A DNA stretch of 58,245 nucleotides. It comes from a virus. Numbering within the stretch: the stretch's first letter is position 1; the number at the start of each line of letters is the position of its first letter. Below the pieces are notes generated by a model. The model was given only the letters and a program-made list of their open reading frames with translations, did no database searches and was not told the DNA's origin. Made by a program: the position numbers and the translations under genes. The stretch lies in IMG/VR virus record IMGVR_UViG_3300025070_000036, positions 1 to 58,245 of that record. One strand, given 5' to 3'. Shown here piece by piece: positions 1 through 58,245 of the stretch.

Positions 1-1574
1 CTATTAGAATTACCAACTTCTCTTGCCTCAATCTCAGAAGTGTTTAAAGAAGTACCTAACTTAATTAATGTACCACCTGCTTTAGATAAGTGTAACTGTG
101 AACTAGGATTACTCGTCCCAATACCAAGCCGTTCATCAGCACTCTTCCACACCATTTTTGCCGTTGTGCCTGTGTCCTCGTAGAAGCTGATGTCTCCGTT
201 AGTGTCAATATTCAGTCTTAATAAGTTACTTGTATAAAGCTGTGTCTTATCAGCTGTACTTGCGCCAAACCTAACAGTTGTATTTGTAGCTGATACAAAG
301 CCTGTTGTTGAACCGTCTGTGTCTGTAATAGTAATAGTAGGAGAGGCATCATTTATATTAACATCCCCATCCACAGTAAGCCCATCAGCAGTCACTGTGC
401 CAGTAACGTCTATGCCTGTTGATGTTGTGGCTAGTTTGGCGGCGTTGTCGTGATAAAGCGTAGACGCACCATTAGCTGTAAATGTAGCATAAGATTCTGA
501 GTCTCCACTCATTAGGTACAAAGTATTACTAGCTTTTATTGTCAGGTTTCCTGCGCCTAGTTCGTTTATAAAACTATTATTTCCATCATGGAAAATCTGT
601 AGGTCAGACCCAGCACCGAATATGGCTTTGTCGTTATCACCGAATGTCATATTTCCAGTTGTAGCAAAGCTTGTGCCAGTTATTGCTGTACCTGTAATAG
701 CCGCAGGAGTAGTGCCACCGATGACCACGCCGTCCGCTGTACCACCATTAATGTCGGCTGTTGTAAGAACCGCTGAAGGGACTGTAATGACTCCTGTAGA
801 GTTCGCTATAGTGGCGGCTGCTGTACCGTCATTAGCTGAGATAGACCCAGTTTCTACGTCCGTAGCGTTGACCACATCATCCTTGAGTAACACGCTGTCA
901 ATCGTAACACCGGAACCCGCTGTAGTCTCATCAATAGTATTTGTAGTAATCTTCCGCCCATTATCAACTATGATATTGTTTGAACCTGTGGTGTTACCTA
1001 CTGCCAATACTTCTGCAAGGCTGTCAAACTGACCTACTTTACTGTCTACGTATGCTTTAATAGATTGCTGTGTAGCCAAGGATGTAGCACTATTAGATGC
1101 CATGTTGTCTTCATCGAGTACGGCTGTGACTGTTGTGCTAGTACCCAACTGTAGAGACGTAGTATGTGTGAGAGCCTCAACAACATTTGTGCCATCACAG
1201 AATAAGAATGTAGTACGTCCATTAGGTACAAGAATACCTGTACCAGACGCAGTTTTCACTGTAATATTTTGTCCCGCGGCGTTCTTTACAATGTATATTT
1301 TAGATAGCGCTGGACATATAACCGTACCTGCGCCAGACAATGATGTACCTGTGTCAGTAAGCTCAAGCATAGCACAACGCGATTCAGAAGTTGTTCCGTT
1401 CGCTGAAGTTAACGTATGTGAGTTTGTTGACCAAGTGTTGATAACCGCACGACCTGCGATAGCCTGTTCGACCATAGATGTGATGTTATCGTTTACTACG
1501 TCACCCCATGTACCGCTAAGTTCGCCTTGAACTGGCAGAGCAAGTTTGAGTATCGGTGAATATTGCGTTGTCAT
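1..1574 (-). CDS. Tail fiber protein, 3' end cut by window edge
   Basis: The frame opens at an ATG preceded by AGGA about eight bases upstream and stays open to the left edge, giving about 524 residues without a stop. The N-terminus (MTTQYSPILKLALPVQGELS, then TWGDVVNDNIT near residue 22) is the virion-attachment start typical of fibers in this phage type. The body is rich in Thr, Ser, Gly and Asn, as expected for beta-structured shaft. Near the cut end, the stretch containing DERLGIGTSNPSSQLHL resembles the region that precedes C-terminal fiber domains. It probably binds the host receptor. It follows the beta-repeat protein gene by ten bases. Family role is known; receptor specificity is not visible. 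Confidence 0.8.
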   Translation of the reverse strand, partial: MTTQYSPILKLALPVQGELSGTWGDVVNDNITSMVEQAIAGRAVINTWSTNSHTLTSANGTTSESRCAMLELTDTGTSLSGAGTVICPALSKIYIVKNAAGQNITVKTASGTGILVPNGRTTFLFCDGTNVVEALTHTTSLQLGTSTTVTAVLDEDNMASNSATSLATQQSIKAYVDSKVGQFDSLAEVLAVGNTTGSNNIIVDNGRKITTNTIDETTAGSGVTIDSVLLKDDVVNATDVETGSISANDGTAAATIANSTGVITVPSAVLTTADINGGTADGVVIGGTTPAAITGTAITGTSFATTGNMTFGDNDKAIFGAGSDLQIFHDGNNSFINELGAGNLTIKASNTLYLMSGDSESYATFTANGASTLYHDNAAKLATTSTGIDVTGTVTADGLTVDGDVNINDASPTITITDTDGSTTGFVSATNTTVRFGASTADKTQLYTSNLLRLNIDTNGDISFYEDTGTTAKMVWKSADERLGIGTSNPSSQLHLSKAGGTLIKLGTSLNTSEIEAREVGNSN

Positions 1575-1584
1575 GTTCTTTTCC

Positions 1585-2361
1585 TTATGCGGCTATATCT
1601 TGCCAATCTGGAGTTTGTGTTTCAGATGCGGTAGCCCACTTGGGAGTTTGCGCACTGGCGATAGGTGTCCAATTAGGTGTTTGAGTATCATCAACCTCGC
1701 CCCATACGTTAGCGAAACCAATAATTCCCGTAGCTGCAAGCCCTGTAACAGATATATCTGCGTTAGCCGTTGCGGTTACATTACCAAGTTTTATGTCCGC
1801 TTGCAATCCCGTAAGTGATACAGTGATTCCAAGGGCAAAAGTTACGTCTCCGAGATGAATATCGGCTTCTACACCTGTAACTGATATATTAGCTGCGCCG
1901 GTCATAGTAACAGTACCAACAGCGCTGTTAGCTTCTACACCCGTGACTACTACGTTAGCTTCTGCATCTACTGTAGCCGTACCTACAGCTCCATCGGCTT
2001 CTACACCTGTTGGGAAGATATTGGCTGTACCAGTCATTGTAACTGTACCAATTTCACCATCAGCTTCTACACCGACAACTGGTATCTCTGCAGCAGCGCT
2101 AACTGTTACAGTACCTATTGAACCGACTGCGCGAACGGCTTGAACGAGAGTATCTGCTTCGGCGTCTATACCTACAACATTTACATGTCCATCAGCCTCT
2201 ACACCTGTGACGACTACATTAGCTTCTGCATCAACTACAACGGAGCTAATAACGCCCTCTGCTGCAACGCCATCAACAGAAACAATAGTAAGATCGGTAC
2301 TCCAAGCCGTTTGGCCCCAAGCACCCGATCCCCAACCTATATATTCTACTGAAGACGGCAT
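1585..2361 (-). CDS. Tandem beta-repeat virion protein
   Basis: This 258-residue protein is built mostly of about ten degenerate repeats of roughly 20-22 residues. The core is VTGVEADGxVGTVTVxAxAN, alternating hydrophobic residues with Gly and Asp turns, which suggests a beta-helix or beta-solenoid. The N-terminus (GWGSGAWGQTAW) is aromatic and Gly rich. The C-terminus holds three TQTPxW-type motifs (DTQTPNW, AQTPKW, TQTPDW). It lies between a small structural gene and the tail fiber, so a fiber-associated or tail-spike accessory role is likely. No enzyme motif is visible. No strong ribosome binding site precedes the start. Confidence 0.6.
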   Translation of the reverse strand: MPSSVEYIGWGSGAWGQTAWSTDLTIVSVDGVAAEGVISSVVVDAEANVVVTGVEADGHVNVVGIDAEADTLVQAVRAVGSIGTVTVSAAAEIPVVGVEADGEIGTVTMTGTANIFPTGVEADGAVGTATVDAEANVVVTGVEANSAVGTVTMTGAANISVTGVEADIHLGDVTFALGITVSLTGLQADIKLGNVTATANADISVTGLAATGIIGFANVWGEVDDTQTPNWTPIASAQTPKWATASETQTPDWQDIAA

Positions 2362-2370
2362 TTAGCTGTC

Positions 2371-2808
2371 TTACGGAGTAGCAATACGCACAATGGCGTT
2401 CGTAGCATCTGCTGCCGGGAACTGAACTTGAAAGTCACCCGCTGTAGATGTTTTGTCTGCACCAAAGTCTAGCACCGCAACGGCTGGGTTACCCCCACCT
2501 GATTTGTAGATCAATGCACCGCGAGCTGTAATCGTAGCGTCAGTCCATGTTGTATCTGCGAAATCTAAAAACGCCGTAGTACCTGACGATGCAGGGTTTG
2601 CTGAGATAGTAAGTGTGTTACCCCCTGCAGTATAGTTAGTACCCGATACTTCGTTTGTCGTTGCATACGCTGTAGTAGCTGCACTTAATGTAGCTGAACT
2701 TGTATACAATGCTATTTTAAAAGTTTGTGATGTGTTACTGCTAAAATCCATCTCGCCGTCTAATAGAGCGACTTTGAAGGATGTACACATTGCCTGTGTG
2801 ATTGCCAT
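2371..2808 (-). CDS. Small structural protein, unknown role
   Basis: The product has 145 residues and is rich in Thr, Ala, Ser and Gly, with the look of a beta-sandwich virion protein. The start follows a strong AGGAG nine bases upstream. It sits between an adaptor-like protein and the beta-repeat protein in the late operon. I do not recognise a specific family; a tail or fiber-connector part is inferred from position and composition only. Confidence 0.6.
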   Translation of the reverse strand: MAITQAMCTSFKVALLDGEMDFSSNTSQTFKIALYTSSATLSAATTAYATTNEVSGTNYTAGGNTLTISANPASSGTTAFLDFADTTWTDATITARGALIYKSGGGNPAVAVLDFGADKTSTAGDFQVQFPAADATNAIVRIATP

Positions 2809-2818
2809 TTCTGTCTCC

Positions 2819-3448
2819 TTAACTTACTGGCACTCGGAACTGTCCCGAGCGATATGCGTCTTCACGTAGTTTGCCGTCTCCGAGAGCCTTCAACAGCGTT
2901 ATAGATTGCAAATACATCTTTTCGTATGTTGCAACAATATCAGGTTCACCTTTCATAAAGCGAATAGCTTCAATCAACGCACCGTTAAGTAGAGCAGAAT
3001 CAAACTCTTCTCCAAGCCATGTAGTACCAGCCGTAACGATTGATTGAGGGTAATACCCATAATGAAGTTCTGAAGTATACCCCGTATCTGGGGTAGGTCC
3101 AACAATAAATGTGTCATCGTCAAAATATGCGTAATGTTTAGGTAACCCTGTAGCTGTAGGATTAGGATATGCTTCACGCATAAAGTTGACATCTTTATTT
3201 AGCAAGAAATGATAATTACCACTACCATCCACCACAGCTAAAGAATATGACCACAAGAAGTCAGAGGGTGTAGACAGATATTTAATGTTGGTAGACATTG
3301 TACCAGTCACATTTTTTCGTAGTGCAGGAATTTGCACTGTGTTGTATATTTTTTGTTCAGCCTGCTGTGTGAACATAGCGAGCTGGTCATCTGTAAACGA
3401 GTTTTCGCAGATGTCTTGAATATTGGTTTTCAGCTCAGTATAATTCAT
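2819..3448 (-). CDS. Head-tail adaptor-like protein
   Basis: The 209-residue product begins with a helical segment (MNYTELKTNIQDICENSF, then QQAEQKIYN) and continues with short beta segments and the GLPKHYAYFDDDTFIVGP stretch. This pattern is known from phage adaptor proteins that dock below the portal. Its C-terminal half is helical (ALLNGALIEAIRFMKGEPD). It is the second protein of this general plan in the block, the other being the 229-residue protein at 4,010-4,699. Adaptor function is inferred from pattern and position. Confidence 0.55.
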   Translation of the reverse strand: MNYTELKTNIQDICENSFTDDQLAMFTQQAEQKIYNTVQIPALRKNVTGTMSTNIKYLSTPSDFLWSYSLAVVDGSGNYHFLLNKDVNFMREAYPNPTATGLPKHYAYFDDDTFIVGPTPDTGYTSELHYGYYPQSIVTAGTTWLGEEFDSALLNGALIEAIRFMKGEPDIVATYEKMYLQSITLLKALGDGKLREDAYRSGQFRVPVS

Positions 3449-3451
3449 ATC

Positions 3452-3634
3452 TTACCCCATTGGCCCTCGTGCAAATAGACCTTTAGTCGCTGCACCTGTG
3501 CCACGTATTTTGATTTTACCACCTTTGGCATAACCTTTTTTAGCCATACCACCTTTTTTAAAACCCATGTTTGCAACGACATCAGGTCTTTCTTTTTTTA
3601 AAGCTGCTAAACCTTTGTTTAACTTCTTAGCCAT
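3452..3634 (-). CDS. KGG-rich small basic protein
   Basis: This 60-residue protein is very rich in Lys and Gly and carries the repeated motif KKGGMAKKGYAKGGK around residues 26-40. It has a strong ribosome binding site (AGGAG twelve bases upstream of ATG). It is the first of several tiny lysine-rich proteins in this block. Binding to DNA or to acidic virion proteins is a plausible inference from charge. There is no known domain. Confidence 0.55.
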   Translation of the reverse strand: MAKKLNKGLAALKKERPDVVANMGFKKGGMAKKGYAKGGKIKIRGTGAATKGLFARGPMG

Positions 3635-3644
3635 GATTCATCTC

Positions 3645-4010
3645 CTATGTTATACTTACGACAACTAAGCCTACCTGACCAGCGCCAATTAAATTATTAG
3701 GTGTAAGGTCATAAAGATCATCACCCCCACCTACAGGATTCCAACCCCATTGTATACCTCTACTACTATACTCTCCAGACTCGCCCAAACTTTGATCGGG
3801 TCGTGGGTCACGTACAGCCTGCGGATCATCTACAGGAAACTCTCCTAACCGCAGTTGCGGTTGATCTGCGTTCCAACATTCAGGACAAGCCTTTATGTTT
3901 GTGTCTTGCCCCTTAACAAAAAGATTACGCAATTCACGTAGTTTGTATTTAAACCCACATACGTCACAAAGCGCGTTAACCTTTTGAGAAGAAGCGAACC
4001 TGTTACTCAT
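3645..4010 (-). CDS. Zinc-ribbon structural protein
   Basis: The 121-residue product has an N-terminal zinc ribbon: CDVC at residues 15-18 and CPEC at 42-45, separated by a basic helix. The rest is Gly, Asp and Pro rich. Its ATG overlaps the stop of the upstream adaptor-like gene as TGATG, which suggests coupled translation. Small zinc-ribbon proteins beside adaptor genes are common in this phage type. The exact role is unknown; tail completion or DNA contact are both possible. Confidence 0.6.
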   Translation of the reverse strand: MSNRFASSQKVNALCDVCGFKYKLRELRNLFVKGQDTNIKACPECWNADQPQLRLGEFPVDDPQAVRDPRPDQSLGESGEYSSRGIQWGWNPVGGGDDLYDLTPNNLIGAGQVGLVVVSIT

Positions 4011-4699
4011 CAGCCAATCCTAGCAATGCGAGGTACAAACCGTGCCGAGGTTTTTTCTCTATCTTCTGAAGCAGCCATATCAAACTGTTCGTCATACACA
4101 GACTTTAACATCTGCACGCGATCTACCAACTCAGGAACTTTCATAGCTATATGATAAGCTAGACCTGCAACGAGGCAAGGGAAGAACCTAAAGTTCATGT
4201 CTGCTGTTTCCGTACCTGCACCTGCATCTTGTATTCTACGCATACGCCAGTAGTACAAGACATAATCATTGGTGTCTGGTACAGGCCAAACGTTAACGTG
4301 GGGTTCATCTCGCAGTCGTTCAACATACATTTGTATAGGACGCCCTTGTGATAACTTGTTTGGTATAGATGCGTATGTACTTACACTAATTCTGCTTATC
4401 GTAAGATCAGATTGTGTACTAGCGTTACCACTATTAGTACGTATTTGATGCTCCATTAAGTCTATAGTATCTGCTGGCAACGCGTACCGAGAAGTACCTT
4501 TTACTAGATTTACAGTGCCAGAGTCTATAGTCCACATGTTAATACCACGGTTCTGCCACTCAATCGTCATCAAGTTCATAGACCGCCTAGCCGTACGTAG
4601 ATCATATCCTGAACGCATTTCACGTCCCGCACGTTCCCATGCTTCTTCAGCAATCTCCGTGAAGTCCATATTAAACGCTGTGGTACCTGATGTCGTCAT
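4010..4699 (-). CDS. Tail accessory/adaptor protein, P22 gp4-like plan
   Basis: The product has 229 residues. The N-terminal part (DFTEIAEEAWERAGREMRSG, then ARRSMNLMTIEWQNRGINMW) is the helical start seen in P22 gp4-type head-completion adaptors, in which successive helices insert under the portal. The middle holds beta strands (TSRYALPADTIDLMEHQIR) and the pair VNVWPVPD and YVLYYWRMRRIQD. AGGA lies eight bases upstream of the ATG. It likely seals the portal and joins it to the tail tube. The assignment rests on pattern recognition and gene order. Confidence 0.6.
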   Translation of the reverse strand: MTTSGTTAFNMDFTEIAEEAWERAGREMRSGYDLRTARRSMNLMTIEWQNRGINMWTIDSGTVNLVKGTSRYALPADTIDLMEHQIRTNSGNASTQSDLTISRISVSTYASIPNKLSQGRPIQMYVERLRDEPHVNVWPVPDTNDYVLYYWRMRRIQDAGAGTETADMNFRFFPCLVAGLAYHIAMKVPELVDRVQMLKSVYDEQFDMAASEDREKTSARFVPRIARIG

Positions 4700-4711
4700 G
4701 GTTTAATCCTT

Positions 4712-5041
4712 TTACGTGTACAACGTCTTTTTGCGTCTATTTTCTATTACCGCGCCACAACCCCGTGCTATATCGCGTTTCCGGCGAGCTAGCCCACCAC
4801 CTGATAACTTAACTGTAGCAGCTTTTGTATTTTTTACTACAGTCTTACCTTTAGCGCCTTCGCGCTTCTTTTTCTTTGCCGTAGTGGCGCGTTCGCCCTT
4901 GCTCAGACTGTTAGCTTTACTACGCGGTAAACAACGGTCTGGGTTCTTCTTATCTTTAGAAGTCCCACACGCGCCTTTTATTTTACCGTCGGTACCAACT
5001 CTAACCCAGTCTTGATCCCGCCACTTCTTCAACTCACCCAT
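4712..5041 (-). CDS. Small basic protein, DUF5872-like
   Basis: The 109-residue product has an N-terminal module with WVRVGTDGKIKGACGTSK followed by NPDRCLPRSKANSLSK. I recognise this as a short cationic phage and microbial family (DUF5872-like) of unknown function. The middle is a lysine-rich linker (TTAKKKKREGAKGK) and the C-terminus is GCGAVIENRRKKTLYT. Three cysteines are present. Its start overlaps the previous stop as TAATG. It belongs to the basic-protein cluster at 3.4-6.7 kb. Confidence 0.6.
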   Translation of the reverse strand: MGELKKWRDQDWVRVGTDGKIKGACGTSKDKKNPDRCLPRSKANSLSKGERATTAKKKKREGAKGKTVVKNTKAATVKLSGGGLARRKRDIARGCGAVIENRRKKTLYT

Positions 5042-5211
5042 TAGCTTTTCTTCTTTTTCTTGCTTTTACTACCTTTGGCGTAATTAGGGTCTTTACAGTA
5101 TTTAGACGCAGCCATGTTAGCATAAGCGCTAGGGTAAGTATCAAACGTACGTTTAGCCCAAGACTTACCCTTGGAACATATTTTGCCGCCTGATTTGTAA
5201 TACCTACGCAT
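5041..5211 (-). CDS. Small Lys/Cys basic protein
   Basis: I place the start at the ATG giving MRRYYKSGGKICSKG, because it overlaps the stop of the preceding gene as TAATG; an upstream in-frame ATG would add five residues. The 56-residue product contains AWAKRTFDTYPSAYANMAAS-like text (here beginning SWAKRTF) followed by KYCKDPNYAK and a run of lysines. This small family recurs in marine phages, but its function is not known to me. The YYKSGG start is shared with the protein at 6,346-6,657. Confidence 0.6.
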   Translation of the reverse strand: MRRYYKSGGKICSKGKSWAKRTFDTYPSAYANMAASKYCKDPNYAKGSKSKKKKKS

Positions 5212-5552
5212 TAACGCATCTTGCAAACTTTGCCGCCACGAGCCAAGCCGTAACCACGAATTTTGCCACCTTTTTTATAGCCTTTTTTAGCCATACCACC
5301 TTTAGCGTAACCTTTTTTCTTAACCTTACCGCCTTTTTTCATCATAGAAGGCATGTTCATACGGTCTTCGTCACGTTTAGCTTTTCCACGCATTTCGTTA
5401 GCACCAGCAGATAAACGATTTTCTTGCGCTCGAGTGAGGTTAGTGTCCGCACGTTGTCTTTTGCTGTCGCCCGGCATCTGAGTTAAAGATTTTTTCTTTT
5501 TTAACATATCAGACATCTTACCGCCTGCTTTGTAACCTTTTTTCTTCATCAT
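5211..5552 (-). CDS. KGG-repeat basic protein
   Basis: This 113-residue protein carries KAGGK, KKGGK, AKGGM and KKGGK motifs at both ends, flanking a charged helical middle (LTRAQENRLSAGANEMRGKA). The C-terminal repeat closely matches that of the 60-residue protein at 3,452-3,634, which suggests gene duplication within the block. It starts inside the stop of the upstream gene (ATGATGA overlap). A nucleic-acid or virion-packaging role is inferred from charge only. Confidence 0.55.
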   Translation of the reverse strand: MMKKKGYKAGGKMSDMLKKKKSLTQMPGDSKRQRADTNLTRAQENRLSAGANEMRGKAKRDEDRMNMPSMMKKGGKVKKKGYAKGGMAKKGYKKGGKIRGYGLARGGKVCKMR

Positions 5553-6229
5553 TGGTCTGTCTCCTTGTAAAGATTATTGAACACTCTTTCAGTATCCCAA
5601 ACGTAACCTACGTCTTCTTTTGAGTTATAAGTATGTTGGTTTGGTTTAAAATCTGGAGCGCCTTGCCCTGTCTCAAACCACGCAGGGTGCGTTACACGAA
5701 CCCGATTATTTGGTAATGCTACTATGTTACCTGTATACTCCCCAGCATCTAATAATTCAAGTACGTGGCTTTGTTTGTGTTGTGCAGGATCATCAGCTAC
5801 TTCACTATCAGTGTAATCCACCGTAAATAAATACTTAGCGGGGTAAAACTCACCATCTACTTTGGCTATCCAAGGGGCAGGAGAAGCTCGTTCTAGTTTG
5901 TATACAGAATGGTAATGGGACATACAGTCCCAAGGTTGTGCTAGGTAAGGTGGTAGTTCTGTAGGCCACTCCTCTAAAGGTGTATCAGCTACAAGCGCTG
6001 TAAGCGGTAGCCTAGCCCACATAGCTCCACCATGTATATTTTCTTCGTCTTCATCATCAGACTCACAACCAGTAAAAATAACTTGAAAACTAAGAGTACG
6101 GTTAGGCATTGTAGTGACACCAATAACCATACAGTGCAAAAACTCACCGTGGTACTCTTCTAAGTTTTTGGTGTATTCTCTACGTACCCACGCTTTGAAA
6201 TAGGGAATACTGCTAGTTAAGTAAGGCAT
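5549..6229 (-). CDS. Hypothetical protein, 226 residues
   Basis: I do not recognise a domain. The protein is soluble and aromatic rich, starts MPYLTSSIPYFKAWVRREYT, and has an acidic patch (CESDDEDEENIHG) near residue 60. Its start overlaps the stop of the 38-residue gene upstream as TAATG, and its end overlaps the next KGG gene by four bases. It is thus translationally tied into the basic-protein cluster despite being acidic. A partner or chaperone for the basic proteins is one speculative reading. Confidence 0.6.
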   Translation of the reverse strand: MPYLTSSIPYFKAWVRREYTKNLEEYHGEFLHCMVIGVTTMPNRTLSFQVIFTGCESDDEDEENIHGGAMWARLPLTALVADTPLEEWPTELPPYLAQPWDCMSHYHSVYKLERASPAPWIAKVDGEFYPAKYLFTVDYTDSEVADDPAQHKQSHVLELLDAGEYTGNIVALPNNRVRVTHPAWFETGQGAPDFKPNQHTYNSKEDVGYVWDTERVFNNLYKETDQ

Positions 6230-6345
6230 TACTTTTGCAGCTCCTTTTTCTTACGTTTTTTAGCTGCAACCTTTTTTCGTTTTTGTGACAGCTTGGACGC
6301 AGGGTTTTGTATCTGCTTGCTCATCTGTGCGCGTGCTATAGCCAT
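6229..6345 (-). CDS. 38-residue lysine-rich miniprotein
   Basis: Reading the minus strand gives ATG at 6,345 and TAA at 6,231-6,229, coding MAIARAQMSKQIQNPASKLS followed by an almost purely basic tail with about 11 Lys or Arg in the last 18 residues. The ATG directly follows the TAG of the upstream gene and its stop overlaps the next ATG as TAATG. This perfect fit into the operon is the main evidence that it is real. It is the smallest gene found here. Confidence 0.6.
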   Translation of the reverse strand: MAIARAQMSKQIQNPASKLSQKRKKVAAKKRKKKELQK

Positions 6346-6657
6346 CTAACAATTCCACTTCCGTAAACTCTTGTTTATACGACTATCTGGATCATTAGCT
6401 GTCTTAGAGCTTGTATTACGTTTCTTCATACCCTTCATGCGAGCGCAGAAAGATTTACGTCGGTTAGCCGCTTTAGAACCTTTTTTAAGTTTACTAGGCT
6501 TTGTGGTAACCGCTGTTTTTAGTTTACTTCCGGGGTTAGCTTTCCGGTAGCTGGCAACGCCTTTAGCATTGAGACCACCAGATTTACTTTTTCCCTCTTT
6601 ACGAGTCCAAGCAGGAGACTTTTTGACGGAGCCTCCTGATTTGTAATAACTCCGCAT
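6346..6657 (-). CDS. Basic Cys-containing protein, DUF6321-like
   Basis: The 103-residue protein starts MRSYYKSGGSVKKSPAWTRK and continues with GLNAKGVASYRKANPGSKLK, TTKPSKLKKGSKAANRRKSF and CARMKGMKKR, ending LRKWNC. I recognise this as a small conserved phage family, DUF6321-like, of unknown function. It is strongly basic. The opening YYKSGG links it to the 56-residue protein at 5,041-5,211. It lies in the middle of the lysine-rich cluster. Confidence 0.65.
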   Translation of the reverse strand: MRSYYKSGGSVKKSPAWTRKEGKSKSGGLNAKGVASYRKANPGSKLKTAVTTKPSKLKKGSKAANRRKSFCARMKGMKKRNTSSKTANDPDSRINKSLRKWNC

Positions 6658-6666
6658 GTATCACCT

Positions 6667-6945
6667 CTAGTTGTAGAAGACTGTCATGGCGGTAATGTTT
6701 GTCATCGCCGTTATTAACACGTCGTTTTGGCAACGTATCCCCGCTTGAGGTATGTTTACCGAGTGAGAGTCTGAAGCTTTAAAATCAAGATCAAGCACCG
6801 TTGTACCGCCAGCACCATCAGTAATGGTCAACCGACCAGCACCGCCACTAGAAGTTAATACTTGTACCTGACGAATGCGTGCCGGCCCTACAGCCAACGA
6901 TGCAGCGCTTGTAACTCGTTTGGTTTGAACGTCAGAATGAGACAT
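6667..6945 (-). CDS. Small structural protein, beta-rich
   Basis: This 92-residue protein is rich in beta-forming residues (ARIRQVQVLTSSGGAGRLTI, LDLDFKASDSHSVNIPQAGI) with Gly turns, as in decoration or fiber-base proteins. No motif identifies a family. It is co-directional with the neighbouring late genes, with a nine-base gap to the next. A minor virion role is inferred from context. Confidence 0.5.
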   Translation of the reverse strand: MSHSDVQTKRVTSAASLAVGPARIRQVQVLTSSGGAGRLTITDGAGGTTVLDLDFKASDSHSVNIPQAGIRCQNDVLITAMTNITAMTVFYN

Positions 6946-6948
6946 ACG

Positions 6949-7134
6949 CTATTCCTTCTTTTTTGAAGGACGCCCACGTTTTTTAACTGGTTTTTCTTCC
7001 CACGCCTCATTTACATCAGGTGTAGCAGGGTCATCAGCTTTAAGCGTGCCGTCTTCTTTTCGTGCGCGAACTTTAACAGCGCCGATCCCTCGAGCTGCTA
7101 GTTCTTCTTCAGTTGGGGGTGCAAATCTACTCAT
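6949..7134 (-). CDS. Small protein with AT-hook-like C-terminus
   Basis: The product has 61 residues. The N-terminus FAPPTEEELAARGIGAVKVR is mildly acidic; the C-terminus ends VKKRGRPSKKKE, which contains the RGRP core of an AT-hook that binds the minor groove of AT-rich DNA. The motif is seen directly; DNA binding is an inference. It could attach virion DNA or act with the basic proteins downstream. Confidence 0.55.
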   Translation of the reverse strand: MSRFAPPTEEELAARGIGAVKVRARKEDGTLKADDPATPDVNEAWEEKPVKKRGRPSKKKE

Positions 7135-7144
7135 AGTTCACCCC

Positions 7145-7369
7145 TTACGATGCTGCTATTGTAGCACCAGTGTCAGAACGCTTCCAGTTTGTTCCGTCAG
7201 AGAAAGCCAATATTGCGGAGCCGCCAGCTCCATTAGATACAAATACAACAGTACCTGCGCCAGCCGCTGAAGCTGAAGGTGCATTTGCAACTGTGTATGT
7301 TGGGACAACGATGTCACCGATGAAACCGTTGTTAGAGGTCACTGGACCAGAAAATGTAGTATTCGCCAT
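7145..7369 (-). CDS. Small structural protein (head-fiber-like)
   Basis: The 74-residue product starts MANTTFSGPVTSNNGFIGDI and ends with a strand-turn pattern (VVFVSNGAGGSAILAFSDGT). This pattern recurs in small phage head-fiber or decoration proteins. It is the first gene after the promoter that follows the capsid terminator, with GAGG eight bases before the ATG. It could therefore be made in large amounts. The assignment is tentative. Confidence 0.55.
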   Translation of the reverse strand: MANTTFSGPVTSNNGFIGDIVVPTYTVANAPSASAAGAGTVVFVSNGAGGSAILAFSDGTNWKRSDTGATIAAS

Positions 7370-7394
7370 GAATATATCCTCACATGCGAGTTAA

Positions 7395-7437
7395 GTGAAT
7401 CCGTCTGCATGTCGTCAGTCGGGCCTGTCAGATTCAC
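7395..7437 (-). other. Inverted repeat in leader of 74-residue gene
   Basis: GTGAATC at 7,395-7,401 and GATTCAC at 7,431-7,437 are perfect complements separated by 29 bases. They lie between the proposed promoter and the start codon at 7,369, so the transcript leader could fold here. Whether it regulates or only stabilises the message cannot be seen. Confidence 0.35.
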
Positions 7438-7458
7438 GGGGTATTCCCGATAATTGTT

Positions 7459-7488
7459 AGCATACCATCGCATAACGTAATATGTCAA
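7459..7488 (-). promoter_or_regulatory. Sigma70-type promoter behind capsid gene
   Basis: On the minus strand, TTGACA (7,488-7,483) is followed by an 18-base spacer and TATGCT (7,464-7,459). TGG immediately before the -10 box makes it an extended -10 promoter. It starts right after the capsid terminator and would drive the 74-residue gene and all genes to the fiber. The -35 box is a perfect consensus. Confidence 0.6.
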
Positions 7489-7519
7489 CAAAAAGAAAGG
7501 GGCCACCGAAGCAGCCCCT
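7489..7519 (-). terminator. Rho-independent terminator of capsid operon
   Basis: On the minus strand, AGGGGCTGC and GTGGCCCCT can form a nine-pair stem (two of them G-U) closed by a UUCG tetraloop, followed by TTTCTTTTTG. It begins 23 bases after the capsid stop. This is a textbook intrinsic terminator and would separate capsid transcripts from downstream genes. Confidence 0.85.
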
Positions 7520-7541
7520 CTCCAAAACAAATGTTCTAAGC

Positions 7542-8450
7542 TTATGCGCCCGGAGAACCAAAGATTCCTAATGGATCAGATACACCAAACGAGTAACGCT
7601 CACGAGCTTTGTAGCGGCTGTTGCCAGTATCAAAGTCAGCATCCATCGAAGTAGCCATTGGGCTACGTGTGAAGTGTTTTAGACCATTTGGAACGTCTGT
7701 CATCAAGAACCACGCATCAGTGTCTGTTAGATAGTGGTTTACAGTGTAACCACCCGGAACAGAACCGTTGTTGCGTATAGCGTTGATGTCGTTGTCCGCA
7801 GTACCTAAACGACCTTCTGTTTCTAACAAACGTGTTGCAACGAATTGCAAGTTTGGCGGAATCACAAGTTTCTTAGGTTTTGCTGCAATCAATAGGCCAC
7901 GCTCGTCTGTCCAACCTGCGATTTGAATGATAGCTGCCTCAAGGGAAGTTTCGTTCAAGTCCGCAGCAACTGCTGGTTCATTTGAGTTAGTGCCGCCATC
8001 GATTAGCGGGTGGTCAGTAGCACATAATGACTTGCCGTCACCGTATGTAGTACCAGCAGCGAAAGCATTGTTTAAAATGTTAGCCGCTTTGACCTGCTTA
8101 GTGTACGCCATAGCGCGAGCCAGTGCTTTAGTATAACGAGACGATAGTGAATCGTACAAGTTATCTTCAATAGCTTCCTCAGTGATAGAGAAACCCATTG
8201 CCACTGTTTCGTGTGTGTAGCGTGCAGTGAAAGCTTCTTGAGCATTGTCATACTCAATAGAAGAGCCTTCTGACTTAGTTGGTGCAGCACCAAAGCCAGA
8301 TAGTTTTGTTTCTTCCTCAAAAGAACGATCTGATGATTCAGTTTCAAAAATTTCGGCGTGTTCTTCACCGTATTTTGCATATTCCAAACCGAACAATGCG
8401 TTCAATCCGGGTAACAGTTCTTTTAGTAACTGTGCGCGTGAAATAGCCAT
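7542..8450 (-). CDS. Major capsid protein
   Basis: The 302-residue protein starts MAISRAQLLKELLPGLNALF and continues with an E-loop-like charged region (residues 30-60). It then has a long helix (TKALARAMAYTKQVKAANIL) and the segment GKSLCATDHPLIDGGT, typical of HK97-fold coat proteins in phages of this type. The C-terminal ARERYSFGVSDPLGIFGSPGA-like end fits the P-domain. Its position after the scaffold gene and before a strong terminator supports high expression. Length is normal for the fold. Fold assignment is from pattern, not from structure. Confidence 0.85.
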   Translation of the reverse strand: MAISRAQLLKELLPGLNALFGLEYAKYGEEHAEIFETESSDRSFEEETKLSGFGAAPTKSEGSSIEYDNAQEAFTARYTHETVAMGFSITEEAIEDNLYDSLSSRYTKALARAMAYTKQVKAANILNNAFAAGTTYGDGKSLCATDHPLIDGGTNSNEPAVAADLNETSLEAAIIQIAGWTDERGLLIAAKPKKLVIPPNLQFVATRLLETEGRLGTADNDINAIRNNGSVPGGYTVNHYLTDTDAWFLMTDVPNGLKHFTRSPMATSMDADFDTGNSRYKARERYSFGVSDPLGIFGSPGA

Positions 8451-8453
8451 GAA

Positions 8454-9068
8454 TTATTCTCCTACGATACCGGTACCCATTTGGTGGTACGGTGAGTTAA
8501 TTTTCACTAATACATCAGTATAAGCATCGCCAATAGCAGAACCCGGTTTTGTTACAAAACCAACAACTTTAAATGCTTTAGTTGCCGTAGCAGTAGTAGC
8601 ATCGAGTTGTACGTTAGATTTACCAGTAGTTGTGTTTACTGAAGTTGTAGCATTTTGTGCGGCTGATAAAGGCGCATTGTGGCCCAATGCAGCTTGAGCG
8701 ATTGCTCCGTCTGCTTGTACTTGGAAAGTAACATTTGGGTCAGTTACAACATAAGCTGTAGCATTAGCTGTCCCTGAAGGGTAATACTGAGAGAAGATTA
8801 ATTGACCTTGAGCATTTAAATACTCACAGCCAACAAACACTCCTAAAGCACCGATAGCATTACCACCAAGGTTGTTAGTAGTTGCATCTGCGCCAGTACC
8901 AGAGGCTAGTTGTACGTAACCTGCAGCGATCTCAACAACAGAGCCGTAGCCGATGTTCTGAGCCACACCTGCAGGAGTAATTAAAAACGAATCTTGAGCG
9001 CCAGCATAAGGCATACCGTCAGATCGTTTTACGGGTACAAACCCGTATCCTGAACTTGTAGTAGACAT
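8454..9068 (-). CDS. Capsid decoration or head protein
   Basis: The 204-residue protein is Ala, Thr and Gly rich, with beta character and a PYAGAQDSFLITPAGVAQNI start. It is placed directly before the major capsid gene with a three-base gap. Phages commonly have a decoration protein or capsid-stabilising subunit here. AGGA lies about nine bases before the ATG. No enzymatic motif is visible. Confidence 0.55.
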   Translation of the reverse strand: MSTTSSGYGFVPVKRSDGMPYAGAQDSFLITPAGVAQNIGYGSVVEIAAGYVQLASGTGADATTNNLGGNAIGALGVFVGCEYLNAQGQLIFSQYYPSGTANATAYVVTDPNVTFQVQADGAIAQAALGHNAPLSAAQNATTSVNTTTGKSNVQLDATTATATKAFKVVGFVTKPGSAIGDAYTDVLVKINSPYHQMGTGIVGE

Positions 9069-9095
9069 GATATATGTATCCTATATAGATTAAAT

Positions 9096-9545
9096 TTAAG
9101 TTCCTTTACCGAATGTTACTTTGGTCTTGCGATCATTGAACAACGGCATTCGAGGGTCATTCTCACGCATGAGGTTGTTATCAACAGAACTCATTTGACC
9201 ATCAGTCTGTTGTTGGAAATAGTCGTTTCTTTCATCAACCATTTCTATCGGCGCTTTGCAGAGTAATAAACCACCTATAACTACGTTATCTCTAAAACGT
9301 TCTTGTTCTACAGTAACCATAGAGATTTCTGGGTGATCTTCAGCTCTTACAGGCGTCCAACCTTCACGTAACTTTGACGAGACATTGGTAGCGTCTACTT
9401 GGCCTTGGTTACTTACGCGAATCCATCTGAAGCTATATCCAGCTTGTGGCGCAGGAGACGGTAAAGTCTCTGGGCGTGTCCAAGCCTTCTTGCGGACAGT
9501 TTTTTCACGTTTTTCTAATTCGCGGTCTATGCGATTCTCAGCCAT
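9096..9545 (-). CDS. Hypothetical late protein, 149 residues
   Basis: The protein begins with a basic helix (MAENRIDRELEKREKTVRKK). It then has an aromatic core (GYSFRWIRVSNQGQVDATNV), REGWTPVRAEDHPE and a helical C-terminal part. It overlaps the end of the scaffold-like gene by eight bases, and AGGA precedes the ATG. I recognise it as a gene that regularly sits between scaffold and head genes in similar phages, but not its function. Confidence 0.6.
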   Translation of the reverse strand: MAENRIDRELEKREKTVRKKAWTRPETLPSPAPQAGYSFRWIRVSNQGQVDATNVSSKLREGWTPVRAEDHPEISMVTVEQERFRDNVVIGGLLLCKAPIEMVDERNDYFQQQTDGQMSSVDNNLMRENDPRMPLFNDRKTKVTFGKGT

Positions 9546-10572
9546 TTGCTTTCCTCATATCTATTGCAACCTGTTTGGCGTATTGTTCGGGTGTCAACCC
9601 CAACTTCTTAGCGATTTGTACCTGAGTGCGTGTCAACGTCACTTTCCGTGCTGCTTGGCTCCGCGTTGCGGGGGCAACCACTTGGGTCTTCTTTCGCTTC
9701 GGTTCAGCATCCTCGAAGTTTTCGGGGAATACTTGACGCATACGAGAGTTAATAGTCTCGTAGTATTCATCACTTTGTGGGCTTACGCCCTGTTTGACAA
9801 GTTTATTGTGCAACCCCAGCGCTAAACTCGTCATTTCGTCGTCGCTTCCAAACCACGTATTGGCTTTTTGCCAGTCTGCAGCTCGGCTATCAACTTGTAC
9901 TGCCGGAGCGGGTTGTTCTGTTTCTACTTCTACAGGGGTTTCTGGTTCCTGTAAAGATGGTAATTTGAAGTTTGCTAGTCTATCAGCCTTTAACTTAGCA
10001 TTGGTTAACTTTTCTTGTGCATCCAATACTGCATCAGAGTCACCAGATTCATACGCTGCTTTATATTCGCGTTTAGCATTTTCTGACTCAATAGAAGCAT
10101 TTTTCTTAGCTTGTTCAAGTAACGCTGTCTGATTCTTACTTACATTACCCTTTAGCTTCTTATTTTCTTCCATAAGTTGCTGAGTGACTCTTTCAAGTTC
10201 TTGACTTTGGCGATGAGCTTCTTCTTTAGCCCTGCGCTCGTCGTGGTAACCTTTGCTAAAATGCTGGATACGTTTACGAACCTTGTCAGAGTAATCTTCA
10301 AGTTCTTCATCCGTAACATCTGCCGGAGGCTCTGAAGCCTTGCGGTTACGATCTGCTTTAGGTGTATCATCTACAACCTCCACTTCAAAGTCGTCTTCCG
10401 AAGTTTCCTCGACTTTTTCCTTAGCTTTTGGCTCAGGAGTCTCTTCTACTTCCATGAAGTCTTCTTTAGTTTTCTTGCCGGATATATCAATTTCAACTGA
10501 ACCAGAATCTTCAATATCTAGTTTGTTGTCCTCTGGCTCCGGAAATTCAAATTCTACTTTCTGAAATGCCAT
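9538..10572 (-). CDS. Scaffold-like assembly protein
   Basis: The 344-residue product has an acidic, disordered N-terminus (residues 1-95, rich in Glu and Asp). A long predicted coiled coil runs from about residue 100 to 200, followed by a Pro/Glu linker and a basic C-terminal region (KRKKTQVVAPATRSQAARKV). The charged coiled coil with a basic C-terminus, placed between portal and capsid genes, is typical of internal scaffolds. Residues 101-122 (RIQHFSKGYHDERRAKEEAH) recur in permuted order in the early protein at 17,994-18,359. Confidence 0.7.
   Translation of the reverse strand: MAFQKVEFEFPEPEDNKLDIEDSGSVEIDISGKKTKEDFMEVEETPEPKAKEKVEETSEDDFEVEVVDDTPKADRNRKASEPPADVTDEELEDYSDKVRKRIQHFSKGYHDERRAKEEAHRQSQELERVTQQLMEENKKLKGNVSKNQTALLEQAKKNASIESENAKREYKAAYESGDSDAVLDAQEKLTNAKLKADRLANFKLPSLQEPETPVEVETEQPAPAVQVDSRAADWQKANTWFGSDDEMTSLALGLHNKLVKQGVSPQSDEYYETINSRMRQVFPENFEDAEPKRKKTQVVAPATRSQAARKVTLTRTQVQIAKKLGLTPEQYAKQVAIDMRKANG
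10207..10272 (-). repeat. Donor copy of permuted intragenomic repeat
   Basis: Within the scaffold gene, segment B (10,272-10,239, beginning CGTATCCAGCA) is followed by segment A (10,245-10,207, beginning CACGACGAGCG), with seven shared bases between them. Both segments occur again at 18,189-18,261 in the opposite order. By hand count, 35 of 39 bases of A and 29 of 34 bases of B are identical. Reading frame is preserved in both places. Confidence 0.8.
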
Positions 10573-10574
10573 AT

Positions 10575-10952
10575 CTACGCCCTCTGAATGCCTGCTGGAT
10601 CGTCTACAACTGCTTCGATTGAATCATCGTTCATTAGTCGATATTCAACGCCACCTATTGTAAAACGTGTTCCTGAGTTCATACGAAACATAACGAAGTC
10701 GCCTTCCTTACACCAAGGTCCGGTGGGGAAACGTTCGTCATCAGAGTACGCTTGATTACCCATATCCACAACAAGTCCTATGATAGACATGATATGGTCT
10801 TGAGTTTTAGCTGTTTCCGTTTTCAGGATCGATGTCCCTGCTACGGTTTCTTCGGGTTGTGGTAGTGCTACCAACACGCGGTATCCCACGGGTTTAGGTA
10901 GTTGTAGTTCCAATTCAGCATCGCTGATTTTAACTGCTGCTTCAGTCATCAT
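10575..10952 (-). CDS. GroES-like co-chaperonin
   Basis: The core reads PKPVGYRVLVALPQPEETVA, then TAKTQDHIMSIIGLVVDMGN and CKEGDFVMFRMNSGTRFTIG, ending VEYRLMNDDSIEAVVDDP. This is the order of strands and the mobile-loop region of GroES-type proteins, which cap GroEL during folding. Length (125 residues) is slightly above host GroES and close to phage versions. I chose the ATG at 10,952, with GGAA just upstream; an ATG three bases later is equally possible. It probably adapts host GroEL to fold the capsid protein. Confidence 0.65.
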   Translation of the reverse strand: MMTEAAVKISDAELELQLPKPVGYRVLVALPQPEETVAGTSILKTETAKTQDHIMSIIGLVVDMGNQAYSDDERFPTGPWCKEGDFVMFRMNSGTRFTIGGVEYRLMNDDSIEAVVDDPAGIQRA

Positions 10953-11139
10953 CGTTTTCCATATAGTTTTTCGCAAGGTCTTCAATGTATTGTTTGCTGG
11001 CTTCGAGACCCCGAATTAAGCCAACAACTTCCCTAAATTCCGCATAGTCTTTAGGTGACCCTGCGGTTAAGAAACTCTGTGCAGACGAGATGTCCTCGCC
11101 GATTTTACCTTTTAGCACGTCAAAGACGGTTTTAGCCAT
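10942..11139 (-). CDS. Small helical late protein
   Basis: The 65-residue protein (MAKTVFDVLKGKIGEDISSA, then REVVGLIRGLEASKQYIEDL) is mostly helical and ends in Asp-Asp-Asp. It lies between the portal and GroES-like genes. Its stop overlaps the next start within ATGATGACTGA, so translation is probably coupled. Its role is unknown; similar small proteins follow the portal gene in related phages. Confidence 0.55.
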   Translation of the reverse strand: MAKTVFDVLKGKIGEDISSAQSFLTAGSPKDYAEFREVVGLIRGLEASKQYIEDLAKNYMENDDD

Positions 11140-11145
11140 GATGTA

Positions 11146-13626
11146 TTATGACTCCTTTTTAGGTTTTTGTTTTGATTGCATCATTCTAGCAGTTTCAAGA
11201 CCGATCTTGTTGCGTTCGGCACGCCCTGCCTGTTCTAACTTAATACCTTTTTCTTCTGCTTCTATCGTAAGTTCTGCTTGATCTATCTTGACGCGTTCGG
11301 CGTCTAACATAGCAGAGGTGAGGTCTTTAGCTTTCTGCAGTTTTAGTTTTTCTTGTTGCAAGGCGCTATCTGCTTGGTCTTTTTGTGCTTTGCGTTGCTC
11401 TTCAGCTTGTTTGATCTGCAGCTCTGCCTGTTTCATCTGTATGATTGGGTCTTGCTGTTGCTGTTGAGCTTTCTGCTGCGCGGCTTGTTTCTGGTTAGCC
11501 TGCGTTAGTTGCTTGCCTGCGTCTGCAACCAGACGTGACAGTTGTACTTCCATATCCTCGTCCATCTCCTCGTTTGGAGCCGGTAGTGGTACACCAAGCT
11601 TCTCTTCGATCTTGGTGCGATATGAGAACCCTAAGTGTTCGGCAATGTGAGCCTGTAGCGAAGCCATGATCTGTTTGGCCTGTGGGTTCTGTCCGATCAT
11701 CTGAGCCATCATAGGGTCTTGCATGAACGAGGTATGCGTAGCTATGTGTGCCTCATGGTCTTGGTAGATAAACGCTTTTACCGGCTTGCCTACTAGGGCA
11801 TCCATATTCTCGCTTATCGGATCGGTTGGTTTTGCGTCGTCCTTAGTTGGAACGAGTTTGTCAGCGTTCTTCACGCCCAATACTTCTATCATCTGGCGAT
11901 GTAGCTGTGGTAAGTCGTATATCTGTGGTGCTTGCGACGACATCTGCAGGACAGTCTGATACTGTACCACACGTTGCGCCATAGTCGAGTTATTAGGGTC
12001 ACTGACAGGGATCACGTCCACCATCATGTAATCTTCCCTTTTAGCTCCTACCTCGCCTCTAGCGGGTATATAAGCGTACTCTTCAGGGGCATACTCTGCC
12101 ATGATTGCTTTGAGTAGTTTAAACTCTTGCTTCATCGCGTAATGTACGCGTGCTTGCACCGCAGCCATAGGTTTTAGTGTGCGCTCTAGTAAGGCTAGTG
12201 TAGTACCCACAGGAGCGTTAGCAGACATGTCAGAGATGTCCATATCGCTTATAGCACCTAGTCGTCGTCCTTCAGTAGTAATCTGATTGAGAAGCGCTAG
12301 GAGCGTCTGTGAAGGCTCTTTGTAAGGTAGCGGCATGATGTTGTCACGGATTGACCCTGACGGCACGTCTACGTCCTTAAATTCACCCGGCTCGATAGGT
12401 GTATCATCTCCCTTGATACGCAATCCACGGGACTTTAACCCTCCCGGGAGGTTGGAGAGCGTACCCGCGTCTACGAGTTGACGTATCAAGGAAGTACCGG
12501 CACGGGCGTACCCACCGATAATATGTATCAGGCCAAGGCCATAAAACCCAAATCCCGGTACATAGTTGTAGTGGACGAAGTGCTGGCGCTTGAGTGTGAG
12601 AGGGTCACCCTCCTCGTAGTTTCTACGGACCGCCAGCACTTCTCCACTTCCACGCTCAATCGTGACGACATATGGTCGAGCAATCCCATCCTCGTCATCA
12701 ATACCTTCTATAAGGAGGTCGGCGTGTATTTCGTAGATAGCGTAGCGGTCATCATCAGTGAGCGAATAGCCCCCTTCTTCCGCTTTCTTCTCTTCGATGT
12801 CTGTGTGGTAAGGCTCTGGCTCCCCAAGGTCTATGTCTCTATAGAACTCTGCGGCCTGTAGCTTCTTCAATTCATTCTTAGTTTTACGCATTACGTGTGT
12901 TACACGCTCTGCAGACTCAATATTCGACGCGCCGTAAGGCACAATCACGTCTTCTGCTGAGATATAAATAGCAGCTTGACGCCCTAAATTAGGGTCAAAA
13001 TACACCTTTTTAAACGCAGAACCTGCTAAACCAAGGCTATACAGCATACGTTCATGTTCTGGTCGGTACTCAACCATGTTTTCAGTCAATTCGTAGTTCA
13101 TATCGGCCATAACACGGGCAGCCGCTTCGTCTTTTTCCTTGGATTCTACCCCAAGTATCTTAGTTTTTACTGGTCCAGCCGCTGGCATGGTCTCACTCAC
13201 GGTCTCAGCTTGGAACCTTATAGCTGCTTCAGCTAAAACAGTAGAGTTTACGCCACATGCACCCTCCCAAGGCTCGGTACGTTCCTCATATTTGAAGCCC
13301 AACACGTCTAAACCTTTAACGAACGTATCTGCCCAGTCCTTACGACCCTCAATATCGGCCTTTACTTGCCCAACAAGCTCACCTGACAGCTCATCAAGGG
13401 CATCTTCACTCATAGATTCAGCTAAATTACCACCAAACTCAGTGAAATCACCCTCCATCCCGGGCATTATGGTTATCTCCATGCTCCCATCGGACAGAGT
13501 TACTGACTCTGGATCAACAATCTCAATCTCCATTTCAGGGATTTCCATCTCTTCCATGCCCTCGAGGTCACCTTCTAAGTCTTTTAGCCCCAGTGGAGCA
13601 GCGTATAGTCCTTTTTCAATAGCCAT
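11146..13626 (-). CDS. Portal protein
   Basis: The 826-residue protein has an acidic N-terminal region (residues 1-75). The portal core follows, with GACGVNSTVLAEAAIRFQAE and MPAAGPVKTKILG, then the YRPEHERMLYSLGLAGSAFK stretch typical of large portals of short-tailed phages. The C-terminal 150 residues are a Gln/Lys-rich coiled coil (about residues 670-820), consistent with a long barrel extending into the head. It forms the 12-fold DNA channel and docks the terminase encoded just upstream. The start has AGGA nine bases before the ATG. Confidence 0.85.
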   Translation of the reverse strand: MAIEKGLYAAPLGLKDLEGDLEGMEEMEIPEMEIEIVDPESVTLSDGSMEITIMPGMEGDFTEFGGNLAESMSEDALDELSGELVGQVKADIEGRKDWADTFVKGLDVLGFKYEERTEPWEGACGVNSTVLAEAAIRFQAETVSETMPAAGPVKTKILGVESKEKDEAAARVMADMNYELTENMVEYRPEHERMLYSLGLAGSAFKKVYFDPNLGRQAAIYISAEDVIVPYGASNIESAERVTHVMRKTKNELKKLQAAEFYRDIDLGEPEPYHTDIEEKKAEEGGYSLTDDDRYAIYEIHADLLIEGIDDEDGIARPYVVTIERGSGEVLAVRRNYEEGDPLTLKRQHFVHYNYVPGFGFYGLGLIHIIGGYARAGTSLIRQLVDAGTLSNLPGGLKSRGLRIKGDDTPIEPGEFKDVDVPSGSIRDNIMPLPYKEPSQTLLALLNQITTEGRRLGAISDMDISDMSANAPVGTTLALLERTLKPMAAVQARVHYAMKQEFKLLKAIMAEYAPEEYAYIPARGEVGAKREDYMMVDVIPVSDPNNSTMAQRVVQYQTVLQMSSQAPQIYDLPQLHRQMIEVLGVKNADKLVPTKDDAKPTDPISENMDALVGKPVKAFIYQDHEAHIATHTSFMQDPMMAQMIGQNPQAKQIMASLQAHIAEHLGFSYRTKIEEKLGVPLPAPNEEMDEDMEVQLSRLVADAGKQLTQANQKQAAQQKAQQQQQDPIIQMKQAELQIKQAEEQRKAQKDQADSALQQEKLKLQKAKDLTSAMLDAERVKIDQAELTIEAEEKGIKLEQAGRAERNKIGLETARMMQSKQKPKKES

Positions 13627-13637
13627 TGCTAATCCTT

Positions 13638-15194
13638 TTAATAATATCCGCCTCGGCGTCGTTTAAAGAACCGTTCTTCTTCTGGTTCGTCACTAGGTAA
13701 TCTGATAAATCCGCCCTGCCTAAACCGCATCAGAGCCATAACTGTAGAGTCCACGAGGTCATCATTACTCATAAATGGAAATCCTGCAATCTCTTCGACC
13801 ACTTCTTCAGCCCACCGTGTCTCTGGCACCCAGCAAATCCCAGATGCTACTATGTCTGCAACGGAATTAAGTCTAGCTAACTTATCTCCTGACCCCCTAT
13901 GTGGCGTGTACTCCGATACTGGCAAACCCATACGCCGCATCTCTTGATACAAGGCTACACCAGAACTTTTCTTCTCCACAATAAACGAATCAGGTTCCCA
14001 GTCGTGGTACTCTTCCATCGCAAGTTGTTTAAGTTCTGGGAACTCTATACGACGTTTTATACTATTTAACAATATAATATTGTAAGCTTCGGTCTCTTCG
14101 TTCAAGAAAACACCCCATGTAGTAAGTGCTGTGAAGTCTGCACGGTTATGTTTCTCGGCTGCCGCATCAAGCGACATGATAACATATTCACACGGAGGTG
14201 GTGAGTCGGGTATCCACTTGTTCCACCACTCCCGCTTGACCATAGCGGCCTCTTCGGTAGTGGGTTTCTGTTGATATTGGGAGTTCCATTGGAACACAGG
14301 CATTGATGCTTTGGTACGCAGTAAGGCTTCTAGGTCAAAGAACTCAGGCCATAGCGGTTTCTGTACAGTCTTTTTAGTTTTCTTATCTTCTATATCTAGT
14401 ATTGCAGGGAACTCGACCACATTATACTGGTCAGCTCGCTCATTTTTGCCCATATCACGCACCACTCGACCAGTTAGATCGTCTAAATGCCAACGTGTCT
14501 GTATAATTGCAACACGACCCCCGGGCATCAAACGTGTACGCGCACCGAATGTAAACCACTCATAGGCTTTCTCAAATACACCAAAGTTCCCGTTAATTAC
14601 ATCTTGCTCAGAATGTGGATCGTCCACAAGCAGTAAGTCAGCGCCACGCCCAGCCAGAGCAGAACCAATACCACACGCATAATATTCTCCCCCGACATTT
14701 GTATTCCACCTTCCTGCTGATTTACTATCTTGTGCTAATTTTACTGTAGGGAATATAGATCGGTACGCTTCCATAGCTATTAAGTTACGAACTTTACGTC
14801 CAAAATCCACCGCTAGGTCTGTCGTGTGTGAGACCATCATAACTTTCTTATCTGGGTTCCTACCTAAGAACCATGCTGGAAAGAAGATAGACACAAGCTG
14901 TGACTTACCATGTCGTGGTGGAATGTTGACACATATACGGTCTTCATCCCCAGATTCAATCGCCATAAGCATGTCTGCAAGGATTCTGTGGTGCTTTCCC
15001 ACTATGAACTCCGGCATCATTAGCTTACAAAACTCTATTAGGTCATCATATGCACCCTTATTAACGGCTCTGACGCTGAGTTCATCGACCATACGGTCAA
15101 TCTCAGCAACTTCTTCCTCACTAAACGAGTCTAAGTTGGCCAACATGACCTCAATCTCAGCTTCATCAAAGGCAAGAACGTCAGTCGTCATCAT
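13638..15194 (-). CDS. terL: Terminase large subunit
   Basis: The protein has an ATPase domain with Walker A PPRHGKSQ near residue 93 and Walker B LLLVDDPHSE near residue 190. The coupling region TRWHLDDLTGRVV lies near residue 240. The C-terminal nuclease domain shows VIMSLDAAAE near 343, VEKKSSG near 407 and DDLVDSTVMAL near 485, giving the acidic residues of an RNase H-type fold. It cuts and pumps DNA into the prohead. I chose the ATG at 15,194 (MMTTDVLAF), overlapping the TerS stop in ATGATGACTGA. Size is normal for the family. Confidence 0.93.
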   Translation of the reverse strand: MMTTDVLAFDEAEIEVMLANLDSFSEEEVAEIDRMVDELSVRAVNKGAYDDLIEFCKLMMPEFIVGKHHRILADMLMAIESGDEDRICVNIPPRHGKSQLVSIFFPAWFLGRNPDKKVMMVSHTTDLAVDFGRKVRNLIAMEAYRSIFPTVKLAQDSKSAGRWNTNVGGEYYACGIGSALAGRGADLLLVDDPHSEQDVINGNFGVFEKAYEWFTFGARTRLMPGGRVAIIQTRWHLDDLTGRVVRDMGKNERADQYNVVEFPAILDIEDKKTKKTVQKPLWPEFFDLEALLRTKASMPVFQWNSQYQQKPTTEEAAMVKREWWNKWIPDSPPPCEYVIMSLDAAAEKHNRADFTALTTWGVFLNEETEAYNIILLNSIKRRIEFPELKQLAMEEYHDWEPDSFIVEKKSSGVALYQEMRRMGLPVSEYTPHRGSGDKLARLNSVADIVASGICWVPETRWAEEVVEEIAGFPFMSNDDLVDSTVMALMRFRQGGFIRLPSDEPEEERFFKRRRGGYY

Positions 15195-15777
15195 CAAACC
15201 CAAATTCTTCGTTAATATCTATATCGTTCGGGGTCAAAACCACTGCATCTTCTACTTCAGGCTCTGGATTTACCAGTTTTGCAAGCTTGCTACGTAGTTT
15301 TTCTTTAATATCATCAGTGGTTTGGTGTGTAATCGTCACTTCGGACTTCTCTGTGAACAATCCCACGTCTGAAATCTTACCTAGAAGCTCTAATGCACGC
15401 ATTCGTACACGAGGATCAGGGTTTTCAGTCTCCATGACAAGCTTGTTGGTCACTAAATTGCGTAATTGCTTCGAAGATTCTACCACAGAGTGGTTAAATT
15501 CATCAATTATAGCACCTGTCATCTTAATAGAAGGGGGTGTTAGCTTTGCTGCACGCTTGTGTGTCACTTTTCGGGACGTTTTGTCGGGTTCTTGTGCAAA
15601 TGCGGTAGCCAAAACAGCGGCGACTTCCTTATCTCCCTCATCAGGAGTGGTGTCTAGCCCATGTTTCTCTAATTCTTCGACAGTTTTAGCCATCGCAACT
15701 GCACGATCTGGCAGATGTAACTGCTTTACTTCATCTTCTAAGGGTACACCCATCTCTGGGGTAAGATTCATTGTCAT
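15181..15777 (-). CDS. Terminase small subunit (putative)
   Basis: The 198-residue product begins MTMNLTPEMGVPLEDEVKQL. It has a helical middle (IIDEFNHSVVESSKQLRNLV, RVRMRALELLGKISDVGLFT) and a C-terminal TTDDIKEKLRSKLAKLVNP segment followed by an acidic tail ending DDDD. Position directly before terL and this helical plan fit a DNA-recognising small terminase. An upstream in-frame ATG at 15,837 lies inside the promoter -35 box, so I use 15,777. The acidic C-terminus may contact TerL. Confidence 0.65.
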   Translation of the reverse strand: MTMNLTPEMGVPLEDEVKQLHLPDRAVAMAKTVEELEKHGLDTTPDEGDKEVAAVLATAFAQEPDKTSRKVTHKRAAKLTPPSIKMTGAIIDEFNHSVVESSKQLRNLVTNKLVMETENPDPRVRMRALELLGKISDVGLFTEKSEVTITHQTTDDIKEKLRSKLAKLVNPEPEVEDAVVLTPNDIDINEEFGFDDDD

Positions 15778-15808
15778 AACACATCGCAGGTTGTTAACCG
15801 GTAACGTA

Positions 15809-15837
15809 ATAATAGGATACAAAAAATTTTTTATCAA
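15809..15837 (-). promoter_or_regulatory. Late-operon promoter before TerS
   Basis: On the minus strand, TTGATA (15,837-15,832) and TATTAT (15,814-15,809) are separated by exactly 17 bases; each box matches five of six consensus positions. Transcription would start near 15,802, some 25 bases before the TerS start. The spacer contains A5T6, which may bend the DNA. Confidence 0.65.
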
Positions 15838-15871
15838 GGGTTTTCAAAAAGGGGTGGGGGGTTTTCAAAAA
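15838..15871. repeat. 13-bp direct repeat with G-rich spacer
   Basis: GGGTTTTCAAAAA occurs at 15,838-15,850 and again, identically, at 15,859-15,871. The eight bases between them form part of the G-rich tract GGGGTGGGGG. The pair lies immediately upstream of the TerS promoter, where a terminase recognition site or regulator site is often found. The role is not visible. Confidence 0.6.
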
Positions 15872-15933
15872 ATACAACTTTATTCATCCAGATTAGTAAT
15901 AATAGGTACATAGGAGTCCCGTTAACAGACAGC

Positions 15934-15950
15934 GGTGGGGTGGGGTAGGG
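15934..15950 (+). other. G-rich tract able to form a G-quadruplex
   Basis: The sequence GGTGGGGTGGGGTAGGG has four G-runs separated by one or two bases; the first run has only two Gs. It lies in the divergent control region between late and early genes. Together with the tract at 15,851-15,861 it makes this the most G-skewed part of the window that I noticed. Confidence 0.5.
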
Positions 15951-15971
15951 TATGCCTTCGATATAACGTTT

Positions 15972-15989
15972 TTCGGGCAGTTGCCCGAA
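15972..15989. repeat. 18-bp palindrome, copy 1
   Basis: TTCGGGCAGTTGCCCGAA: two perfect eight-base arms around GT. This copy lies in the divergent region, 124 bases before the first early start codon and 43 bases before the proposed early promoter. Confidence 0.9.
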
Positions 15990-16031
15990 TGGTATTTAAT
16001 GCTGTTTTGTTTGTTTTTATGGGTATACCTG

Positions 16032-16060
16032 TTGAATGGTGTAACATCTTATGGCATAAA
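16032..16060 (+). promoter_or_regulatory. Putative first early promoter
   Basis: TTGAAT (16,032-16,037), a 17-base spacer and CATAAA (16,055-16,060) lie 54 bases before the first early gene. TGG before the -10 box matches the extended -10 form seen at 7,459, 17,434 and 18,421. Each box matches four of six consensus bases, so it is weaker than the others. Confidence 0.45.
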
Positions 16061-16113
16061 TAACTTATTGGAACGCCACAATGGATAGCCAAGGTTCTTG
16101 AAAGGAACATATT

Positions 16114-16746
16114 ATGTCAAAGACTACTAAAACAACTAAGACTACAGTAACCGCATTAGAAAAGCTTGGTGCAGGTGCAGAGACTATTGGAGCATTCGAA
16201 GCAGGCGCGTTGGTTAAGATAGGCCAAGCGGCAAAAGGGGCAGATGATGTTATCAACCCGCTAATTCAAACTATGTACACCAACGGAATACGTGCTAACG
16301 ATTGGAAAGCAAAAGCGGGATTGCCTGCAGGTTCTAAAATACCTGCTGAACATACTAAAGCTTACCAAGAGCGTCTTGCATTTTTTGGCCAAGGTGTTTG
16401 GAGCGTAGCAGATAAGGTGGCACTAAAACAGCCTGCACCAAAAGTAGGCGACTTCAAAACAAAAGGTGATTTTCTAGCGGCAAAAGCAGAACGCAAAGCA
16501 TTACAAGACAAACCATCAACCAAGATGAAAAACCTTGCAAAACGTTTTGCCACACTAGCCAAGAATGACCCCGATAACAAAGAGGTCAACGGTGCTAATG
16601 ACAAAGCGACGGCGATTGAAACACTAGGAAAGAAAATTGCAGAGTGTATTAAGTTACTACAAAGCGACCGACCATTTCCAGATACGTTTGAACATGATAT
16701 GGCATGTTCAACTCTAATCGCCTACAAAAATACATACATCAAATAA
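16114..16746 (+). CDS. First early protein, unknown, 210 residues
   Basis: I do not recognise a family. The N-terminus is a Thr/Lys-rich tail (MSKTTKTTKTTVTALEKLGA). The rest is Lys and Ala rich and mostly helical, with a charged middle (GDFLAAKAERKALQDKPSTK) and a C-terminal segment with one Cys (HDMACSTLIAYKN). AGGA lies eight bases before the ATG. It stands alone between the early promoter and a strong terminator, so it is probably made early and in quantity. Host takeover is a common role for genes in this place, but that is only an inference. Confidence 0.7.
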   Translation: MSKTTKTTKTTVTALEKLGAGAETIGAFEAGALVKIGQAAKGADDVINPLIQTMYTNGIRANDWKAKAGLPAGSKIPAEHTKAYQERLAFFGQGVWSVADKVALKQPAPKVGDFKTKGDFLAAKAERKALQDKPSTKMKNLAKRFATLAKNDPDNKEVNGANDKATAIETLGKKIAECIKLLQSDRPFPDTFEHDMACSTLIAYKNTYIK

Positions 16747-16753
16747 TACTACC

Positions 16754-16788
16754 AACCCCAGAGCCAAACGGTTCTGGGGTTTTTCTTT
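16754..16788 (+). terminator. Terminator after first early gene
   Basis: AACCCCAGA and TCTGGGGTT form a nine-pair stem, extended inside by CC/GG around an AAAC loop, and are followed by TTTTTCTTT. It lies eight bases after the stop of the first early gene. Confidence 0.85.
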
Positions 16789-16796
16789 GTCCAAAA

Positions 16797-16814
16797 TTCG
16801 GGCAGCTGCCCGAA
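16797..16814. repeat. 18-bp palindrome, copy 2
   Basis: TTCGGGCAGCTGCCCGAA is fully symmetric over all 18 bases. It directly follows the terminator at 16,754-16,788 and is followed by CATTTGATACCAGT, a flank shared with the copy at 17,051. Confidence 0.9.
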
Positions 16815-16914
16815 ACATTTGATACCAGTTCTCTATCAGCGGTACGCATTACATGTTGCATCTGCATACTGCATGTGATAGCAAGTCATTACATTGCACC
16901 ACAATGCCTCACTA

Positions 16915-16939
16915 GACCCACTTCGGTGGGTCTTTTTTT
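16915..16939 (+). terminator. UUCG-loop terminator in gene-free region
   Basis: GACCCAC and GTGGGTC form a seven-pair stem closed by TTCG and followed by CTTTTTTTA-type U-run. No gene precedes it, so it probably ends a short untranslated transcript, or is a second stop for read-through from the first early gene. Confidence 0.85.
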
Positions 16940-16940
16940 A

Positions 16941-16958
16941 TTCGGGCAACTGCCCGAA
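16941..16958. repeat. 18-bp palindrome, copy 3
   Basis: TTCGGGCAACTGCCCGAA begins one base after the U-run of the terminator at 16,915. Its downstream flank (TATGATACCTGTTCCCAGAG) is related to that of the next copy. Confidence 0.9.
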
Positions 16959-17050
16959 AGTTATGATACCTGTTCCCAGAGTAGTGTTGCGCCTAACACG
17001 TTTAGTCATGTTCCAATGGGGTTTGCATATAAGATGTCACCATATTACAC

Positions 17051-17068
17051 TTCGGGCAACTGCCCGAA
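17051..17068. repeat. 18-bp palindrome, copy 4
   Basis: TTCGGGCAACTGCCCGAA with a downstream flank CATTTGATACCAGTACCCAG that matches copies 2 and 3. No start codon with a ribosome binding site follows; the iteron cluster does. Confidence 0.9.
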
Positions 17069-17105
17069 ACATTTGATACCAGTACCCAGAGTAGTGCTAC
17101 GCCCC

Positions 17106-17197
17106 TAAGTCATTGAAAACAAACAAATGTTCCAAATGTTCCAAGCTTGTTCCAAGCAAATCGGGCGTAAGTCATTGAAAACAAACAAATGTTCCAA
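17106..17197. repeat. Exact 30-bp direct repeat, period 62
   Basis: The 30 bases beginning TAAGTCATTGAAAACAAACA and ending ATGTTCCAA are identical at 17,106-17,135 and 17,168-17,197. Each unit ends in a TGTTCCAA motif and is followed by further motifs, so the whole block looks like a duplicated iteron set. Confidence 0.85.
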
Positions 17198-17392
17198 TGT
17201 TCCAATAATATTTATATATATATACTCCTAAGTTTGGAGAGTAAGAGAGAGGGTCTCTGCCCTAAAAACCACTTCTCAGATTTAGACATATACCTTTGGA
17301 ACAAAGGAACTTTGGAACATTCTTTTAAAATCAATGGGTTACATACATACACAACGTCACACGATGTCACAAAGCACCAATCACCACGAGAC

Positions 17393-17439
17393 ACCACAAT
17401 TCCCAATTACTTGACATTGCCTACTATATGTGGTAATAT
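17393..17439 (+). promoter_or_regulatory. Early promoter with paired operator half-sites, copy A
   Basis: TTGACA (17,411-17,416), a 17-base spacer and TAATAT (17,434-17,439) form a promoter with extended -10 TGG. ACCACA at 17,393 and TGTGGT at 17,429 form an inverted pair whose starts are 36 bases apart, flanking the -35 box. The same arrangement recurs at 18,378-18,426, including the shared core AATTACTTGACATT. Confidence 0.75.
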
Positions 17440-17519
17440 GTTATATGGTTGATAGGTAACAGCCCAACCAAGTCCCAATACCAACGTTACCACTTCCATC
17501 TTTCATTTAACTTTAACCT

Positions 17520-17537
17520 TTCGGGCAACTGCCCGAA
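17520..17537. repeat. 18-bp palindrome, copy 5
   Basis: TTCGGGCAACTGCCCGAA lies in the leader of the transcript from promoter A, ending 16 bases before the ATG at 17,554, with GGAG between. Confidence 0.9.
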
Positions 17538-17553
17538 TACATGGAGATACACT

Positions 17554-17784
17554 ATGCAACAAACAGTAACAGCCAGAGGTTTCGCTTGGAACTCAAGCAC
17601 ACGTACGTATTCAAATGAGGTACGTTTCGAAGCCCCAAACCTAATCGCCGCCAAGCGGTGGGTTGAAAGTAAATATCTGCAACTCGAGAACTTATCCATA
17701 TTGCAGACAAATGAAGAGTATCTACTACAAAGCTTACTCCTTCATTCTCCCGTGCAAGCTGTAACAAATGAGGTGATCGAATGA
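17554..17784 (+). CDS. Small early protein, 76 residues
   Basis: The ATG at 17,554 follows the palindrome and a GGAG; the frame is open further upstream but that part crosses the palindrome and promoter leader. The product (MQQTVTARGFAWNSSTRTYS, then AAKRWVESKYLQL) is a mixed alpha/beta small protein with no motif I know. Its end overlaps the next start by four bases. It is the first gene of the operon from promoter A. Confidence 0.6.
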   Translation: MQQTVTARGFAWNSSTRTYSNEVRFEAPNLIAAKRWVESKYLQLENLSILQTNEEYLLQSLLLHSPVQAVTNEVIE

Positions 17785-17984
17785 GTAAGAATGTTTGCGA
17801 TTGCTGTGGCGATACATTCTCAGTGCGCCGCGCAAAACTTGGATACACAGTGTGTTTAGATTGCGGTGACAATCAGGCGCAAAGCCAACGTGCAAGTTGG
17901 TGCGTAGTACCGCTTCCCAAACAAGGCTATACACTCGCCACTCGTAAAGAAGATTTGTTGTATCTTAACCAAAAACCACGATAG
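17781..17984 (+). CDS. DksA-type zinc-finger miniprotein
   Basis: The 67-residue protein carries CDCCGDTFSVRRAKLGY and VCLDCGD, giving a four-Cys finger at about C6, C9, C25 and C28 of the DksA/TraR type. The C-terminus (WCVVPLPKQGYTLATRKEDL) matches a tail I have seen in small phage proteins of this kind. In the DksA family the finger helps contact RNA polymerase; here only the finger remains, without the coiled-coil tip. It overlaps the previous gene by ATGA. Confidence 0.65.
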   Translation: MSKNVCDCCGDTFSVRRAKLGYTVCLDCGDNQAQSQRASWCVVPLPKQGYTLATRKEDLLYLNQKPR

Positions 17985-17993
17985 GAGATTGTG

Positions 17994-18359
17994 ATGAAAT
18001 TCGAAAACTACAGTGTAGTGAAATGCCCTATGGGTATAGCTATCAAACCTAACAATGGTGACAGCGATTTAGAAGTGACCTTAACTATAGAAAATGATAC
18101 TCTATGTGTAACTTTGCACGCACACGATAATGATTGGTGTGGCCCTGACCACATCGTAAGTGAAATCCAACACCCAATCAAATCAGCCCACGACGAGCGT
18201 AAGGCTAAAGAAGAAGCTTCTCGCCAACGTATCCAACAGTTTAGCAAAGGTTATTACGATGGTTGGAACAGTGAAGATTTTAAATGTGACAAATGCGGTG
18301 AGCCGTTAGGAGCAGATGATCTTGATGAATGTGGTGATTGCCACGACAATACACAATAA
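17994..18359 (+). CDS. Early zinc-finger protein with scaffold-derived segment
   Basis: The ATG at 17,994 sits seven bases after AGGAG; a GTG three bases earlier is too close. Residues 1-60 form a beta-rich domain (LEVTLTIENDTLCVTLHAHD). Residues 66-89 (HDERKAKEEASRQ followed by RIQQFSKGYYD) match the scaffold protein in swapped order. Residues 101-118 hold CDKCGEPL and CGDC, a zinc-binding pattern. The function is unknown. The match to a late structural gene at the DNA level is the notable feature. Confidence 0.7.
   Translation: MKFENYSVVKCPMGIAIKPNNGDSDLEVTLTIENDTLCVTLHAHDNDWCGPDHIVSEIQHPIKSAHDERKAKEEASRQRIQQFSKGYYDGWNSEDFKCDKCGEPLGADDLDECGDCHDNTQ
18189..18261 (+). repeat. Permuted copy of scaffold-gene segment
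   Basis: Segment A (18,189-18,227, starting CACGACGAGCG) is directly followed by segment B (18,228-18,261, starting CGTATCCAACA). In the scaffold gene (10,207-10,272, minus strand) B precedes A. Differences are 4 of 39 and 5 of 34 bases by hand count. Both copies are read in the same frame. Confidence 0.8.
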
Positions 18360-18377
18360 TACACATAACAACGCGAT

Positions 18378-18426
18378 ATACCACAGAACTGAATTACTTG
18401 ACATTCCTCGCTACCTGTGGTATATT
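18378..18426 (+). promoter_or_regulatory. Early promoter with paired operator half-sites, copy B
   Basis: TTGACA (18,398-18,403), a 17-base spacer and TATATT (18,421-18,426) with extended -10 TGG make a strong promoter. ATACCACAG (18,378) and CTGTGGTAT (18,415) are perfect nine-base complements around the -35 box, the second overlapping the -10. ACCACA and TGTGGT start 36 bases apart, exactly as in copy A. A dimeric or looping regulator is the natural reading. Confidence 0.78.
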
Positions 18427-18465
18427 ATATGTATGGGTCGAACACCCTGAATCTTTTCAAACCCT

Positions 18466-18483
18466 TTCGGGCAGATGCCCGAA
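18466..18483. repeat. 18-bp palindrome, copy 6
   Basis: TTCGGGCAGATGCCCGAA, followed by CAACAAACGGAGA and the ATG at 18,502. It lies about 33 bases after the expected transcript start of promoter B. Confidence 0.9.
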
Positions 18484-18501
18484 CAACAAACGGAGACTAC
18501 T

Positions 18502-19485
18502 ATGACAGAACAAAATACGCAGATCGATATTGAAGACTATATCGCGTCCTCGATACACGACGAACTCAATTCTCAGAATACTGCCTCACAACAAAAAGCA
18601 CTCGCAGGGTTGATTACTGAAGCACCAAGTATATCTTCCGCGGCTATGATCGTTGACTTCAATGCTAGTGTATGGACAGCACGTAAGAAAGACATGAAAG
18701 CGTCCGACGATATTGCAGCTATGAATGGCGCTGATGTAGGTATCGCTGATGTACGTAAGAAGTTACTAGGTAACTGTGACGAGCTGATCGCAGTACAGAA
18801 GTTTGCGGCTAACGTACGCAACATACACTATAGTATGACATTACCTTGGTCGGACAATGGGTCTCGCCTACTGACCACGCAACAATACTTCAAGTACAAC
18901 GAAGTTATGAGCCAACTACAAACAGAGTTTCATACTCTTGTTGATAGTTTCTTACAGGCGTACCAATGGGAAGTATCCAAAGCGCAAGCCAAGTTGGGTG
19001 CTATGTTCAATCGTGACGAGTATCCGACAAGTGAAGCTTTGCAAGATAAGTTTCGGTTTCGTGTCTCGTACATACCGCTACCTGACAGTGGTGATTTCCG
19101 TATTGACATTGGCAACGAAGCCTTGGAACAAATACAATCCCAATATCAATCGCATTACACGCAAGCTATCAACTCAGCTATGTCTGATCTATGGCACAAG
19201 TTACATGATAACCTCGTAACACTTGTTCGACAACTCGACGTTAATGAAGAGGGCAAGGGCAATCGCTTGTATGATACTGTCTTTGATCGAGCTATCGAAC
19301 TGGTATCGATGTTGGGTACGTGTAACGTGACAGGCGACAGCCAAATGGAAGCCATGCGCAGAAAACTAGAAGATGCGTTCTATGGACTAAACCTTGATCA
19401 AATCAAGAACTCACCGAGCTTGCGTGAAGATACACGCAGTAAACTATCAGAAGCAATCGCCGCGCTACCAAGCTTGGATATGTAA
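18502..19485 (+). CDS. DUF3150-like protein of MoxR/VWA cassette
   Basis: The ATG at 18,502 follows GGAG after the palindrome. The 327-residue product is mostly helical, with a middle segment SQLQTEFHTLVDSFLQAYQW and an FRVSYIPLPDSGDFRI strand region. Size, plan and position before a MoxR-type ATPase and a metallopeptidase-VWA protein fit DUF3150, a phage and bacterial family that accompanies such cassettes. The biochemical role is not known. Name is inferred mainly from context and general resemblance. Confidence 0.55.
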   Translation: MTEQNTQIDIEDYIASSIHDELNSQNTASQQKALAGLITEAPSISSAAMIVDFNASVWTARKKDMKASDDIAAMNGADVGIADVRKKLLGNCDELIAVQKFAANVRNIHYSMTLPWSDNGSRLLTTQQYFKYNEVMSQLQTEFHTLVDSFLQAYQWEVSKAQAKLGAMFNRDEYPTSEALQDKFRFRVSYIPLPDSGDFRIDIGNEALEQIQSQYQSHYTQAINSAMSDLWHKLHDNLVTLVRQLDVNEEGKGNRLYDTVFDRAIELVSMLGTCNVTGDSQMEAMRRKLEDAFYGLNLDQIKNSPSLREDTRSKLSEAIAALPSLDM

Positions 19486-19493
19486 TTTAACCT

Positions 19494-19511
19494 TTCGGGC
19501 AGTTGCCCGAA
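19494..19511. repeat. 18-bp palindrome, copy 7
   Basis: TTCGGGCAGTTGCCCGAA, followed by CAACAAACGGAGA and the ATG at 19,531. The whole leader is nearly identical to that of copy 6. Confidence 0.9.
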
Positions 19512-19530
19512 CAACAAACGGAGAAAGACT

Positions 19531-20622
19531 ATGCACAACGCAACACAAATGTACGCACTAACCCTTGATCAGTGTGTCAAATCAATCGCCGCAGTGGGTA
19601 CTAAACGTACTATACTTATGCAAGGTGACATGGGTGGTGGCAAATCATCTACATTGCACACACTATCAGCGATGTTTCCTAACCATGTACCATGTTACTT
19701 TGATTGCACCACGAAAGACCTTGGTGACTTGAACTTACCTAACATGGCAGTGATGAATGAGAAGGGCTATGTTACCTTTGTACCTAACGAAGAACTAGGT
19801 GCGCACCTTGGCAAGCCTGTCATTATTATGATTGACGAACTAGGTAAAGCTAACCCTGCTGTTAAGAACGCACTCTTACGTGTGATGCAAGAACGTACAG
19901 TTGGTAGTATCAAGTTACACCCTGACAGTATTGTGTACGCCACAACGAACAAAGGTGCAGAAGGTGTGGGTGACTTGCTTCAACCACATGCACGTAATCG
20001 CATATCAACAGTGATTGTTCGCAAGACCGATCATATGGACTGGATTGAGTGGGGTATCAACAACAATATCGACCCTACTATACTTGGTTGGGTCAAAGAT
20101 AACCCGCAGTTGTTTGCCGCGTTCGAAGATGTAAAAGACCCGTCTGAGAACCCATACATATTCCACCCAAAAGAACAGCGAGCCGCGTTTGTTACACCTC
20201 GTTCATTACATGCGGCCTCTGACATCTTACACGTACGTGATCAATTCGACGACCAGACACTTACGGCTCTACTGATGGGTACTATCGGTGATCGCGGTGC
20301 GATGGACTTGATGGCGTTTGTGAAACTGGCTGATCAACTACCAAGCTTACAGTCTATCAAAGACGACCCGATGAATGCGATTGTTCCTAATAGTGCCGCC
20401 GCTGTGTGTATGGTTGTGTATCGTACACTTGCCGCGTTGGAAAGTACGTGGGTCAATGCGTGGATGGATTACATGCCTCGCCTCGATACAGAAGCACAAG
20501 GTATGTTCGCCAATGGTGTACGTGCGCCTAAGTATTCAAAGCAATCTATGGTTATGACTAACAAGAAATTTACCAAGTGGGCTATGGATAACAACTACAT
20601 GTTTGCCGCAGACAAGAAATAG
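19531..20622 (+). CDS. MoxR-type AAA+ ATPase
   Basis: The 363-residue protein has Walker A GDMGGGKS at residues 32-39, Walker B IIMIDE at 99-104, a sensor-1 stretch VYATTNKG near 139 and an arginine-containing HARNRI near 160. This is the order of the MoxR/CobS group of AAA+ ATPases, which work with VWA proteins as chaperones or metal-insertion motors. The partner VWA protein is encoded at 21,060. A lid domain follows (residues 220-350). Host or virion substrate is unknown. Confidence 0.85.
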   Translation: MHNATQMYALTLDQCVKSIAAVGTKRTILMQGDMGGGKSSTLHTLSAMFPNHVPCYFDCTTKDLGDLNLPNMAVMNEKGYVTFVPNEELGAHLGKPVIIMIDELGKANPAVKNALLRVMQERTVGSIKLHPDSIVYATTNKGAEGVGDLLQPHARNRISTVIVRKTDHMDWIEWGINNNIDPTILGWVKDNPQLFAAFEDVKDPSENPYIFHPKEQRAAFVTPRSLHAASDILHVRDQFDDQTLTALLMGTIGDRGAMDLMAFVKLADQLPSLQSIKDDPMNAIVPNSAAAVCMVVYRTLAALESTWVNAWMDYMPRLDTEAQGMFANGVRAPKYSKQSMVMTNKKFTKWAMDNNYMFAADKK

Positions 20623-20632
20623 GAGAATGGAA

Positions 20633-21058
20633 ATGAGTAAATATAAACCGTGGACTGACGCAGATGATGCGGAACTGGTATTGATGCGCGAAGCACGCAC
20701 GCCAACGAAAGAAATCGCAATCGCATTGGGTCGAACACCCTCGGCTGTGATGAACCGTATAAGTGCAAAGGGTATACCCTATGGTAAGTTATACACAAAG
20801 GAACAACTAGAAGGTTTCTCACAAACTAAGGCGCGTGACCTAGAAGAACTTACGTTCCGTGAAGTTGTGGATACAGCGTTTGCCAAGCACGAGATCGAGT
20901 TTGGTGCGCCTGATAGAAAGTCCGAAGACCTTGAAAGGTCTAAGCCAAAGGCTGACACATATGGTTTCGGGCGGTTGCCCGAAATGCTTAATCAAATGGA
21001 AAGAGACATCAAGCGTAAACCACAATGGTTCAAAGCTATGATGTGGTGGAGGAAGTAA
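20633..21058 (+). CDS. Myb/SANT-like DNA-binding protein
   Basis: The ATG at 20,633 lies seven bases after AGGAG. Residues 4-45 (KPWTDADDAELVLMREARTP, TKEIAIALGRTPSAVMNRIS) match a Myb/SANT-type helix-turn-helix in which W and spaced helices bind DNA. The C-terminal part is charged and ends with a Trp-rich tail (FKAMMWWRK). The gene contains a variant of the 18-bp palindrome, coding GFGRLPE. It sits between the ATPase and the peptidase-VWA gene and may regulate the cassette; that is inference. Confidence 0.6.
   Translation: MSKYKPWTDADDAELVLMREARTPTKEIAIALGRTPSAVMNRISAKGIPYGKLYTKEQLEGFSQTKARDLEELTFREVVDTAFAKHEIEFGAPDRKSEDLERSKPKADTYGFGRLPEMLNQMERDIKRKPQWFKAMMWWRK
20966..20983. repeat. 18-bp palindrome, copy 8 (inside a gene, variant)
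   Basis: TTCGGGCGGTTGCCCGAA differs from the consensus by one A-to-G change at the inner end of the left arm. It is the only copy inside a coding region and lies 77 bases before the next start codon. Confidence 0.85.
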
Positions 21059-21059
21059 C

Positions 21060-22340
21060 ATGTTATCAATAGGTAAAACACTTACACCCGAACAGCGGTT
21101 ATCGAAAGCCGTTGTTGACATCATGGGTAAAGCCCATGCGTTGTCTGGTGTTATTATGATCGGTGATCGTAGTATCGAATACAATGAAGATAAAGTACCA
21201 ACAGCTTGCACTAATGGACGTGACGAGTGGTATGGTGCTAAGTTTATTGAACCGCTAAACGATGCGCAACTAAGGTTTCTTGTGCTACATGAAGTGTATC
21301 ACAAACTGTATCGACATCTGACAACGTGGCAACACCTGTACAGAATACACCCACAGTTGGCTAACATCGCGTGTGATTATGTAATCAACGTGAAGATCAT
21401 GGACGAGTTCAGCGAGAATGGTTGGGTCGAGATGATCGAAGGTGGTTGCTACGATGTGAAATATCGTGGGTGGGATGCCGCCAAGGTATTCTGGGAACTA
21501 CACAAGCAGTTACAAAAACCACCCCGGGGTGGCGGTGGTTCGGGTTCACCTGATAACGAAGCACAAGATGGTGATGGAACTACCCCTGAGCATTCAACTG
21601 GTTTAGAAAACACAGGAGTAGGTGATCTACCCCAAGGGTTCGATGCGCATGATTGGGACGGTGCGGAAGAAATGACCGCAGACGAACAGCGTGAACTTGC
21701 TCGAGAGATCGACGAAGCAGTACGCCAAGGTGCATTGGTTGCAGGTAAGATGGGTAGCGGTGGTAGCCGTGACCTAGAAGAATTGCTACAACCCAAAGTG
21801 GATTGGCGCGAAGTGTTGCGTGAGTTTGTGCAAGATACATGTGCAGGGTCTGACTATTCAACATGGAAGAAACCAAACAGACGCTATCTAAGCTCTGGCA
21901 TATACATGCCTACTGGTATCAGTGAACAAGTAACATGTTTAGCAGAACACAATGACATGTCTGGTTCAATCGGTGCGCGTGAGCAACAGATAATGATTAG
22001 TGAATTGGTCGGTATCTGTGAAACGGTCAAGCCAGAAGAACTACACGTAAGTTACTGGGACACCGAAGTGACTGGGTATGAGAGGTATGACAACCACGAA
22101 CTACATACAGTGGCAGAACGTACCACACCTGTAGGTGGCGGCGGTACATGTGTTGAATGTGTGCCTGAGTACATGAAGAAAAACAATATCAATCCACAAG
22201 CGTCTATCGTGTTTACAGATGGTGATTTGTATGGCGGTTGGGGCGAGTGGGATCACCCTGTGTTGTGGGTGATTGTCGATAATGAAGGCGCACAGCCTAC
22301 ACATGGTAAAGCGTTACACGTATCCTCGGGAGATTTGTGA
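21060..22340 (+). CDS. Metallopeptidase-VWA fusion protein
   Basis: Residues 77-81 are HEVYH, an HExxH zinc site, within a domain resembling the DUF2201 putative metallopeptidase. A Gly/acid-rich linker follows (PRGGGGSGSPDNEAQ). The C-terminal half is a von Willebrand A-like domain with DMSGS near residue 299, VGGGGT near 355 and FTDGDLYGGWG near 383, the positions of a MIDAS metal site. Together with the MoxR ATPase it forms a known type of two-part machine. GGAGG precedes the ATG. Confidence 0.8.
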   Translation: MLSIGKTLTPEQRLSKAVVDIMGKAHALSGVIMIGDRSIEYNEDKVPTACTNGRDEWYGAKFIEPLNDAQLRFLVLHEVYHKLYRHLTTWQHLYRIHPQLANIACDYVINVKIMDEFSENGWVEMIEGGCYDVKYRGWDAAKVFWELHKQLQKPPRGGGGSGSPDNEAQDGDGTTPEHSTGLENTGVGDLPQGFDAHDWDGAEEMTADEQRELAREIDEAVRQGALVAGKMGSGGSRDLEELLQPKVDWREVLREFVQDTCAGSDYSTWKKPNRRYLSSGIYMPTGISEQVTCLAEHNDMSGSIGAREQQIMISELVGICETVKPEELHVSYWDTEVTGYERYDNHELHTVAERTTPVGGGGTCVECVPEYMKKNNINPQASIVFTDGDLYGGWGEWDHPVLWVIVDNEGAQPTHGKALHVSSGDL

Positions 22341-22531
22341 TGAGCAAGATTGGTAACTATGTAGTAGGACTACAGGAGCAAGAGGTGGACGAGCTAGAGC
22401 AGATGTTAGATGATGTATTCTACAAAACATTTGGTCGTCGTCCCCTCAAGGGTGAAGAACTCAAAAAGCTACAGCGTCGTACCTACATGCCCGAGCTAGA
22501 TGATGATGGTAAGTTTCGGAGGGAAGAATGA
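22340..22531 (+). CDS. Small acidic helical protein
   Basis: The ATG overlaps the stop of the VWA gene as TGATG. The 63-residue product (QEQEVDELEQMLDDVFYKTF, then GEELKKLQRRTYMPELDDDG) is charged and helical with no known motif. Its end overlaps the next start by four bases. It is likely a helper of the cassette or simply co-expressed. Confidence 0.55.
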   Translation: MSKIGNYVVGLQEQEVDELEQMLDDVFYKTFGRRPLKGEELKKLQRRTYMPELDDDGKFRREE

Positions 22532-22770
22532 CCTTCTGGCACATGCTCATAATATCTTACGCAGTCATACCTGACAGCGGTGTGTTTATCACAAAGGAAT
22601 ACGTGTACAAAGATTACCACACATGTATCCAAGCAAGTGATGAAATGTACCCTGCAATATACGCCACGTACAAAGACAGCATGGCAAGTTGCGTAAAGAC
22701 GAGTCTTATATCTGGTGGTTTGAAGCCACGGTTAAGACCTAAAAACTTAGGGGGCAATCGCGCAAGATAA
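22528..22770 (+). CDS. Small protein with hydrophobic N-terminus
   Basis: The 80-residue protein starts MTFWHMLIISYAVIPDSGVF, which could be a short signal or membrane anchor. Next comes a segment with two Cys (DYHTCIQASDEMYPAIYATY, MASCVKTSL) and a basic C-terminus. It overlaps the previous gene by ATGA. Its spaced cysteines could form a disulphide if exported. The family is unknown. Confidence 0.5.
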   Translation: MTFWHMLIISYAVIPDSGVFITKEYVYKDYHTCIQASDEMYPAIYATYKDSMASCVKTSLISGGLKPRLRPKNLGGNRAR

Positions 22771-22862
22771 GTATCGAAACAACAGACTGCCCGTGTGCGG
22801 TTTAAACAGATACTCATCTTGCTTGCCCCTTATAAACAACCTGACAAATACGTCAATAAACT

Positions 22863-22880
22863 TTCGGGCATCTGCCCGAA
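22863..22880. repeat. 18-bp palindrome, copy 9
   Basis: TTCGGGCATCTGCCCGAA, followed by CAACAAATGGAGAATAACTA and the ATG at 22,900. The leader again matches copies 6 and 7. Confidence 0.9.
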
Positions 22881-22899
22881 CAACAAATGGAGAATAACT

Positions 22900-23964
22900 A
22901 TGACTATGGTATACACAAATTTTAAATCTTTCGCGGAAGTGGAGGCACACTACGACAGTATCAAACCACTGGTATCAAAGTGTCACCCACGCGAACAAGA
23001 CATTCGACCCATCGGAGATCGCAAACGAAAACACGAACGTATTAAAAAGATCAATCGTAATTGCTACGTGATGATGGACGGGTACTACAGCGGTGATGAT
23101 GTGTTTCGTTGGTGGTTTCTTAATAAAGACACCGCGATAAACATAACCGAGAAAGAGCTTATTAGGTTAGCTCCTATCGTGTGGCGTAGACACAAGGACG
23201 GTACAGAAACTGTCAAGTTTCGTAATGGTACAGGCCAAGGTCTACACAATGGTAGGTACTCGTTCATAAGACGTAATACACCTAGTGGTATGTACTTTAA
23301 TATATCCAATGGTAAACAGTTTGTTAATGGAGTGTATCTCGCAAAAGGTAGCTCAATCACCAAAGATGATTACACCAGAAAACCTGACGATAGTGGTTAT
23401 GGAAGTTGGTGGCAATCTTACGTGAAGGAATGTACATACCGTGATGATGGGTGTGCTGTTACGTTTAAACTGGTAAAAGTAGATGGTCGAATTGCGCCAG
23501 ATTGGGAAGTAGTAACTGGCGGTAAGCCGTTACCCAAACCACCTAGACAAGTAGTGGACAAGAAAGCAAAGGCTTCTTTGAAAGATCACATAGTTAAGTT
23601 CCGTGAATGGGGTATGACTATGTATCCGATGTTACCAAAAGATACGTACGAGTACGAACAACGTATGCGTAACGAGACCAAAGAATACGTAGCGGATAGA
23701 ATGGGTAACCCTCATTACTATGCTTGGAGTTTACTAAGTATCTTTCTTGATCACCCTACAATCACACGCGAGATTGTAAAAGATGAACAACACCCACTAC
23801 GTCTGCACTTAGCGTATGGTATATTATCAGATTACATGGAGCATACCCTACGTATGGGTGAAGAACAGGGCTTAGACGACAAAGAGATACAGGCAAGAAT
23901 AATGTCTGCATTCAACCATAAAATCAATCGCACATGCGGTTTCTTATCAACAGTGAAAGGTTAA
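22900..23964 (+). CDS. Early protein of unknown function, 354 residues
   Basis: The ATG at 22,900 follows GGAG after the palindrome. The protein is basic and aromatic (NRNCYVMMDGYYSGDDVFRW), with a helical, charged C-terminal half (YEQRMRNETKEYVADRMGN, YGILSDYMEHTLRMGEE). I recognise no domain. It forms a pair with the 307-residue protein that starts four bases after its stop; both have basic, mixed alpha/beta character. A shared role is likely but unidentified. Confidence 0.65.
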   Translation: MTMVYTNFKSFAEVEAHYDSIKPLVSKCHPREQDIRPIGDRKRKHERIKKINRNCYVMMDGYYSGDDVFRWWFLNKDTAINITEKELIRLAPIVWRRHKDGTETVKFRNGTGQGLHNGRYSFIRRNTPSGMYFNISNGKQFVNGVYLAKGSSITKDDYTRKPDDSGYGSWWQSYVKECTYRDDGCAVTFKLVKVDGRIAPDWEVVTGGKPLPKPPRQVVDKKAKASLKDHIVKFREWGMTMYPMLPKDTYEYEQRMRNETKEYVADRMGNPHYYAWSLLSIFLDHPTITREIVKDEQHPLRLHLAYGILSDYMEHTLRMGEEQGLDDKEIQARIMSAFNHKINRTCGFLSTVKG

Positions 23965-23968
23965 AACA

Positions 23969-24892
23969 ATGGGTTATAAACATAAGACAGTAGCGGAAGC
24001 TACAGTGGAGAGTGAAGAGTACGTCGAACGTTCGCGTAGGTATAATCAGCCTACTCAGGGAAAACCAGAACTTGTAGAATTTCGAACGGCTATCGAGAAC
24101 AACCACATCAAGACTATGCACCGTACTGCAAACACAGCATACGTATACATTGAAGGTGAACAGATGGTGCTTGGTTGGATTGGCTATGGAGACTTTCAGT
24201 CTACAATAAGTGGTGCTGATAAGTATGTAGTATATGCAAGAAACATACGTAACATGCGACACGTCGAAGGGACAGATGAATACTTCATGCGTTCAGCACT
24301 ACGTTTAGATAAAGCTATCAAGAACTGTAAGGCCAACTTGATACGGTATACCTCGGAGGAAACGGGTTGTGCATTGGCAAGGCAACCCAAACGAGATTTT
24401 GCAAGGTTATCCCGTGAAGCTGATGAAGCGTACATGGAGGTGCGACGAAACATTGGGTTGGTAGATAGGACAAATACCGAACTGGGTTTGGAGCTTATAA
24501 CATTAGTAAAAAATGGTTACGTGTTCAGACAACCAGAGCTTCACGAGAACATAAGTAAGCTATCGCACTTGAAAGATCAGTACAACAAACACTCAAGAAA
24601 CAACCCACGCCCTATGGACTTTGTGCGTATATACAAAAACCCACGCGAAGAGTTACGTGCTGACGTAGTAAAACTTGTTAACGTGAATGCGTATACCTCA
24701 TGGTCTGATAACAAACCGGTAGCGGATAGGGTATCGGGTAAAGATATGTACCTCGCGGAAACACTACCCGAAAGTATCTTAGGTAAGATTGCAGTTATGG
24801 CTATGTGTGAAGACGGGCAGTTTGTTGAAGACGTTGGCTACAAGGTTGACGACACTATGTTCTACTTCTACCCAGAAGAACCTACTACGTGA
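23969..24892 (+). CDS. Early protein of unknown function, 307 residues
   Basis: The product has a beta-containing N-terminal part (YVYIEGEQMVLGWIGYGDFQ), a helical middle (ALRLDKAIKNCKANLIRYTS) and an acidic C-terminus. No known motif is visible. It is co-transcribed with the 354-residue protein and overlaps the next gene by four bases. Nothing in the sequence indicates an enzyme. Confidence 0.65.
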   Translation: MGYKHKTVAEATVESEEYVERSRRYNQPTQGKPELVEFRTAIENNHIKTMHRTANTAYVYIEGEQMVLGWIGYGDFQSTISGADKYVVYARNIRNMRHVEGTDEYFMRSALRLDKAIKNCKANLIRYTSEETGCALARQPKRDFARLSREADEAYMEVRRNIGLVDRTNTELGLELITLVKNGYVFRQPELHENISKLSHLKDQYNKHSRNNPRPMDFVRIYKNPREELRADVVKLVNVNAYTSWSDNKPVADRVSGKDMYLAETLPESILGKIAVMAMCEDGQFVEDVGYKVDDTMFYFYPEEPTT

Positions 24893-25140
24893 GTGTGCTT
24901 GGCGATATAACGTATCACGTACAGATACATAAGCATACTAAACACGTCAATGTATCATCAATAGGTATCGACAGGGTTGACTCGGATGTTTTGCATCACT
25001 ACAATTCTGTAGACGAGCTACCCGAATGGATACAAACTAAGCTGTCGATGCTTATGATGTTAGACCTACCACCTCCACTAAACGATGTGGATGGTGTGGG
25101 TAGTAGGCTAGGCCAGTACACTTACTGGATATATAAATAA
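24889..25140 (+). CDS. Small early protein, GTG start
   Basis: Translation probably starts at the GTG at 24,889, overlapping the previous TGA as GTGA. The 83-residue product (YHVQIHKHTKHVNVSSIGID, then EWIQTKLSMLMML) is His and Val rich at the N-terminus. No family is recognised. The palindrome copy 10 begins four bases after its stop. Confidence 0.5.
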   Translation: MSVLGDITYHVQIHKHTKHVNVSSIGIDRVDSDVLHHYNSVDELPEWIQTKLSMLMMLDLPPPLNDVDGVGSRLGQYTYWIYK

Positions 25141-25143
25141 CCT

Positions 25144-25161
25144 TTCGGGCAACTGCCCGAA
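25144..25161. repeat. 18-bp palindrome, copy 10
   Basis: TTCGGGCAACTGCCCGAA, followed by ACTGGTATCAACGGAGAAT and the ATG at 25,185. ACTGGTATCAA is the reverse complement of the TTGATACCAGT flank of copies 2 and 4. Confidence 0.9.
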
Positions 25162-25184
25162 ACTGGTATCAACGGAGAATTACT

Positions 25185-25523
25185 ATGACCCCAGAAGCAA
25201 AAGTTAAAAAGACCGCTGTAAAACATCTGAAAGATATAGGTGCTTACTATTTCTTTCCTGCCACTGGTGGCTACGGCAAAAGCGGTGTACCCGACATCAT
25301 AGCATGTTACCAAGGATTATTCTTTGGACTTGAATGCAAAGCAGGCAAGAATACGCCTACACCTCTGCAAGAGAAAAACTTGAAAGAGATCAACGAAGCA
25401 GGTGGGTTTGACTTAGTCGTACACGAAGAAAACGTACACCAACTGTCTCTGCAAATGGATAAATGGGTAACTATCTGTAACAATACCAACGTAATACCCC
25501 AAGCTGTGAGTGGGCGCGATTGA
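25185..25523 (+). CDS. VRR-NUC type nuclease
   Basis: The 112-residue protein shows the compact VRR-NUC fold of the PD-(D/E)xK superfamily. An N-terminal helix EAKVKKTAVKHLKDIGAYYF is followed by GVPD at 34-37 and ECK at 50-52 as the metal-binding residues, then TPLQ. Phage members are stand-alone nucleases thought to act on branched DNA. GGAG precedes the ATG. The size is normal for stand-alone phage versions. Confidence 0.85.
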   Translation: MTPEAKVKKTAVKHLKDIGAYYFFPATGGYGKSGVPDIIACYQGLFFGLECKAGKNTPTPLQEKNLKEINEAGGFDLVVHEENVHQLSLQMDKWVTICNNTNVIPQAVSGRD

Positions 25524-25614
25524 CATAGTTCGCATAAACCTCAGCAGTATGGGCAGGACACTCCAATTTCTGTTTGTAATTCAGCAGAAACCTTTCAAGA
25601 CCTGTGACCATACC

Positions 25615-25637
25615 GACTAGGCCACGTACGGCTAGTC
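25615..25637. other. Hairpin in 157-bp gap
   Basis: GACTAG-CC and GG-CTAGTC can pair around ACGTAC, with one bulged G at 25,621. It lies between the VRR-NUC stop and the next start codon. No U-run follows, so it is not a standard terminator; a leader structure or protein site is possible. Confidence 0.4.
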
Positions 25638-25680
25638 CTATACTCTGCGTATGGGCATTAAATTAAAGGAGATCACATAC

Positions 25681-25866
25681 ATGACGCGTGAAGAAGCCGA
25701 AGACAACTATCGAATAAAGTGGGAGAAACAAATAAAAAAAGATATGGCAGATAACTCTGCACTACGTGCGAGACAAAGACCTATTAGACCCCTCGGTGCA
25801 AGCCAAGAAGGTGGGTCTAAAGGAGGCAAAGCAAATAAGAAAAGACCTTATGTCTCTATCCGTTAG
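25681..25866 (+). CDS. Small basic early protein
   Basis: I chose the ATG at 25,681, nine bases after AGGAG; an upstream ATG at 25,651 has no ribosome binding site. The 61-residue product starts with a charged helix (MTREEAEDNYRIKWEKQIKK) and ends with a Gly/Lys-rich tail (GGSKGGKANKKRPYVSIR). It overlaps the next gene by 17 bases. No domain is recognised. Confidence 0.5.
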   Translation: MTREEAEDNYRIKWEKQIKKDMADNSALRARQRPIRPLGASQEGGSKGGKANKKRPYVSIR

Positions 25867-26035
25867 TCACTGCCCTCACTGTGTTAGGAAGTTAGAAGTA
25901 ATAGATTCACGTCCACACTTTGCTTATGGCTTTCCAACAGTAAGACGTAGGCGTGCGTGTACTAAATGTGATTTTAAAATAACAACCATAGAGTTACCGA
26001 TAGAACTAGGTAACGAAATCTTTGAAGATGAATAG
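25850..26035 (+). CDS. NrdR-like zinc-ribbon miniprotein
   Basis: The 61-residue product contains CPHC at residues 8-11, EVIDSRPHF near 16-24 and VRRRRACTKCDFKITTIE at 31-48. This closely follows the N-terminal zinc ribbon of NrdR, the bacterial repressor of ribonucleotide reductase genes (VIDSR, RRRR and a second CxxC before FTT). The NrdR ATP-cone domain is absent. It may bind NrdR-type sites or act as a decoy; that is inference. The ATG at 25,850 overlaps the previous gene; a longer N-terminal form is possible. Confidence 0.6.
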   Translation: MSLSVSHCPHCVRKLEVIDSRPHFAYGFPTVRRRRACTKCDFKITTIELPIELGNEIFEDE

Positions 26036-26044
26036 GAGAACAAC

Positions 26045-26473
26045 ATGAAAAAATCAAAAGCAGATAAAATCTGGGCTTATAAAATAGCAAACCCATCAGC
26101 TACAAACAGAGAGGTAGCTAACGCATCTGGTGCGCACGTTACGTATGTTGCATCGCTTATGCGTAAGACAGGTACGCCCAAAGAAATACTGGAAGCACCA
26201 AAGTCGCCTAAACGTGGTGACATCTTAGACACTGCTAAAGAATACGTGACTAAAGATCGTGCATCTGATCACGGGGATATGGAAGATAACTTTGAGATGA
26301 TTGCAGATTTTTGGTCAACGTATTTAGATAGGCGTATAGTGGCATATGACGTGGGTGCTATGATGGCGTTATTAAAAGTAGCGCGTATTAGATCAAACCC
26401 TAAACACCCTGACAACTGGGTCGATGGTGCAGGGTACATGGCATGTGGTGGTGAGATTGCAGGTAAACGCTAA
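26045..26473 (+). CDS. HTH plus DUF6378-like protein
   Basis: Residues 1-45 look like a small helix-turn-helix (NPSATNREVANASGAHVTYV). The rest (DTAKEYVTKDRASDHGDMED, then NFEMIADFW and MMALLKVARIRSNPKHPDNW) matches a phage domain I know as DUF6378, an all-helical domain with a conserved DNWVDGAGY-type end. Some all-helical phage proteins of this shape are nucleotide pyrophosphatases, but no catalytic set is certain here. GGAG precedes the ATG and polymerase follows three bases later. Confidence 0.65.
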   Translation: MKKSKADKIWAYKIANPSATNREVANASGAHVTYVASLMRKTGTPKEILEAPKSPKRGDILDTAKEYVTKDRASDHGDMEDNFEMIADFWSTYLDRRIVAYDVGAMMALLKVARIRSNPKHPDNWVDGAGYMACGGEIAGKR

Positions 26474-26475
26474 AC

Positions 26476-28305
26476 ATGGATTTAATCACACTGGATTTTG
26501 AAACCTATTACGATAAAGATTATTCTTTAAGTAAGATAACTACTGAAGCTTATGTCCGTGACCCTCGTTTTGAGACCGTGGGCGTAAGCGTAAGACTTAA
26601 CAACGGAAAAACGGAGTGGGCTAGTGGTACGCATGAACAGATCAAGAAATACCTCAACACGTTCCCTTGGGATACGTCTATGTTACTTTGTCATAACACT
26701 ATGTTCGATGGTGCTATTCTTGATTGGCGTTATAATATTCGCCCTCGCATGTATACCGATACTTTGTGTATTGCCCGTGCTTTACACGGGGTGGAAGCTC
26801 GTTCAAACCTCGCATCGCTTGCTGAAAGGTATAAGATCGGTAAGAAGGGGACAGAAGTTCTCGACGCACTCGGAAAGCAACGTGCAGATTTTACACCCGA
26901 AGAACTAAGTGCGTACGGGGATTACTGTATCAATGATGTAGAGTTAACCTATAAGCTGTTTAGTATAATGGCACGTAACTTTCCCAAATCTGAATTACGT
27001 TTGATTGACCTGACACTACGCATGTTTACACAACCAACGTTAGAGTTAGATGATGACCTACTAATATCACACCTTAGTGACGTTAAAGCACGTAAGGATA
27101 AGTTGTTAGTAGATGCAGGTATTGATGATAAAAAAGACCTGATGTCCAACCCCAAGTTCGCTGAACTACTTAAAGGGCTTGGCGTAGAACCTCCCATGAA
27201 AATAAGCGCAACCACAGGTAAAGAGACACATGCGTTTGCAAAGTCAGACGAAGGATTTAAAGCATTACTCGAACACGAAAACCCAAAGGTAAAGTCTTTA
27301 GTAGAAGCACGTCTGGGTAACAAGTCTAGTCTTGAAGAGACACGTACACAGAGGTTTATAGACATATCCCAGCGTGGGCTTCTACCCGTACCTGTAAAAT
27401 ATTATGCCGCGCACACCGGACGTTGGGGTGGTTCAGATAAGATCAATCTACAAAACCTACCTAGCCGTGGTGCGAATGGTAAGAAGTTAAAGAGTAGTAT
27501 AGTAGCACCCGAAGGACACACGCTGATTGATTGCGATAGTTCTCAGATCGAAGCTCGCGTGCTTGCATGGTTGGCAGGGCAAACCGATTTAGTTGCACAG
27601 TTCGCGGCAGGTGAAGACGTGTACAAATATATGGCGTCTAGCATATACTCAGTTTCAGTTAAGAACGTTACCAAAGATCAAAGGTTTGTGGGTAAGACTA
27701 CAATTCTGGGTGCAGGGTACGGCATGGGGGCTGTAAAGTTCCAAGCGCAGTTACAAGGGTTTGGTGTTTACATTGAGCTTGATGAAGCACGCCGTATCAT
27801 AGAAATATATCGTGGCACTAATGGAGCTATAAGCCAGTTATGGCGTGACGCTAACAACATGGTGCAGTACATGGCACGCGGAGATAGCATACAGTTTGGC
27901 AAAGAAGGTGTCTTGCAAGTAGACGCACGCAAGAACGCTATCATTTTACCTAATGGTCTACCTATGTTTTATCATGGCTTGGCGGCTGAACGCGGAGAGC
28001 GCGGGTATGAGTATACATACCGAACAAGAAAAGGCCCGAACCGTATATACGGGGGTAAGGTTGTGGAGAACGTATGCCAAGCTATAGCTCGCTGTATCAT
28101 AGGGCATCAAATGATACTCCTTGCCAAGAGGTACAAGGCTGTGTTAACTGTACATGACTCGATTATTACCTGTGTTCCTGACGAAGAGTTGGTTGAAGCA
28201 CAAGCGTACATGGAAGAGTGTATGAGCCAAACGCCTGATTGGGCAAAAGGTTTACCTATAACCTGTGAGAGTGGCACAGGCAAATCATATGGAGAATGTG
28301 AGTGA
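26476..28305 (+). CDS. Family A DNA polymerase with 3'-5' exonuclease
   Basis: The exonuclease domain carries D7 and E9 in TLDFETYY, HNTMFDGAILDW near residue 74 and YCINDVELTYKLF near 151. The polymerase domain shows motif A DCDSSQIEARVLAWLAGQ near 351, motif B KTTILGAGYGMGAVKF near 405 and motif C VHDSI near 558. The 609-residue length fits phage replicative PolA without a 5' nuclease domain. Motif C has Ser after HD, where Glu is usual in PolI. It replicates the phage genome with the primase-helicase encoded downstream. Confidence 0.92.
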   Translation: MDLITLDFETYYDKDYSLSKITTEAYVRDPRFETVGVSVRLNNGKTEWASGTHEQIKKYLNTFPWDTSMLLCHNTMFDGAILDWRYNIRPRMYTDTLCIARALHGVEARSNLASLAERYKIGKKGTEVLDALGKQRADFTPEELSAYGDYCINDVELTYKLFSIMARNFPKSELRLIDLTLRMFTQPTLELDDDLLISHLSDVKARKDKLLVDAGIDDKKDLMSNPKFAELLKGLGVEPPMKISATTGKETHAFAKSDEGFKALLEHENPKVKSLVEARLGNKSSLEETRTQRFIDISQRGLLPVPVKYYAAHTGRWGGSDKINLQNLPSRGANGKKLKSSIVAPEGHTLIDCDSSQIEARVLAWLAGQTDLVAQFAAGEDVYKYMASSIYSVSVKNVTKDQRFVGKTTILGAGYGMGAVKFQAQLQGFGVYIELDEARRIIEIYRGTNGAISQLWRDANNMVQYMARGDSIQFGKEGVLQVDARKNAIILPNGLPMFYHGLAAERGERGYEYTYRTRKGPNRIYGGKVVENVCQAIARCIIGHQMILLAKRYKAVLTVHDSIITCVPDEELVEAQAYMEECMSQTPDWAKGLPITCESGTGKSYGECE

Positions 28306-28970
28306 CAAAAGTAGCACCGTGGTCTTTCAGTAAGATTAAAGCATTTGAGCAATGCCCCAAGCAATTCTACCATGACAAGATACTCAAAGAGTTCCCGTTT
28401 AAAGAGACAGATGCTACCCTGTATGGAACAGCTTTTCACAAAGCCGCAGAAGATTTTATTGGTAAGGACACTCCTCTACCTAAGAAGTTTAGCTTTGCGG
28501 AAGAGGCACTGGTATCGCTGAAAAACCGCACAGGCGAAAAACTATGCGAAATAAAACTAGGTATAAACTCTGATTTAGAAGCATGTGATTTCTACGCCAA
28601 AGATGTTTGGTTTCGTGGTATCGCTGACTTAGTTATACTGGACGGTGATCTCGCATGGGTAGTAGATTACAAGACAGGCAAGTCTTCTAAGTATGCAGAC
28701 AAAGGACAGCTAGAGTTAATGGCGTTGGGTTTGTTTGCTAAGTACCCCCAAATTAAGACTGTACGTGCAGGGTTATTTTTTGTTGTATGTAATGACTTGG
28801 TAAAAGACACATACATGGAGTATGATAGCCATAAGCTGTGGGGGAAATGGTTAAGTAAGTACGACCAGATGAAGGCCGCGGCTGAAAACGATGTGTGGAA
28901 CGCACGGCCTAACGGCTTATGCAGACGACACTGCCCTGTAATTGAATGTGTTCACAATGGAGCAAATTAA
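28302..28970 (+). CDS. Cas4/RecB-like nuclease with probable Fe-S cluster
   Basis: The GTG start overlaps the polymerase stop as GTGA. Residues 7-27 (WSFSKIKAFEQCPKQFYHDK) form the start of the RecB/Cas4 domain with C18. The metal site is seen in RGIADLVI near 108 and DYKTGK near 123. C207, C211 and C216 in GLCRRHCPVIECVHNG complete a four-Cys set, as in the iron-sulphur cluster of Cas4 and AddB nucleases. It likely trims DNA ends during recombination or replication. No other CRISPR gene or array is present. Confidence 0.82.
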   Translation: MTKVAPWSFSKIKAFEQCPKQFYHDKILKEFPFKETDATLYGTAFHKAAEDFIGKDTPLPKKFSFAEEALVSLKNRTGEKLCEIKLGINSDLEACDFYAKDVWFRGIADLVILDGDLAWVVDYKTGKSSKYADKGQLELMALGLFAKYPQIKTVRAGLFFVVCNDLVKDTYMEYDSHKLWGKWLSKYDQMKAAAENDVWNARPNGLCRRHCPVIECVHNGAN

Positions 28971-29242
28971 TGCCATATAAAAATCCCAAAGATCGTAAGA
29001 AACAAAAGAATGCACCTGTAGGTAGTAAGGCGTTTGAGGCACGTATGGAACGGCAACGCGCCAGACGTAAGGTAGATAAGAATGGTGTAGATAAAAACAA
29101 AAACGGTAAAGCCGACAAACGTGAAGGTAAAGATGTTAGTCACAAGAAAGCCTTGTCCAAGGGTGGGTCTAACAAAGATGGTATACGTATAGAAAGTTCA
29201 AGTAAGAACCGCGCACGTAACTATAAAAAGAAGAAAAAATAG
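28970..29242 (+). CDS. Small basic HNH-like protein with EF-hand-like loop
   Basis: The ATG overlaps the nuclease stop as TAATG. Residues 1-35 are strongly basic. Residues 41-52 (DKNKNGKADKRE) fit the spacing of a calcium EF-hand loop. DVSHKKALSKGGSNKDG (55-71) followed by SSKNRARN resembles the core of small HNH nucleases, although only one His is clear. I know this as a phage family often labelled HNH-like. Catalysis is unproven. It ends in a run of lysines. Confidence 0.6.
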   Translation: MPYKNPKDRKKQKNAPVGSKAFEARMERQRARRKVDKNGVDKNKNGKADKREGKDVSHKKALSKGGSNKDGIRIESSSKNRARNYKKKKK

Positions 29243-29260
29243 TTCGGGCAACTGCCCGAA
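29243..29260. repeat. 18-bp palindrome, copy 11
   Basis: TTCGGGCAACTGCCCGAA starts directly after the TAG of the HNH-like gene, is followed by AGGAG, and ends 11 bases before the GTG at 29,272. It is the last copy in the window. Confidence 0.9.
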
Positions 29261-29271
29261 AGGAGAACTAA

Positions 29272-30807
29272 GTGCGAATTATAGAAGACAAGGCGTTGCT
29301 ATTAAAGCTACGCAATCCAAACCGTGTCACTAAAACAGTCCCAAAGAGTAAAGCTGTACGCGATAACGAAGTGTTAGTTAATTGGGGTATCGACGAGATG
29401 CACGCACTGCACGCACTTAATATTGATGTGCCTTCCCCCATACATGGACAATATACTTGGACGGGTAAGTATGATCCGTTTGCCCACCAAAAGAAAACAG
29501 CCGCGTTCTTAACTATGAACCGGAAAGGTTTTTGCTTCAACGAACAGGGTACAGGTAAAACGGCTAGTGCTATCTGGGCTACGGATTATCTGATGAAACA
29601 GGGCAAGATAAAACGTGCTTTGGTTATATGCCCACTGTCTATTATGGATTCAGCATGGCGTGAAGATTTATTTACTTTTGCACCGCACCGCACTGTGGAT
29701 ATAGCGCATGGTGTATCAAAGAAACGTAAAGCCATCATAGGGCAAGGCGCGGACTTTGTTATAATAAACTATGATGGAGTAGAGATTGTATCGGAAGAGA
29801 TAGCCAAAGGCGGTTTTGATTTAATTATTGTAGACGAAGCAACGCACTACAAGAACGCTCAGTCTAAACGTTGGAAAATATTAAACAAACTCGTTAATGA
29901 AGATACATGGCTGTGGATGATGACTGGTACACCTGCCGCACAATCTCCGTTAGATGCGTACGGATTGGCAAAACTTATTGACCCTACGACTGTACCGAGG
30001 TTCTTTGGTTCGTTTCGTGATATGGTCATGCGTAAGATAACTCAGTTTAGGTGGGTGGTTAAACCTGAAGCTACTGACCTTGTGTTTAACGTGTTACAAC
30101 CTGCCATAAGATTTACAAAGGAAGAGTGTCTTGACCTTCCTGACATGACATATGTGAAGCGTAAGGTAGAGTTAACAAGACAACAACAGAAATACTACAA
30201 CATGTTGAAGAAAAAACTCACAATGAAGATACAAGAAGATGAAGTATCTGCAGTTAACGCCGCTGTTGTTATGAACAAGTTATTACAAATATCAGCAGGG
30301 GCTGTATACACCGATGAAGGTGATACCTTAGAGTTTGATATAAAGCATAGGTATAAGGTGTTACGAGAAGTAATAGACGAAAGTAGCCAAAAAGTGCTTG
30401 TTTTCGTACCTTTCAAACATACCATTGACATACTAACAGATAAGTTACGTAGTGACGGGATTACTACTGACGTTATTCGTGGCGATGTACCTGTAGCTAA
30501 ACGCACAGACATATTTAAACGGTTTCAAACAACGAGCGACCCAAGAGTTTTAGTTATACAACCGCAGTCTGCGGCACATGGTGTTACGTTAACAGCAGCT
30601 AACACAGTAGTCTGGTGGGGGCCAACGCCTTCGTTAGAAACTTATGCTCAAGCAAACGCACGGGTTCATAGGTCTGGACAGAAGCATCCCTGTACTGTTG
30701 TACAGTTGCAAGGTTCTGCCGCGGAAAAGCGTGTTTACGCACTTCTTGACAATAGAATTGATGTACACACAAAAATGATAGATTTATACAAAGAACTACT
30801 TGACTAG
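29272..30807 (+). CDS. SNF2-type helicase/ATPase
   Basis: The GTG start is preceded by AGGAG. The 511-residue protein has motif I EQGTGKT at 91-97, motif II DEAT near 188, motif III MMTGTPA near 219 and motif VI QANARVHRSGQ near 461. This is the order of the SNF2/superfamily 2 group; the RSGQ end of motif VI is characteristic of SNF2 proteins. Such phage enzymes translocate on duplex DNA and are linked to recombination or replication restart. It lies among nuclease and polymerase genes. Confidence 0.88.
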   Translation: MRIIEDKALLLKLRNPNRVTKTVPKSKAVRDNEVLVNWGIDEMHALHALNIDVPSPIHGQYTWTGKYDPFAHQKKTAAFLTMNRKGFCFNEQGTGKTASAIWATDYLMKQGKIKRALVICPLSIMDSAWREDLFTFAPHRTVDIAHGVSKKRKAIIGQGADFVIINYDGVEIVSEEIAKGGFDLIIVDEATHYKNAQSKRWKILNKLVNEDTWLWMMTGTPAAQSPLDAYGLAKLIDPTTVPRFFGSFRDMVMRKITQFRWVVKPEATDLVFNVLQPAIRFTKEECLDLPDMTYVKRKVELTRQQQKYYNMLKKKLTMKIQEDEVSAVNAAVVMNKLLQISAGAVYTDEGDTLEFDIKHRYKVLREVIDESSQKVLVFVPFKHTIDILTDKLRSDGITTDVIRGDVPVAKRTDIFKRFQTTSDPRVLVIQPQSAAHGVTLTAANTVVWWGPTPSLETYAQANARVHRSGQKHPCTVVQLQGSAAEKRVYALLDNRIDVHTKMIDLYKELLD

Positions 30808-30858
30808 CGTATTACTAGGTACTAAAGTGTAATTCTCGTTAGAGCAGGAGAACATAAA

Positions 30859-31260
30859 ATGAGTGATAACACCGAAGTCCCTGCAGACAAACTTACTAAG
30901 GCTTATATAAAGATAAGAGCAGAAAGAGCCTTACTGTCTGCAGATTACAAAGAAAAAGATGGAAAGTTGGTACGCCAACTAGACACTTTGAAGAAAGCGT
31001 TACTAGATTATTGCGATGCACATAATGTAGAAAGCGTAAGAACCTCTGAAGGTTTGTTTTTTAGGTCTACTAAAACAAAATATTGGACTGGAGATTGGGA
31101 ATCCATGTACTCGTTCATAAAAGAACATGACATGCCCGAATTTTTGGATCGTCGTTTGAACCAGACTAATGTAAAACAGTTCTTGGAGGAAAATCCTGAC
31201 GTGATGCCGAAAGGTCTTAACGTCGATACAGAACATGTAATATCAGTTAGGAAAAAATGA
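30859..31260 (+). CDS. Hypothetical early protein, 133 residues
   Basis: The N-terminal half is a long charged helix (ADKLTKAYIKIRAERALLSA, KLVRQLDTLKKALLDYCDAH). The C-terminal half is mixed (SEGLFFRSTKTKYWTGDWES, FLDRRLNQTNVKQFLEENPD). This helix-then-beta plan is seen in small phage recombination accessory proteins, but I cannot name a family. AGGAG lies nine bases before the ATG. It precedes an HTH protein and the SSB-like gene. Confidence 0.6.
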   Translation: MSDNTEVPADKLTKAYIKIRAERALLSADYKEKDGKLVRQLDTLKKALLDYCDAHNVESVRTSEGLFFRSTKTKYWTGDWESMYSFIKEHDMPEFLDRRLNQTNVKQFLEENPDVMPKGLNVDTEHVISVRKK

Positions 31261-31505
31261 TGAATGAAGAACCATTTGTGCAGATAGAGGAGTTGTCAAA
31301 GCATTTTGCAGTGTCAATTTCTACAATCCGAGCGTGGGTTAGGCAGGGGCATATCCCTAAATCCACGTATATAAAGATCGGTAATACTTACCGGTTTAAC
31401 AAAACCTCAGTTACAGAAGAACTAACTAAAGCAATACAAGATGTACACGAGGAACCAACCGAAACTCAGCTTGATTTTGATTTCAACGCTGACGACGACG
31501 TATAA
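31257..31505 (+). CDS. MerR/excisionase-type HTH protein
   Basis: The start overlaps the previous stop as ATGATGA. Residues 5-50 (FVQIEELSKHFAVSISTIRA, WVRQGHIPKSTYIKIGNTYR) form a winged helix-turn-helix of the MerR/excisionase type. The C-terminus is acidic (LDFDFNADDDV). No integrase is present, so excision is unlikely; transcription control or origin binding is more plausible. Confidence 0.7.
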   Translation: MMNEEPFVQIEELSKHFAVSISTIRAWVRQGHIPKSTYIKIGNTYRFNKTSVTEELTKAIQDVHEEPTETQLDFDFNADDDV

Positions 31506-31525
31506 CAAGCCAGAAGGAGAACAAC

Positions 31526-32233
31526 ATGGCAGAAACTTACATTATTGAAAACGTAGAAGCATTATGGCCTAAGATCGACAAGACGTATACGTTCGATCAA
31601 AGCGTAAAACGTAGTGTGCCTTGTAGTCCAAGAGACCAGAATGCAGAGTTTTCTATTGCATTTCGTATGGATAGCGCGACAGCTAAAGCGTTATTTATGC
31701 AGATGAAGGCCGCGTATGATGCTAACAAAGAGCCTAAATGGGCAGACAAGTTAGTTAACCCGTTTGTTAAAGATGACAACGGTACATACACTCACAAAGC
31801 AAACCTAAAAGGTGCTTATAAAGGTGAAGTCACTAACAAACCACTCCAAGTGGATTCACAAGGCACACCATTGCCAGAAGATTTTCAATTAACAACAGGT
31901 AGTACAGTAAGTGTAGCTGTGCAGTTGATACCTTATGACTTTGGTGGTAAACAAAGTGTGTCGCTACGACTAAAAGCTGTACAGGTTATTAAGTATGTTC
32001 CTATGGAAGTACGTAATCCGTTTGGTGCTGTAGATGGTGGCTTTGTTATGGAAGACGCTAATCCTTTTGCATCAACACCTAAAGCTGTGAAGAGCAATAA
32101 CGTGTTAGATGAAGCTCCCGCAGATGACGGGTTTGACGAAGAGCCAGTAAAAAGAACCGCTAAAAAAGCGGCGGCTGTGCCACCTTCTGACGACGGAGAC
32201 TTAGGTTCGATCATAGATAATTGGGACGACTAA
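31526..32233 (+). CDS. Single-stranded DNA-binding protein, DUF2815-like
   Basis: The 235-residue protein has an N-terminal and central OB-fold-like region (IIENVEALWPKIDKTYTFDQ, VSVAVQLIPYDFGGKQSVSL). It ends in a linker and an acidic tail (DLGSIIDNWDD). This matches DUF2815, a phage family thought to bind single-stranded DNA; the acidic tail is how SSB proteins contact partners. It sits just before the primase-helicase. AGGAG precedes the ATG. Confidence 0.75.
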   Translation: MAETYIIENVEALWPKIDKTYTFDQSVKRSVPCSPRDQNAEFSIAFRMDSATAKALFMQMKAAYDANKEPKWADKLVNPFVKDDNGTYTHKANLKGAYKGEVTNKPLQVDSQGTPLPEDFQLTTGSTVSVAVQLIPYDFGGKQSVSLRLKAVQVIKYVPMEVRNPFGAVDGGFVMEDANPFASTPKAVKSNNVLDEAPADDGFDEEPVKRTAKKAAAVPPSDDGDLGSIIDNWDD

Positions 32234-32243
32234 ACTATCCCTG

Positions 32244-32275
32244 CCACGGCTATTTGTTTAGCCGTGGTTAACTTT
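32244..32275 (+). terminator. Hairpin after SSB-like gene, partial terminator
   Basis: CCACGGCTA and TAGCCGTGG form a perfect nine-pair stem with a six-base loop, followed by TTAACTTTATTA rather than a clean U-run. It may end part of the transcripts and so lower expression of the primase-helicase. Confidence 0.6.
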
Positions 32276-32294
32276 ATTATGACGAGTGGTGACA

Positions 32295-35093
32295 ATGAAA
32301 ACAAAAAACTTTTTAGAATTATTATTAGCAGACGAAGGCCATTACTGCGTTTTTGCAACTAAAGGCGGTGCGCCTAAACAAAGTTTCTACAACAATGTAA
32401 GTGATGTTTTAGATGCCGCATATGATTACGATGCCAACGGACACGACGTGTATTTTGCATTGGCTACGTTAGAGACAGCAGGGTCTCGCAAAGCAGATAA
32501 CGTGCGTGGCATGAAATCTTTTTTCCTAGACCTAGATTGTGGTGAAGGTAAAGAGTTCCCCGACCAAGAAACTGCTATTGTAGAGCTACGTGCTTTCTGT
32601 AAACGACATAAACTACCTAACCCTACACTTGTTAACTCGGGGCGTGGTGTACACGTCTACTGGATTTTGTCTGAGTTGGTATGTAAGGACGATTGGCTAC
32701 CGGTAGCTGAACGCCTCAAACAACTATGCAAAGAAGACGGGTTTGAAGCTGATCCATCTGTTACGTCAGACGTAGCACGAGTTTTGCGGATACCATCTAC
32801 GCATAATCATAAAGGTACTCCACCTATACCCGTAACGTTTTATGGTGTTGAAGAACCTAGGACTATTTCTTTTGATGTTTTTTCTGATTTATTAGGCGGC
32901 GACCTGATACCAGTTCCAACGAAGTACAAAGCTAACAGCACAAGCGCGTTCTTAGATGCTATAAATGAGAATCAAAGAGGTAGCTTCAAACGTTTACTAA
33001 TAAAGACTGCCAAAGGTACGGGTTGTGCGCAGATAAAGTACATAATAGAAAATCAAAAAACTGTATCGCATGATTTGTGGCGTTCGGGTTTATCTATTGC
33101 AAACGTGTGTACAGACGGGGACAAGGGCGCAGAGCTGATGTCCAGTAAACATGACGACTACAGTTTAAGTAGAACATTGCGGAAGATGCAGGATACAGGG
33201 GGGCCGCACTTCTGCAGTACGTTCTCTACACATAACGAGTTATGTGATACGTGTCCTAACAATGGTAAAATATCTACACCTGCTATGCTTACAAAAGAGA
33301 TAGCAGAAGCATCTCCAGAAGATAATATAGTAGAAGAAACTTTTGGCGATACAACAAAGACAGTAGAAATACCTGTGTTTCCAAAGCCTTACTTTCGTGG
33401 ACAAAATGGGGGTGTATACATACGTGGTACAAACGCTGACGGTGACCCAGAAGAGGTTTGTGTATACCATAATGATTTCTATGTGACACGCAGGTTACAT
33501 GATGTAGAGTTAGGTGAAGTAATAGCGTTTGCGTTACACTTACCAAAAGACGGGATAAGGGATTTTATTGTGCCACTATCTGCGGTTACAGCACGGGAAG
33601 AGTTTCGTAGGCATATGTCTATGCAAGGTATAACTACTTTTGGGAAGGATATAGATAAACTAATGTCATACACAGCCGCGTGGATTAACGAGCTTCAACA
33701 AACCACTACAGCCAGTCAAGCACATCAACAGTTTGGGTGGGTTGACGACAAGAAAATGGACGAGTTTGTGTTAGGTGACCAACTCATTAGCGCTCACTCG
33801 ATAGGTTATAATCCCCCCTCTGCAAAAACATCAGGGTATATAGACAGGTTTAAGACCGCAGGTACTAGGGAACGTAACAAAGAAATAATAGATTTTTACG
33901 ATCAAGACGGGATGGAACTACAACAGTTTACTGTATGCGCAGGGTTCGGCACAATTCTTATGCCCTTAACAGGTTTATATGGTCTAGGTATACATCTGTT
34001 TGGAGATACAGGTGGTGGTAAAACAACCGCTATGTATACAGGTACTTCTATATTTGGTGACCCGTTTAAACTAACAGGCACTAAGGCTGATACAGCTAAC
34101 TCTCGTATGAACGTAGCTGAAGTTATGCACAACATGCTTCTTAATACGGACGAGATGACAAATATTCTTGGCAGACACGCCTCGGACTACGCATATCAGT
34201 TGTCTGAAGGGAAGCAGAAAAATCGTATGGCAGGTGGGGGCAACTACGAACGTGTTAGGGGCAAGCCTTGGAGGCTCATAGCTGTATCTTCTGGTAACGT
34301 CAGTATGTATGCACAGATGGCTATGGCAAAAGGCAATACTAAAGCTGAGATGCAACGGTTGTTAGAATTGCGCGTAGACGAGATGAATTTGGTAGAGGTC
34401 GATCTGCTTACAGGGGCTAAACTGTTTGCAGATATACAAGACAATTACGGTCATTACGGGGTTGAGTTTGTGCAGTACGTAATTCAAAACAAGGACACGA
34501 TTAGGGCAGACTACGAAAGTATAAAGGTAAAGCTAGATAAAGCCGCAGGGTTAAACCAGAAGAATCGTTTTTGGTCTGGGGGTTGTTCCGCGATACTGGC
34601 AGGGGCATTAGCCGCAAAGCGTGCAGGTATAATAGACTACGACCTGAAGAAATTGTTTAAGTGGATAGTGTCACAACTAAGAATTACTAAAGCATTTGTA
34701 GACGACAGCACTGCGTCTATTCAGACTTTGGTAACAGAATTTACTACAGAACATTGGGGTAGCATACTTAAAATTAAGAGTACAGAAACTGCGCATTCTA
34801 CAGATGGTGTAGCTCCTATGGTTATACCAGAACAAAACCCACGCGGTATGTTTGTAGCGCGATATGAAACAGATACTCACATGTTATACATAGTGCCGAA
34901 AGTGTTTAAGTCTTGGCTTGGTGAGCAAAAGTTAGATTATGTTAGTGCTGTAGAAGGTATGCAAAAAGAGTTGGGGGGTAAAAAACTAAAGATGCGTTTG
35001 AGTAAGGGTACTAATTTTAACCTGCCGCCTATCTGGGTGTTGGCAGTTAAGTTAGAAGGGTTTACAGGTGTATCAGAAACCTCTGAAGATTGA
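32295..35093 (+). CDS. Primase-helicase: AEP-like primase with DUF927 domain
   Basis: I use the ATG at 32,295. The N-terminal 250 residues hold FFLDLDCGEG near residue 76, SGRGVHVYW near 117 and DVARVLRIPSTHNHK near 160. This is the pattern of archaeo-eukaryotic-type (RepB-like) primases, with DxD as metal site. A Cys pair (CDTCPNNGK) lies near 320. The C-terminal DUF927 helicase has Walker A GDTGGGKTT near 571 and Walker B LLNTDEM near 615. The 932-residue fusion would prime and unwind DNA for the phage polymerase. Confidence 0.85.
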   Translation: MKTKNFLELLLADEGHYCVFATKGGAPKQSFYNNVSDVLDAAYDYDANGHDVYFALATLETAGSRKADNVRGMKSFFLDLDCGEGKEFPDQETAIVELRAFCKRHKLPNPTLVNSGRGVHVYWILSELVCKDDWLPVAERLKQLCKEDGFEADPSVTSDVARVLRIPSTHNHKGTPPIPVTFYGVEEPRTISFDVFSDLLGGDLIPVPTKYKANSTSAFLDAINENQRGSFKRLLIKTAKGTGCAQIKYIIENQKTVSHDLWRSGLSIANVCTDGDKGAELMSSKHDDYSLSRTLRKMQDTGGPHFCSTFSTHNELCDTCPNNGKISTPAMLTKEIAEASPEDNIVEETFGDTTKTVEIPVFPKPYFRGQNGGVYIRGTNADGDPEEVCVYHNDFYVTRRLHDVELGEVIAFALHLPKDGIRDFIVPLSAVTAREEFRRHMSMQGITTFGKDIDKLMSYTAAWINELQQTTTASQAHQQFGWVDDKKMDEFVLGDQLISAHSIGYNPPSAKTSGYIDRFKTAGTRERNKEIIDFYDQDGMELQQFTVCAGFGTILMPLTGLYGLGIHLFGDTGGGKTTAMYTGTSIFGDPFKLTGTKADTANSRMNVAEVMHNMLLNTDEMTNILGRHASDYAYQLSEGKQKNRMAGGGNYERVRGKPWRLIAVSSGNVSMYAQMAMAKGNTKAEMQRLLELRVDEMNLVEVDLLTGAKLFADIQDNYGHYGVEFVQYVIQNKDTIRADYESIKVKLDKAAGLNQKNRFWSGGCSAILAGALAAKRAGIIDYDLKKLFKWIVSQLRITKAFVDDSTASIQTLVTEFTTEHWGSILKIKSTETAHSTDGVAPMVIPEQNPRGMFVARYETDTHMLYIVPKVFKSWLGEQKLDYVSAVEGMQKELGGKKLKMRLSKGTNFNLPPIWVLAVKLEGFTGVSETSED

Positions 35094-35295
35094 TGATCTC
35101 GACCCCGATAAAATAAAAGTTACCGTGTCGTGGGAAGATATGGTTATAGGTGCGTCTGTTTTTATACCTTGTGTTAACACTGAGAAGGCCAAACAACAGA
35201 TGGAAAAGATTGCAAAAGACAAATCGTGGCAAGTAGCTGTACGCGTTTGCATAGAAAATGAAATGTTTGGGGTTCGCATTTGGAGAATAGTGTGA
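35068..35295 (+). CDS. Small early protein at end of replication block
   Basis: The frame begins at a GTG inside the last 26 bases of the primase-helicase gene. The 75-residue product (KIKVTVSWEDMVIGASVFIP, then NTEKAKQQMEKIAKDKSWQV) has strand-helix-strand character like a small nucleic-acid-binding fold. No family is recognised. It is the last plus-strand gene and is followed by two hairpins. Confidence 0.55.
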   Translation: MYQKPLKIDDLDPDKIKVTVSWEDMVIGASVFIPCVNTEKAKQQMEKIAKDKSWQVAVRVCIENEMFGVRIWRIV

Positions 35296-35307
35296 TAGTC
35301 TACCCAT

Positions 35308-35328
35308 GACAAGTTTGGACAACTTGTC
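35308..35328. other. Perfect hairpin between convergent operons
   Basis: GACAAGTT and AACTTGTC form an eight-pair stem with a five-base loop. It lies 12 bases after the last early stop and before the terminator. It may stabilise the 3' end of the message. Confidence 0.6.
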
Positions 35329-35345
35329 GTTCTCCGTTCTGAACT

Positions 35346-35391
35346 CCCCCGACTGGCTAGGTTTCGCACTGCAACGTCGGGGGTTTTTTAT
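35346..35391 (+). terminator. Terminator of early/replication block
   Basis: CCCCCGAC (35,346-35,353) and GTCGGGGG (35,376-35,383) form an eight-pair stem around a 22-base loop, followed by TTTTTTATTT. The U-run reaches the stop codon of the convergent 2241-residue gene. Only the plus strand has a U-run after the stem, so it ends early transcripts. Confidence 0.85.
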
Positions 35392-38300
35392 TTGAACAGT
35401 TGAACGCCTTGATCATACTCTTCTAAACTACGGCGCATCATTGGAGTATACTCTATTCCACCTACCATTTTGCCTGAACGGATGTTAAATGCCCTACGAG
35501 ATTTCTTGATGGTGTCCGATAGTATGATGTTTTTGGCACGAGCGGCACCAGAGAGACCCTTATTATACTTCCTTATGGCCTTTAATGCAGATTTATAAGC
35601 TTCTCTATCATTATTTGCCGCGGCAATATTCGCTCGACGTAAGAGTTTAGTTCGTTTTTTGCTTAGATAACCACTCTTCCGGCGTTCGTTCTTGTTTATC
35701 TCATATTGTTTTATGAGGTCGGCGTTAGCAAACCCAGCAAACTGCCCTAGTACCTGTGCAATACCTATATCTTCAACAACAGCATTACCTCTACGCGTAG
35801 TAACTTCACCCGTGGCTAATTGTTTGCCGCCTTTTATTACGTTTCTAACTGCGGCAGGAGCCATAGCTTCTACACCTTTAAGTACATCACCTTCTCCAAT
35901 AAGATCAATACCACGTTCAGCACTTAAATAGATACCCACAACAGGGCCACCTAGCTGTTCTAATAAAGTCCAAAGTGTGGCTTGATCTTTATCTATAATT
36001 GGTGGGCGATATAGTAAACTATTTAGACCAATACGACTTGCAACGTCTACACCCAAAGCGGTATTTACAAGCCCTTTGTATATACCTTCGCCAACAGATT
36101 TACGCAACATAGCATCAAAATCATCTTCGTCATCATCTACAAACAAGTCATATATAGCCCCGATTGCACCCATCAATGGCATACCTGCAAGACCTGCAAA
36201 TAATCCAGTGGTTACAAAGAACCGCCCTAACTGCCCTTGAGCAATACGCCTGTTCTCTTTTGTTTGTGCATCACCACCTGCTTGAAAAGCGTCGTTCGTC
36301 ATAGTCGCCATCATGTGATATTTACTTATAGCAAAACGTTTGAACAACATTGCTACGTTACCTAAACCCGATTGAGCCATGACAGGACGACCTGCTGATG
36401 CTGTAGCACCAAGGGTAAACTCTGTTTCACTAACTGCCATTCTAGCCGCATCTTGTTTTTGTGTAAGACTAAGCGGTTTACCGGCATTGTTTGCACGTAG
36501 GCGATCTAATTCTAACATGTATGTAGATGTCATAGCAACTTCGCGGTTGTAACGTTCTGCATGGTGGAACAAGAAACTTGTCCAAGAATTTATTTTCTCT
36601 ACTGCATCTTTTGCGTTACCCATATCCAGTTCTTCTTGGTTTAAAGACTGGTTTATCTGTGCGCTGTCTTCAGCTATGTCCGCCAACACTTCTATGTCTT
36701 TTAGTTCTGATGGTAAGTTAGGGTCGGTATAATCATAGTTACCGATAGAGAAACCCGCTTTGCCAGTGTTAACTTTTTCTTTTGCCATTGTACCGTCTGG
36801 TTGCATAACTGCTACCATTTTAGTTTTAGGACTTCGTGCTAGTATAGATGTGGCTTTACCCATAGCTTTGAATGTAGCTTTATCGCCATATTTACCCATT
36901 AATCTAGGTGCTGTACTCATAAACACATCGAACGTAGTAATAGCCGCTGAAGATAGGTTCCAACCCATAGTCCATGCGTACCCACCTGCTGTTAAAGTCT
37001 GTGACCACCTTGGTACATTAGGGCGTTGTGCAAAGTTAACAATTTTAGATATGTTATCTTTATATAATTTTGTAATGTCATCCATAGTCTTGCCCTCAAC
37101 AGGGTCTAAAACATCACGTTTAAACGCTTCTAGTTTTGCACCAAATTCCATTTGTACAAGTTGGCGGTTATAGTCACGACCTTTACTTTCTACAGTATCT
37201 ATTAGGTCATAAGATGTTTCTGCTAAACCTGTTGGAGTTATATCCCCTAAGAAACCTCTAATGTTTTTACGGTTGCGAAGACCTTGCATGAAAGAACGTT
37301 CAGGCATACTGTCTAGTGCGAGGTCAACAATAAGTTGTTGGGTAGCTTTATCTATTCCTTGGCTTTCAAGGGTTTTTAACACATTGTAGATAAAAGAACC
37401 CGATGGTGCTTTACTGTAATCAAACACACTATCTTTAGTTCCCTCTACCCAAGGCATTTCTATCTGCGAACGAACTTTTTTGTTGTTAGGATTTTTTGCA
37501 ATCCACGCATCGTTATATTCTTTAAGGTTTTTCTTAGCTTTTTCTCTTGATCTTACAGTTCTAAAATACTCTACAAACATTTCTGGGTTACCCGTTACAG
37601 GGTCTACAGCAGTGTATTGTAACCTATAATTACCCGTACGAGTTAGTGGAGCAAAAGGTTTAATAACTCCACGTTCCATGTTTAGAAGTTCTGCTATCTT
37701 ATCCCTAGCTTTCTTTTGTAGCTGTGGGTCTTGAACAGTTGCATTAAGTCTAGCGTCTACCGAATCCATAATATCTTTTAGAGCAAATTCAAAAACGTTA
37801 GTAACAGTCTTATATAAGTCTTGTCCTTCTTTACCTAATGCTTTGTATTGCCTTCTTAGTTCCGCATGAACTGCCTTTGCATTTTTTATGTTATATGCTT
37901 CATCACCTTCTTTGTACCCATAAGCTTTGTTAAAGTCTGCTTCTCTCGGATCAATACGGTTGTATGTAGCAGTTGGAACCATTGATTGCAAAGTTAGAAA
38001 CTTTTTTGCTTCACGTTTTCTGTAATTGCGTAGTTTATTAACTACAGGGTCTAAGGAAGCATTGCGCCTACGCAAAGACGAACTCATATTATTTATTATA
38101 GTGTTAAGACCCGTTGCCCCGGGTATACTTGGTTCCGCTAATGCTCCTAAGATGTTAACAGGTTGTAATTTTAACCAGACATCTTTTGCTTTGTTAGGTG
38201 TTTTACTAACCATCCATGATTTACCTTCTTGTACATAATCATAGATTTCTTTTTTAGTGGTGGCCTTAGTCGCGTTAGGCGCACCAAGTTTATTTACTAA

Positions 38301-41300
38301 CTTAGCCGCCCCTGCAGGGGTTGAAGCTTCCATGTATATTTTAGTAGCTGCACGCCCATCGTATGTAGGTGCAATTATTTCTTGTACCAGTTTGTCAACT
38401 GCATCAAATGTAGAAGTCTCAGGTACTGTTGCAATACCCATCTTCGTACGCACAAAGTTAGCCAAGGCTCGAATCAACTGCATCCACGGGTTTCTGCCGT
38501 TAACAGTAGTTGTTTTTAGTTGATTTGAAAACTCAGGGTTAGCTTGATATTCTGCAACAAACTCATCTAAACTGGTTAGGCCGTACTCTCCAGCCAACTG
38601 CTCTTTAACACCTTCAAATATTTTAGTGAGCTTTTTAGTTAGTGGGTGTGACTTGTTAGCTATTGTAGCAGAAGTAACCGCGTGGAACATCTCGTGAAGT
38701 AGTGCGTGCGTGTTGATACCAGCTTCTGCGTCTAACGCTATCGTGTTAGTTTTTGGATCAAAATAACCTGCTAATTTTGTAGACCCATCGTCAGTCTTTA
38801 GGTTCTTCTTAATTACAAGCTTTGTGTTACCTACATTTTCTGCAAATGTTTTGGCTAGTTTAGATGTAGCGCGAGACCCTGCAGTGGCCTGCAACCCAAC
38901 CAACGCATCTTGTAGTTTACCTGCTAGTAGAGCTTTACGTACTTGTGGTCGTAGCGGTAAGTCTATGACTAGCTCTGCAGGTAGTTTAAACACTTTGTTT
39001 ATTGCGTTATCTCGTTCAGCTTCTGCCGCAACTTTTTCTGCTTTAAGGTTTCTACGTTGTTGTTCTTGCTGTTTGATACTAGCTTTTTGTCTGTTGTTTA
39101 TATTCGCATACGCAGTTATAGCCGAGTTTAACTCTGTCTCAATGTAACTTTTTAGGTTTTTAGACCCTTTACCATCTGGTAAAACTCTTACAGCACCTGC
39201 CTTAGTAACATCCACACCAAACCATTTTAGAACTTTAGCACCAGATATTTTACCCATAGAAGGTAAGTTGTTGCTAGGGTCAGCTAAGTAAAACTCACGT
39301 TGCATTACCTGTTGTGGTAGGTCTCCTGATAAGTCGTTACTATCAGCAGTACGTGTTTCTCCGCTAGCAACATCTTCTATAGCTTGTGTTAATGCGGAAT
39401 CAAACGTGGGGAACTGCCCAAAGTATCTTTGTATTGCATTTGTAACTGGCGTACCTTTGGTACGTGTCTTATCCATTTCGGAAAGTACAGCTTTCTTAGC
39501 GGCGTTATCAAACTCATCTATAGTAACTTCAGCATCTAAGTCCTTACCCATACGTTGTACATTAACAGACTTACGTGTGTATACAGCCGCCTGTTTTGCA
39601 TTGAGTTCTTTAGATTCAGACTTGCGTGCTGCAACTTTTTCTTTCTGCGATTCAGCACTCTCTGCTCTTTGTTTAGCAGTAGTCTGTTTAGGTTTATCTT
39701 TAACGTCTTTTGCTTTATCTTCAGGAGCAAGTGCCGTACCCTTTTTACCAAGTACAGGCATAACTTTTCGTACGTCCTTATCTTTTGGTTTATCTTTTGG
39801 TTTAGCTTCTGATTTTGGTTCACGTAGTTTTTCTTCTATGTACATCTCTATCCCTACTTCCATAGGGTCTAAGATACCTTTAGCTTTTTCTCCACCACGA
39901 ATATATTTTATCTCAACAGGTATACTTTCTCTACCACTACTAATTGCTTCGGCAAGTCTATTATTACCTTCAACAATAAATGGAGTACCATCTTCACGCA
40001 CTTCAACCAGTATAGCGCCTAGCTTCGAGTCGTACCCATCTTTTTCTATACTCTTACGTAGTCTATCTGCTTTCACACCTGTACCGCGTGTAGCCTCTTC
40101 GCCTAATGCGCCTTTTACGTTTGCCAGTATCTCAGGGTTTAAATTAACAGTACGGTTGCCATCAGCGTCTTCAAAGTATGCCGAAACTGTTGCAGGTCTT
40201 CCTATGTTACTTTCATAAGTATCTTTCTTTGCAGCCTTCCTACTCTTAGCTGCAGCTTTGTTCTTATCTGCAAGATATTGTTCGTTAGGTACTGATGTCT
40301 CTACAAGTTTAACTCCTGCGGCTTCTAATGCAGTTGGTTTTGCTCTCTTTGTTCCATCAGGCAGTCCAGAGACCACGCTAGTGCTTCCCAATCCGCCATC
40401 TGTAGGTGGTCCAGATTTTTTGGTATCTTTCTTGGCATCGGCATCTCCAGCAGGGTCAATGTTGTTGGCTCCGTCCACATCTTCGCTAGGAGGTCGAACG
40501 CCGTCTCTACCTGCGTCTGGCTTAGCTCCTTTAATCGGTTCATCAGCTTTTCCTCCTTCTTCTGCATTTAACCCTAAATCACTTGACTTTAAACGTGGAT
40601 ATTTTGTTTCTAAGTCTTTTCTTATGTCAAATTCTACAGTTGGTCTTATTTGGTACTGCGATTTTACTTTTGCTTTAGTTTTATCAATCGAGTCGTCTGT
40701 TTCTGGTAAAGCTTCATTTCTAAGAGCTTCCATACGAGCGTCTTCGTCTTCTTTAGCTTTAACTCTACCAGCTTCAGCTTCAACGTTTCGTTGTTCTCGT
40801 GTAAGTACATTACCTTCACTATCAGAAGTCAAACCTAGGCTTTCTGGCCCTTCTATTTGCAAACGATTTTTTAATTCTTCTTCTGCATCAAGTTCTGCTT
40901 TTGCACGTAAAGCTAAGTCGCTACCGCGCTTGCCCATCTCTTCGGATACAACACCCTCAAGTTCTGCAAAAGGTATCCCAGTTTCAGCAACAATGCTTTG
41001 CATTTTCTCAAGCGGTACAGCACCATCTGCATCTAAAGCTTCACCTATTGCAGCTCTAGCTTGTGGTACACGTTGGTCTTCTATCTGTAACGATCCTAAA
41101 CCCTGCCGTTGATCTTCAATACGTTTATCTCGCATATCTTCAATCGCTAGAGGCTGTCCATCTGGACCTGCTTTGCGGCTGTTTGTAAACGCATCAACAA
41201 AGAATTGGATAGTAGCACCTGCACCACCACCTAGCAACGCAGATTCACCTGTACCTTCTAATATAGCTCGCTCTGGATTATACCCACGCTCTGCTAAGTT

Positions 41301-42113
41301 TTGTACAATCTCTGCGGAAGCTTCTTGTGCGGCTTCTCCACCACCAGTTATAGCTGCGTTTTGTATCTTTTGCCCGATAGTTTCTACTGTTTCAGGGCCA
41401 AGGTCTTTGATAAACTTACCGATTACAGGAACATCTACAGAACGCATAAAGCGACCTAGTGGTGCAACTTCTAGTAAACCAAACGGTGCGGCTTGCCGTA
41501 TAGCACGATTACGCTGTTCTTGTGTTGCACCTCCAGCACGAGCGCGTTCACTGGCTTCACCTGCGGCTGTGCCTACACCTAACAACGCACCTGCACCAGT
41601 GGCAATACCTGTAGTAGCGGCGGCTCCGAGAGAAACAGGGGCAGCGGCAATACCTGCGGCAATACCCGCTATAGGAGCAGCAAACCCTGCGATAGAACCA
41701 AACACACTACCAATTTTATACCCAAGGTCGTCTTGGTCACCGCCACTTGGTTTTATGGCATCTGCCACACTTTGTATTTTCTTTCGGGCTGCAAGTTCGT
41801 TTTCTTCACCAAGTAATGTAGCTGCACCGAGAGCAGCCATTTCACCTGTACCTACAAATCCTGCCCCAAACCCAGAAGCAAGATCACCTAGTAATCCTGT
41901 TTCTTCTTCAGCTATAACAGGCTCTTCTATAGGTATAGCTTTAGTTTCCGCTAACCTACTTGCGATAGCTTCATCGCGACGTCTAGTTGGTTCAGGTGTT
42001 TGAAATCTTTGTTGCCTATTAGCTAGCAACAATAACTCATCCAAAGATGTATCTTTGGGAGCCTCTACTTGTACCTGCGAACCATCTTCTAGGTTAAGTG
42101 TATGTATTCCCAT
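35388..42113 (-). CDS. Giant polyvalent-type virion protein (2241 residues)
   Basis: Residues 75-310 are Ala/Gly rich with hydrophobic stretches that could cross membranes (GSIAGFAAPIAGIAAGIAAA). Residues 635-745 resemble a ParB-like domain with VEGNNRLAEAISSG near 714. A charged low-complexity region (750-850) and coiled coil (1000-1040) follow. HEMFH at 1140-1144 is an HExxH zinc protease motif, followed by an acidic helix. The C-terminal 900 residues are helical and include another hydrophobic segment (GRFFVTTGLFAGLAGMPLMG). ParB-like plus HExxH domains in one huge chain is the polyvalent-protein plan; such proteins are thought to be injected with DNA. Confidence 0.7.
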   Translation of the reverse strand: MGIHTLNLEDGSQVQVEAPKDTSLDELLLLANRQQRFQTPEPTRRRDEAIASRLAETKAIPIEEPVIAEEETGLLGDLASGFGAGFVGTGEMAALGAATLLGEENELAARKKIQSVADAIKPSGGDQDDLGYKIGSVFGSIAGFAAPIAGIAAGIAAAPVSLGAAATTGIATGAGALLGVGTAAGEASERARAGGATQEQRNRAIRQAAPFGLLEVAPLGRFMRSVDVPVIGKFIKDLGPETVETIGQKIQNAAITGGGEAAQEASAEIVQNLAERGYNPERAILEGTGESALLGGGAGATIQFFVDAFTNSRKAGPDGQPLAIEDMRDKRIEDQRQGLGSLQIEDQRVPQARAAIGEALDADGAVPLEKMQSIVAETGIPFAELEGVVSEEMGKRGSDLALRAKAELDAEEELKNRLQIEGPESLGLTSDSEGNVLTREQRNVEAEAGRVKAKEDEDARMEALRNEALPETDDSIDKTKAKVKSQYQIRPTVEFDIRKDLETKYPRLKSSDLGLNAEEGGKADEPIKGAKPDAGRDGVRPPSEDVDGANNIDPAGDADAKKDTKKSGPPTDGGLGSTSVVSGLPDGTKRAKPTALEAAGVKLVETSVPNEQYLADKNKAAAKSRKAAKKDTYESNIGRPATVSAYFEDADGNRTVNLNPEILANVKGALGEEATRGTGVKADRLRKSIEKDGYDSKLGAILVEVREDGTPFIVEGNNRLAEAISSGRESIPVEIKYIRGGEKAKGILDPMEVGIEMYIEEKLREPKSEAKPKDKPKDKDVRKVMPVLGKKGTALAPEDKAKDVKDKPKQTTAKQRAESAESQKEKVAARKSESKELNAKQAAVYTRKSVNVQRMGKDLDAEVTIDEFDNAAKKAVLSEMDKTRTKGTPVTNAIQRYFGQFPTFDSALTQAIEDVASGETRTADSNDLSGDLPQQVMQREFYLADPSNNLPSMGKISGAKVLKWFGVDVTKAGAVRVLPDGKGSKNLKSYIETELNSAITAYANINNRQKASIKQQEQQRRNLKAEKVAAEAERDNAINKVFKLPAELVIDLPLRPQVRKALLAGKLQDALVGLQATAGSRATSKLAKTFAENVGNTKLVIKKNLKTDDGSTKLAGYFDPKTNTIALDAEAGINTHALLHEMFHAVTSATIANKSHPLTKKLTKIFEGVKEQLAGEYGLTSLDEFVAEYQANPEFSNQLKTTTVNGRNPWMQLIRALANFVRTKMGIATVPETSTFDAVDKLVQEIIAPTYDGRAATKIYMEASTPAGAAKLVNKLGAPNATKATTKKEIYDYVQEGKSWMVSKTPNKAKDVWLKLQPVNILGALAEPSIPGATGLNTIINNMSSSLRRRNASLDPVVNKLRNYRKREAKKFLTLQSMVPTATYNRIDPREADFNKAYGYKEGDEAYNIKNAKAVHAELRRQYKALGKEGQDLYKTVTNVFEFALKDIMDSVDARLNATVQDPQLQKKARDKIAELLNMERGVIKPFAPLTRTGNYRLQYTAVDPVTGNPEMFVEYFRTVRSREKAKKNLKEYNDAWIAKNPNNKKVRSQIEMPWVEGTKDSVFDYSKAPSGSFIYNVLKTLESQGIDKATQQLIVDLALDSMPERSFMQGLRNRKNIRGFLGDITPTGLAETSYDLIDTVESKGRDYNRQLVQMEFGAKLEAFKRDVLDPVEGKTMDDITKLYKDNISKIVNFAQRPNVPRWSQTLTAGGYAWTMGWNLSSAAITTFDVFMSTAPRLMGKYGDKATFKAMGKATSILARSPKTKMVAVMQPDGTMAKEKVNTGKAGFSIGNYDYTDPNLPSELKDIEVLADIAEDSAQINQSLNQEELDMGNAKDAVEKINSWTSFLFHHAERYNREVAMTSTYMLELDRLRANNAGKPLSLTQKQDAARMAVSETEFTLGATASAGRPVMAQSGLGNVAMLFKRFAISKYHMMATMTNDAFQAGGDAQTKENRRIAQGQLGRFFVTTGLFAGLAGMPLMGAIGAIYDLFVDDDEDDFDAMLRKSVGEGIYKGLVNTALGVDVASRIGLNSLLYRPPIIDKDQATLWTLLEQLGGPVVGIYLSAERGIDLIGEGDVLKGVEAMAPAAVRNVIKGGKQLATGEVTTRRGNAVVEDIGIAQVLGQFAGFANADLIKQYEINKNERRKSGYLSKKRTKLLRRANIAAANNDREAYKSALKAIRKYNKGLSGAARAKNIILSDTIKKSRRAFNIRSGKMVGGIEYTPMMRRSLEEYDQGVQLFK

Positions 42114-42117
42114 AAAT

Positions 42118-44100
42118 CTACTCGCTGTACGATGTGCTGGTTACCGAATCTTTTTCTATCGTTGGTTCTATACCGTATTGACTCAATACTTGAATTGCAA
42201 ACTGTTCTGCGTCTAACAAGCTAGTACCTGTGGGTTTGCCATCTTCGCCAACACCCCTACCAAACTTGTTCATCATATCTTCAGTCATGGAGAGAGCCAT
42301 CGCTGCAGCTTTATCAAATTTTTCTTGTAAGGCTGCTACCTGTTCAGGCTCTAACCCCATTAGTTCTGCGTTTTCAAGTTCTGTTTTTGCCACCTCTACA
42401 CCGGCTAACGCATTAGCTTCTTTGGCGATCTGTTCTCTAACCTGCAATGTACGGAATATAGTGTTGTTTGCAGCGGTAACTCTTGCGGCTTCTGTAGCAT
42501 TTTTGTCTTTTAGTGCTGCCAAATCTAATTTGTTTTGTTCTATAGCCAATGTAGCGGAACGGTATGCTTGAGTATTGTCGCCTTCTATCTTACGCAATAT
42601 ACGATCTGCATTTTTTTGTGCGTTGGTAAGGTCTTGACCCCTTAGTTGCACACCTGCCTGTAGCGCGGTACGTTGGTTTTGTTGCGCTTGAGAATATAGT
42701 TCACGACCTAAAGTAAGTCCAGATTGTGCCAACCCTGTATCGGTTGTCATCTTATCTTTCTCCATGTTGAACTTATCCATCAGGCGACTTCTTCGATCTC
42801 TACGCTGTGAATTAGCTAAGTTCATAGATGCAGCTCCTGCGGATGCAAAAGTAGTCCCTATGTTTGTTGTACCTGCAGCACCCATCAAGAATGACTTTAA
42901 TCTATCTCTACGTTCTCTGTCTGGGTCGTAGTTTTCTACATCGAACGCAGCCATCTCTGATACCATGTCGTCATACTTAGCGGCTTTTTCCGCACGTCCT
43001 GTATACGCATCTGATTCTGCAAAGCCACGTTGCATAGCAGCATTTGGGTCTTCGGCAGTGAAGCCCATGTTACCCATAAGAGTGTTCATATCTATGCCAC
43101 TACCTGTTGTCGGCGTACCTTCCCCAGCTACGGGTTCTTCTTTGGCAGGAGGAGTCTGATTAGCTTGAACACTATCTTGGCCTAACGTTTCTCCACCCAT
43201 AGGTTCTTTAACAGGGGGAACTAACGTTTGTATTCCTGCTGGAGCATCGAGAGAACCGTCATCTGGCCTCTGTGTAGTAGCGTTACTAGGAGGTAACATA
43301 GCATCAGATAGAGGAACACCTGTGTTTTGAAGTCCTCCGGGATTAGCTAGCCGTAAAGGATCAACACCCTTTTCTGCTTCCGGAGCAAGTGATTCTCCTA
43401 AAATATCTGCTATTTTTTGTTGTGTATCTTTACCTACAGAAAGACTACTTACAGAACCTTTTTCAACTTGGTTTATAAGCCTATCTGCAGTACCACCAAA
43501 TGCTCTTTGGAATGCAGCTTTCTCGTCAAGCGTAAGTTTTCTACCCTTTGAGAACAATCCTTTTTGTCCACTAACACCTTCACCTCCGGCAAAAGCAACT
43601 ATGCCTCCACCAGCCATACGAACGGGGCCACCACTGTTTGCGGCTTGAGCCATACGCGCCCCTGCTAAACCTTGAGCTTGTGGTGGTACGTTAGGACGTG
43701 GTTTACCCATCAACCCTGCTAACCCTGCACCGCCACCCATCTGCGGTTTACTTGCCCCCTGTGCCATACGGCTCATGTTCTTCTTTTGCATAGCTGCTTT
43801 TTGGTCGAGCGTACCTTTTGTACGTCCTGCTAACTCACTAAGAGAACCACCCATAGCGCTTTTTGTGAGTTCAAGTGCTTCTGCTTCACGTTGTTGTGCT
43901 ATAGTGTTAGGGTTTTGTTGTGCTTTAAGTTGCATATCTGCAGCGACTTGTTTCTTTTCAGACGTAAGTTTTTGTAACGCTAGTAAATCAAGCAGCTCTT
44001 TGTTCTGCCCGTAACGTTGTTGAAGTTTTTGTGGGTTGCCTCGGTAGGCATCCATGCGTTGTTCTACTTGTGCGTCTAAACCGCCGTCACCTAAAGCCAT
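42118..44100 (-). CDS. Internal virion-like protein, 660 residues
   Basis: The N-terminal half is Gln and Ala rich with helical repeats (YGQNKELLDLLALQKLTSEK). A Gly-rich linker contains GGPVRMAGGGIVAFAGGEG near residue 160. The C-terminal half is a long helical region (KDKNATEAARVTAANNTIFR). The GGGIVAFAGGEG-type motif recurs in marine phage virion proteins. It precedes the giant protein gene and overlaps its upstream neighbour as TAATG. Likely an ejected or internal core protein. Confidence 0.55.
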   Translation of the reverse strand: MALGDGGLDAQVEQRMDAYRGNPQKLQQRYGQNKELLDLLALQKLTSEKKQVAADMQLKAQQNPNTIAQQREAEALELTKSAMGGSLSELAGRTKGTLDQKAAMQKKNMSRMAQGASKPQMGGGAGLAGLMGKPRPNVPPQAQGLAGARMAQAANSGGPVRMAGGGIVAFAGGEGVSGQKGLFSKGRKLTLDEKAAFQRAFGGTADRLINQVEKGSVSSLSVGKDTQQKIADILGESLAPEAEKGVDPLRLANPGGLQNTGVPLSDAMLPPSNATTQRPDDGSLDAPAGIQTLVPPVKEPMGGETLGQDSVQANQTPPAKEEPVAGEGTPTTGSGIDMNTLMGNMGFTAEDPNAAMQRGFAESDAYTGRAEKAAKYDDMVSEMAAFDVENYDPDRERRDRLKSFLMGAAGTTNIGTTFASAGAASMNLANSQRRDRRSRLMDKFNMEKDKMTTDTGLAQSGLTLGRELYSQAQQNQRTALQAGVQLRGQDLTNAQKNADRILRKIEGDNTQAYRSATLAIEQNKLDLAALKDKNATEAARVTAANNTIFRTLQVREQIAKEANALAGVEVAKTELENAELMGLEPEQVAALQEKFDKAAAMALSMTEDMMNKFGRGVGEDGKPTGTSLLDAEQFAIQVLSQYGIEPTIEKDSVTSTSYSE

Positions 44101-44957
44101 TATTTTCCTCCTCCACCGCTAGTAGGGGATTTGCTTCCACCAAATAGAGTATCGTATAACTCCATCATACCGCCGGAAGTACCTAAGATGTTTGATAATT
44201 TGCTTGGCTGTGCGTAAGAGTAAGACTGTGCTTCGATAGGTAAGCCTTGTAGTAAAGATTGCATATACTGCACTTGTTTGTACGGGAAGTCACGTTCTTC
44301 TTCAAACTGTAAACGATCTGCTGTAATACCTTCAGATTCAATACCTCTTTGCGTTGCACCCATATTAGCTAGTGCAGCCAAACCTTCTGTACCATACAAA
44401 TTTACTTTGTCTTGCGCTGTCATTGCACGATCTTGTGCAGTGTTAAACTGTTGTAACCCTCTATCGTACGCATCTGCGTAGCCTTGTCCTGTAATAGCTG
44501 AAAGGTTTTGCCCTAGATTACGGTTAGCCTCTGCATTAAACAAGGCTTGTGCTGATCCTCCGTACGCACCTGCAAACTTATTAGCATTTTGCGCGGCTGT
44601 AATACCTGCTTGGCGTCTAGCCTCTTCTAGCTGTGGGTCTAACGATGCTTGCAGATATGGGTTCATATACTGTTGTGCTACATCCCCTGTAAACTGTTGT
44701 TGTTCATAGCCCCCTACACCCATTGTATCTGTAGGTAATGTTAAACTACCCAACCCTGCAAAAGCCTTATCTTGCAGTTCGGAAGTACCTGCAGTGAGCG
44801 GTCCCATGTATGCGTTGTAGCCTTCGTCTGCAAGAGCTGCACCTTTTCCAAGCATCTCAGTTACATATGGGCCTGCCCAACTAGATAAAGATGATTCTGT
44901 ACCTGTTGCTTTTCCCGCCATTGGGTCTACGGGTGCGGTTACGTCGCCTTCAGCCAT
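44100..44957 (-). CDS. Virion-associated protein, 285 residues
   Basis: The product is Ala, Gln and Gly rich, largely helical, with a central segment GITAAQNANKFAGAYGGSAQ and VNLYGTEGLAALANMGATQR. Its plan is common to structural proteins in the late half of such genomes. The C-terminus is Gly/Ser rich (FGGSKSPTSGGGGK). It is encoded between two other structural genes with almost no gap. The precise place in the virion is unknown. Confidence 0.5.
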   Translation of the reverse strand: MAEGDVTAPVDPMAGKATGTESSLSSWAGPYVTEMLGKGAALADEGYNAYMGPLTAGTSELQDKAFAGLGSLTLPTDTMGVGGYEQQQFTGDVAQQYMNPYLQASLDPQLEEARRQAGITAAQNANKFAGAYGGSAQALFNAEANRNLGQNLSAITGQGYADAYDRGLQQFNTAQDRAMTAQDKVNLYGTEGLAALANMGATQRGIESEGITADRLQFEEERDFPYKQVQYMQSLLQGLPIEAQSYSYAQPSKLSNILGTSGGMMELYDTLFGGSKSPTSGGGGK

Positions 44958-44967
44958 GTTCTACCTC

Positions 44968-45711
44968 CTACGCGGGTATAAATTTTTTGGGGTCTATCTC
45001 TTTACCCTGTTTTTCGTTACCTGTACGTGCTTTACGTACTCTATCCATCATGTCTTTTAATACTTTAGCACCTGCATCAGAGTTACCATTGCCAAGATGA
45101 CTTACAACGTCAGCAGGAATAACAAACTCACCATCACTCAATCGTGCTTCTTGCTGTCCATCTATACTTGCAGGTACTTCATCCGCCATACCATCGCTAG
45201 CACCATCTAAGTATTTACCCTTTTTTAGTTCTGCAATACCACCGGTAGCCATTTGTACTACTTCGTTTTCATAAGTAGGAACGGAAGGTATCCCTTCTGA
45301 TGTAGGAGGTTTAGCTTGCATGTTTGCTTGTGTGGCAATTCCCGCGGGTACTCTTGCCCCACCGGGTCTTCTACGCTCTTGTCGTGCAGGATTAGACGCA
45401 TTAAGTGCCGCTAAACCCTCTGCAGACATAGGCTCTGCTGGCGGGGTATCCGCCTTGGGTTTATATTGTGTTTGTGTAAAATACCGTTGTCCACCACTTC
45501 CGGGGCGTCTGTTAGGATCATATGTGCTAGATACTGTTTGCCTTTGCGCAGTGTACTCAGGTATACCACCTTGGTATCCAGTTTGAGGAATTTCCCCACT
45601 TGTAAAATCACCAAATAAACCACTGTTTAGTAGTAACGAACCGCCACCTACAAGAGCAGCTTCTCCTGCATCACTTTTAGCAAAGCCTAATAAATCATCC
45701 CAAAAGCTCAT
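44968..45711 (-). CDS. Virion-associated protein with conserved C-terminal motif
   Basis: The N-terminal 60 residues are hydrophobic and Gly rich (AGEAALVGGGSLLLNSGLFG). A Pro/Arg-rich linker follows. The C-terminal part contains ATGGIAELKKGKYLDGASDG, MADEVPASIDGQQEARLSDG and EFVIPADVVSHLGNGNSDAG. I recognise this last region as a conserved module of marine phage structural proteins, of unknown chemistry. It ends with a basic helix. Likely part of the internal or tail-tip assembly. Confidence 0.6.
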   Translation of the reverse strand: MSFWDDLLGFAKSDAGEAALVGGGSLLLNSGLFGDFTSGEIPQTGYQGGIPEYTAQRQTVSSTYDPNRRPGSGGQRYFTQTQYKPKADTPPAEPMSAEGLAALNASNPARQERRRPGGARVPAGIATQANMQAKPPTSEGIPSVPTYENEVVQMATGGIAELKKGKYLDGASDGMADEVPASIDGQQEARLSDGEFVIPADVVSHLGNGNSDAGAKVLKDMMDRVRKARTGNEKQGKEIDPKKFIPA

Positions 45712-48700
45712 TATGTTTCTCCAAGTATTCTTAGTAGCATATCATTTTCATCCTCTACCTGTCCACCCTGTGCGAACCCACTAGCACGAGAAAATGGCCT
45801 TAACGTTTGATTTGCAGGTTGCATAACATCGCGTTGTCCAAATGGAGAGCCAAACATACTTTCTTGTTGCGGTGTAGCAAAGATACTTTCTCCACCAATG
45901 TCATATAAATAGTCTAATTTTACTTTGTCTCCAGACTTAACATCTACACGTTGCCCACCAATATCATCTGATTCAGCTAGTAGTTTTTGGAACTCTGCAA
46001 AATTTTGTTGGTTTGTCTGCGTGTTAATCTGTGTGTTCATGTCCGTTATCATATCAGTAACTGCGTCATTCTTTGTATCCATCTCTGCATACAAGCCAGT
46101 GGCAGGGTTAAACATAGAAGTATCCGCAAAGGTAACATCGTTACCCTGTAGCTTATCTGATAACATGTTCTGGTCGTTTATGTCAACGATACCATCACCT
46201 GTAACATCATACTGCGTAATTAACTCTTCGCTAACGTTTTCTTGCGCAATTAAGTCTATAACAAAGTCTATATCTGTCTCAGTAACCTTCCGCGCAGGTT
46301 TACCAATAAGGTCGGCTATAGTATCTACATCCAAGCCTAATGCGGCTAGATCACTAGAAAGAGTACCTATACTTCCTTCTAACCCACTAATCCCAGTTTC
46401 AAACTTCTCTGTAAGGTTAGCTTCTGTAGTGCCAAGTTCCTCAAGAATGTTAGCTTCAGTAGTCCCTAAATCATCAGCAAGTTCGTCTAATGCAGCGTTA
46501 ACATCGCCGTTATTCTCTTCGATAAGTGCGGTTAGGTTTGTTTCTAAGTTACTAACGCTTTCCTCTACACCACTAATCCCAGTTTCAAATTTGTCTGTGA
46601 GGTTAGCTTCTGTAGTACCAAGCTCCTCAAGTATGCTAGCTTCACCCACTCCCATAGCAGTTGCAAGTTCGTCCAACGCAGCAGAAACATCACCGTTATT
46701 CTCTTCGATAAGTTCAGTTAAGCTTGTTTCTAAGTCGGATATAGCCTCTGCATTTACTCCTGTAGCTTCATCAACTATATCTTGAACATCTTCAGAACTA
46801 AGGTTGTTCATATCTGCTAAGGCATCTTCTATTGCAGAGGATACATCCGCATCACTAAGGTTATTCATGCCCGCTAAAGCATCTTCTATTGCAGAGGATA
46901 CATCTTCAGGACTAGCTGATTCTGGTAAATTGCCTATAGCTGTGTCTATAATATCCTTCACATCATCCGCAGTGAGTGGATCATCTACAGGTTCGGATGG
47001 AATAAGTTCATCAACCGAGTCATCAGGAGTAGGGCCAATCGGCATTGGAAAAATAGCGTCGTCACCTACAGGTTCGGATGGAATAAGTTCACCAAAATCA
47101 TCGTCAGGTATATCAGGAAAAGGAGTAAAATCACTTTCACCCTCTTTTGGGTCTTCAACTGGAAGAGTCCCGCTAGCAGGAGGTTTTACTACCCAACCAC
47201 TACCTTCTACAGGGGTATACCCACTGTTAGGAGCGCTGTAAGTTTCACCTGTAATTTCGTTTACATAATCAACCATAACCGGTGAAGTTATACTTCCCGC
47301 TGGTGGGGGTGTAATCCCATCAGGGACTTCTCCAGAAGATGGTTTATCGCCAAAGGGAGGGCGATTATTGTCAAAAATTGGGTCACTATCCCCCATATCA
47401 GGATAATACCCAGCAAACACGTTGTTGCCGTCTGCATCAGTATAAAACAGAGATTTATCTTCTATTTCTGCTATAGCAGCGTTTAAAGCTTCAGTTTCAT
47501 CAGGGTTTTGCCCTACAAATTTTTCAGCCTGCTCGTCTGTAAGAGTTATGCCCGATGCTTCTGCTGCGGCTTTTACTTCGTCTACGTCTAAATAACGTTT
47601 GTCTATATAACTTGCCACTAACGTAGCGACTTCAGAGTCAGGTCTGTTAGATACAAAAGATTCTATTTCTGCTTCTGTAGGTATATAATCAGGGTTTTGA
47701 TTCTCAAACGCTTTTGCAGCTTCTGCAGTGCTTACATATTGTGTATCATATGAAGTGTTTAGTATGTTGTTTAGTATTACATTGTCTGTAATACCTAGTT
47801 CCCCTAAAGCTGCTACAGCAGCAGTGGAATTACCTGCATTCCCCATTGCATTTATAACGCTTGAGTTAACTGACATCAATGTATCAGCTACTGCGTTACC
47901 AGTGTAGATACCTCCTGAAGTTCCCGCACCCGTCAGTTTACCAAGTATTGCTGACCCAGTAACATTACCCGCTACATCGTATGTCGGGTCAATCATAGCC
48001 AAAGACATACCGGTTATAAGTTGTGGTAAACCTTCTTCAATACTTTCAGTGACACCTTCTTTTACAGTTACTGTACCACCTTCTTTTATTTTCTTAAACA
48101 ACGCGTTAAACGCACCTGTTGAAACATCATCAACTTTGTCCCCAAGAACAGATTTTGCAAGAGCTTGTCCACCAATGCCAGCAGTTGCAGCTAGGGTTAT
48201 AACTGCAGTAGTACCCGCCGCTTGCGCAATATCAATAGCATAATCCGTTGCTTCTTGTTCGGACATCCCAGTCTTTATTGCTGTAGCATATGCTTCGTCG
48301 AACGCCCCTGCCGCTGTACCCCCAAAAGCTTCGGTTGCATCTAAAGTAAGAGCTGTCCCAAGTTTTGCCTTAGTAGCTATTTTTGTAGCATATGCTTCTC
48401 CAGCTTCTAGCAAACCTTTTTTAGCTAGATTGCCTACACCGCCAGATGCAAGTAGAAGAGGTACTTCTTGTATTATTTCTTTAACAACGTACTCAGACAA
48501 AAATTCTACAGGGTTATCCCATGCAGCACCATATATAGCTTGTGCCTTTAATAGCACTTTCTTAGCAGTAGAGGGTTCTTGCCCCGGATTATCTTCCCGC
48601 CACTGTTTATCGTAGTCTGCCATTGCATCATCTATTTCTCCAAGAGCATTTGCATACTCTTCAGATCGTAAGTCACCGCTAGCACTAATCAAGTTATCTG

Positions 48701-51059
48701 CAAATTTACCCAGACTGTTATTGGGGTTTGATCCTGCGAGTACAGCCAACCCAGATATAGCTTTTAGCGTTTCGCCCGTTGCTCCACCTATTATACTTGC
48801 GGTGTTTTCTATAACGTCTTTTGCACCTTCAGATACGTAGGCATCGTAAACTTTTTTAGACGCGTCATATATAGGAGTTCCTACGTATTCATCTAAAAGT
48901 TTTCCTGCTGCTGACCCTAAATCTAAAACCGCACTCATAAACCCAGAAGGTATATTTTCGCCTGCATCTACTTTTTTCTTTATTAAATCTGGTAAAGACA
49001 CTGGGGGTAAAACTTCTTCTGATATTAGACCACTACCATTTGGGTATTCTATCTTTGTAACATTACCTTCTGCATCTTTTGTGAGTACAGCATCTTCAGG
49101 TACACTTTTTGCTAACCCGTTAAACATTATTTCTTTGTAGTAATTAGTTTCTCCGGTTAATGCGTCGTATATACCACCTAACTTACCATCAACAAACTCT
49201 GGTTTTTGCCATACGTATTCATTGTTAACGTTAACTAGCTTTGCGTCTCCGTTAGCAATATCTACTGCCGATACTCCTTCACCTTTCGGATACGTTTTTA
49301 CCACTTCACCTGAAGTAAGACTTGCTATTGTCTTTAATTCATTACTAAAGGATTCAAAATCTATGCCTGTAATAGACTCAGGATTTTTTATTTCTTTTAC
49401 AACGTAATCTAATGCGGCTTGCAGTTGATCAGGATTTAGATTTTCTACGTTTATACCTTTATTAGCTAAAGATTGTTTTAACACCGTGTCGTGAAACTTA
49501 TCTAGCATAGTGGCAAAACCGCTTGCATTTGTAGGTAGTTTTTGACTATTTTCTAGGAAATGTCCGTACACGTCTGTGTCAGCATCTAATCCGTGATAAG
49601 CTTTGTATGCGTCTTCATCAAAATCGTTACTCAAAGAAAGAGCTATAGATTTATTTATGGCAGCAGTTGCAGGTTTTAACGTCTCATTGAAGTCTTCATA
49701 CTTAGTATTCATATACTTTAGAGATGTATCATACTCAGAAGTAGCAATATCAAACTCAGTTTTTGCGTCAGGTAGTTGTGCAATGTAGTCTGCATGTGTT
49801 TTGTTGTATGCGTCTAATGCGGGTTTGTATGATACTTCATAATCAGTTGCTAAGTTATCTTTAAACGTATTGTAAGCGTCAGCAGCTTCATTTACTGAAT
49901 TTTTTAAGTTGTCAACAAACTCTGCCGAGTATGGGTTATCCGAACTCATTATGTTTTTGGCGTCATCAAGAATAGCTTTTTTGTCTAAATATTTTTGTTT
50001 TAGCTCATCTTGTTTTGTAATCTTGCCGTTAAGCTCATCTAATAAATCGTTATGTGCATTTTCTGTAACAGATATGTCGTTTATTATTTTGTTATATGCT
50101 TTTGTTTTTTCATCTAAAGCTAAAGCTTTTTCTTCTGTGGCCTTGTAAGCACCACTAACTTTATCTATCGCAGTATTTACGGGTTTATCAATAACTGTTT
50201 TTAACGCTTCTGCACCTGCAGCGGAAATAGAATTAAAGAACGCTTCGCCTGCAGCGTCAGGGTTACCAAGTATTGTTTTTGTAACAGCGGAAGTTACTGC
50301 GTTAGTTAATATAGCTGCTTGAGCCGCATCAAACCCAGCGTTTTCTTGTAAGAATTTTGACATAGTGCCGCCGATAGCAGCGTTTTTCATTATTACGTTA
50401 GACATTGCTTCAGGGGTCAATGCACCTCCGCTTATCTCAGCAGAAACACCAGCGTATATAGAATCTTTGACTCCATCATTTAGATCATCATAGGTACTAC
50501 CAAATTTTTCTTTCATAGTGGTGCTGATTTTGCCTAAACTCGCAGCAACAAAAGCGTTTGCACCACCTGTAACAAAAGCTTTCAAAGGGTCTTGTCCGTA
50601 TACAAGTGCAGTTGTTGCAGACTTCGTACCTGCTTTAACAATATTACTTACAGTAGATGCTGTACTTGCCGATACACTTGCCCCAAGCGCCTCTGTAGCA
50701 GTTGCAGATGCGGCAGTACCTACAGCAGAACCCGCTGCACTAGCGACATAAGATACAGCCGCGGCTTTTGCGGCGTCTTCAAGATCACCACCATCAGCTA
50801 AAACCGCTGCACCATCAATAAGGGGTATTAAGTGTACATTACCTGTAGCTATGGCAGCTATAGTGGCTATGGTCTTTAATGGGTCTTCACCTGCCGCTTC
50901 AAGTATATCTTGTCCCATATCTACAACGGGATCAACTATTTCATCAACAGCCCAATCAATAGCATCTTCTGTTACGTCTATGATCGGTTGAATAATTTCA
51001 TCGTCGATTTTATAGCCAACATCTTTAATTGCATCTTCAATAAAACTACAACAACCCAT
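45711..51059 (-). CDS. Large virion protein (1782 residues) with repeats and dockerin-like loop
   Basis: The start MGCCSFIEDAIKDVGYKIDD leads to an Ala/Gly-rich hydrophobic region (70-200), a coiled coil (about 300-480) and a second hydrophobic region (880-1000). A Pro/Ser-rich linker covers about 1240-1390. Two kinds of tandem repeats lie between about 1390 and 1575, containing DVSSAIEDALADMNNLS and ALIEENNGDVxAALDEL with ILEELGTTEANLT. Near 1620, DVTGDGIVDIND has the calcium-loop spacing of dockerins. Size and place suggest an ejected internal protein or tail-tip part. Confidence 0.6.
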   Translation of the reverse strand: MGCCSFIEDAIKDVGYKIDDEIIQPIIDVTEDAIDWAVDEIVDPVVDMGQDILEAAGEDPLKTIATIAAIATGNVHLIPLIDGAAVLADGGDLEDAAKAAAVSYVASAAGSAVGTAASATATEALGASVSASTASTVSNIVKAGTKSATTALVYGQDPLKAFVTGGANAFVAASLGKISTTMKEKFGSTYDDLNDGVKDSIYAGVSAEISGGALTPEAMSNVIMKNAAIGGTMSKFLQENAGFDAAQAAILTNAVTSAVTKTILGNPDAAGEAFFNSISAAGAEALKTVIDKPVNTAIDKVSGAYKATEEKALALDEKTKAYNKIINDISVTENAHNDLLDELNGKITKQDELKQKYLDKKAILDDAKNIMSSDNPYSAEFVDNLKNSVNEAADAYNTFKDNLATDYEVSYKPALDAYNKTHADYIAQLPDAKTEFDIATSEYDTSLKYMNTKYEDFNETLKPATAAINKSIALSLSNDFDEDAYKAYHGLDADTDVYGHFLENSQKLPTNASGFATMLDKFHDTVLKQSLANKGINVENLNPDQLQAALDYVVKEIKNPESITGIDFESFSNELKTIASLTSGEVVKTYPKGEGVSAVDIANGDAKLVNVNNEYVWQKPEFVDGKLGGIYDALTGETNYYKEIMFNGLAKSVPEDAVLTKDAEGNVTKIEYPNGSGLISEEVLPPVSLPDLIKKKVDAGENIPSGFMSAVLDLGSAAGKLLDEYVGTPIYDASKKVYDAYVSEGAKDVIENTASIIGGATGETLKAISGLAVLAGSNPNNSLGKFADNLISASGDLRSEEYANALGEIDDAMADYDKQWREDNPGQEPSTAKKVLLKAQAIYGAAWDNPVEFLSEYVVKEIIQEVPLLLASGGVGNLAKKGLLEAGEAYATKIATKAKLGTALTLDATEAFGGTAAGAFDEAYATAIKTGMSEQEATDYAIDIAQAAGTTAVITLAATAGIGGQALAKSVLGDKVDDVSTGAFNALFKKIKEGGTVTVKEGVTESIEEGLPQLITGMSLAMIDPTYDVAGNVTGSAILGKLTGAGTSGGIYTGNAVADTLMSVNSSVINAMGNAGNSTAAVAALGELGITDNVILNNILNTSYDTQYVSTAEAAKAFENQNPDYIPTEAEIESFVSNRPDSEVATLVASYIDKRYLDVDEVKAAAEASGITLTDEQAEKFVGQNPDETEALNAAIAEIEDKSLFYTDADGNNVFAGYYPDMGDSDPIFDNNRPPFGDKPSSGEVPDGITPPPAGSITSPVMVDYVNEITGETYSAPNSGYTPVEGSGWVVKPPASGTLPVEDPKEGESDFTPFPDIPDDDFGELIPSEPVGDDAIFPMPIGPTPDDSVDELIPSEPVDDPLTADDVKDIIDTAIGNLPESASPEDVSSAIEDALAGMNNLSDADVSSAIEDALADMNNLSSEDVQDIVDEATGVNAEAISDLETSLTELIEENNGDVSAALDELATAMGVGEASILEELGTTEANLTDKFETGISGVEESVSNLETNLTALIEENNGDVNAALDELADDLGTTEANILEELGTTEANLTEKFETGISGLEGSIGTLSSDLAALGLDVDTIADLIGKPARKVTETDIDFVIDLIAQENVSEELITQYDVTGDGIVDINDQNMLSDKLQGNDVTFADTSMFNPATGLYAEMDTKNDAVTDMITDMNTQINTQTNQQNFAEFQKLLAESDDIGGQRVDVKSGDKVKLDYLYDIGGESIFATPQQESMFGSPFGQRDVMQPANQTLRPFSRASGFAQGGQVEDENDMLLRILGET

Positions 51060-51062
51060 AAG

Positions 51063-51527
51063 CTACACCTCTTCTGGACTAGGGAAAATTCTAAAGTAAA
51101 CCCTATAGCCGTTTTTATTTTTAAATTTGCTTACACCAACACGTATACCAGAATCTTCCAGACGTTTAGTTACTGATTTTATCGCAGGTAGGTAAAAGTC
51201 ATCGTCTATATCAAAAGAGAAATGTGTTACTCCTTTGTCTTGCAATATTTTTAGGTATTGTACGTAGTTTACTATCATGTTTCGTGCAGTATCAACATTA
51301 AACATACGTCCAACCATTTTGTTTTTGTTGGCTTTTTTACCTTTATGCGCTAAGAATACACTGTTACCTACCTGTACAACATCAGCAGTTTCCATAGTCA
51401 TTTCTTTAGCCACAGCTAACAATCGTGCTTGGTCACTGTGTTTACTCCCAGTAGTATTTTTTAAAGCCAACATAACAACACTAGGTGTAGGTAGGGGTTC
51501 TTGTTTACTATCTACTACAGTTTCCAT
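51063..51527 (-). CDS. Hypothetical protein, 154 residues
   Basis: The start has a strong GGAGG seven bases upstream. The sequence has a helix (SDQARLLAVAKEMTMETADV), a beta-hairpin with lysines and a C-terminal part with FDIDDDFYLPAIKSVTKRLE. No family is recognised. It is the first gene after a possible promoter at 51,566-51,594 and lies just upstream of the 1782-residue gene. A chaperone or small virion role is possible. Confidence 0.55.
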   Translation of the reverse strand: METVVDSKQEPLPTPSVVMLALKNTTGSKHSDQARLLAVAKEMTMETADVVQVGNSVFLAHKGKKANKNKMVGRMFNVDTARNMIVNYVQYLKILQDKGVTHFSFDIDDDFYLPAIKSVTKRLEDSGIRVGVSKFKNKNGYRVYFRIFPSPEEV

Positions 51528-51565
51528 TATGTGACCTCCGTAGAAAAGTAATAAGAGTTTGAGGT

Positions 51566-51594
51566 ACTGTACCGCAGTTTAAGTTATTTGGCAA
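51566..51594 (-). promoter_or_regulatory. Weak promoter candidate before 154-residue gene
   Basis: On the minus strand, TTGCCA (51,594-51,589), a 17-base spacer and TACAGT (51,571-51,566) fit sigma70 boxes with five and four matches of six. It lies in the only sizeable gap (77 bases) of this arm, so a secondary late promoter is plausible. Confidence 0.35.
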
Positions 51595-51604
51595 CATTCC
51601 TACC

Positions 51605-52225
51605 TCACACATTACTTATGAATGTTATTGCAACCGAAGCTGATGCTACCGCAGGTCTTGGAGATGCTGCTGCATGTGCGTGCAACTCTACGTTAGTGTT
51701 ATCTGTAGACCAAAACACTTCAACATAATCATCAGCTACAAGACCAACAGACCCGTTCCAGTTAGCTATGTCCTTCTTACCACTACCACTTATGCTATAC
51801 TCATGGTCACTATACACCACATCTGTACCGTTTTTCTTCACCCATATCGACACGCTCTTTGCTGACGAATTTGTAGATTCTAACTGCAAAGTTGCTTTTA
51901 TGTGGTACACCCCCGGGTTTGTAACCGTAATTCTGGAGTTACTAACTACACTTATCGCACTGCTAGCTCGTGTGGTGTTGAACGTAACTGCATACCCTGT
52001 GTTAACGACTGAAGCTGTTTGGTCTACAGTGCTATAAAACACTCCGTAGGGCATATATAAGAACTTACCTCCTACATCAGTGCTAAGTAAAGTATTTACT
52101 GTGTTGACAAGGCGGTTGAAAAACAAACGTAGCACGTTGCTATTTTGGTCCATATACGGACGTTCGTAACCTTCAGGTGCTAAAGGAAGCGCAGGTGTAG
52201 CTACCTTGTCAATTTCGTTAGGCAT
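51605..52225 (-). CDS. Jelly-roll-type structural protein
   Basis: The N-terminal 50 residues are helical (NVLRLFFNRLVNTVNTLLST). The rest is an all-beta domain with the pattern TNPGVYHIKATLQLES, KSVSIWVKKNGT and DDYVEVFWSTDNTNVELHAH. This resembles C1q/TNF-like jelly-roll domains found in phage tail proteins. It is likely a receptor-binding or fiber-tip subunit. Its start overlaps the stop of the upstream gene. Confidence 0.6.
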   Translation of the reverse strand: MPNEIDKVATPALPLAPEGYERPYMDQNSNVLRLFFNRLVNTVNTLLSTDVGGKFLYMPYGVFYSTVDQTASVVNTGYAVTFNTTRASSAISVVSNSRITVTNPGVYHIKATLQLESTNSSAKSVSIWVKKNGTDVVYSDHEYSISGSGKKDIANWNGSVGLVADDYVEVFWSTDNTNVELHAHAAASPRPAVASASVAITFISNV

Positions 52226-54072
52226 TACCTTCTCCCGTCAGGGCGCATGTCAATTCGTGGCGAACCAAGCTGCCATGTAACACCTTCTCCAGTAGATTCT
52301 ATTTTCATAGCAAGCTGTCTACCTCGCACGCGAGTGTATATTTGTCCCGTGTAAGATTCTACAGGTAGCACAGCCGTACGTGTTATCGTACGTGAATTAT
52401 TGCCGCCCTCTGATGCAGGGCTGTTATACCCAGACCCAGAGTTAGCCAATGGTAGTAGGGTCATAGTCGCACTAGGTGACCCCACAGTAGACCCGTCAAA
52501 CCGGATGTCTGGTAGTACACGCCATATAAACGCAAACTGATGTCCGTCTTCTAAGTCAAATTCAGCAGAAGCCACGTAAGCATGTATTGCTGCAGTAGTT
52601 GCTGTTTCATTGTCGTCTACACCTTCTTCGTGGTTTACAAGGTTGTATGTATACGTAGCCGCTAGTGGGTTACCACGTAGCCCTGAATCAAGCCAAGCAG
52701 TACGAGCCATTGTGCCATAATACCAAATATCTTCTAAATAGTTATACACTACATACCGGTCTACGTCTGTTTGATCTGCGGAACAGTAGAACCACCACAC
52801 TTCATGGTAAGACTCGTTAGTGCCTGCAAACACCTGATCGTATTGCTGTTCGTTAAAGTCACCAAAGATAAACTTGCGCAAATCGCACCGTAGTGGTTGT
52901 GTACGCCCATCGTATTTGTAGAACTTATCCTTACCCATCCAGTAGGCTACACCATTTGCATATGCTACACAGTTCTGGGACGCTGTAGATATGTTTTCAC
53001 CTACAAGCTGTGCTGCCCAAACCACAGGAGCGCCCACATACTGCAGGGAATATAACGCTGCATCAGTCCACACTAGAACCTCTTGGCGAGCTTGTTTGGA
53101 AGCTATAATTTCAGTACCACGAGATAACGTAAGAAATCCTGCCTGTGATGTAACAGAGGGTGTCCAATCTACTGCACTACCTTGATCTGACCACCGTATC
53201 AACATTGGGTTGATCGTAGCTGACCCAAACTCATTTGCACCAAACGCAAAAACAAAACGGTTAATATCTGATATTTCTAGTATACGTTGGCTAGTAGGCA
53301 CGTTACTAGCACCCCCAACAGTTGACAGTCCTACTGCACGCGAAGTTAGCCCACTGGTTGCATCCCAGTAGTATATAGGCCCACCGCGAGGTCCAAAGAT
53401 AAGGTCTTCACCAAAGTTAGATTGGCTCCATAGACGTATAGATTCCGTAGATGTACCACCTACACCCCACGTACCAGAACCCCATGAAGATGCACTCCAC
53501 CCAGTTAACGGAACAGCAAAGGCTGACCCTACGTTAATCTGATACTTTGCGGTAACAGTACCACCACCTGTTGCACTAGAAGAAGCCGCTGCTCCTGCAT
53601 CTATTGTGTATTCGTTAGTGGTGGTAGTAACTGTTAACTGATATTCACCGTTAAGTGTAAGTCCCCCTACTGCACTAGCTCCACTATATGTAACAAAGTC
53701 TCCGTCTGTATAACCACCAGCCGCATCAGTTACGACAACGATAGGAGAACCTGAAGTTGTTTCAAACGGGTTAGTTAACGTCACTGTAGCACGTAATGGG
53801 GTGATGTCATTGTACGCCCCACCGTTTTCAATGTAGAATTTTAAGTTAGTACCCACACCAATAAGGTTTTGACTACCTAAAGTTACCCAGTTCCATAGTG
53901 ACCTAGCTACGCCTTGAAATACTGTAGCAGATATACGTTGCCAACCACCTATCTTTTCAGGTGTACCTTGTCTAAAACGTATTTTATCGCACTCGTACCA
54001 GCCACCTTCGCTCGTATAACGTGTGTTTTCACGGTTCACACCAGACTTCAAAAGTAGCTTTTTTAGGGGCAT
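52225..54072 (-). CDS. Tail structural protein (615 residues)
   Basis: I place the start at the ATG at 54,072 (MPLKKLLLKSGVNRENTRYT), one base after the endolysin stop and with GAG-G upstream; an earlier ATG lies inside the endolysin gene. Beta-rich sequence follows with RQGTPEKIGGWQRI, FVTYSGASAVGGLTLNGEYQ and many Trp/Tyr. I recognise this opening as a conserved tail or nozzle-type structural protein of marine podoviruses. It may form the tail tube or knob. It overlaps the next gene by one base. Confidence 0.65.
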   Translation of the reverse strand: MPLKKLLLKSGVNRENTRYTSEGGWYECDKIRFRQGTPEKIGGWQRISATVFQGVARSLWNWVTLGSQNLIGVGTNLKFYIENGGAYNDITPLRATVTLTNPFETTSGSPIVVVTDAAGGYTDGDFVTYSGASAVGGLTLNGEYQLTVTTTTNEYTIDAGAAASSSATGGGTVTAKYQINVGSAFAVPLTGWSASSWGSGTWGVGGTSTESIRLWSQSNFGEDLIFGPRGGPIYYWDATSGLTSRAVGLSTVGGASNVPTSQRILEISDINRFVFAFGANEFGSATINPMLIRWSDQGSAVDWTPSVTSQAGFLTLSRGTEIIASKQARQEVLVWTDAALYSLQYVGAPVVWAAQLVGENISTASQNCVAYANGVAYWMGKDKFYKYDGRTQPLRCDLRKFIFGDFNEQQYDQVFAGTNESYHEVWWFYCSADQTDVDRYVVYNYLEDIWYYGTMARTAWLDSGLRGNPLAATYTYNLVNHEEGVDDNETATTAAIHAYVASAEFDLEDGHQFAFIWRVLPDIRFDGSTVGSPSATMTLLPLANSGSGYNSPASEGGNNSRTITRTAVLPVESYTGQIYTRVRGRQLAMKIESTGEGVTWQLGSPRIDMRPDGRR

Positions 54073-54073
54073 T

Positions 54074-54583
54074 TTATACCATCTCCAACGCTTGATGTAG
54101 AGTTTCTTTGTTGCGGCGCGTCCAGCCACGTCCAAATGTTTCAAACGTCTTTAAACTCTTATAGAAGTCCTGACGAACGCCGTAAACATAATTTATTATT
54201 TCTTTTGGGTCTTTCTCCATGATAAGACCTATCGTAGCTGGCCCTATGGCTCCGTCTTGAGTAGCCCCGACTGCACGTTGAATAGCTTTGGAAGGTCTAC
54301 TTTTTCCGGAATTTACAGCCCAATCGAAGGCGCACCAGTCTACCCCAGAAGGAAGTTGATCGCCTTTGACTCGATCCCAATAGTTCTTTTTATATATCGG
54401 GCCTACATCTTCAGGTGTTAAGTCACGCATTTCTTGTTCTGTAGACTCACGACCAACCCACTCGTCATACACTTTTTTAGTAACTCCCAAATTTGTGATA
54501 CCTCCGGGGTCATCGGGATGATTTACAAATCCTCCTTCGTGAGCAAGAAGCATTTTTAAGCATTTATCAAAGTTCTCTTTCAT
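54074..54583 (-). CDS. Endolysin, glycoside hydrolase 108 family
   Basis: Residues 1-80 show the GH108 lysozyme start with LLAHEGGFVNHPDDPGGITN. E16 of HEGG is the expected catalytic Glu, and LGVTKKVYDEWVG follows. Residues 95-169 (DWAVNSGKSRPSKAIQRAVG, then DGAIGPATIG) match the C-terminal peptidoglycan-binding domain of this family. It cuts peptidoglycan at lysis. There is no signal peptide, so it depends on the holin just upstream, with which it overlaps by ATGA. Confidence 0.88.
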   Translation of the reverse strand: MKENFDKCLKMLLAHEGGFVNHPDDPGGITNLGVTKKVYDEWVGRESTEQEMRDLTPEDVGPIYKKNYWDRVKGDQLPSGVDWCAFDWAVNSGKSRPSKAIQRAVGATQDGAIGPATIGLIMEKDPKEIINYVYGVRQDFYKSLKTFETFGRGWTRRNKETLHQALEMV

Positions 54584-54984
54584 TTTGTAATTCCTTGTTT
54601 CTTTTCATAGCTACGAAGTCCGCCCAATCCGAGCATTCCCATCATAACAGTCATTAAACTACCCATATCAAACTCTGGTAATGCAGGTATATCAACACCA
54701 GCGGCAGTTACACCAAACACGATTAATGGCTGCAATACAAAGTGGTATGCAAAAGCAACACCGCACACCCAACCTATGAATGGCCGCCACCCACCTTTGA
54801 ACAAAGAACCTGATGCAGCTTCAGCTTTGTTTATTTCTAATTGACCCATTAAAGCTTGCTGGGCATGATTATCGGACATCGTAGCGATCTCGTGGGCTAA
54901 CTTAGCCTTTTGATCTTTGTCCTCAATAACTTTGTCTAATAGCCCAGTAACAGGTCCTACTAGATTACTTACAAGACTCATCAT
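54580..54984 (-). CDS. Holin
   Basis: The 134-residue protein has a charged N-terminal region (KVIEDKDQKAKLAHEIATMS) and a hydrophobic segment from about 72 to 95 (FIGWVCGVAFAYHFVLQPLI). A second Met/Gly-rich segment lies near 107-122, followed by a basic tail. The GGWRPFIGW motif is typical of a phage holin family placed before endolysin genes. It forms the membrane lesion that releases the endolysin. Confidence 0.82.
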   Translation of the reverse strand: MMSLVSNLVGPVTGLLDKVIEDKDQKAKLAHEIATMSDNHAQQALMGQLEINKAEAASGSLFKGGWRPFIGWVCGVAFAYHFVLQPLIVFGVTAAGVDIPALPEFDMGSLMTVMMGMLGLGGLRSYEKKQGITK

Positions 54985-55304
54985 TCGTTATTCGCCTTTC
55001 CTTTTGTGTAGGCTTCTTTACCATAGAAAGCGGCAACGATAGCAGCTACAGAAACAAAATACACACCAGCAATAGAAGCTAGTGAGTTCATGGCTTCATC
55101 AAGATTAGCCACGTTACAAATAATTATAGACAGTGGGTATAGCAACATACCAAACAAAGCGAACCACGCCATCTTGCGCTGGGCATCTCTTTGTGCATCG
55201 TCATCTAGCATTTTTAAGCGCTTATCCTCAAACGCCATGCGATCCCATTCAGCTTGGTCTATCGAACCATTACCGTCTACATCAGCTTTTTCAAACTCAG
55301 TCAT
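54981..55304 (-). CDS. EF-hand membrane protein
   Basis: Residues 8-19 (DVDGNGSIDQAE, with D8, D10, N12, S14, D16, E19) form a canonical calcium-binding EF-hand loop. A charged helix follows (residues 28-45). Two hydrophobic segments come next: MAWFALFGMLLYPLSIIICN and LASIAGVYFVSVAAIVAAFY. The product is thus a small two-pass membrane protein with a cytoplasmic calcium loop. It overlaps the holin gene by four bases, so a part in lysis timing is a fair inference. Alternative: a second holin or antiholin. Confidence 0.7.
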   Translation of the reverse strand: MTEFEKADVDGNGSIDQAEWDRMAFEDKRLKMLDDDAQRDAQRKMAWFALFGMLLYPLSIIICNVANLDEAMNSLASIAGVYFVSVAAIVAAFYGKEAYTKGKANNE

Positions 55305-55313
55305 ATTAGTCTC

Positions 55314-55823
55314 CTAATCAGCAAGGGGGTTGTCTAATGCCCTTTGTAGTTTATCCATTAACTTTTCTTCAAGTTCTTTCATATCACCGCTTTGCGATAC
55401 TCTAACACGTTCTCGTTGATTTTCAAAGCGAACTTCTGCGCTGTCTATCATCTTACGCACTTTGTCTTCAGATTCACGTACCATGTCCTCCACACGATCT
55501 GTCTGCTTCTCAATGCTCAATATGTCCGAACGTAATCCGTTCTTAATGTCACGACTATATTCTACGGATTCTTCTACCTTTTCCGCAATACCCGTGACTT
55601 TTGCATCCATAACATCCATCGCTTGTTGATAAGCACCTAGGTCTAGCCCCGCGACCTCTTCTATCTTTTGGTACATGACGAACCCACCATATAGACCACC
55701 TACAACTGTAGATAAGAACGCAAAGATAGCCACAATAGAGCCAAACGATAACTTCATGCCGCCTGCCTTAAACTCACGATCTGCAAGCCCATCTATATTA
55801 TCTGCTATTTTGGTAGTATCCAT
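55314..55823 (-). CDS. Membrane-anchored coiled-coil protein, spanin-like topology
   Basis: Residues 26-50 (SFGSIVAIFAFLSTVVGGLY) are a single membrane span. Residues 55-150 form a charged coiled coil (MDVMDAKVTGIAEKVEESVE, SIEKQTDRVEDMVRESEDKV). One N-terminal span plus a periplasmic coiled coil is the topology of i-spanins, although no sequence family is recognised. It lies in the lysis block. Alternatively it could be a hemolysin XhlA-like protein. Confidence 0.55.
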   Translation of the reverse strand: MDTTKIADNIDGLADREFKAGGMKLSFGSIVAIFAFLSTVVGGLYGGFVMYQKIEEVAGLDLGAYQQAMDVMDAKVTGIAEKVEESVEYSRDIKNGLRSDILSIEKQTDRVEDMVRESEDKVRKMIDSAEVRFENQRERVRVSQSGDMKELEEKLMDKLQRALDNPLAD

Positions 55824-56221
55824 TAGTTTTCAAACTCCATCTCGCCGCCAGCATTTTGTAAGTTCTTCAGTGCTTCTAACTCATCACGTAGCTTTTGTAT
55901 CTCTAGTCTGCGTTGCGTTAATTCAATCTGATAAAGATCATCGCAGTTAATACGAGCCTTTGGTTTGTCTAAAGGGATAACAATACGAGCGTACACCCCT
56001 ATGTCTTTGCCACGGCTGCTAGTATCTAAACCTGATAGCACACCTGTTACACCATACTCTAAGTTTACACCGCCACCGACAGCATTACTGCACCGCATAC
56101 TACCTGTCGAAAAAGAATCTGACTGATAGTTCATAGGCGGACTTGGCAATGCAAGTGAAAGAGAGCTGTTGTCGGCTACAACAGAACTAGATAATAAACA
56201 AAAGGCAGCTACTAATCTCAT
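55823..56221 (-). CDS. Exported protein with C-terminal coiled coil
   Basis: Residues 1-16 (MRLVAAFCLLSSSVVA) are a signal peptide with cleavage likely before DNSS. The mature part contains MRCSNAVGGGVNLEYGVTG and KDIGVYARIVIPLDKP, a conserved-looking core. It ends with a coiled coil (ELTQRRLEIQKLRDELEALK). It may work in the periplasm with the membrane coiled-coil protein encoded next. I recognise the core from marine phage hypotheticals. No lipobox is present. Confidence 0.6.
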   Translation of the reverse strand: MRLVAAFCLLSSSVVADNSSLSLALPSPPMNYQSDSFSTGSMRCSNAVGGGVNLEYGVTGVLSGLDTSSRGKDIGVYARIVIPLDKPKARINCDDLYQIELTQRRLEIQKLRDELEALKNLQNAGGEMEFEN

Positions 56222-56604
56222 GCTGGCTCACCATCTAACCTTGAACATATCCTAGAAGAAATAAGAGTTCTTGACTGGTTGGTCTTTCTTACCTTCGACG
56301 TTGTGCATAGATACACAGCTTCAGGCATATCCCTTTTTCTTATGTAGACATCGAACGCTTTATGTTCTTTATACTCAACCTGCATAATCCTATACGTTGT
56401 AGAGAATGGTATATTCATCCAGTTTAAATCAAACAAATCAATCTGATAATATCTTATTTCTTCCCTAGAGTTAAAGAGAGACATTTCTACTTTAACCACG
56501 TCTTTAACGTGAGATGTTTTTACTTCAGGGTACGCAGGTGTCATCTCGTGCGCAGACGCACCAAAAGTAACAAGCATCCCTAATGTGATTATCCTACTTA
56601 GCAA
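56218..56604 (-). CDS. Exported beta-rich protein, chaperone-like look
   Basis: I favour the TTG at 56,604, giving MLSRIITLGMLVTFGASA as signal peptide with AxA cleavage before HEMTPAYP; an upstream ATG would overlap the previous gene by 80 bases. The mature part has strands VVKVEMSLFNSREEIRYYQI and MNIPFSTTYRIMQVEY, and Cys residues near the end. This has a loose resemblance to the N-terminal domain of periplasmic pilus chaperones. The identity is uncertain. Its stop overlaps the next start as ATGA. Confidence 0.5.
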   Translation of the reverse strand: MLSRIITLGMLVTFGASAHEMTPAYPEVKTSHVKDVVKVEMSLFNSREEIRYYQIDLFDLNWMNIPFSTTYRIMQVEYKEHKAFDVYIRKRDMPEAVYLCTTSKVRKTNQSRTLISSRICSRLDGEPA

Positions 56605-57082
56605 TGCAACTTGCCTGTACGATGGCCGTGTAAGTGCCTCCCGGAAACGGTTTTGCTGAACCATAAACTGCACTGGATGCAGTGGAGAACCATGTTGATC
56701 CTGCTAGTGTAAGATTAAATTTTGATGTACTGCCTACCATAACTTTAGCGCCATTATACGCAGACATTCCTGATACAGACATCTTTGTTGCTGTTGTACT
56801 GCCTGTCCAAACAAGTGTGTCTGTAAGTGTTGGCGACGAGCTAAAGGATGTTGGGTGCGTTATGTTTGCAGTGTAGGCATCCGCAATAGATACATCAAAT
56901 CTAATTACTGGTAGTACGCCACCATCGGCTGGTGTTGTACTTAGTTTACTAGCAATAGGGTTTCCATACACACCAGCTTTATCTGTTTGTATAACACACT
57001 TAGCTTCCACGCTACCTGTTATTTGAACGTTAGCTAGTGCAGGAAACGCGAATAGTGAAAGTATTGCAATAGAATATTTCAT
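56594..57082 (-). CDS. Exported fimbrial/spore-coat-U-like protein
   Basis: The ATG at 57,082 has GAGG upstream and gives MKYSIAILSLFAFPALA as a clear signal peptide before NVQITGS. The mature part is beta rich with EAKCVIQTDKAGVYGNP near the start and GGTYTAIVQASCIAK at the end, two cysteines positioned as in spore-coat-U or fimbrial subunit domains. The full length of about 163 residues fits one such domain. Resemblance is in plan only. It is coded between two other exported proteins. Confidence 0.6.
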   Translation of the reverse strand: MKYSIAILSLFAFPALANVQITGSVEAKCVIQTDKAGVYGNPIASKLSTTPADGGVLPVIRFDVSIADAYTANITHPTSFSSSPTLTDTLVWTGSTTATKMSVSGMSAYNGAKVMVGSTSKFNLTLAGSTWFSTASSAVYGSAKPFPGGTYTAIVQASCIAK

Positions 57083-57090
57083 ATTAAACC

Positions 57091-57963
57091 TCATTTGTTA
57101 TACTGCATATCGACCATTTTTTCGTGCAGAATCTGTTGTGCTAAGTTATTACGCAAGGCTTTCTTGTTGTCAGCTATATCTGAATCAGCAAGACCGGGAG
57201 CGTCAGCATACACGCCACCATTGATAGATGCGTTATAATACATAGCTAAGTTTGTTTGTTGGTTAATAGCCAGTATAATATCATCTTGTCCTTGTGTCTT
57301 AAACAGGGTCAAAGCGTTGGCAGACGCCATTAGACCCATCTCAATTCTAGTTTCTTCTTCTTCCTCTTCTTCAGAAAGTATTAGATTGCCATCTTCATCA
57401 TACTGAAAATCTGTATCCGCGTCTATAGCAGCCATAACATCATCATCTTCTAGTACGTCATACAGTTCAACTACAGGGATTACAGGTATAGGTTTGACAT
57501 ATCCCGGACATGCAGGGTTTGACTGTTCATCATAACACTCGTCTATTCTATAGTTATATATAACCATAGCATCTTTGACCGAACCTTCCCCTTCAACATC
57601 AATCGAACCCGCACCCCATTGAGGAGCCGGAATGTTCGAAAGGGGAAACGATCTAACAATAGTGTTTCCGGGAACTCCTGACCAATCGTCTGTCTTTCGA
57701 AAGATATAGCCATCTGCGTCAACATTCTTATTGCCAATATGGACTTTCATGTTAGCGTCAGGGTCTTTTACTGTGGTGTATTTGTATAGTAATCCGTTAA
57801 TATCAATGCCCGGAATATCAGGCAAAACAGAACTCATGCTCCAGCTTAGTGCTGTAGACGCGGCATTCCCTGTTGTCCCATAACTATAAGGGTCACAAGA
57901 AGAGTAAGAAGGCCAGAGTGCTAATAATAACACTAAGACCTGTTTTTGTTTCAATGTTCTCAT
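57091..57963 (-). CDS. Exported protein with acidic tract
   Basis: Residues 1-22 (MRTLKQKQVLVLLLALWPSY, then SSC) form a signal peptide; the Cys could be a lipid site, but Tyr at -3 is unusual. Next come IDINGLLYKYTTVKDPDANM and RIDECYDEQSNPACPGYVKP. A Glu run (seven in a row near residue 200) and a helical C-terminus complete the protein. Its start codes inside the last 71 bases of the upstream gene. I recall similar proteins in marine phages but know no function. Confidence 0.6.
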   Translation of the reverse strand: MRTLKQKQVLVLLLALWPSYSSCDPYSYGTTGNAASTALSWSMSSVLPDIPGIDINGLLYKYTTVKDPDANMKVHIGNKNVDADGYIFRKTDDWSGVPGNTIVRSFPLSNIPAPQWGAGSIDVEGEGSVKDAMVIYNYRIDECYDEQSNPACPGYVKPIPVIPVVELYDVLEDDDVMAAIDADTDFQYDEDGNLILSEEEEEEETRIEMGLMASANALTLFKTQGQDDIILAINQQTNLAMYYNASINGGVYADAPGLADSDIADNKKALRNNLAQQILHEKMVDMQYNK

Positions 57964-58245
57964 TGAAAATCTTTCTCATTGGATTATTCTGATCTCTTTG
58001 TATTTCTTCTTTTACGGCTTCCATTTCCCATGCCAGCCTAGCTTTATCCCCCACCAACCCATCCTTGGGACAGGGCGTCCCCGCGTTGAGCATGGCTTCA
58101 AACACTCTTTCGTCTTGGCACATGACTGATACGGCTGCAACTTTCATACCCATATCATACATGGTTTTGGCGTTTTTTAATTTTTCACAGTTCATATCTC
58201 TAACAGTACGACCAGCAGAGATACCAAGTATCTGTGTTTGCACAA
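57893..58245 (-). CDS. Protein with C-terminal membrane anchor, 5' end cut by window edge
   Basis: The frame is open to the right edge, so the true start may lie outside. The visible part has GISAGRTVRDMNCEKLKNAK, MGMKVAAVSVMCQDERVFEA and NAGTPCPKDG, a conserved-looking helical module with Cys residues. It ends with a hydrophobic segment (TGLSVIISTLAFLLFL). The segment overlaps, in another frame, the signal peptide of the next gene. A GTG at 58,243 could serve as a start, but I think the protein is truncated. Confidence 0.6.
   Translation of the reverse strand, partial: VQTQILGISAGRTVRDMNCEKLKNAKTMYDMGMKVAAVSVMCQDERVFEAMLNAGTPCPKDGLVGDKARLAWEMEAVKEEIQRDQNNPMRKIFNENIETKTGLSVIISTLAFLLFL

Follow-up and report, generated by a model that had tools for sequence, protein, structure and literature searches.

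How did a block of a putative scaffold gene come to lie, with its two halves exchanged, within a small gene 8 kb away on the other strand? The question arises in the window, i.e., the whole stretch of 58,245 nucleotides of viral DNA analyzed here (IMG/VR record IMGVR_UViG_3300025070_000036), where the scaffold-gene block B-A (minus strand, 10207–10274) is found again, as A-B, in a small gene of the plus strand (18188–18261). An earlier reading made from the sequence alone (the sequence-only reading) had reported such a permuted match in the same reading frame, and it was borne out by the alignment. Over whole codons, segment A showed 35/39 identical bases (HDERKAKEEASRQ in the recipient and HDERRAKEEAHRQ in the scaffold gene), and segment B, over the 34 bases taken in that reading, showed 29/34 (RIQQFSKGYYD in the recipient and RIQHFSKGYHD in the scaffold gene). 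Both segments were found in the same frame in the two genes, and the match diagonals of A and B differed by exactly 66 nt, i.e., 22 codons. The features of the locus are listed in Table 1.

Table 1. Features of the two genes and candidate recombination functions (window coordinates).
Feature	Position	Strand	Remarks
Putative scaffold gene (donor), 344 aa	9538–10572	−	phrog_28737 (unknown function)
Imperfect direct repeat, partner copy at the end of A, CATCGCCAAAGT	10204–10215	−	66 nt from the other copy; possible slip point for the A-to-B jump
Segment A in scaffold gene (HDERRAKEEAHRQ)	10207–10246	−	36/40 identical bases to 18188–18227 (+)
Segment B in scaffold gene (RIQHFSKGY)	10247–10274	−	26/28 identical bases to 18226–18253
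Imperfect direct repeat, copy at the start of B, GTTCGTAAACGT	10270–10281	−	TCGnnAAnGT in common with partner copy
Small gene (recipient), 121 aa	17994–18359	+	From translation; no Pfam or PHROGs family above threshold
Conserved head, 63 codons	17994–18182	+	Predicted mostly β; 90–91% identical to L002–L004, 79% (aa) to L005
Segment A in recipient	18188–18227	+	Match to scaffold A
Segment B in recipient	18228–18261	+	After A (swapped order); match to scaffold B
Novel C-terminal tail	18262–18359	+	CxxC...CxxC (GWNSEDFKCDKCGEPLGADDLDECGDCHDNTQ); relative in viral contigs: L001 only
Exonuclease	28302–28970	+	phrog_69, E 1.6e-22
Gp2.5-like ssDNA-binding and annealing protein	31526–32233	+	phrog_112, E 1.8e-20; candidate annealing agent

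The best ungapped scores of segments A and B were 28 and 22, respectively, while the maximum in 40 dinucleotide shuffles of the small gene was 13. A blastn search of the recipient gene against the window returned E values of 4e-10 and 8e-7 for the two segments, and the comparison of the window with itself, from which regulatory palindromes had been filtered out, returned 7e-8 and 1.3e-4. The A/B pair is the longest inverted repeat of the window. Between separate coding genes, this self-comparison listed no further similarities except matches among small genes at 3.5–6.7 kb, and the remaining matches were tandem or nearby repeats.

Several other repeats are recorded here in their own right. Two small minus-strand genes carry 44-base stretches (3513–3556 and 5260–5303) that match at 89%. 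The minus-strand gene 1585–2361 contains a repeated 57-base unit (1861–2247), with a spacing of 66 bases between most copies, and a 178-base direct repeat (81–83% identical, 46372–46735) was observed within a minus-strand gene of very large size. A 39-base stretch (17106–17144) located upstream of the cluster of early genes ends in TGTTCCAA words; it is repeated 62 bases on (17168–17205) with 97% identity, and its complement recurs near 17306–17342. The palindrome TTCGGGCA-NN-TGCCCGAA is present in ten copies between 15972 and 29260, all in the early region, where none are expected by chance; the sites include 17520–17537, 18466–18483, and 19494–19511, and several lie just upstream of early-gene starts. 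Other relatives keep this palindrome. In one close relative (L005/L105), the early region contains six copies of a different one, TTAGGGA-NN-TCCCTAA (L105, 13250–16308), a change that looks like a concerted switch of an operator or leader-hairpin sequence.

The putative scaffold gene has a GroES-like gene on one side and, on the other, two small genes and then the major capsid gene. Its position just before the capsid gene, which was recognized by a capsid family match, and its long helical, charged product are those of a scaffolding protein. A comparison of the protein with PDB sequences gave no match, and the structure search returned only weak matches to named scaffolding proteins. The AlphaFold model predicted a long, well-supported helix (residues 88–176) containing the A/B block. 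In all 83 open-frame scaffold copies from viral contigs, down to ∼78% amino acid identity, the block was found to be single and always in the order B-A, and most of its residues were invariant in 40 aligned scaffold relatives. The same order, GroES, scaffold-like gene, two genes, and capsid, is found in Pelagibacter phage HTVC027P and Roseobacter phage CRP-901 and is shared with HTVC023P-type pelagiphages and Roseobacter CRP-901-type phages, but their scaffold-like proteins are only 25–47% identical to that of the window over the matched part. The block is ∼7 residues shorter in four aligned distant scaffold relatives than in the window.

The coding sequence of the recipient starts with ATG at 17994, with an in-frame GTG upstream at 17991, and the predicted strands of its head lie between residues 6 and 61. 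AlphaFold placed A-B in a helix (residues 65–89) following the β-rich head, with low-to-modest confidence; the model is weak (pLDDT 64, built on four sequences), and a fold search with it returned nothing significant. Where the sequence-only reading had a shared coiled-coil piece, a helix is predicted in both proteins, with low confidence in the recipient. The sequence-only reading had also called the recipient an early zinc-finger protein. A CxxC...CxxC motif is indeed present in the tail, which includes DGWNSEDFKCDKCG, while the best Pfam matches fall far below the cut-off; both "early" and "zinc finger" are putative designations. Strong sigma-70-like sites are present at 17411 and 18398, but the region has just as many sites of this type as its shuffles do. 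Apart from L001, a near-identical twin of this virus, no relative of the tail was found in viral contigs, phages, plasmids, or genome contigs; the last three gave only weak matches (E 0.2 or worse). Two candidate sources were rejected, namely phrog_4615 as parent of the tail, a weak match (E 0.047) to a non-specific model that hit 9/14 control genomes and none of the relatives, and a separate family with GYYDGWN from which B might have come; the proteins found by scanning for GYYDGWN were unrelated, and none had the tail.

The recipient gene is rare, with five loci in 2.9 million viral contigs, and four of the five lack A-B. Its relatives share only the first ∼63 codons and then continue into other tails without A-B (L002, L003, and L005). 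In L002–L004, the head is followed by HYCECHATYQDCGYQDCCR or a variant of it, the tail of L004 being of the L002 type, and in L005 it is followed by YDEVQKNYY. The L005 tail does not qualify as a deletion remnant of A-B, as it gave 11/27 matches where shuffles averaged 13.4. The DNA homology to L002 stops at 18182, and A begins six bases later; hence, A-B fills the join between the conserved head and the tail, i.e., a mosaic junction. A head common to L002–L005, a segment from the scaffold gene, a unique tail, and a sharp change in homology are the features of intragenic mosaicism, and the donor segment is preserved elsewhere in its ancestral B-A arrangement. Since the B-A order holds in every scaffold copy and the other recipient-gene loci are devoid of A-B, the scaffold gene is the donor and the small gene the recipient. 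The segment in the recipient is homologous, permuted, in frame, and scaffold-derived, as the sequence-only reading had it. L005 resides on one contig with a scaffold gene (L007) that is 97% identical to that of the window, yet it is without A-B, which shows that A-B was gained independently of the history of the scaffold.

To date the transfer, as that reading had suggested, homologs were aligned with the recipient copy put back into the B-A order (66 bases). The nearest allele was that of L005/L007, with 5/66 differences (two codons synonymous and three not), followed by 7/66 for the window's own scaffold allele, whereas the scaffold family as a whole showed a median of 14 and a maximum of 19. 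In a tree of the 66-nt block, the recipient copy fell within the window's clade with modest support (0.83). As the nearest allele is so close and lies inside the phage's own clade, the copying is, by this measure of divergence, recent relative to the divergence of the scaffold family. A sister lineage, and not this genome itself, may have donated the block.

Three other origins of the A-B segment were weighed. Two charged helical stretches might have come to resemble each other by chance or by convergence, given that E, K, and A abound in segment A and that KGYYDGWN is a short motif that occurs also in unrelated phage ORFs (L094 and L102). The codon-level identity of both pieces, however, lies far above that of shuffles, the pieces adjoin each other in both genes, and the nearest scaffold allele falls within the same phage clade; the probability of this explanation is thus close to negligible, and the base-level match refutes it in practice. 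An assembly artefact, which would have undone the earlier claim, was found to be very improbable as well. No end repeats are present in the virus contig record that makes up the window, and relatives' contigs frequently break off near 15.8–16.8 kb, but these breaks lie >1 kb away from A-B and the open frame of the recipient gene is intact. Moreover, L001, a contig under another IMG/VR identifier that is 99.97% identical to the window over 11.7 kb and not identical overall, carries the same 74 bases of A-B, so that an artefact is not borne out as far as it could be tested. A tandem route appears possible, though doubtful. According to it, a 66-nt tandem duplication in the scaffold gene (B-A-B-A) arose, and recombination carried the central A-B into the early gene. 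The exact 66-nt difference between the diagonals fits such a route, the scaffold gene has a 10-base imperfect direct repeat, with a 66-nt offset between its copies, that could have seeded the duplication, and the native IQHPIKSA of the early gene, upstream of A, is in register with B. Against it, two units were found in none of the 83 scaffold ORF copies, and a scan for the A-to-B junction in 2.9 million viral contigs found only this virus and one chance match (L088, an unrelated frame with serine codons); this absence holds for the sampled contigs and is not proof of absence in general. A tandem-repeat intermediate was found neither among the scaffold copies nor in the junction scan. The earlier proposal of a tandem duplication followed by different deletions is not supported, as only single copies occur in the scaffold relatives read and the early gene's relatives lack the segment altogether; its variant, the transfer of a tandem copy, is possible, with the required intermediate not found.

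The A-B segment is rather more probably a short templated insertion at the mosaic junction, with brief, imperfect homologies as the sites of annealing or template switching. It would have arisen during recombination or replication of DNA of this phage or of a close sister in the same cell, when the variable C-terminal tail of the small early gene was replaced. A nascent strand at the join would have annealed to the scaffold gene and copied ∼40 nt (A); following a 66-nt slip back at the imperfect direct repeat (TCGnnAAnGT), or re-annealing next door, ∼34 nt (B) would have been copied and joined to the new tail. The patches, being in frame and helical, could then have survived as a linker helix between the β-rich head and the cysteine-rich tail. 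At the entry point, the native IQHPIKSA lies in register with IQHFSKGY of the scaffold and 12/23 bases agree, a weak homology that 1.3% of the in-phase comparisons of these genes attain, and TCGnnAAnGT is common to the two scaffold sites of the A-to-B jump. These homologies are modest and suggest annealing as a reading of the junctions. Two short patches (40 + 34 nt) from an ectopic locus are what template switching leaves, and with two such patches, or a single 66-nt slip, the data would need no intermediate that has escaped detection. The Gp2.5-like protein could possibly have carried out the annealing. Recombination of highly diverged DNA is established for lambda Red and for further phage recombinases of the Rad52-like type (PMC2327257, PMC3945230), and a similarly relaxed fidelity for the Gp2.5-like protein of this phage would be an extrapolation. 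Only this virus and its near-identical twin L001 hold A-B, and hence the steps cannot be ordered on a tree.

Regarding function, the simplest role of A-B in the predicted structure would be that of a linker helix. It had been suggested that the early protein may bind the scaffold. Put more broadly, the early protein would have taken the scaffold helix for assembly, binding the scaffold or its partner and tuning or blocking assembly early in infection. The copied block does come from a highly conserved part of the scaffold and is predicted to be helical in both proteins. However, the copied stretch is short and its order permuted, other members of the head family lack it, and three of the 22 shared residues are changed, two of them (R114K and H104Q) at positions invariant in the 40 aligned scaffolds. 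As A-B occurs in one virus lineage only, selection is not measurable. Binding of the scaffold is thus not supported, and we regard an assembly role as improbable. That the permuted helix docks the early protein on a scaffold or capsid partner, a chance templated insertion giving a new assembly regulator in one step, would be a long shot. Antisense control of the scaffold mRNA was rejected, as A and B are in sense orientation in both the early and the scaffold mRNA. There is no sign yet that the copied piece gave the recipient a new function, and the preferred reading remains a templated insertion retained as a linker.

The locus is well explained as real and recent intragenic mosaicism on a very small scale in a marine phage, a gene mixing of an already known kind; the permuted order is unusual and worth recording, and it is not a new kind of system. 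It provides a fine-grained, recent example of phages building new C-terminal tails of small early genes, here with a scrap of one conserved assembly gene that was copied as two exchanged pieces at a recombination junction and stayed in frame. Should permuted patches prove frequent among phages that encode Gp2.5-like annealing proteins, they would record template switching during phage replication directly and offer helices a way of spreading from one gene to an unrelated one. The papers listed in a literature search included no case of a templated insertion in a tailed phage. Microhomology-driven templated insertions in eukaryotic repair, as far as the cited accounts describe them (PMC8421209, PMC11724301), are similar in that short patches are copied from elsewhere at a junction, while the polymerase step is here only a proposal. 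Relaxed homologous (homeologous) phage recombination (PMC2327257, PMC3945230) likewise involves diverged sequences and short imperfect joins, and an annealing protein is encoded here too. Unlike the mosaicism produced by homeologous recombination in phages, the copied piece in the present case spans ∼70 nt within a gene, derives from a non-allelic site in the opposite orientation, and has its halves swapped.

Follow-up and report, generated by a model that had tools for sequence, protein, structure and literature searches.

The window, which is the whole stretch of DNA analyzed here (58,245 bases of virus record G000), contains an intergenic repeat array that very probably serves as a replication origin. 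The repeats are made up of two boxes (A and B) and surround an A/T-only run. Judging from the sequence, we put the probability at about 0.86 that the array is an origin at which the phage primase-helicase binds box B, a host bending protein binds box A, and the A/T stretch is opened for two-way synthesis. The sequence-only reading of this DNA had also proposed a candidate replication origin here, and the proposal is supported by a plan that is kept in relatives and by a box B that covaries with the primase-helicase.

The head genes and the TerL gene are oriented leftward, and the early block (16.1 to 35.1 kb) is oriented rightward. The early block encodes DUF3150, AAA ATPase, and VWA proteins, a family A polymerase, an exonuclease, an SNF2 helicase, and a gp2.5-like SSB. 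Its final gene encodes a fusion of an AEP primase with a DUF927 helicase. The array sits in a gap close to the start of this block. The gap (16747-17553; 807 bp) contains no convincing gene, in agreement with the sequence-only reading. That reading placed the array beside the replication genes, which does not hold. The neighbors are the DUF3150, AAA-ATPase, and VWA genes, and the polymerase, helicase, and primase genes start 9 to 15 kb downstream. A four-cysteine small protein (17781-17984) directly follows the array, is conserved there in most relatives, and has no family match. An Rfam search of 15.8 to 18.6 kb gave no score near the gathering cutoff.

The array contains two direct units, then the A/T run, then one inverted unit. 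Each unit contains a box A (TAAGTCATTGA in the direct units) and TGTTCC boxes (box B), at a constant distance of 20 bp from box A. Direct unit 1 (plus strand) contains box A at 17106-17116 and a box B array at 17126-17155, with TGTTCCAA at 17128, 17137, and 17148. Direct unit 2 (plus strand) lies 62 bp past unit 1. It contains box A at 17168-17178 and a box B array at 17188-17205, with TGTTCCAA at 17190 and 17198. The A/T-only run (17204-17224, no strand) is the proposed unwinding element. The inverted unit (minus strand) contains a box B array at 17296-17321, with TGTTCCAA at 17296-17303 and 17312-17319 and a degenerate AGTTCC, read by eye, between these two copies (17306-17311). Its box A (17329-17341) reads AATCAATGGGTTA on the plus strand. 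An outlying TGTTCCAA copy (17009-17016, plus strand) was found 92 bp upstream of unit 1. The working element spans about 17106-17341. The box A heading each unit and the inversion of the third unit had been missed by the sequence-only reading.

Box A is called IHF-like on the basis of WATCAANNNNTTR, which we take to be the IHF consensus. AATCAATGGGTTA is the only perfect match to it in the window, and the other two of the three box A copies (TAAGTCATTGA) have one mismatch each. A sigma-70-like promoter (TTGACA-17-TAATAT; 17411-17439, plus strand) lies just past the array and would serve the rightward early genes; promoter-like matches around the array are no commoner than in shuffles.

The repeats exceed what shuffled sequence contains. 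The six direct and two inverted motifs described earlier are all present, as 8 of the 12 exact copies of TGTTCCAA in the window fall at 17009-17319 (six plus, two minus). They form the strongest 8-mer cluster in the whole window. Whole-window shuffles contained a mean of 2.25 copies and at most 7, and shuffles of the 807-bp gap contained a mean of 0.06 and at most 2 (1,000 shuffles) against the 8 observed. The exact 30-bp direct repeat was recovered at 17106-17135 and 17168-17197 as reported; in 500 shuffles, exact direct repeats reached at most 13 bp. The A/T-only run is also present, with limits slightly wider than the 17205-17221 first given. Its 21 nt make it the longest such run of the window, and runs of at least 21 nt appeared in 5 of 1,000 shuffles of the gap. 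GC skew, proposed earlier as a check, has a local minimum 0.4 to 3.6 kb from the array in each of 12 records. The signal is weak, and we do not count it as evidence because skew follows gene direction.

The earlier start of the cluster, 16941, belongs to a different repeat, the intergenic palindrome TTCGGGCA-NN-TGCCCGAA. It is present in 10 intergenic copies from 15972 to 29260, all in the early block (15972, 16797, 16941, 17051, 17520, 18466, 19494, 22863, 25144, and 29243). Several copies lie just ahead of a ribosome site. In relatives the palindrome is replaced by their own early-block words, namely, TTTAGGGA (6 to 7 copies), TGTTAGTG (3 to 9), TTTACGGA (10), and GTTAGGGA (7). These words resemble a set of operators or of RNA hairpins, specific to each phage. 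Just left of the array, the palindrome is followed three times (16797-16849, 16941-16993, and 17051-17103) by a second element, (T)GATACCAGTN.. with AGTAGYG..CGC. Relatives contain 2 to 4 copies of it at the same place. It has no Rfam match.

Relatives were collected through the ATPase protein and not through the repeats. The sequence-only reading had named related phages without the repeats as a finding that would speak against an origin. At least six copies of one hexamer within 400 bp were found in 33 of 53 loci (window included) and in 0 of 1,060 shuffles. The remaining 20 loci contained fewer than six copies, and one of them (L107) had none visible. The box B word varies among relatives (TGTTCC, AGTTCC, TGTACC, TGTTAC, TGTTCT, and TGTTCG). 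Box A, the A/T run, the inverted unit, and the location are retained while box B drifts. The 24 distances between direct units were 51 (3), 62 (8), 63 (11), 73 (1), and 84 (1) bp, in steps of about one helical turn.

When the protein-found loci were anchored on box B, the profile upstream of it was T A A n T n n T T G A W W. This has the spacing of the presumed IHF consensus on the opposite strand. Of 48 non-redundant units, 17 contain the strict core YAANNNNTTGA precisely 20 bp ahead of box B, with 0.01 expected.

A nucleotide search of 50,697 phage records with 15.8 to 19.6 kb of the window retrieved no relative, and a search with the array alone retrieved only two 28-bp chance-like matches. 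Six named relatives picked by TerL or primase (023Pt_psg01, DSL-LC04, HTVC027P, HTVC023P, MinM2, and Rollin) contain no box A with a repeat array in the stretches read. Synechococcus phage MinM2 contains a GTCATAC repeat cluster just before its terminase genes (L224:18120-18470). We found no description of this origin or of its recognition code in the literature searched, which was largely without subscription papers.

The drift of box B was compared with the primase-helicase. In the first set, the array and the primase-helicase C terminus were sought in 29 records, and the 24 with a clear array were scored. The five dropped (G013, G014, G016, G017, and G055) lacked a clear array in the part read. 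A later set of 14 further records came from scans for other box B words and from searches; one more, G062, was dropped from these 15 for its missing C terminus. The box class of a record is its commonest word by count. One record, G030, is nearly identical to the window. In the first set, Lys902 was present in 16 of 16 TGTTC-type records and in 0 of 8 TGTACC, TGTTAC, or TGTAAC records. In the later set, it was present in 4 of 4 TGTTC-type records and in 0 of 10 others. Over all 38 records, it accompanied 20 of 20 TGTTC-type boxes versus 0 of 18 other boxes. Column 902 is the only one of 935 columns with a phi of 1.0 in the 38 records (columns 102 and 387 are also perfect in the later 14 taken alone), and the next, 917, has a phi of 0.67. 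At residue 917, 11 of 14 TGTTCC records have Trp (the rest Ser, Asn, or His), 6 of 6 TGTTCT/G records have Asp or Glu, and 16 of 18 records with other boxes have Arg or Lys (the remaining two His and Tyr). Among the dropped records, viewed afterwards, G014 (TGTTCG, Lys) and G016 (TGTCG, Arg) would fit the rule. G013, G017, and G055 contain Lys902 with an array that is not classable.

The nearest pairs from different box classes are 87% identical in residues 200 to 840, yet they differ at 902 and 917. A tree of residues 360 to 835, which leaves out the C-terminal domain, contains seven changes of box class, and Lys902 changes each time. At least four of these changes fall on strongly supported branches. 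The records are not independent; the strongly supported branches leave four pairs, of which four agree (sign test, P = 0.125).

None of the ten other proteins scored came as high. The best column phi was 0.63 for the ATPase (31 records), 0.61 for TerL (26), 0.73 for DUF3150 (31), 0.49 for the candidate TerS (27), 0.71 for VWA (27), 0.68 for orf 22900 (21), and 0.71 for orf 23969 (17). With few records, it was 0.82 for the polymerase (13) and 0.77 for the SSB (8). The small proteins near the array had been suggested as the binders. The zinc-ribbon protein reached 0.60 (23 records) and shows no comparable covariation; orfs 16114, 17554, and 17994 were matched in only 3 to 4 records and were left out of column scoring. 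Anatomy, conservation, helical spacing, and the covariation of box B with residue 902, less tightly with 917, are read from the sequences themselves. Because box B drift tracks residue 902, the primase-helicase is named as the proposed box B reader, and its winged helix is the part proposed to do the reading.

The primase-helicase gene (32286-35093, plus strand) encodes the proposed initiator. According to the sequence-only reading, no early gene was a known iteron-binding initiator; this gene product is a DUF927 helicase of the SaPIbov1 Rep/SCCmec Cch type. It scored 79.8 bits against Pfam DUF927, above the curated cutoff of 22.6. It is not a member of the NCBIfam equivalog SCCmet_Cch1 (21.6 bits against a cutoff of 700). 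The Cch and SaPIbov1 Rep chains were matched by sequence profile at 3e-13 and 6.6e-22. An AlphaFold2 model built with 30 natural sequences had a pLDDT of 82.5. It matched SCCmec Cch (5dgk) with a Z score of 29.8 (rmsd, 6.1; 475 residues) and SaPIbov1 Rep (8tch) with a Z score of 25.9 (rmsd, 8.8; 454 residues). MCM proteins scored far lower (Z of about 11 to 12). The two alignments cover model residues 361 to 929, so the fold of the helicase core and the C-terminal domain is common to them. The C-terminal domain by itself gave weak Z scores of 4.6 (Rep) and 4.3 (Cch). The best structural match of the primase part was the PrimPol of cyanophage S-2L (6zp9; Z score, 18.7). The C-terminal winged helix, the proposed box B reader, is encoded at 34836-35054 (plus strand; residues 851 to 923, 858 to 922 in the model). 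In the model, K902 is on the first wing strand (899 to 903) and W917 is on the second (916 to 922).

From these data we infer binding, the assignment of box A to IHF, opening of the strands, and two-way replication. The C-terminal winged helix would bind the box B words on either side of the A/T-rich stretch. Host IHF or a similar bending protein would occupy the box A of each unit and wrap the DNA. Two helicase assemblies, one per side, would open the A/T stretch and load themselves. The primase part would then start synthesis in both directions.

A scan with a pattern that contains box A retrieved at least 119 stretches, and 74 new loci were examined. The neighboring proteins of the window are present in 67 of the 74, among the matches listed. 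Three loci from other phages (L321:4000-4400, L330:8300-8600, and L332:1880-2350) show this plan built from different words (TGTTGCGC, GGGACA, and GGTTGTTAC). Their arrays adjoin D5/VapE/DUF5906-type primase-helicases, which have no profile relation to the window protein. Therefore, more than one helicase family goes with the plan among these loci, which were themselves found by a pattern containing box A.

A scan of the genomes of 84,980 species gave 11 matches. Only L398 contains an array, and the other ten are chance-like. In 394 further genomes from the family of L398, no second array was found, and a match in G331 is the sequence of the chance-like L407. L398 is a 5.8-kb contig of a Rhodobacteraceae bin. 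It contains a full TGTTAC-type array at 968-1205, between an AlpA-like ORF (by eye, no family match) and an HGGxSTG protein. It contains the end of an integrase at the contig start (NCBIfam domain match, 2.4e-11) and no primase, replication, or other phage gene. L398 is a candidate minimal satellite that would borrow a phage initiator. The origin word and the primase-helicase wing could even be an evolving lock and key, driven by origin-stealing satellites that phages escape through box B and residue 902, which we consider doubtful. If it were true, L398 would be copied by the enzyme of a helper phage, and box B and residue 902 would have changed together as an escape.

The array might be read as a packaging site (cos or pac). 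The cosB site of lambda-like phages contains terminase-binding repeats and an IHF site beside the terminase genes. The array, too, has an IHF-like box alongside its repeats. Its distance is 2 kb to TerL and 1.3 kb to a candidate small terminase (15181-15837, assigned by position and by eye). It is near the terminase in most relatives, and the L330 array lies between primase-helicase and terminase genes. However, neither terminase follows the box B word as the primase-helicase does (phi of at most 0.49 for the small and 0.61 for the large subunit, versus 1.0), and the layout matches island origins. The ends of other records fall in quite different genes (within the primase gene in G025), although contig ends are little proof. 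A packaging role is highly improbable.

It is quite improbable that the array is a control region only, with operators for the early promoter at 17411 that are bound by the primase-helicase or another protein. The promoter-like site lies about 70 bp past the inverted unit, and a similar one appears by eye in relatives. However, a primase-helicase is unlikely as a pure repressor, and three composite units, a central A/T run, and helical phasing exceed what a promoter needs. L398 contains the whole array and no phage gene to regulate. Origin and control roles may coexist. IHF-like boxes with short phased repeats also resemble attP, where IHF and arm-type sites would make the array a site for site-specific recombination. 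This is extremely unlikely, given that the 30 window proteins scanned against PHROGs include no integrase and that the repeats covary with the primase-helicase instead. The best reading is still an origin that would be bound by a self-loading primase-helicase, laid out like phage-inducible island origins and 15 kb from the gene of its initiator.

With this reading, a large group of uncultivated marine phages gains a proposed replication origin and a proposed, named initiator. Origin specificity would come down to two wing residues, whose changes accompany those of the origin word in at least four to seven independent cases. Recognition between origin and initiator becomes testable with natural pairs. 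The helper phages of satellites that have nothing but an origin may also be traceable in this way.

Phage P4 alpha is a primase-helicase fusion whose C-terminal domain reads the ori/crr repeats, with an SF3-type helicase. The phage protein described here would work alike, a likeness of function. SCCmec Cch (5dgk) and SaPIbov1 Rep (8tch) share its fold over residues 361 to 929 and Pfam DUF927. In contrast to them, the phage protein has an N-terminal AEP primase, and identity is at most 17%. The PLE origin, with its RepA_N initiator and the ICP1 nuclease Odn, is a satellite iteron origin pressed to change its iterons (PMC7145576, PMC8263062). The PLE initiator, however, is of another family, and the PLE origin belongs to the satellite and not to the phage (PMC7145576, PMC8263062).

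The closest likeness in layout is to the origins of phage-inducible islands (PICIs), both SaPIs and Gram-negative PICIs. These always contain two iteron sets around an A/T-rich region, a layout said to occur in no other known elements (PMC6092414). According to PMC7581432, SaPI Rep recognizes its iteron origin through its C-terminal domain, and Cch, which has a DUF927 domain, is a relative of SaPIbov1 Rep. The array is like these origins in having a set of short iterons on each side of an A/T-rich stretch (PMC6092414, PMC7581432) and in its proposed DUF927/SaPIbov1 Rep-type helicase initiator, whose C-terminal domain would do the reading here as well. Phages of about 60 kb would also use an origin plan that has been ascribed to phage-inducible islands alone. 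There are differences from the island origins. The array is in a 58-kb phage of its own and not in an island, and the primase is fused to the helicase in the phage protein. The phage iteron sets are headed by an IHF-like box at a fixed helical distance, and the accounts consulted describe no box A for PICIs. The origin of the islands is immediately 3' of rep, whereas the array is at 17.1 to 17.34 kb and the gene is at 32.3 to 35.1 kb. Because it is 15 kb from the gene, we do not file the array as a PICI origin, only as an origin that would work like one.
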